Positions 1 to 17,166 of a stretch of 17,166 bases of DNA are shown here, piece by piece. The stretch is from Ophiocordyceps camponoti-saundersi (nom. inval.) (taxonomy: Eukaryota > Ascomycota > Sordariomycetes > Hypocreales > Ophiocordycipitaceae). The stretch covers positions 1 through 17,166 of the forward strand of contig PDHQ01000530.1 in NCBI GenBank assembly GCA_003339415.1. The letters run 5' to 3'. A program made the position numbers and the translations under genes. How positions within the stretch are numbered: position 1 is the stretch's first letter; each line of letters begins with the position of its first letter. Below the pieces are notes generated by a model. It saw nothing but the letters and a program-made list of their open reading frames with translations, was not told where the DNA came from and did no database searches.

Positions 1-585
1 GGGAAACCGTGTTAGCCTTACGTAGGGAGCTATTAGAGGCTTATATAAAATTTAATTAAATAGTCTCTTAACCTTTTTTTTTATTCCGAGAGATCTAAGT
101 ATTAGGATATAAAGGGCGGTTAAGAGAGGATAAGGACTATAACGAAATATAAAGCGCAGATTAGTTTCCCTCGGGCTAAGAGAGAGGAAGGAATTAACGA
201 AGAATTAGCCCTTAACCTTATCTTAATAGCTATTAAAAAAGTCGTTAATCGTAAGTTATATCTTAGAAAGGAGTTATAACAAAACTCTACTAAATAGAAT
301 TATAGCTTTTTTTTAAATATTATACTTTTATACGATAAATTACTAATTAAAACTCTATTCTTAAAGTTTTAAATACTTTATTAAATAGTTCTCTCTTCTT
401 TTTTCTTGTTTCTTTTATCTTTATATAGAAAATCGCCTTCCTATTATTTTCCTAATAGAGAATTTCGATCTAGCTTATCCCCCTATAGCTAGAGATCCCC
501 CTTATACTAGTTAAAGACTACGGTCACCTAGGATTAGGAGTTACAGTTCTTCGTATATAGGTATCTAGCTATTTACTTACTTAAT
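1..585. repeat. Dispersed repeat segment, copy A (5' part of composite element)
   Basis: This segment matches 8139-8705 along its whole length with many transition differences. Examples of shared blocks are AGATTAGTTTCCCTCG (near 161 and 8298), TTAGCCCTTAACCTT (near 206 and 8337) and CTATAGCTAGAGATCCCCC (near 484 and 8617). The match already exists at base 1, so the repeat probably begins upstream of the window. A TTTAATTAAATAG motif lies near 50 and a related ATTAAATAGTT near 374. The second copy has both at matching positions. There is a TTTATATAG box near 420. A long terminal repeat is one possible identity, since TGTTAGCC stands at 9, but I see no reverse transcriptase or integrase nearby and do not call it one. 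No coding frame is supportable here. Confidence 0.75.
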
Positions 586-1707
586 CGCACTGCTTTAACA
601 CGCTATAAATAGCGAAGCCTATTTAAGCTCCCTTTTAAAATAGCTATAATTATATAATAGAAAGTTCTCTTTAATCTCGATTTTCACTCCGGATTTGCGA
701 TATCTTCATGCCTTTAGCTATCGAGCATATTTATTATAAGAAACGTCCTTCGTAACTAATAAGATCCCGTTAACTAAAGAGCATATCTTAGTTATCTAGC
801 CCGGATATTTTTCTTCTACTTAATACCTATCTTAGATTCTATCTATTCGACGAAATACGTTCCTATAAATATTATATATATAATTAATAAGATACTTTCT
901 ACTAAGAGGATAATAGTTTCTAACTATCCTCTACTAAGATAGAGTAATAGCTTTTAACTATTAAACTCCTTAACTTAAATATACCTACTAATATTTAAAT
1001 AGATATTATAATAACCTAGCAAGACGCTTACTCTAAACCTAGGTATAGAGGAAGAATATGCTAATAAAAGGCTATAGTATCTAGCTACCGTAGCTCTATA
1101 AGCTATTACTAGCATATAACTAAAGCCTACTAAGGTATTACTAGTCGATATAAACTTATTACTACTAATAACTATTAACTGCTGCCTTATAAGAGACTAC
1201 TAAGCTTAAATAGACGACTACTTTAGAAACGCTTAACTCTAGCGATAGTTAACCTAAAGATAATAAAGATATAATAATACGTAAGTAATACGCTTACTTA
1301 AAGAAGAAACGTTAAGGCTATCGCTTAAGCTACGATATATTAACGTTTATTAGTATTAACTAGGAGGGGAGATTTAAGAAAAATAATATTAAGATTACTT
1401 AGATCTAAACTTCCGATATAGTTAGAGATAGTTTTATAAAACCTTTTTAAGGATAATTATCTAGGGAGTTTAAAACCGAACTTATACTTAGAGGCAGAGT
1501 TATCTAACTCCTAGTTATTAATATACTTCTCTTTTATCGTTATATTTTTTTTTTTTATTTTTACTTATATTTTATATTATTATTTACGTAAGTATTGTTT
1601 TTATATTTACTATATACTATCTTTCTTTTCTCTATATAAAGGAGAAGTTACCTCCTAAACTAACGTCTTTTCTCCGCGTCTACCTAGGCTTACTAGGCCG
1701 CAGTTAA
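586..1707. other. AT-rich RIP-degraded stretch without a supportable gene
   Basis: This part of the first composite repeat has no visible counterpart in the second copy. Every frame on both strands is densely broken by TAA and TAG. A plus-strand frame from 1048 to about 1510 reads as Gln-rich if its TAA/TAG codons are taken as former CAA/CAG, but its stop density is no lower than I would expect by chance in this base composition, so I do not call it a gene. A T-rich run lies around 1545-1560. Confidence 0.5.
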
Positions 1708-2480
1708 AGTAAAAGGGTACGGTATACCCCCCGGCCACTATATAGAGTGCTCGAGATACTCCGGCGAGAGGAGACTAACTTACCTATTCGGAGGCTCGGG
1801 GGAATACTCGAGTTCTATAATCTCTCTATCCTCCGTAATATTATCGTTATCGGCGATTATATTAGCGAGCTATGCTATCGTTCTAGCTATTTCTATTAGA
1901 CGCTAGAAAGAATATTATCGCCCGAGGCTAGCCTATAAATAGCTTATATAAGCGCTATGCTAGAAGCTAGGAAGCGATATATAATATTAGAATAGATATA
2001 CTTTAGTTTTCGGACAGCTATACTTCTAGTAAGGCGTAGTATTTTAATTACTACGACTCTATATAACTAAGGCCCTAAAGTATATATAGCTACGTATAAT
2101 TTAAATAGCTACTAGCTAAGCAGACGTGGTAGTCTTAGCTAAAAGAATAATATTTCTTATAGGTAGCGCGAGTGCCTATTATTCTAATATCTATAGAAGA
2201 AGAAAAATATATTATTTTAGGTTATATATAAAATCCGCAGGCGAATACTTATATTAATACTAAAAGCGTTTATTATAGCTAATATTAGCGCGTATATAGT
2301 TAGAATCTCGAGGAGGCGATAACGCCCTTCTAGTACGCTATGATCGAGGGCAGAAAAAAATTCTATATTTCTTTTCTTATAAAAGAATCTATATAAGAAA
2401 AAAAAAAGAGGAAGAGGATAAAGGAAGAAGAAAGAAGAAGAGAGAGAGAGGAAGAGAAGAGGGCGTTTTATACCCTGCCT
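1708..2480 (+). pseudogene. Decayed coding frame of unknown function, charged C-terminal tail
   Basis: From 1708 to 1896 this plus-strand frame stays open for 63 codons, unusual for this window. It reads through segments such as VLEILRREETNLPIRRLGG and SELCYRSSYFY. Beyond 1897 it is interrupted repeatedly by TAG and TAA, all of which could be former Gln codons. The last part (about 2310-2465) encodes a Lys/Arg/Glu tail from the purine tract. No start codon can be assigned, because ATG would have become ATA under RIP. I do not recognise the family. It lies directly upstream of the 36-bp minisatellite and is not found in the second copy of the composite repeat. A 93-codon ATG-started frame on the opposite strand (2217-2498) is the complement of the purine tract, rich in Phe/Leu/Ser, and is regarded as an artefact. 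Confidence 0.35.
2396..2463 (+). repeat. Polypurine tract (A/G only, with few breaks)
   Basis: A run of nearly uninterrupted purines made of AAG, GAAGAA and GAGAGA blocks ends about 55 bp before the minisatellite begins. Such tracts can arise by slippage and can adopt triplex forms. That is general knowledge and not something the sequence proves. Confidence 0.8.
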
Positions 2481-2495
2481 AGATAACTTATCTAG
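2479..2495. repeat. Short perfect inverted repeat
   Basis: CTAGATAA at 2479-2486 and TTATCTAG at 2488-2495 are exact inverted complements around a single C. It sits between the polypurine tract and the minisatellite. Its TTATC/GATAA halves resemble the palindromic core of the minisatellite unit. No function is implied. Confidence 0.7.
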
Positions 2496-2518
2496 CATAA
2501 CTAGTTTAATAAGTGCAA

Positions 2519-2855
2519 AAGAGCAGTGAACGGTAACGGGTTTATCTACTAGGGGATAAGAAGAGCAGTAAACGGGTTTATCCTAAGAATAGTAATTAAT
2601 AAGTTTATACCTTATAGGATAAGAATAGCAGTTAACGGTTTTATTCCTTAGGGGAGAAGAATAGCATTTAACGAGTTTATCCCTTAGGGGATAAGAATAG
2701 TAGTTAACGGTTTTATACCTTAGAGGATAAGAATAGTATTTAACGAGTTTATCCCTTAGGGGAGAAGAATAGTATTTAAGAGGTTTATCCCTTAGTAGAT
2801 AAGATAAGCAGTTAATAAGTTTATCCCCTAGGGGATAAGATAAGCAGTTAACGGG
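2519..2855 (+). repeat. Degenerate 36-bp minisatellite array inside composite repeat, copy A
   Basis: About nine units of the same 36-bp motif that builds the satellite at 13.6-17.2 kb. Each unit has TTTATCCCYTAGGGGATAAG followed by AARAGCAGTTAA and then CGGG or TAAG. Here the units are diverged, with changed and missing bases (for example the short unit from 2577) and many CAG to TAG changes. The array starts just after a partial unit at 2519 and ends abruptly at GGGTTTCTAT (2853-2862). The second copy has the same ending at 9382-9391, so the 3' border is an old fixed junction. Confidence 0.9.
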
Positions 2856-3540
2856 TTTCTATCACGCTAGTGTTATTACTTAGTACTAAATGCCGGCGCG
2901 GCAAATAGGTGAATATAGGAGATATAAAAGTATTATTCGGATAAATTTGCCTAAACGGTTAAGCGATATAATAACTAAGACTATACGTCCCTTAGCCTAT
3001 ATATAGATATTATACTATAGTGCGTTCTATAATAGTATTTTGCAGATTATATTTAAATATAGGAACTCCTAAAAATATTACGATATATAAGGAGCTACTT
3101 TAGAGCTATCCGGGTAATAAGTTTATAATTAAGCTTATAAAGGAATATAAGCATAACTATAAAACCCTCGTAAAGGAACTAAAGGATAATTTAAGATTTC
3201 TCTTATAGAAGAAGTAATAGAGAGTTATTATAGACTAAGCCGAGGATATAAAAAATATATAAAGTCGAAGCAAGTGGAATTCTTATTAGCCGAGGATAAT
3301 AGTAGCTGATTAATCTCTTTCTAATAGCTAAGGGAGAATATTACTAGCTATAGAAGAAATATAGCGGCTATTAACTAAGATACCGTTAGCAAATTCGTCT
3401 TTAGGTTTATCGTCTACTTAGCTAATCACGCTATAAGAGACGAGATATACTAAGAAATCGTCCTTAGACCTATTCTAGTTTGTTAAGTTTATCGGCTACC
3501 CTAAAACGGACTATCGCAGAACTTTAAAGAAGGGGTATTA
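2856..3540 (+). pseudogene. Decayed coding segment of the dispersed element, copy A
   Basis: Homologous to 9385-9757 plus 10763-11041. The plus frame is open from 2996 to 3100 and, after one TAG, from 3104 to 3205. It contains the segments KELL, SYPGNKFIIKLIKEYKHNY and KTLVKELKDNLRFLL, which read like an amphipathic, Lys/Leu-rich protein. Between 3274 and 3540 the match with copy B continues. Two frames are about equally open there, one giving FLLAEDNSS followed by VSKFVFRFIVYLANHA, so a frameshift is likely or the frame is unresolved. All interruptions are TAA or TAG except one TGA at 3307. I do not recognise the family. Transposase or gag-like functions are possible but unproven. Confidence 0.45.
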
Positions 3541-4209
3541 ATAAAGGCATAATAGCTAGCGTTATCCGGATTTCGGTTTCTTAAGCTAATATACCGTAAG
3601 TATAGGACAAAGTAAACGATAAATTCGAATCCCTCGTCTCTATAATTATATACGCCGGTAAGCTAATAGTATGCCGATATAGTTCCATGCTTTTAAAAAC
3701 ACTAGATAGGATTAACCTTAAAAAAACAGTTTCTAGGGATTATCTTAAAAAGTTCTATTAAGCGGAAGATAGATAGTAGTCCTCTAACTTAGATAACTAG
3801 CTTCTATAAGGGAAAGTACCCCCCTCCGTTAAAACTACTACCCTCCTAGCTAGGGAGGAATTTAACGCCGAATTAAATAAGAATTAAGTTTTAAGTATTA
3901 GAACCCTTAATTAAATAGTTTTAAGGAGTTATATATCTCCTAGTAACCGAACTAATAAAGCAGTTATTAGGGACGGTCTCCTCGATACTTAGACTAAGCT
4001 AAAAAAACCACCCTTAAGGTTTAGCTCCCCTAGATTACTAAAGCAGAGAAAGCCCTTTATATTAGAGCCGTCCTACGGTTATTATATAGGCTTTAAATAC
4101 CCGTAACCTTTCTTACTTAATATCTACGGGGAGGAAGGGGAAGGTATTTTAGTCTAAATAGCATACTTAAATAAAGGTACGATAACTCTTCTTTATTTTA
4201 ACTTCTCTA
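3540..4209 (+). pseudogene. Decayed coding frame of unknown function
   Basis: Plus-strand frame with 13 stops in 223 codons, all TAA or TAG, and long clear runs (3606-3758, 3993-4103, 4107-4154, 4158-4209). Visible segments include FESLVSIIIYAGKLIVC, FSSPRLLKQRKPFILEPSYG and LLNIYGEEGEGILVQ (the last Gln inferred from TAA). It follows directly on the copy A coding remnant, and the match with copy B fades at its start, so it is either that gene's diverged 3' half or a separate gene. It runs towards the probable minus-strand frame that ends near 4170, so the two would converge with a slight overlap. No family recognised and no start assignable. Confidence 0.4.
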
Positions 4210-5262
4210 CTAGACCCTTATACTTATAATAAATTACTTTACTCTAATTCGAGGACCTTTCGAGCCCGCTCCTTAATATTAGGCTACTTATTGCCCTCTC
4301 TAGGCTCTAAACCGTCGTCTAGGAACGGATTCGGTATATCCTTAATTAAGCGAGGCGTAACTTAAGGATTTAGATAGTCCTCGTATATAACGGAGTTAGT
4401 AAAAATATCCTAGCTACTAATAAAGTAACCTACTATCTATAAGGCCTTACTAATCTCTGCCTTATAAGCGTACTCGGAGTGCTAACGCTAATTATAGGTA
4501 GCCGCCCTAGTACTATTCTAAATATAATTAAAATAACTATAACCCCCTTAGCCGTATATCGAAACGTACTTATAAAATAGCGTTAATATATATTCCCCGT
4601 AGTAGGTAACGGTTATCGTTTATAATCGTAAGTAATAAGTATATAATTTTAGGTTATATTAACTAAAGATCGAGATAAGAAGAGCCTTATAATATTTAGG
4701 GCGTTTCCCTTAGATTAAATAGTTAAAGAAGGAGCCCTCTAGGTGCGCGATCTTAGTCGGGATATAAGTAACTCGGGGTTCCCCTAGCGTCTTCTCCTAG
4801 TACTCTCTCTCTCTAGCCCTAATAAAGTAATAAAGAAAAAACTTAAGAGGAGACGTAGTACCTATTTCTATCTTAATAAAAGCCGGGGCTTCCTAAGGAA
4901 CTTTCTCGCGGAAAGCTATCTTAATAAATATAGGAACGTTAAAGTGCCCGACGTTAACGCCTCCCTTATGCTAAATCTTAAGGTAGGCGTAAATCTAAGT
5001 AGAGAAAATTAGTCTTAATATCCGGAACTATTTAATTAAAATACTTACGCGTATATATTTAGGGTAAGGAAGAGTCTTTAGCGCTATACGGCCTTACTAG
5101 CCTAGGCTTAATAGGACGCTTATATTTTCGGTATCTAACTTACGTAAGATAAGGTTATAAATATTAGGGAGACGTTTCTTTTTCTCCTCGATTATCTCCT
5201 TTTCCGTTAACTTAGGCGCTATCGCGATTAAAGATTCTTATTACTATTAACGCGTCTAGGTT
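4170..5262 (-). pseudogene. Decayed coding frame, probably minus strand, unknown function
   Basis: Read on the minus strand from about 5262 downwards, the frame begins with several inferred Gln codons and then ESLIAIAPKLTEKEIIEEKK. It continues for about 360 codons with roughly 21 stops, all TAA/TAG. Protein-like segments include GGVNVGHFNVPIFIKIAF, PRVTYIPTKIAHLEGSFF, DIPNPFLDDGLEPREGNK and PNIKERARKVLELE. Many Tyr codons may be former His codons (CAY to TAY). The exact antiphase plus frame is almost as open, for example from about 4640 to 4990, so the strand is an inference. I prefer minus because of the acidic/basic helical segments near both ends and the spacing to the divergent frame at 5547. 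Function unknown. Confidence 0.35.
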
Positions 5263-5546
5263 AAGTAGGTAAAGAAAGAAAAAAAAGAGAGGGAGAGGAC
5301 GAGGGCGATATAAATAGCGAGCTAATAACTATTTATTCCTAATTAGGAAGGAGCCCTCCCCGCTCTTCCCTTCGCGATATCGTAGTACTAACCGAAGTAT
5401 AGAGTAGTAAGCTTAAGAACTAAGGTAGCGAATAATAATAAAATAAAGCGACGCGTTTTTCCTCTTTTCCCACGCGTACCCTCTTTTTCCTTTAAACTAA
5501 CTATTTATTTAATAACTAAGCTATACTTAGCGCACTATTATTATAA
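5263..5546. other. Interval between two divergent decayed frames
   Basis: Contains a purine tract (about 5270-5300), a GATATAAATAGC box near 5308 and a pyrimidine-rich stretch near 5456-5492. If the flanking frames are real, this roughly 280-bp interval would have held both promoters. No specific promoter element can be supported after this much mutation. Confidence 0.3.
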
Positions 5547-8172
5547 CTAAAATATATTATAGATTTAGTAAACCTAAACTATAAGCTTAGTAAGGAAGTA
5601 AACTTTAAACCGGAAAGGCTATTTTTTAGCGAACGAAATAATAAGTTTACTATTACGGCGATACTTTATAGTAAAGTAATAATAGGGCCTACGTCGCCTA
5701 ATCTCCCTTTCTCGGCGGTAACTCCCGAGCTCGCGCGAACCCTTAAGTATAAATAGCTCCCTTAGTTTATAAGACGAATAGTTTAGCCGAAGGAACGCGT
5801 TAAGCTTTTTGCAGATATAATTAAATACTTATATATATTTCGAGCTAGCGAGGAGATCGCTAACGTTATCCTATTTAATAATATCTAAGACTAGAGTAGC
5901 TACGTAGATAATATAAGGCGTTTTATTTTCAAAGTATAGAGACGACTATAGGTAACTAGCTTTAAGCTAGAAGCTATAATAAAAATCTTAAATAGGGGAA
6001 TCTAGGATAAAGTGCACCTATTTACGATTCTTATAGTAATTACGATACCTACTACCGTAAACGAGACCACTAATATACCGTTTAAGAAGAAAATCTATTA
6101 TATTATGCTTAGGTTTAACCTTAAGTAGGAAGTAAATAGTTACCCCCTTTTAGGTAATATAGTTAATTTTAGAGCGGATAGGACCGATATTAGGTATTAT
6201 TAGGGCAGCTTCTTTTAGGATTAGCAAGCCCGAGTACTTTATTTTTTCGACTTGATAGAGCCGGGGTAAGTGCCTCGATCGAAAAAGGTGATAGCCGCAT
6301 AGAGAGATATCTTAAGCGAGTTTTAAGGGGACTGCCCCTTTAATTTTATCGTTATTCCTAGGACGCGATAGAAAGGAGAGTACGAATACGGATACCTAGC
6401 CCTTTCTATACTATAATACTAAGCTCGTAGCTTTATCGGTCTTAAACTCGACGTATATATTAATAGCTTATCGAATAAGCGAGGATTAAGCGTTAAATAG
6501 TTTAGAGAAGATCTCGAGACCCCCCCGGATTCCCGTATTCTCTTACGAGACTAGGCTATACGAACCGAGGATAGCGACGGTAATAATTACGATAAATTAA
6601 TCGCTTAGATAACTAGTAACCTATATACTATTAGGGCGAATAAATTAGGTATCCGAAAGTCGGAATAGTTTAACTTTTTAGGAAATAGTTATAGATTTAA
6701 ACTAAGGAACTAGGAGGGCGGCGAAGATCTCTTAATAAAGCTAGAAGTAAGCTTAACGACGCTTAGGGGCCTATGCCCCGAGGCTACTATCCCCTGCTAC
6801 CGGATCCTTAGAAGATACCGAACTATTACGCCTAAGACCCTTACTAATAACTCTATAATAAAGAGCTATATTATAGTGCTATACTTAGGCGCTACTAAAG
6901 TTAGAAGATAGCCTTAGGGAGATCGGGAAGAACTATAAGGGATCGATATTAATAACTTTAATAAGGGCGAAGGGGCTAGGGATAATAAGGCTCTAGACGA
7001 GGAAGAGGTTAGGGAGGAAAATAACGAGGACCTTCCCGAGGATAAGACTATAAAAGGCCCGACTAATAATTAAATAGTTCCGATATCTAGCCTTTTATCT
7101 TCTTTTAGATCTAAAGACCCCCCGACTCTAGAAGGAGTTAGACGAGAGACGAGCGCTATAAAGAATACGAGGAAGGAAGATAAAGCGACTAAGGCGCCTA
7201 ATAACGCTATAACTAAAGAGGAAACGACTAGGATAAAGAAAATAATCCCTTAGGAATTAACGGGTATATTATAGCCTAAGAAACTTACTACGGGGAAGAA
7301 AATACCCGCAGGATTAAACCCGGCCCCGATATAGCCGGCTTTCTCTCCGAGGCGCAGCGCGAGGACGAAGAAGTTAACGAAGCGCGACTATTTAATTAAG
7401 AACCCTGCGTTGCAGAAAACGGCCCCTAAAAGAAAAGGGGAGGAAAAAGACGTAGGAACGCTAAAATTAATACGCTTTACTTATTTTACCTTAGGCAAGA
7501 ACCTTATAGTCTAGCCTAGCAAAGGACTCATAGCTGCAAGTATAGGCTAAGAACTAATTAACTTAGACCCGCTTAGCTTTAGGGTTAGAGGGGTTAAGCG
7601 TTATAAGAATTATATAACTTAGACTAAGAGTTGCGGACGTGTACGATAAGGAAGGCATATCGCACTTAATACGGCCGGATCTATTATAATATATACCGGA
7701 CGCGCACTTATTAGAGACTAGCTTTAAGAACCGAAGATAATCCTAATAATCCCGAAGACTAGTTCTTTTATTAGCTTGCAGCCCTTAGGGCTTATATACC
7801 CTAGTATATAGGCCGAGATCGATAAGGCTATCGATAACTATTTAATTAAGTAATAACGGGAGCGAGAGAAGGGACCTAAGAGAGATATGCTACTAGCGGG
7901 CGGTCGGCGCGAACGCTAGAGTCGACGGATCTAAGGGTTAAACCCTAAGGAGAAGTAACTAGAGTTTCCTTTATTATTTCCTTTACGAAGAGTCCTTTCC
8001 GCCTTTATTTTATCGCGCTTGCACGCACCTTATTTAAGTTATAAGAAAAAGTTAGTTATTACCGAGAAAAAGGGCTAATTACTTATTACGGCACGCGCTT
8101 AGGGAGGAGTTTAGCAGCGGAGATAGGGACGCCGAAAGAAATGCAAGCGCCTACCTTAGCTAGGGAATTATT
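5547..8172 (+). pseudogene. Long decayed coding frame (about 875 codons), unknown function
   Basis: This is the best-preserved coding signal in the window. From 5547 to 7547 one plus frame has 31 stops in 667 codons, every one TAA or TAG and so explicable as former Gln (CAA/CAG) or Trp (TGG to TAG). Stop-free runs are 5547-5753, 6714-6908, 6939-7070, 7074-7250 and 7335-7511. The N-terminal two thirds read as a mixed globular protein, for example FTILIVITIPTTVNETTN and EATIPCYRILRRYRTITPK. Next comes an acidic stretch, ALDEEEVREENNEDLPEDK, near 6981, then a Lys/Arg/Pro-rich region with FSPRRSARTKKLTKRDYLIK near 7341. From 7548 on stops are denser (17 in about 208 codons), so the true end may lie anywhere up to the repeat border near 8150. 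No known domain or catalytic motif is apparent. A chromatin or nucleic acid binding protein would fit the charged tail, but this is speculation. Confidence 0.5.
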
Positions 8173-8705
8173 AGGGACTTATAAAAAGTTTAATTAAATA
8201 GTTCCTAAACCCTTTCTTCTTTTCCTAAGAGCTGCCGAGGGTTAATACATAAGGGTAGTTAAGCTAAGATAGGGGCTATTACTAGGTATATAGTATAGAT
8301 TAGTTTCCCTCGAAAGAGGACGAATTAAGCAAGTAATTAGCCCTTAACCTTGTCTTTAGAGCTATAATAAAAGTCGTATATCGCAAGTTAAGTTTTAGAG
8401 AGGACTTGTAGCAAAAACTCTACTAAACGGAATTATAACTTTATTTTAAACTTTACACTTTTATACTATAAATTACTAATTTAAATACCCTTTTCGAAGT
8501 CTTTAGTATTTAATTAAATAGTTTCCACCTTTATATTACTTCTTTCTCTTATCTTTATATAGAGAACCGACTCCTTATTATTTTCCCTATAGAGAATTAC
8601 TATACGGCTCTTCCCCCTATAGCTAGAGATCCCCCCTTATATTAGTTAAAGACTTTAGTTACGTAAGAAGTTACGCCCCTTAGGTATCTACTATACTTAC
8701 TTAGG
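8139..8705. repeat. Dispersed repeat segment, copy B (5' part of composite element)
   Basis: Counterpart of 1-585, collinear over the whole length with small indels. It keeps the paired TTTAATTAAATAG-like motifs (near 8189 and 8508) and the TTTATATAGAG box near 8564. Similarity ends just after CTATACTTACTTA (8690-8702), matching CTATTTACTTACTTA around 569-583 of copy A. It overlaps the most degraded end of the long frame before it, so the copy A start may also have had such a gene upstream. Confidence 0.75.
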
Positions 8706-8995
8706 GTATCCTTCTTCCCCCGCTAAAGTACTATACTAATAACTAGTTCGTTAGCTCCGATCTCGCTAAGATACTTACCTTAAGATATTTTATTAGTTAA
8801 TAGAAGATCTAATTTAAATAGAGAGGTTTATTCCTTCTAAAAGGAGGCGATTATAGTAGCGAAGTCGAGGCTCGAAACGAAAGCTAAGGCGGAGGCTAAT
8901 AATAAAACGGCCCGAAAAGCTAAGGGCTAATTCTACTTTCGCTATAAGGATAGAGAGTTAGGGGGGGGGGGTTTATATAAGTATCGCTTTTAACC
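8706..8995. other. Short unique stretch before the second minisatellite
   Basis: Replaces the roughly 1.9 kb that lies at this place in copy A. It holds a purine-rich segment (about 8860-8930) whose plus frame reads Glu/Ala/Lys-rich, too short to call a gene, and an 11-base G run. No RNA gene or regulatory site seen. Confidence 0.4.
8961..8971 (+). repeat. Homopolymer run of eleven G
   Basis: Eleven consecutive G bases preceded by AGTTA and followed by TTTATATAAG, in an otherwise AT-rich setting, about 25 bp before the minisatellite array. Such a run is slippage-prone and could also be a sequencing-length uncertainty. Confidence 0.9.
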
Positions 8996-9384
8996 TAACC
9001 CCTAGGGGATAAGGAGTATAGTAAACGGGTTTATCTCGGAGAGGATAAGAGCAGTTAGGGAGTTTATCTCTTAGGGAATAAAAATAGTAGTAAATAGGTT
9101 TATAGCTTAGGGAATAAGAAGAGGAGTAGGTAAGTTTATAAGTAAACGGGTTTATCCGATAGGGGATAGGAAAAGGAGTGAACGGGTTTATAAGTAAAAG
9201 GGTTTATCTTTTAGGGAATAAGAATAGAGTGAATAAGTTTATCCCTTTAGGGATAAGAAGAGTAGTAAACGAGAACGAGTTTATGCCTAGGAGAAAGAAA
9301 AGCAGTTAGCGAGTTTAACCCTAAGGGAGAAGAAAGGCAGTTACCTAGCTTATCTTATAGTTTATAAAAGGAGTAGTTAACGGG
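8996..9384 (+). repeat. Degenerate 36-bp minisatellite array inside composite repeat, copy B
   Basis: About ten to eleven diverged units of the 36-bp motif, with several short or rearranged units (for example around 9130-9160 and 9190-9200). It occupies the same position in the composite repeat as 2519-2855 and has the same right border, CGGGTTTCTATA near 9381. The first unit carries GGATAAGGAG instead of GGATAAGAAG. The first units of the satellite arrays further right share this variant. Confidence 0.9.
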
Positions 9385-9757
9385 TTTCTATAACCTTAGT
9401 ATTAGTACTAAATACCGGCGTAGTATTTAGCTAGATTTTAGAGATATAGAAGTATTACTCGAGTAAATTTCCTATAAAGTTAAACGCTATAATAAGTAAG
9501 ACTATACGCCTAATAGCCTATAATAGAAAATTAGGTTATAGTGTATTTTATAAAGATATTTTATAGATAGAATCTAATAATAAGAACTTATAATAATATT
9601 ATAAGATTTAAGGAGTTACTTTAGAGCTATCTAAGTGATAAGTTTATAAATAAGCTTCCTAGCATAACTATAGATCTTTCGAGAAGGAGCTATAGAATAA
9701 TTTAGGATTTCTCTTGCTATAGAAGTGGTCGGGCTAAAGAGTAATTATAGACGAAGC
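9385..9757 (+). pseudogene. Decayed coding segment of the dispersed element, copy B, part 1
   Basis: Collinear with 2856-3225. The segment KELLQSYLSDKFINKL (Gln from TAG) matches KELLQSYPGNKFIIKL of copy A. A short deletion at the position after AAGCTT (near 9657) then shifts the frame, after which the KHNY...KEL...NL pattern resumes in another frame. Similarity with copy A is lost near 9757, where about 1 kb of unrelated sequence intervenes. Same unknown family as copy A. Confidence 0.45.
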
Positions 9758-10183
9758 CTACTGTTAAGGATAAACCTAGCAGGCACTCACGTGACTAAGC
9801 TAGTTTAGCGGGGTTAAAAGGACACTCCCGAAGAAAGGAAAAAGAAGAAGAAAAAGGGAAAAAGGGATAAAGGGGTAATTCCGTATAATTCCTAGAAATT
9901 TAAAAGACGTAGAATTAAAAGGGCTAAGGGAGGAAGGAATCCGTAGCAGGTAGCCCTACCTTGCTAGGTCCGAATACGCTCACGGCGACTAACTTTATAT
10001 AGAAGGGCTCACGGCTGCCTTAGGTCTTCTTACTAAGGGTAGGAAATCGACCCCTTCTTATAAGTACAAATCTGACCCTTCCTAGGTCCTTTAGCCCCCT
10101 TTAGCTAAGCGAATACTAATTAATCAGATCTATTAAATTAGGTAGGTGAGATTAAATAACCTTTCTAGACCCTGCAGTCCTAA

Positions 10184-10229
10184 CCGGCCCGTACGACCCG
10201 GCAGGTCCCTGCAGGCCTATACGGACCGG
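10184..10229. repeat. Imperfect GC-rich inverted repeat in the insertion
   Basis: CCGGCCCGTA at 10184-10193 pairs with TACGGACCGG at 10220-10229, with one mismatch. A 26-base interior contains the small self-complementary piece GCAGGTCCCTGC. CCTGCAG also occurs twice nearby. It could fold as a hairpin in RNA or DNA. No known element is recognised. Confidence 0.5.
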
Positions 10230-10434
10230 ACAGTCCTATATACTTCCTTAAGACGGTCTTCTCTATAAGGGCTATGTGTATATGTGGGCAGGAGTGCCCG
10301 TTACTCCCGCGAAACTAGGAGGCCTCTTTTTCTTTATCCCTATAGCTCGGCAGCTAAGTTAGCTTCTTTATTATTACAGGTATAAAATTATTATACTTAT
10401 TCGTTACCTTCTATAGTAATAGCGCTCTAGTAAG

Positions 10435-10690
10435 CGCGATTATACCGACGAGATTAAAGATATATCTATTAGACGGGCTATCCGATACTAGTATTAAGGG
10501 ATCCTAAAAAGGAGTGTACTTATTATCGCAATGCCCTCTCGTACGCAACGTACGAAGAGGGTAGATATCTAAAAACTAAATACCTATTCGAATATATAAA
10601 GTAATAAATAAGGAATATAAAAGGTAGAGTAGGGAGTTATAAGATAAGAAGGATCTCGTATAAAGGGTCCTTATAACTCGGGCAAGCTAT
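10435..10690 (+). pseudogene. Decayed frame with weak similarity to a pogo-type transposase helix-turn-helix
   Basis: The plus frame from CGC at 10435 reads RDYTDEIKDISIRRAIRY and continues, with TAG/TAA taken as Gln, to QYQGILKRSV, then AMPSRTQRTKRVD. The order Y-T-(D/E)-E, then SIRRA, then G-(I/V)-(P/L)-(K/R), then an AMPSRTQR-like turn recalls the psq-type helix-turn-helix at the N-terminus of fungal pogo/Fot transposases. It lacks a few residues in the first helix and nothing downstream resembles the DDE catalytic region. The call is a recollection-based resemblance, not a match. It lies inside the 1-kb insertion. Confidence 0.22.
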
Positions 10691-10762
10691 ATATATATTA
10701 GGACGAGGCTATAAGGGCAGCACGAGGCTGCGAGGTATCGTGAGATTCCTTAATAATATTAA

Positions 10763-11041
10763 GTCTAAGTGAGTAAAATACTTCTTAGCCGAGGATAATA
10801 GTAACTAATCGATATCTTTCTAATAGCTAAGAAAGAATATTACCTGCTGCGGAGCAAATATAACGGGTATTAACTAAGAGATCGTTAGCAAACTCGGCTT
10901 TAGGTTCGTTATCTAGTTAGCTAATCACGCTAAGAGAAACGAGATATACTAATAAATCGTCCTTAGAGCTGTTCCCGTATATTTAGTTTATCGGCTACCC
11001 TATATCGAACTATAGTAAAACTTTTAAGAAGACGTATTAAC
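10763..11041 (+). pseudogene. Decayed coding segment of the dispersed element, copy B, part 2
   Basis: Resumes the match to copy A (3265-3540). One frame gives YFLAEDNSN, then VSKLGFRFVI and LANHAKRNEIY, paralleling FLLAEDNSS, VSKFVFRFIV and LANHAIRDEIY of copy A (Gln/Trp inferred at the stops between). This shared reading across two copies slightly favours this frame over its neighbour. Similarity fades near 11050. Family unknown. Confidence 0.4.
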
Positions 11042-11700
11042 GAAGGTAAGAATAACTAGTAGTTCGGGCCTATAACTAGTAGCGTTAAAGAATACGGCAA
11101 GGTAGTCGATAGTACGACTATAGTGAAAACGCTAGATTCTATTTACTTTAAGGCAACTGCCGATAAGCTATTCGGGGAAATAGGGAAGGATAGCAAAGGC
11201 GTTATTATAGCGCGGAAGTATCTAGTATTATACGGCCTACCCTATAGGCCTCCCTCTTAGTTAGTTAGCGCTGCTAGCCCTACTTCCTAGGGCCCTGGCC
11301 TTGCTATATAAACCTAGCAGAATTATAGTTATTATATTAGGAATATTACCACATTTATCGAGGCTGCCTTTCGCTATATAAGATATAGGAATAGCTTTTT
11401 TAGTACTAAGCGCCAAGTATCCTAGATTTCCTCTAATGCTAAGCACGAAAATAACGGCCGCTATAACTATAATTTTTACTTAACTAGCTCGAGGAATGCC
11501 CGGAGAGAAGTTTATCGATTAGTAGTTAGTACCTTAGAGGCTTAGACTAAAAGAGAAATAAACTGCTAAGTATAAGAAGAGCGGGCTAATATATATAGTT
11601 AATCTTACGAGCAGTATATATAAGATATACTATATTATACTAGTGGCCTATATAAGTATCTAGGCATATATATATATATAGACTATTTATTAGAGAGGAA
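11042..11700 (+). pseudogene. Decayed coding frame of unknown function
   Basis: One plus frame with about 13 stops in 220 codons, all TAA/TAG. After two early stops it is open from 11063 to 11257. Segments seen include FGPITSSVKEYGKVVDSTTI, LDSIYFKATADKLFGEIGKD, GVIIARKYLVLYGLPYRPPS and, further on, TTFIEAAFRYIRYRN and FYLTSSRNARREVYRLVVS. A second, diverged copy of its GLPYRPPS part occurs in the same reading at 11941. It may be the downstream part of the copy B element gene. A 61-codon ATG-started minus-strand frame (11261-11446) overlaps this region and is judged an antisense artefact. Confidence 0.4.
11234..11370 (+). repeat. Direct repeat R, first copy
   Basis: Matches 11941-12085 at an offset of 707 bp. 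Shared blocks are GGCCTACCCTATA, CCTCCCTCTTAGTTAGTTAG and AAACCTAGCAGAATTAT. Small indels appear in the second half. Both copies read GLPY(R/K)PPS, then LVSAA(S/D)PTS, in one plus frame. Confidence 0.8.
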
Positions 11701-11940
11701 AAACTATAAGGCCTAGGGGAAGACCTCTTACTTAATAAGGTCGGCTAGCTTATAGGCCCGATTCGTTACGTTAGAGAGCTTATTTATTATAAGTTATCTA
11801 TCCGAAGTTACGCCGGTCTTAAGTAAGGGATAACTATACTTCCTTAGTTCCTATTACACGTAGATATTATCTAAGTTCTAGGTAGTTACGGTACGTATGT
11901 TAGCAAATACTATAGCGAAGATCTTAAGTTATATTATAAG

Positions 11941-12085
11941 GGCCTACCCTATAAACCTCCCTCTTAGTTAGTTAGCGCTGCCGACCCTACTTCTTAGGGC
12001 ATAGCCTTATAAAATAAACCTAGCAGAATTATTATTATAGTTATAAGTATTAGGAATTTTAACACCTTTATTAGTGCTGCTATTA
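11941..12085 (+). repeat. Direct repeat R, second copy (with decayed frame)
   Basis: Second copy of the 11234-11370 segment. The plus frame gives YYKGLPYKPPS, then LVSAADPTS, after an upstream YYSEDLKL, before indels break it near 12000. It looks like a piece of a paralogous gene rather than a recent tandem copy, because it differs from the first at many sites and its flanks do not match. Confidence 0.7.
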
Positions 12086-12618
12086 ACCTTATAATAAGTT
12101 ACTTTTATAAGAATACTCTATTACCGTTTTAGTTAGTCCCTAGCCCTATGGCTACGAGGGTAGTATTAGAAAGGAAGAACCGACTCTAATTTATACGACT
12201 ATAAGTAGGTAGGATATAATTAAGGGGGTTATTAAACGTAGAAGGAAAACTCTAATACGAAGATATATATATTCGTTTAGATTCCCTAGCAACGATAGAA
12301 TACTCCTACTTAGCATATCGCTAGCTTAGAAGCTAGTATTTTTATTCTTAAGAGCCTTTCTCTAAAGACCGCTATTTTTATATATATATATATATTATAT
12401 ATATAAGGAAGGCCTCTAAGCCTAAGGGTCGGAGGTTAAGCTTTCTATATTTATAGTTTATATAAATATATATATAATATACCTACCTACGTTCTAACTC
12501 TTAGATATATAAATTAATTACTTAGTTTATTTTTTATTCGACGTAATATTCTAATTCCGTTAGAATCCGTTTAAGATTATAACCTTAGTAAGAGGTAGCC
12601 TATAGTCGCTACTTATAG
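12086..12618. other. AT-rich stretch without a supportable gene
   Basis: Dense stops in all frames, TA microsatellites around 12379-12405 and 12460-12480, and no RNA gene or repeat shared with the rest of the window. The interval 11701-11940 is likewise without a call. Confidence 0.5.
12379..12405. repeat. TA dinucleotide microsatellite
   Basis: A run of alternating T and A with a single phase break near 12394. A shorter TA run lies near 11668-11681. Such runs are expected in RIP-saturated DNA. Confidence 0.85.
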
Positions 12619-13080
12619 ACGGCCCTAAGACGGGTGCTAAGTCCTTTTATAATAGACTTACTTATATATATATTTCCCCCGTCTTGCCTAACTAGAGCTC
12701 GGGCGAGTACGACTCTAGCTAAGGAAAGAATCGAGCGGGGTTATAACTTTTACCGGGGTTATCCTAGGGTCGTGCCGTAAATAGCCGAGCGACTAGCTCG
12801 CTTATTAAAGGCGAATATCTTACGAGTAGTATTTGCCGAATTTATTAACTCGATCCCTTAGGTGCTAGGATATATATTATAGAAAGCGAATATATCTTTC
12901 TACTATTATTTACGCGTAATAATATAAACTTAGATAAACGAGGTAATTAGCGACTTTACTAAAGACGAAATTAAGGAGGAATTAGTACGTATATACGTAA
13001 GAGAAAGAGATATTTAGATATCCCTAGTAGCTAATTAGTTAGTAAATTATAAGTATAGCCGCAGGCTACGTAACTATAAA
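12619..13080 (+). pseudogene. Decayed coding frame of unknown function, helical and charged
   Basis: The plus frame is open from 12619 to 12777 (53 codons) and continues to about 13080 with seven stops, all TAA/TAG. Visible segments include FPPSCLTRARASTTLAKERI, ERGYNFYRGYPRVVP, LARLLKANILRVVFAEFINS, and VISDFTKDEIKEELVRIYVR near 12940. The pattern of Leu/Ile with alternating charges suggests a helical protein. Nothing allows a family name. It ends in TA-rich DNA, about 235 bp before the satellite block begins. No ATG start is identifiable. Confidence 0.4.
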
Positions 13081-13314
13081 TATATAATATATATATAAGA
13101 TATATATCCTAGCTTACTTACTTACCTATATAAGGCTATCTCTAAAAAATATATTATTTATTATTATACTTATTATACCTTTTATAATAGGTCTTTACGA
13201 TAAGAACTAGCGGAGAAGGTCTAAACCTTACGTTAGCGAATCGTATTATTACTATAAACTTATAGTGGAAAATAACGAAGGAGAAGTAAGCGAAATATCG
13301 TAGCTATAATATAT
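13081..13314. other. Border between decayed genes and the satellite block
   Basis: AT-rich, without a gene. From about 13280 the sequence GGAGAAGTAAGCGAAATATCG resembles the AGAGAAGTAAGCTAACTATCG part of the 202-bp spacers, so the first, diverged spacer begins here. Confidence 0.5.
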
Positions 13315-13500
13315 AGCGTTTCGGGCAGAGGAAAAAGACGCGTGCAGCGTTTCGGAAAGACGAAAGAGACGCGTATAGCATTTCGGGCAGATAAAAGAGA
13401 CGCGTGCAGCGTTTCGGATAAACGAAAGAGACGCGTGCAGTATTTCGGATAGACGAAAAAGAAGCGTGCAGCGCTTTAGGTAGACTAAAGAGACGCGTCT
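13315..13500 (+). repeat. 31-bp minisatellite, six tandem units
   Basis: Six units start at 13315, 13346, 13377, 13408, 13439 and 13470, each exactly 31 bp. The pattern is AGCGTTTCGGGCAGA followed by CGAAAGAGACGCGTGC, with transition differences. Each later spacer has only one equivalent unit (for example AGCGCTTCGGGCAGACTAAA near 14105), so this unit was amplified only in the first spacer, or was reduced to one in all others. Confidence 0.9.
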
Positions 13501-13622
13501 CGTCCGTATCTTAGTCCGAGGAGCGGAAATTAAGTCCTATATTTCGTCGATATAAGTGCGAAAAGATAAGAAAATTAACTATACCGTATAGGACGATAAC
13601 TATATACCGGAGACGATAAGTA
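13501..13622. repeat. Spacer module 1, right part (diverged)
   Basis: Equivalent to the last 120 bp or so of the 202-bp spacer: CGTATCTTAGTCCGAGGAGCG, AAGTCCTATATTTCGTCGA and AACTATACCGTATAGGACGA are recognisable. Together with the 31-bp array and the bases from about 13280 it forms the first spacer. Confidence 0.8.
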
Positions 13623-13685
13623 TTTATCCCCTAAGGGATAAGAAGAGGAGTTAACGGGTTTATCCTTTAGGGATAAGAAAGGTAG
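13623..13685 (+). repeat. 36-bp array 1 (1.75 units)
   Basis: Units start at 13623 and 13659. The second is cut after 27 bp, ending in the GATAAGAAAGGTAG variant typical of last units. It joins directly to CATATAGCGCTTC of the next spacer. Confidence 0.85.
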
Positions 13686-13843
13686 CATATAGCGCTTCGG
13701 GCAGACGAAAGAGACGCGTCTTATCTATATCTTAGTCCGAGAAGTAGAAGTTAAGTCCTATATTTCGTCGACGTAGGTGCGAAAAGATAAGGAGATTAAC
13801 TATACTATATAGGACGATAACGATATACCCGAGACGATAAGTA
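13686..13843. repeat. Spacer module 2 (5'-truncated, 158 bp)
   Basis: Same sequence as the 202-bp spacers but missing roughly the first 45 bp (the TTAGTCCCGTAGAAGATAAC part). One 31-bp-type unit starts near 13691. Confidence 0.85.
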
Positions 13844-14059
13844 TTTATCCCCTAGGGGATAAGGAGAGTAGTTAATAAGTTTATCCCTTAGGGGATAAGA
13901 AAAGTAGTTAATAAGTTTATCCCTTAGGGGATAAGAAAAGTAGTTAATAAGTTTATCCCTTAGGGGATAAGAAAAGTAGTTAATAAGTTTATCTTTTAGG
14001 GGATAAGAAAAGTAGTTAATAGGTTTATCCCTTAGGGGATAAGAAAGGTAATTAATAAG
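13844..14059 (+). repeat. 36-bp array 2 (6 units)
   Basis: Unit starts at 13844, 13880, 13916, 13952, 13988 and 14024, with no indels. The first unit has GGATAAGGAGAG and the last GATAAGAAAGG. All six carry TA instead of CA in the AG(C/T)A position, so this array is fully RIP-converted at that site. Confidence 0.95.
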
Positions 14060-14261
14060 TTAGTCTTATAGAAGATAATTAGAGAGAAGTAAGCTAACTA
14101 TCGCGTATAGCGCTTCGGGCAGATTAAAGAGACGCGTCTTATCCGTATTTTAGTCCGAGGAGCGGGAGTTAAGTCCTATATTTCGTCAACGTAGGTACGA
14201 AAAGATAAAGAGATTAACTATACTATATAGGATAATAACGATATACCTAAGATAATAAGTA
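14060..14261. repeat. Spacer module 3 (202 bp)
   Basis: From TTAGTCTTATAGAAGATAAT to GATAATAAGTA. First full-length spacer. It differs from the others only by substitutions, mostly C/T and G/A. Contains one 31-bp-type unit. A CTATAC-GTATAG palindrome seen in spacers 6 and 7 is changed here to CTATACTATATAG. Confidence 0.95.
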
Positions 14262-14405
14262 TTTATCCCCTAGGGGATAAGGAGAGTAGTTAATAAGTTT
14301 ATCTTTTAGGGGATAAGAAGAGCAGTTAATAAGTTTATCCCCTAAGGGATAAGAAAAGTAGCTAATAAGTTTATCCCTTAGGGGATAAGAAAGGTAGTTA
14401 ATAAG
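14262..14405 (+). repeat. 36-bp array 3 (4 units)
   Basis: Unit starts at 14262, 14298, 14334 and 14370. First unit GGATAAGGAGAG, last unit GATAAGAAAGG. One of four units keeps CA at the diagnostic site. Confidence 0.95.
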
Positions 14406-14607
14406 TTAGTCCCGTAGAAGATAACTAGAGAGAAGTAAGCTAACTATCGCGTATAGCGCTTCGGGCAGACTAAAGAGACGCGTTTTATCTATATCTTAGT
14501 CTAAGAAGTAGGAGTTAAGTCCTATATTTTATCGACGTAGGTGCGAAAGGATAAGGAGATTAACTATACCGTATAAGATAATAACGATATACCCGAGATA
14601 ATAAGTA
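14406..14607. repeat. Spacer module 4 (202 bp)
   Basis: From TTAGTCCCGTAGAAGATAAC to GATAATAAGTA, exactly the length of module 3, with substitutions only. Confidence 0.95.
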
Positions 14608-14823
14608 TTTATCCCCTAAGGGATAAGGAGAGTAGTTAACGGGTTTATCCCTTAGGGGATAAGAAGAGCAGTTAATAAGTTTATCCCCTAAGGGATAAGA
14701 AAAGTAGTTAATAAGTTTATCCCCTAGGGGATAAGAAAAGCAGTTAATAAGTTTATCCCTTAAGGGAGAAGAAGAGTAGTTAATAGGTTTATCCCTTAGA
14801 GGATAAGAAAGGTAGTTAATAAG
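14608..14823 (+). repeat. 36-bp array 4 (6 units)
   Basis: Unit starts every 36 bp from 14608 to 14788. First unit GGATAAGGAGAG, last unit GATAAGAAAGG. Two of six units keep CA at the diagnostic site. Confidence 0.95.
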
Positions 14824-15025
14824 TTAGTCCCGTAGAAGATAATTAGAGAGAAGTAAGCTAACTATCGCGTGCAGCGCTTCGGGTAAACTAAAAAGACGCG
14901 TTTTATCCGTATCTTAGTCCGAGGAGCGGGAGTCGAGTCTTATATTTCGTCGACGTAAGTGCGAAAGGATAAGGAGATTAACTATACTATATAAGATAAC
15001 GACGATATACCCGAGACGATAAGTA
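14824..15025. repeat. Spacer module 5 (202 bp)
   Basis: Same length and order as modules 3 and 4. AGTCGAGTC replaces AGTTAAGTC in the middle, a variant shared with modules 6 and 7. Confidence 0.95.
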
Positions 15026-15133
15026 TTTATCCCCTAAAGGATAAGGAGAGTAGTTAACGGGTTTATCTCTTAGGGGATAAGAAGAGCAGTTAATAGGTTT
15101 ATCCCTTAGGGGATAAGAAAGGCAGTTAATAGG
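15026..15133 (+). repeat. 36-bp array 5 (3 units)
   Basis: Unit starts at 15026, 15062 and 15098. Even this short array has the first-unit form GGATAAGGAGAG and the last-unit form GATAAGAAAGG. Two of three units keep CA at the diagnostic site. Confidence 0.95.
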
Positions 15134-15335
15134 TTAGTCTCGTAAAAGATAACTAGAGAGAAATAAGCTAACTATCGCGTATAGCGCTTTAGGCAGACTA
15201 AAAAGACGTATCTTATCCGTATCTTAGTCCGAGGAGCGGGAGTCGAGTCCTATATTTTATTAACATAGGTGCGAAAAGATAAGGAGATTAACTATACCGT
15301 ATAGGATAACGACGATATACCCGAGACGATAGGTA
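15134..15335. repeat. Spacer module 6 (202 bp)
   Basis: Same length, carries AGTCGAGTCC and the intact CTATACCGTATAG palindrome. Confidence 0.95.
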
Positions 15336-16428
15336 TTTATCCCCTAAGGGATAAGGAGAGCAGTTAATAGGTTTATCCCTTAGGGGATAAGAAGAGCAGT
15401 TAATAAGTTTATCCCCTAAGGGATAAGAAAAGTAGTTAATAAGTTTATCCCTTAAGGGATAAGAAGAGTAGTTAATAGGTTTATCCTTTAGGGGATAAGA
15501 AGAATAGTTAATAGGTTTATCCCTTAGGGGATAAGAAAAGCAGTTAACGGGTTTATCTTTTAGGGGATAAGAAGAGCAGTTAATAAGTTTATCCCTTAGG
15601 GGATAAGAAGAGCAGTTAACGGGTTTATCCCTTAGGGGATAAGAAGAGCAGTTAACGGGTTTATCCCCTAAGGGATAAGAAGAGCAGTTAATAAGTTTAT
15701 CCCCTAGGGGATAAGAAGAGCAGTTAATAAGTTTATCCCCTAGGGGATAAGAAGAGTAGTTAATAAGTTTATCCCTTAAGGGATAAGAAGAGCAGTTAAT
15801 AAGTTTATCCCTTAGGGGATAAGAAGAGCAGTTAACGGGTTTATCCCCTAGGGGATAAGAAGAGCAGTTAACGGGTTTATCCCTTAAGGGATAAGAAGAG
15901 CAGTTAATAGGTTTATTCCTTAGGGGATAAGAAGAGCAGTTAATAAGTTTATCCCTTAGGGGATAAGAAGAGCAGTTAACGGGTTTATCCCTTAGGGGAT
16001 AAGACTAAGGGATAAGAAGAGCAGTTAACGGGTTTATCCCTTAGGGGATAAGAAGAGCAGTTAATAAGTTTATCCCTTAGGGGATAAGAAGAGCAGTTAA
16101 CGGGTTTATCCCTTAGGGGATAAGAAGAGCAGTTAATAGGTTTATCCCCTAAGGGATAAGAAGAGCAGTTAACGGGTTTATCCCTTAGGGGATAAGAAGA
16201 GTAGTTAATAAGTTTATCCCCTAGGGGATAAGAAGAGCAGTTAATAAGTTTATCCCTTAGGGGATAAGAAGAGCAGTTAACGGGTTTATCCCCTAGGGGA
16301 TAAGAAGAGTAGTTAATAAGTTTATCCCCTAAGGGATAAGAAAAGTAGTTAATAAGTTTATCCCCTAAGGGATAAGAAGAGTAGTTAATAAGTTTATCCC
16401 TTAGGGGATAAGAAAGGTAGTTAACGGG
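15336..16428 (+). repeat. 36-bp array 6 (30 units, one of 49 bp)
   Basis: Nineteen units start every 36 bp from 15336 to 15984 and eleven from 16033 to 16393. The unit at 15984 is 49 bp long because 13 bp (CTAAGGGATAAGA-like) are duplicated near 16004. First unit GGATAAGGAGAG, last unit GATAAGAAAGG. At the diagnostic site 21 of 30 units keep CA. The TA units cluster at the ends (15408-15480 and 16285-16393). The AACGGG and AATAAG/AATAGG variants are interleaved. Each unit centres on TTATCCCCTAGGGGATAA or a one-base transition variant of it. Confidence 0.97.
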
Positions 16429-16630
16429 TTAGTCCCGTAGAAGATAACTAGAGAGAAATAAGCTAACTATCGCGTGCAGCGCTTCGGGTAAACTAAAGAG
16501 ACGCGTCTTATCCGTATCTTAGTCCGAGGAGCGGGAGTCGAGTCCTATATTTCGTCGACGTAGGTGCGAAAGGATAAGGAGATTAACTATACCGTATAGG
16601 ACGATAACGATATACCCGAGATAATAGGTA
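16429..16630. repeat. Spacer module 7 (202 bp)
   Basis: Last spacer in the window, from TTAGTCCCGTAGAAGATAAC to GATAATAGGTA. Nearly the same as module 6, with the 31-bp-type unit near 16477. Confidence 0.95.
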
Positions 16631-17166
16631 TTTATCCCCTAAGGGATAAGGAGAGCAGTTAATAGGTTTATCTCTTAGGGGATAAGAAGAGTAGTTAATA
16701 AGTTTATCCCCTAGGGGATAAGAAGAGTAGTTAATAAGTTTATCCCTTAGGGGATAAGAAGAGTAGTTAACGGGTTTATCTCTTAGGGGATAAGAAGAAT
16801 AGTTAACGGGTTTATCTCTTAGGGGATAAGAAGAGCAGTTAACGGGTTTATCCTTTAGGGGATAAGAAAAGTAGTTAATAAGTTTATCCCTTAGGGGATA
16901 AGAAGAGCAGTTAATAAGTTTATCCCCTAGGGGATAAGAAGAGCAGTTAATAAGTTTATCCCTTAAGGGATAAGAAGAGCAGTTAATAGGTTTATCCCTT
17001 AGGGGATAAGAAGAGCAGTTAACGGGTTTATCCCCTAGGGGATAAGAAGAGCAGTTAATAAGTTTATCCCTTAGGGGATAAGAAGAGCAGTTAATAAGTT
17101 TATCCCCTAGGGGATAAGAAGAGCAGTTAACGGGTTTATCCCCTAGGGGATAAGAAGAGCAGTTAA
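16631..17166 (+). repeat. 36-bp array 7 (at least 14.9 units, runs off the window)
   Basis: Fifteen unit starts from 16631 to 17135, the last cut by the window end after 32 bp. First unit has the GGATAAGGAGAG form. The GAAAGG last-unit form has not appeared, so the array continues beyond the window. Ten of fifteen units keep CA at the diagnostic site, with the TA units grouped at 16667-16847. Confidence 0.97.

What the first reader, a model, noticed from the sequence alone, without database searches (positions are those of the whole stretch)
13280..17166. Higher-order satellite: 36-bp arrays separated by spacers of exactly 202 bp
Seven spacer modules alternate with arrays of a 36-bp unit. Modules 3 to 7 are each exactly 202 bp without a single length change, although they differ by many transitions. 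The arrays between them vary from 3 to 30 units. Length is thus held or was copied as a block in the spacers but not in the arrays. I know no named fungal satellite with this layout. It could be a subtelomeric or pericentric heterochromatin repeat, or the core of an unusual element.
Basis: seen in the sequence. Interest (0 to 1): 0.75.

Follow-up and report, generated by a model that had tools for sequence, protein, structure and literature searches.

The report
Frozen repeat tail of fungal element
The striking 36-base and 202-base repeat pattern is the tail of a very large, many-copied, probably mobile fungal element whose copies were mutated base by base by the fungus's own defence against duplicated DNA, which changes letters but not lengths.

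Summary
The layout is real: five spacers of exactly 202 bp between arrays of 6, 4, 6, 3, 30 and at least 14 units of 36 bp. It is not a free satellite. The window is one whole contig of a 45.7-Mb assembly, inside a dispersed repeat whose body pieces have at least 40 copies and which spans at least 35-39 kb on four contigs. The satellite lies near its right end, which is shared by 6 of 6 copies read and followed by different flanks. In 20 contigs 113 of 114 full spacers are 202 bp. They differ by 192,416 transitions against 1,100 transversions, in the context of repeat-induced point mutation (RIP), and 34 of 34 window tiles pass RIP thresholds. The body also nearly keeps its length. Unit numbers mostly changed before RIP: 8 of 8 long arrays tested hold no repeated block of RIP-marked units, and copies share count series such as 9-2-2-7-2-2-2-7. 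Element class, left end and species are unknown. A new variant of a known kind: tandem repeats carried by transposable elements.

The parts
1..13280 (+). body of the dispersed element; pieces of it match 40 scored places each; no open frame of 100 aa or more
   Evidence: homology continues left of base 1 by at least 15.7 kb in C220
2534..2858 (+). first internal array of degenerate 36-bp units, inside the left copy of an internal duplication (about 1-3550)
8988..9389 (+). second internal, more degenerate array of the 36-bp unit, inside the right copy of the internal duplication (about 8154-11059)
5403..7950 (+). RIP-damaged former reading frame (fewer stops in one frame for part of its length; aligned without a gap over 2548 bp in three other copies); no known relative found
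9760..10755 (+). about 1-kb insert that interrupts the right copy of the internal duplication; weaker RIP substrate depletion (0.41)
   Evidence: present in C485 and C726 as well
13315..13498 (+). 31-bp tandem array (about 6 copies), a repeated piece of the spacer
13464..13622 (+). module 1, shortened spacer (spacer bases 46-202); overlaps the last 31-bp unit
13623..13658 (+). 36-bp array, 1 unit
13659..13843 (+). module 2, shortened; 185 bp between arrays (185 seen 13 times in the held loci examined)
13844..14059 (+). 36-bp array, 6 units
14060..14261 (+). spacer module 3, 202 bp
14262..14405 (+). 36-bp array, 4 units
14406..14607 (+). spacer module 4, 202 bp
14608..14823 (+). 36-bp array, 6 units
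14824..15025 (+). spacer module 5, 202 bp
15026..15133 (+). 36-bp array, 3 units
15134..15335 (+). spacer module 6, 202 bp
15336..16428 (+). 36-bp array, 30 units, one irregular 49-bp unit
16429..16630 (+). spacer module 7, 202 bp
16631..17166 (+). 36-bp array, at least 14 units, cut by the contig end; in six other copies the element's right end lies about 172 bp from the start of the last unit

Best explanation
The feature is the right-end tandem-repeat tail of a very large dispersed, mobile-type element (spanning at least 35-39 kb where measured, at least 40 copies of its body pieces) in a fungus that has repeat-induced point mutation. Shown: the satellite lies in a fixed place in the element, between a 31-bp array and a short terminal stretch, and copies have different flanks beyond it. 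Shown: differences between spacers are almost only RIP-type transitions, so lengths are untouched. Shown: long arrays hold no repeated block of RIP-marked units, so unit and module numbers were mostly set before RIP. Inferred: in the active lineage the homogeneous array grew and shrank by unequal exchange or replication slippage, unit by unit inside 36-bp arrays and module by module (spacer plus array) in register. Slippage has no foothold inside the spacer, so only unit counts vary. After spreading, RIP scattered C-to-T changes over each copy, made the units unlike each other and so stopped most further exchange; the array counts were frozen as a record of descent.
For: Dispersed element: 40 scored matches, each in a different contig, for window 12300-13280 and for 5500-6500, and 40 for each of two blocks left of the window. 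On one contig and strand the leftmost block and the nearest right end lie 37.2 kb (C99), 37.4 kb (C6), 35.6 kb (C701) and 39.2 kb (C81) apart. Satellite tied to the element: of 26 contigs with spacer hits 24 also hold the 12300-13280 flank, in 24 of 24 on the same strand with the satellite downstream; the other two, C6 and C579, hold the 5500-6500 body. Right end: 6 of 6 copies agree for 163-180 bp from the start of the last unit, then differ; the 18-base end occurs 45 times, the reversed control pattern 0 times. RIP: 34 of 34 tiles of 500 bp have product index at least 1.44 and substrate index at most 0.43 (cut-offs 1.1 and 0.75 in PMC6714961, which used 1000-bp windows; passages seen). 113 distinct spacers: ts/tv 175; 95 of 98 variable columns pure C/T or A/G; at C/T columns T:C is 1401:55 before A but 11:1358 before G. 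Length: 113 of 114 full spacers are 202 bp; 40 of 40 body matches at 5500-6500 have equal spans. Frozen: the longest repeated block of consecutive identical units is 1 in 8 of 8 long arrays tested; 94 of 113 spacers have their nearest relative in another contig, and only 1 of 113 in a neighbouring module. Inherited counts: in 13 of 13 contigs whose held stretch includes the 1-unit array the next count is 6 (10) or 9 (3); a 4-bp difference in the flank is present in 3 of 3 contigs with 9 and in 1 of 10 with 6 (my count).
Against: The left end was not found and no target-site duplication could be tested, so mobility rests on the shared right end with different flanks. No transposase, reverse transcriptase or other domain was found in X-read frames, and the one candidate frame has no relative. 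The body is not free of length changes: 17 of 40 matches to 12300-13280 are 4 bp shorter, 17 of 40 to a 2.5-kb left block differ by 1 bp, and 10 copies carry about 140 bp more at one place in L069. 19 of 113 spacers have their nearest relative in the same contig, above the highest of 30 shuffles (13; mean 7.3), and adjacent units are a little more alike than the array mean in 7 of 8 arrays (best-lag shuffle fractions 0.033-0.75, uncorrected). Either a gradient of RIP along the array or some later exchange could do this. Contigs with the same count series are not clearly closer at matching spacers (C22 x C485 mean 25.3 on the diagonal, 27.7 overall; C470 x C527 27.7 and 26.5; averaged). One spacer of 114 is 229 bp (C79). 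16 of 40 contigs with the 12300-13280 flank have no spacer hit (capped lists, short contigs; not checked). No RIP-free part of this genome was held as a control.
Confidence: 0.8

Rival explanations
1. A free heterochromatic (subtelomeric or pericentric) satellite, with spacer length held by selection, for example for nucleosome phasing.
For: Strong RIP and low GC would fit heterochromatin; many contigs break in or near it.
Against: Satellite and element body occur together in 26 of 26 contigs with spacer hits; the three contigs with long or contig-end TTAGGG runs have no spacer hit; the body keeps its length nearly as well (40 of 40, but 23 of 40), so no special constraint on the spacer is needed.
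Confidence: 0.08
2. The repeat unit is a segmental or subtelomeric duplication block spread by recombination between chromosomes and not a mobile element.
For: No transposition gene and no left end found; internal duplications of 500 bp to 3.5 kb.
Against: One sharp right end in 6 of 6 copies read, with different flanks, and 45 exact copies of that end.
Confidence: 0.2
3. The arrays are protein-coding: 36 bp is 12 codons, and one minus-strand frame of the unit is open (up to 738 codons in L064).
Against: 4942 of 5000 shuffled units also have at least one open frame; 0 of 113 spacers is open in any of six frames; 202 is not a multiple of 3.
Confidence: 0.02
4. Assembly artefact: array counts and spacers produced by collapse or misjoining of repeats.
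For: Contigs are short and several end inside the array, the window among them.
Against: Copies with different RIP patterns share count series such as 9-2-2-7-2-2-2-7 (C22, C485); all 113 spacers differ from each other.
Confidence: 0.04

Closest known systems
Tandem repeats in the 3' UTR of Ty3/gypsy Ogre elements of pea (PisTR-A satellite), as told in the review PMC9659126 (passages)
   Same: Tandem array in the 3' part of a dispersed element, variable in unit number.
   Different: No long terminal repeat was seen here, although the test is incomplete because the left end is unread. Here there are two levels (36-bp arrays between fixed 202-bp spacers) and RIP.
Central tandem repeats of Helitron/Helentron elements (DINEs, CgHINE), same review (passages and table)
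   Same: A mobile element spreads a tandem array through the genome.
   Different: The Helitron 3' end (CTRR, recalled) is not seen; the end reads CTACTAT in 4 and TTATTAT in 2 of 6 copies.
Starships, giant fungal elements with a DUF3435 captain (recalled)
   Same: Size over 30 kb, fungal.
   Different: The only DUF3435 match found in the genome is a relic on C75, a contig in none of the element hit lists; 40 or more copies would be unusual (recalled).
Large RIP-affected regions of Ascomycota (PMC6714961, passages)
   Same: All 34 tiles of the window are RIP-positive by the paper's strict cut-offs.
   Different: Nothing; the window is a clear case, though only one contig was tiled.

Membership tests
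RIP-affected repeat | TpA/ApT above 1.1 and (CpA+TpG)/(ApC+GpT) below 0.75 | tested here: met
   34 of 34 non-overlapping 500-bp tiles; the last 166 bases not tiled
RIP-affected repeat | copies differ by C-to-T transitions in CpA context | tested here: met
   ts/tv 175; T:C 1401:55 before A, 11:1358 before G, 251:992 before T, 30:422 before C (neighbouring columns are linked, CG and TA alternating)
Mobile element | defined end with different flanks in different copies | tested here: met
   right end, 6 of 6 copies read
Mobile element | second end and target-site duplication | not testable with these tools
LTR retrotransposon | the same terminal repeat in direct orientation at both ends | tested here: inconclusive
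   the right-end 18-mer is not found again further left on C6 or C701, where 44 and 36 kb of contig remain; only Y positions could vary, so a more mutated copy would be missed
TIR DNA transposon | terminal inverted repeats | tested here: inconclusive
   no opposite-strand match of the end on C6, C99, C81 or C701, same limit; left end unread
Helitron | CTRR 3' end after a hairpin (recalled) | tested here: not met
   end CTACTAT or TTATTAT in 6 of 6 copies; fold of one copy's end no better than shuffles, z -0.28; the exact last base cannot be fixed without the left end
Starship | DUF3435 tyrosine recombinase at one end | tested here: inconclusive
   one DUF3435 relic found in the genome, on C75; the element's left end is unread and heavy RIP could hide a captain
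Subtelomeric satellite | lies next to terminal TTAGGG arrays | tested here: not met
   3 contigs with long or contig-end TTAGGG runs, none with spacer hits; few chromosome ends are assembled
Centromeric satellite | CENP-A or centromere position | not testable with these tools
   no chromatin data

The most novel reading that the evidence does not exclude
The element is an undescribed class of giant fungal mobile element whose right end carries a working domain: an array of 36-bp units with a palindromic core (still a perfect 18-bp palindrome in 206 of 911 units examined) and dyad-bearing 31-bp units that once bound the element's own recombinase or replication protein. Its array counts, frozen by RIP, form a readable pedigree of the element's spread.
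Probability: 0.15. Interest if true: 0.7.

Novelty: new variant of a known kind. Interest (0 to 1): 0.4.

Why it matters
It turns an odd pattern (fixed spacer, free array) into a simple rule: a process that changes letters but not lengths acted on an array whose lengths had mostly been set before. Array counts of RIP-silenced copies could then serve as a pedigree of a repeat family that base changes do not blur, where sequence trees are swamped by RIP. A dispersed unit of 35 kb or more with no recognisable mobility gene is worth classifying in its own right (40 full copies of 37 kb would be about 1.5 Mb, 3% of the assembly; how many copies are full is not known).

Tried and rejected
Pfam scans of X-read frames over window 1-3400, 3301-8200 and 9400-13280 and over the left pieces L067, L069 and L070: 0 families in 36 of 36 frames at E up to 1. 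Window 8201-9399 and 13281-17166 and C220:20051-23721 were not scanned. Rfam: 0. tRNA: 0. Protein search with the damaged frame: none of 7992 and none of 7998 scored candidates. A PDB hit (8etq_A, E 0.00028, no stretch passing on its own) was judged spurious. AlphaFold of the damaged frame: pLDDT 27, useless, no fold search made. Finding the left end through an interrupted copy of another repeat failed. Looking for a shorter derivative in C726 found nothing. Naming the species from its contig number in papers failed. A coding role of the arrays was rejected. Paper searches for a fungal precedent: 0 papers; 312 papers, 20 listed; 0; 32, 10 listed; 0; 387, 8 listed; 3; none of the listed titles or abstract openings describes this layout. 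Most subscription papers are not held.
Full report
What is there. The window is the whole of contig C477 (17,166 bp) in an assembly of 45,694,536 bp in 733 contigs. From 13315 on it holds a 31-bp array of about 6 copies, two shortened spacer modules and five spacers of exactly 202 bp, between 36-bp arrays of 1, 6, 4, 6, 3, 30 and at least 14 units. The last array is cut by the contig end. The window has no open reading frame of 100 aa with an ATG, GTG or TTG start, no Rfam match and no tRNA.

It belongs to a larger dispersed unit. The spacer has 59 listed matches; with an earlier search these lie in 26 contigs. 24 of the 26 also contain the sequence 12300-13280 that precedes the satellite in the window, in 24 of 24 on the same strand and upstream; the other two, C6 and C579, contain the body at 5500-6500. 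In the other direction, 16 of the 40 contigs with the 12300-13280 flank have no listed spacer hit; this was not followed up. The tool scores only about 40 candidates, so all copy numbers are lower bounds. Blocks further left were followed in C220: L067 (40 matches), L069 (32 candidates scored) and L070 (40). The leftmost block and the nearest right end lie on one contig and strand 37.2 kb apart in C99, 37.4 in C6, 35.6 in C701 and 39.2 in C81; that these are single copies is inferred from the order of the pieces between them. The left end was not reached.

The right end. Six copies were read past the last array (C22, C726, C6, C176, C99, C214). Counted from the start of the last unit, 15 of 15 pairwise comparisons agree for 163-180 bp and then stop; the element's end lies about 172 bp from that start. 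C22, C6 and C214 share further repeats in their flanks, but at other distances. The end reads TAAATCTGCYYYTAYTAT. This 18-mer occurs 45 times in the genome, its reversed control 0 times.

Why 202 bp stays 202 bp. From held loci of 20 of the 26 contigs, 138 gaps between arrays were cut: 113 of 202 bp, 13 of 185 bp (the shortened second module), 1 of 229 bp, and 11 short ones (49-75 bp), which are irregular units and not spacers. The 113 spacers are all different, 71-96.5% identical, with 192,416 transitions to 1,100 transversions over 6,328 pairs; 95 of 98 variable columns are pure C/T or A/G. At C/T columns T outnumbers C 1401:55 where A follows, and C outnumbers T 1358:11 where G follows, 992:251 before T and 422:30 before C. 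Neighbouring columns are linked (CG and TA alternate), so these counts are not independent, but the pattern is that of RIP. In the window 34 of 34 tiles pass the strict cut-offs given in PMC6714961 (passages seen). The body behaves much alike: 40 of 40 matches to 5500-6500 have equal spans, and 3 of 3 copies of the 2548-bp frame align without a gap. It is not free of length changes: of 40 matches to 12300-13280, 23 have equal spans and 17 are 4 bp shorter; of 40 matches to the 2.5-kb block L070, 23 are equal and 17 differ by 1 bp; in L069 ten copies have about 140 bp more at one place. So few, mostly shared length changes are the rule throughout, and the fixed spacer length is not special.

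When the array lengths changed. If units or modules had been duplicated after RIP, the copies would share RIP marks. In 8 of 8 arrays with 20 or more units, from seven contigs, the longest repeated run of identical consecutive units is one unit, no more than in shuffles (arrays of that length in other contigs, such as C6 and C462, were not tested). Against a complete freeze: adjacent units are slightly more alike than the array mean in 7 of 8, with best-lag shuffle fractions between 0.033 (C176) and 0.75, uncorrected. Only 1 of 113 spacers has a neighbouring module as its nearest relative and 94 have it in another contig, but 19 have it in the same contig, above the highest of 30 shuffles (13, mean 7.3); mean differences within and between contigs are 29.2 and 30.7 bases. 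Array counts are shared between copies: C22 and C485 both show 9-2-2-7-2-2-2-7; C462 and C563 show 6-6-2-2-5-3, C470 and C527 6-6-2-5-3, C634 6-2-2-5-3, as if single modules were gained or lost. In 13 of 13 contigs whose held stretch includes the 1-unit array the next count is 6 (10) or 9 (3). An independent mark agrees: the 4-bp difference is present in 3 of 3 contigs with 9 and in 1 of 10 with 6 (C359). The order inferred is: homogeneous array, unit and module number changes in the active lineage, spread, RIP, freeze. The exchange mechanism itself is inference.

The unit. 206 of 911 units examined in 15 contigs still carry a perfect 18-bp palindrome in one of two main forms (131 and 75), and two typed unit forms fold as single strands into a short hairpin (z -1.6 and -2.8; the 31-bp unit z -1.1, a 150-base spacer piece z +0.6). 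A protein-binding role near the element's end is possible and untested. The open minus-strand frame of the unit is expected by chance.

What it is not. The only DUF3435 match found is a relic on C75, away from the copies listed; there is no CTRR end and no recognisable domain in the frames scanned. Terminal repeats could not be excluded with the left end unread. It is no telomere satellite as far as the three contigs with long or contig-end TTAGGG runs tell. That the host is a filamentous ascomycete is inferred from RIP; no call names it, and relatives could not be searched because no fungal collection is held.

Known ground. Tandem arrays inside transposable elements are known from Ogre 3' UTRs and Helitron-type elements (PMC9659126, passages), and RIP is well described. 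The two-level layout, its fixed place at the end of a unit of 35 kb or more, and the RIP-frozen count series were not found in the paper searches made, which cover open-licence papers only and of which I saw listings.

Noticed in passing
L063:3227-4227 (C214:15126-16126): A second dispersed repeat (21 matches of 865 bp or more listed) carries an internal run of TTAGGG telomere units; in 21 of the 26 contigs with TTAGGG x3 the run lies inside this repeat. It could be a telomere-linked element.
   Followed up: partly
window 1-3550 and 8154-11059: Internal duplication within the element, 75-81% alike in its ungapped pieces, each copy with its own degenerate 36-bp array; a repeat of about 500 bp (window 12-515) recurs four times in the stretch read, one of them partial, and also elsewhere.
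   Followed up: partly
window 9760-10755: Insert of about 1 kb with milder RIP substrate depletion (0.41 against 0.15-0.20 in other parts), yet present in C485 and C726.
   Followed up: no
window 5403-7950 (+): RIP-damaged reading frame of about 850 codons without any recognisable relative.
   Followed up: partly
L066:4001-7500 (C99 right flank): Flank of extremely low GC (0.10-0.18 in 500-bp tiles) just beyond the element's right end; perhaps a centromere or an old RIP block.
   Followed up: no
L059 against window: The C6 copy lacks window 440-3037 and has about 1.9 kb of other sequence near window 4060, so some copies are rearranged.
   Followed up: no
window 12300-13280 in 40 copies: A 4-bp length difference splits the copies 23 to 17 and largely follows the 6 or 9 count at the satellite start: two subfamilies.
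   Followed up: partly
G000:C75:32363-33187: The only DUF3435 (Starship captain) match found in the genome, with ten stops.
   Followed up: no
L036 (C353), L034 (C462): Less mutated units keep TTTGTCC and GACAAG where other copies read TTTATCC and GATAAG, a direct view of RIP on both arms of the palindrome.
   Followed up: yes
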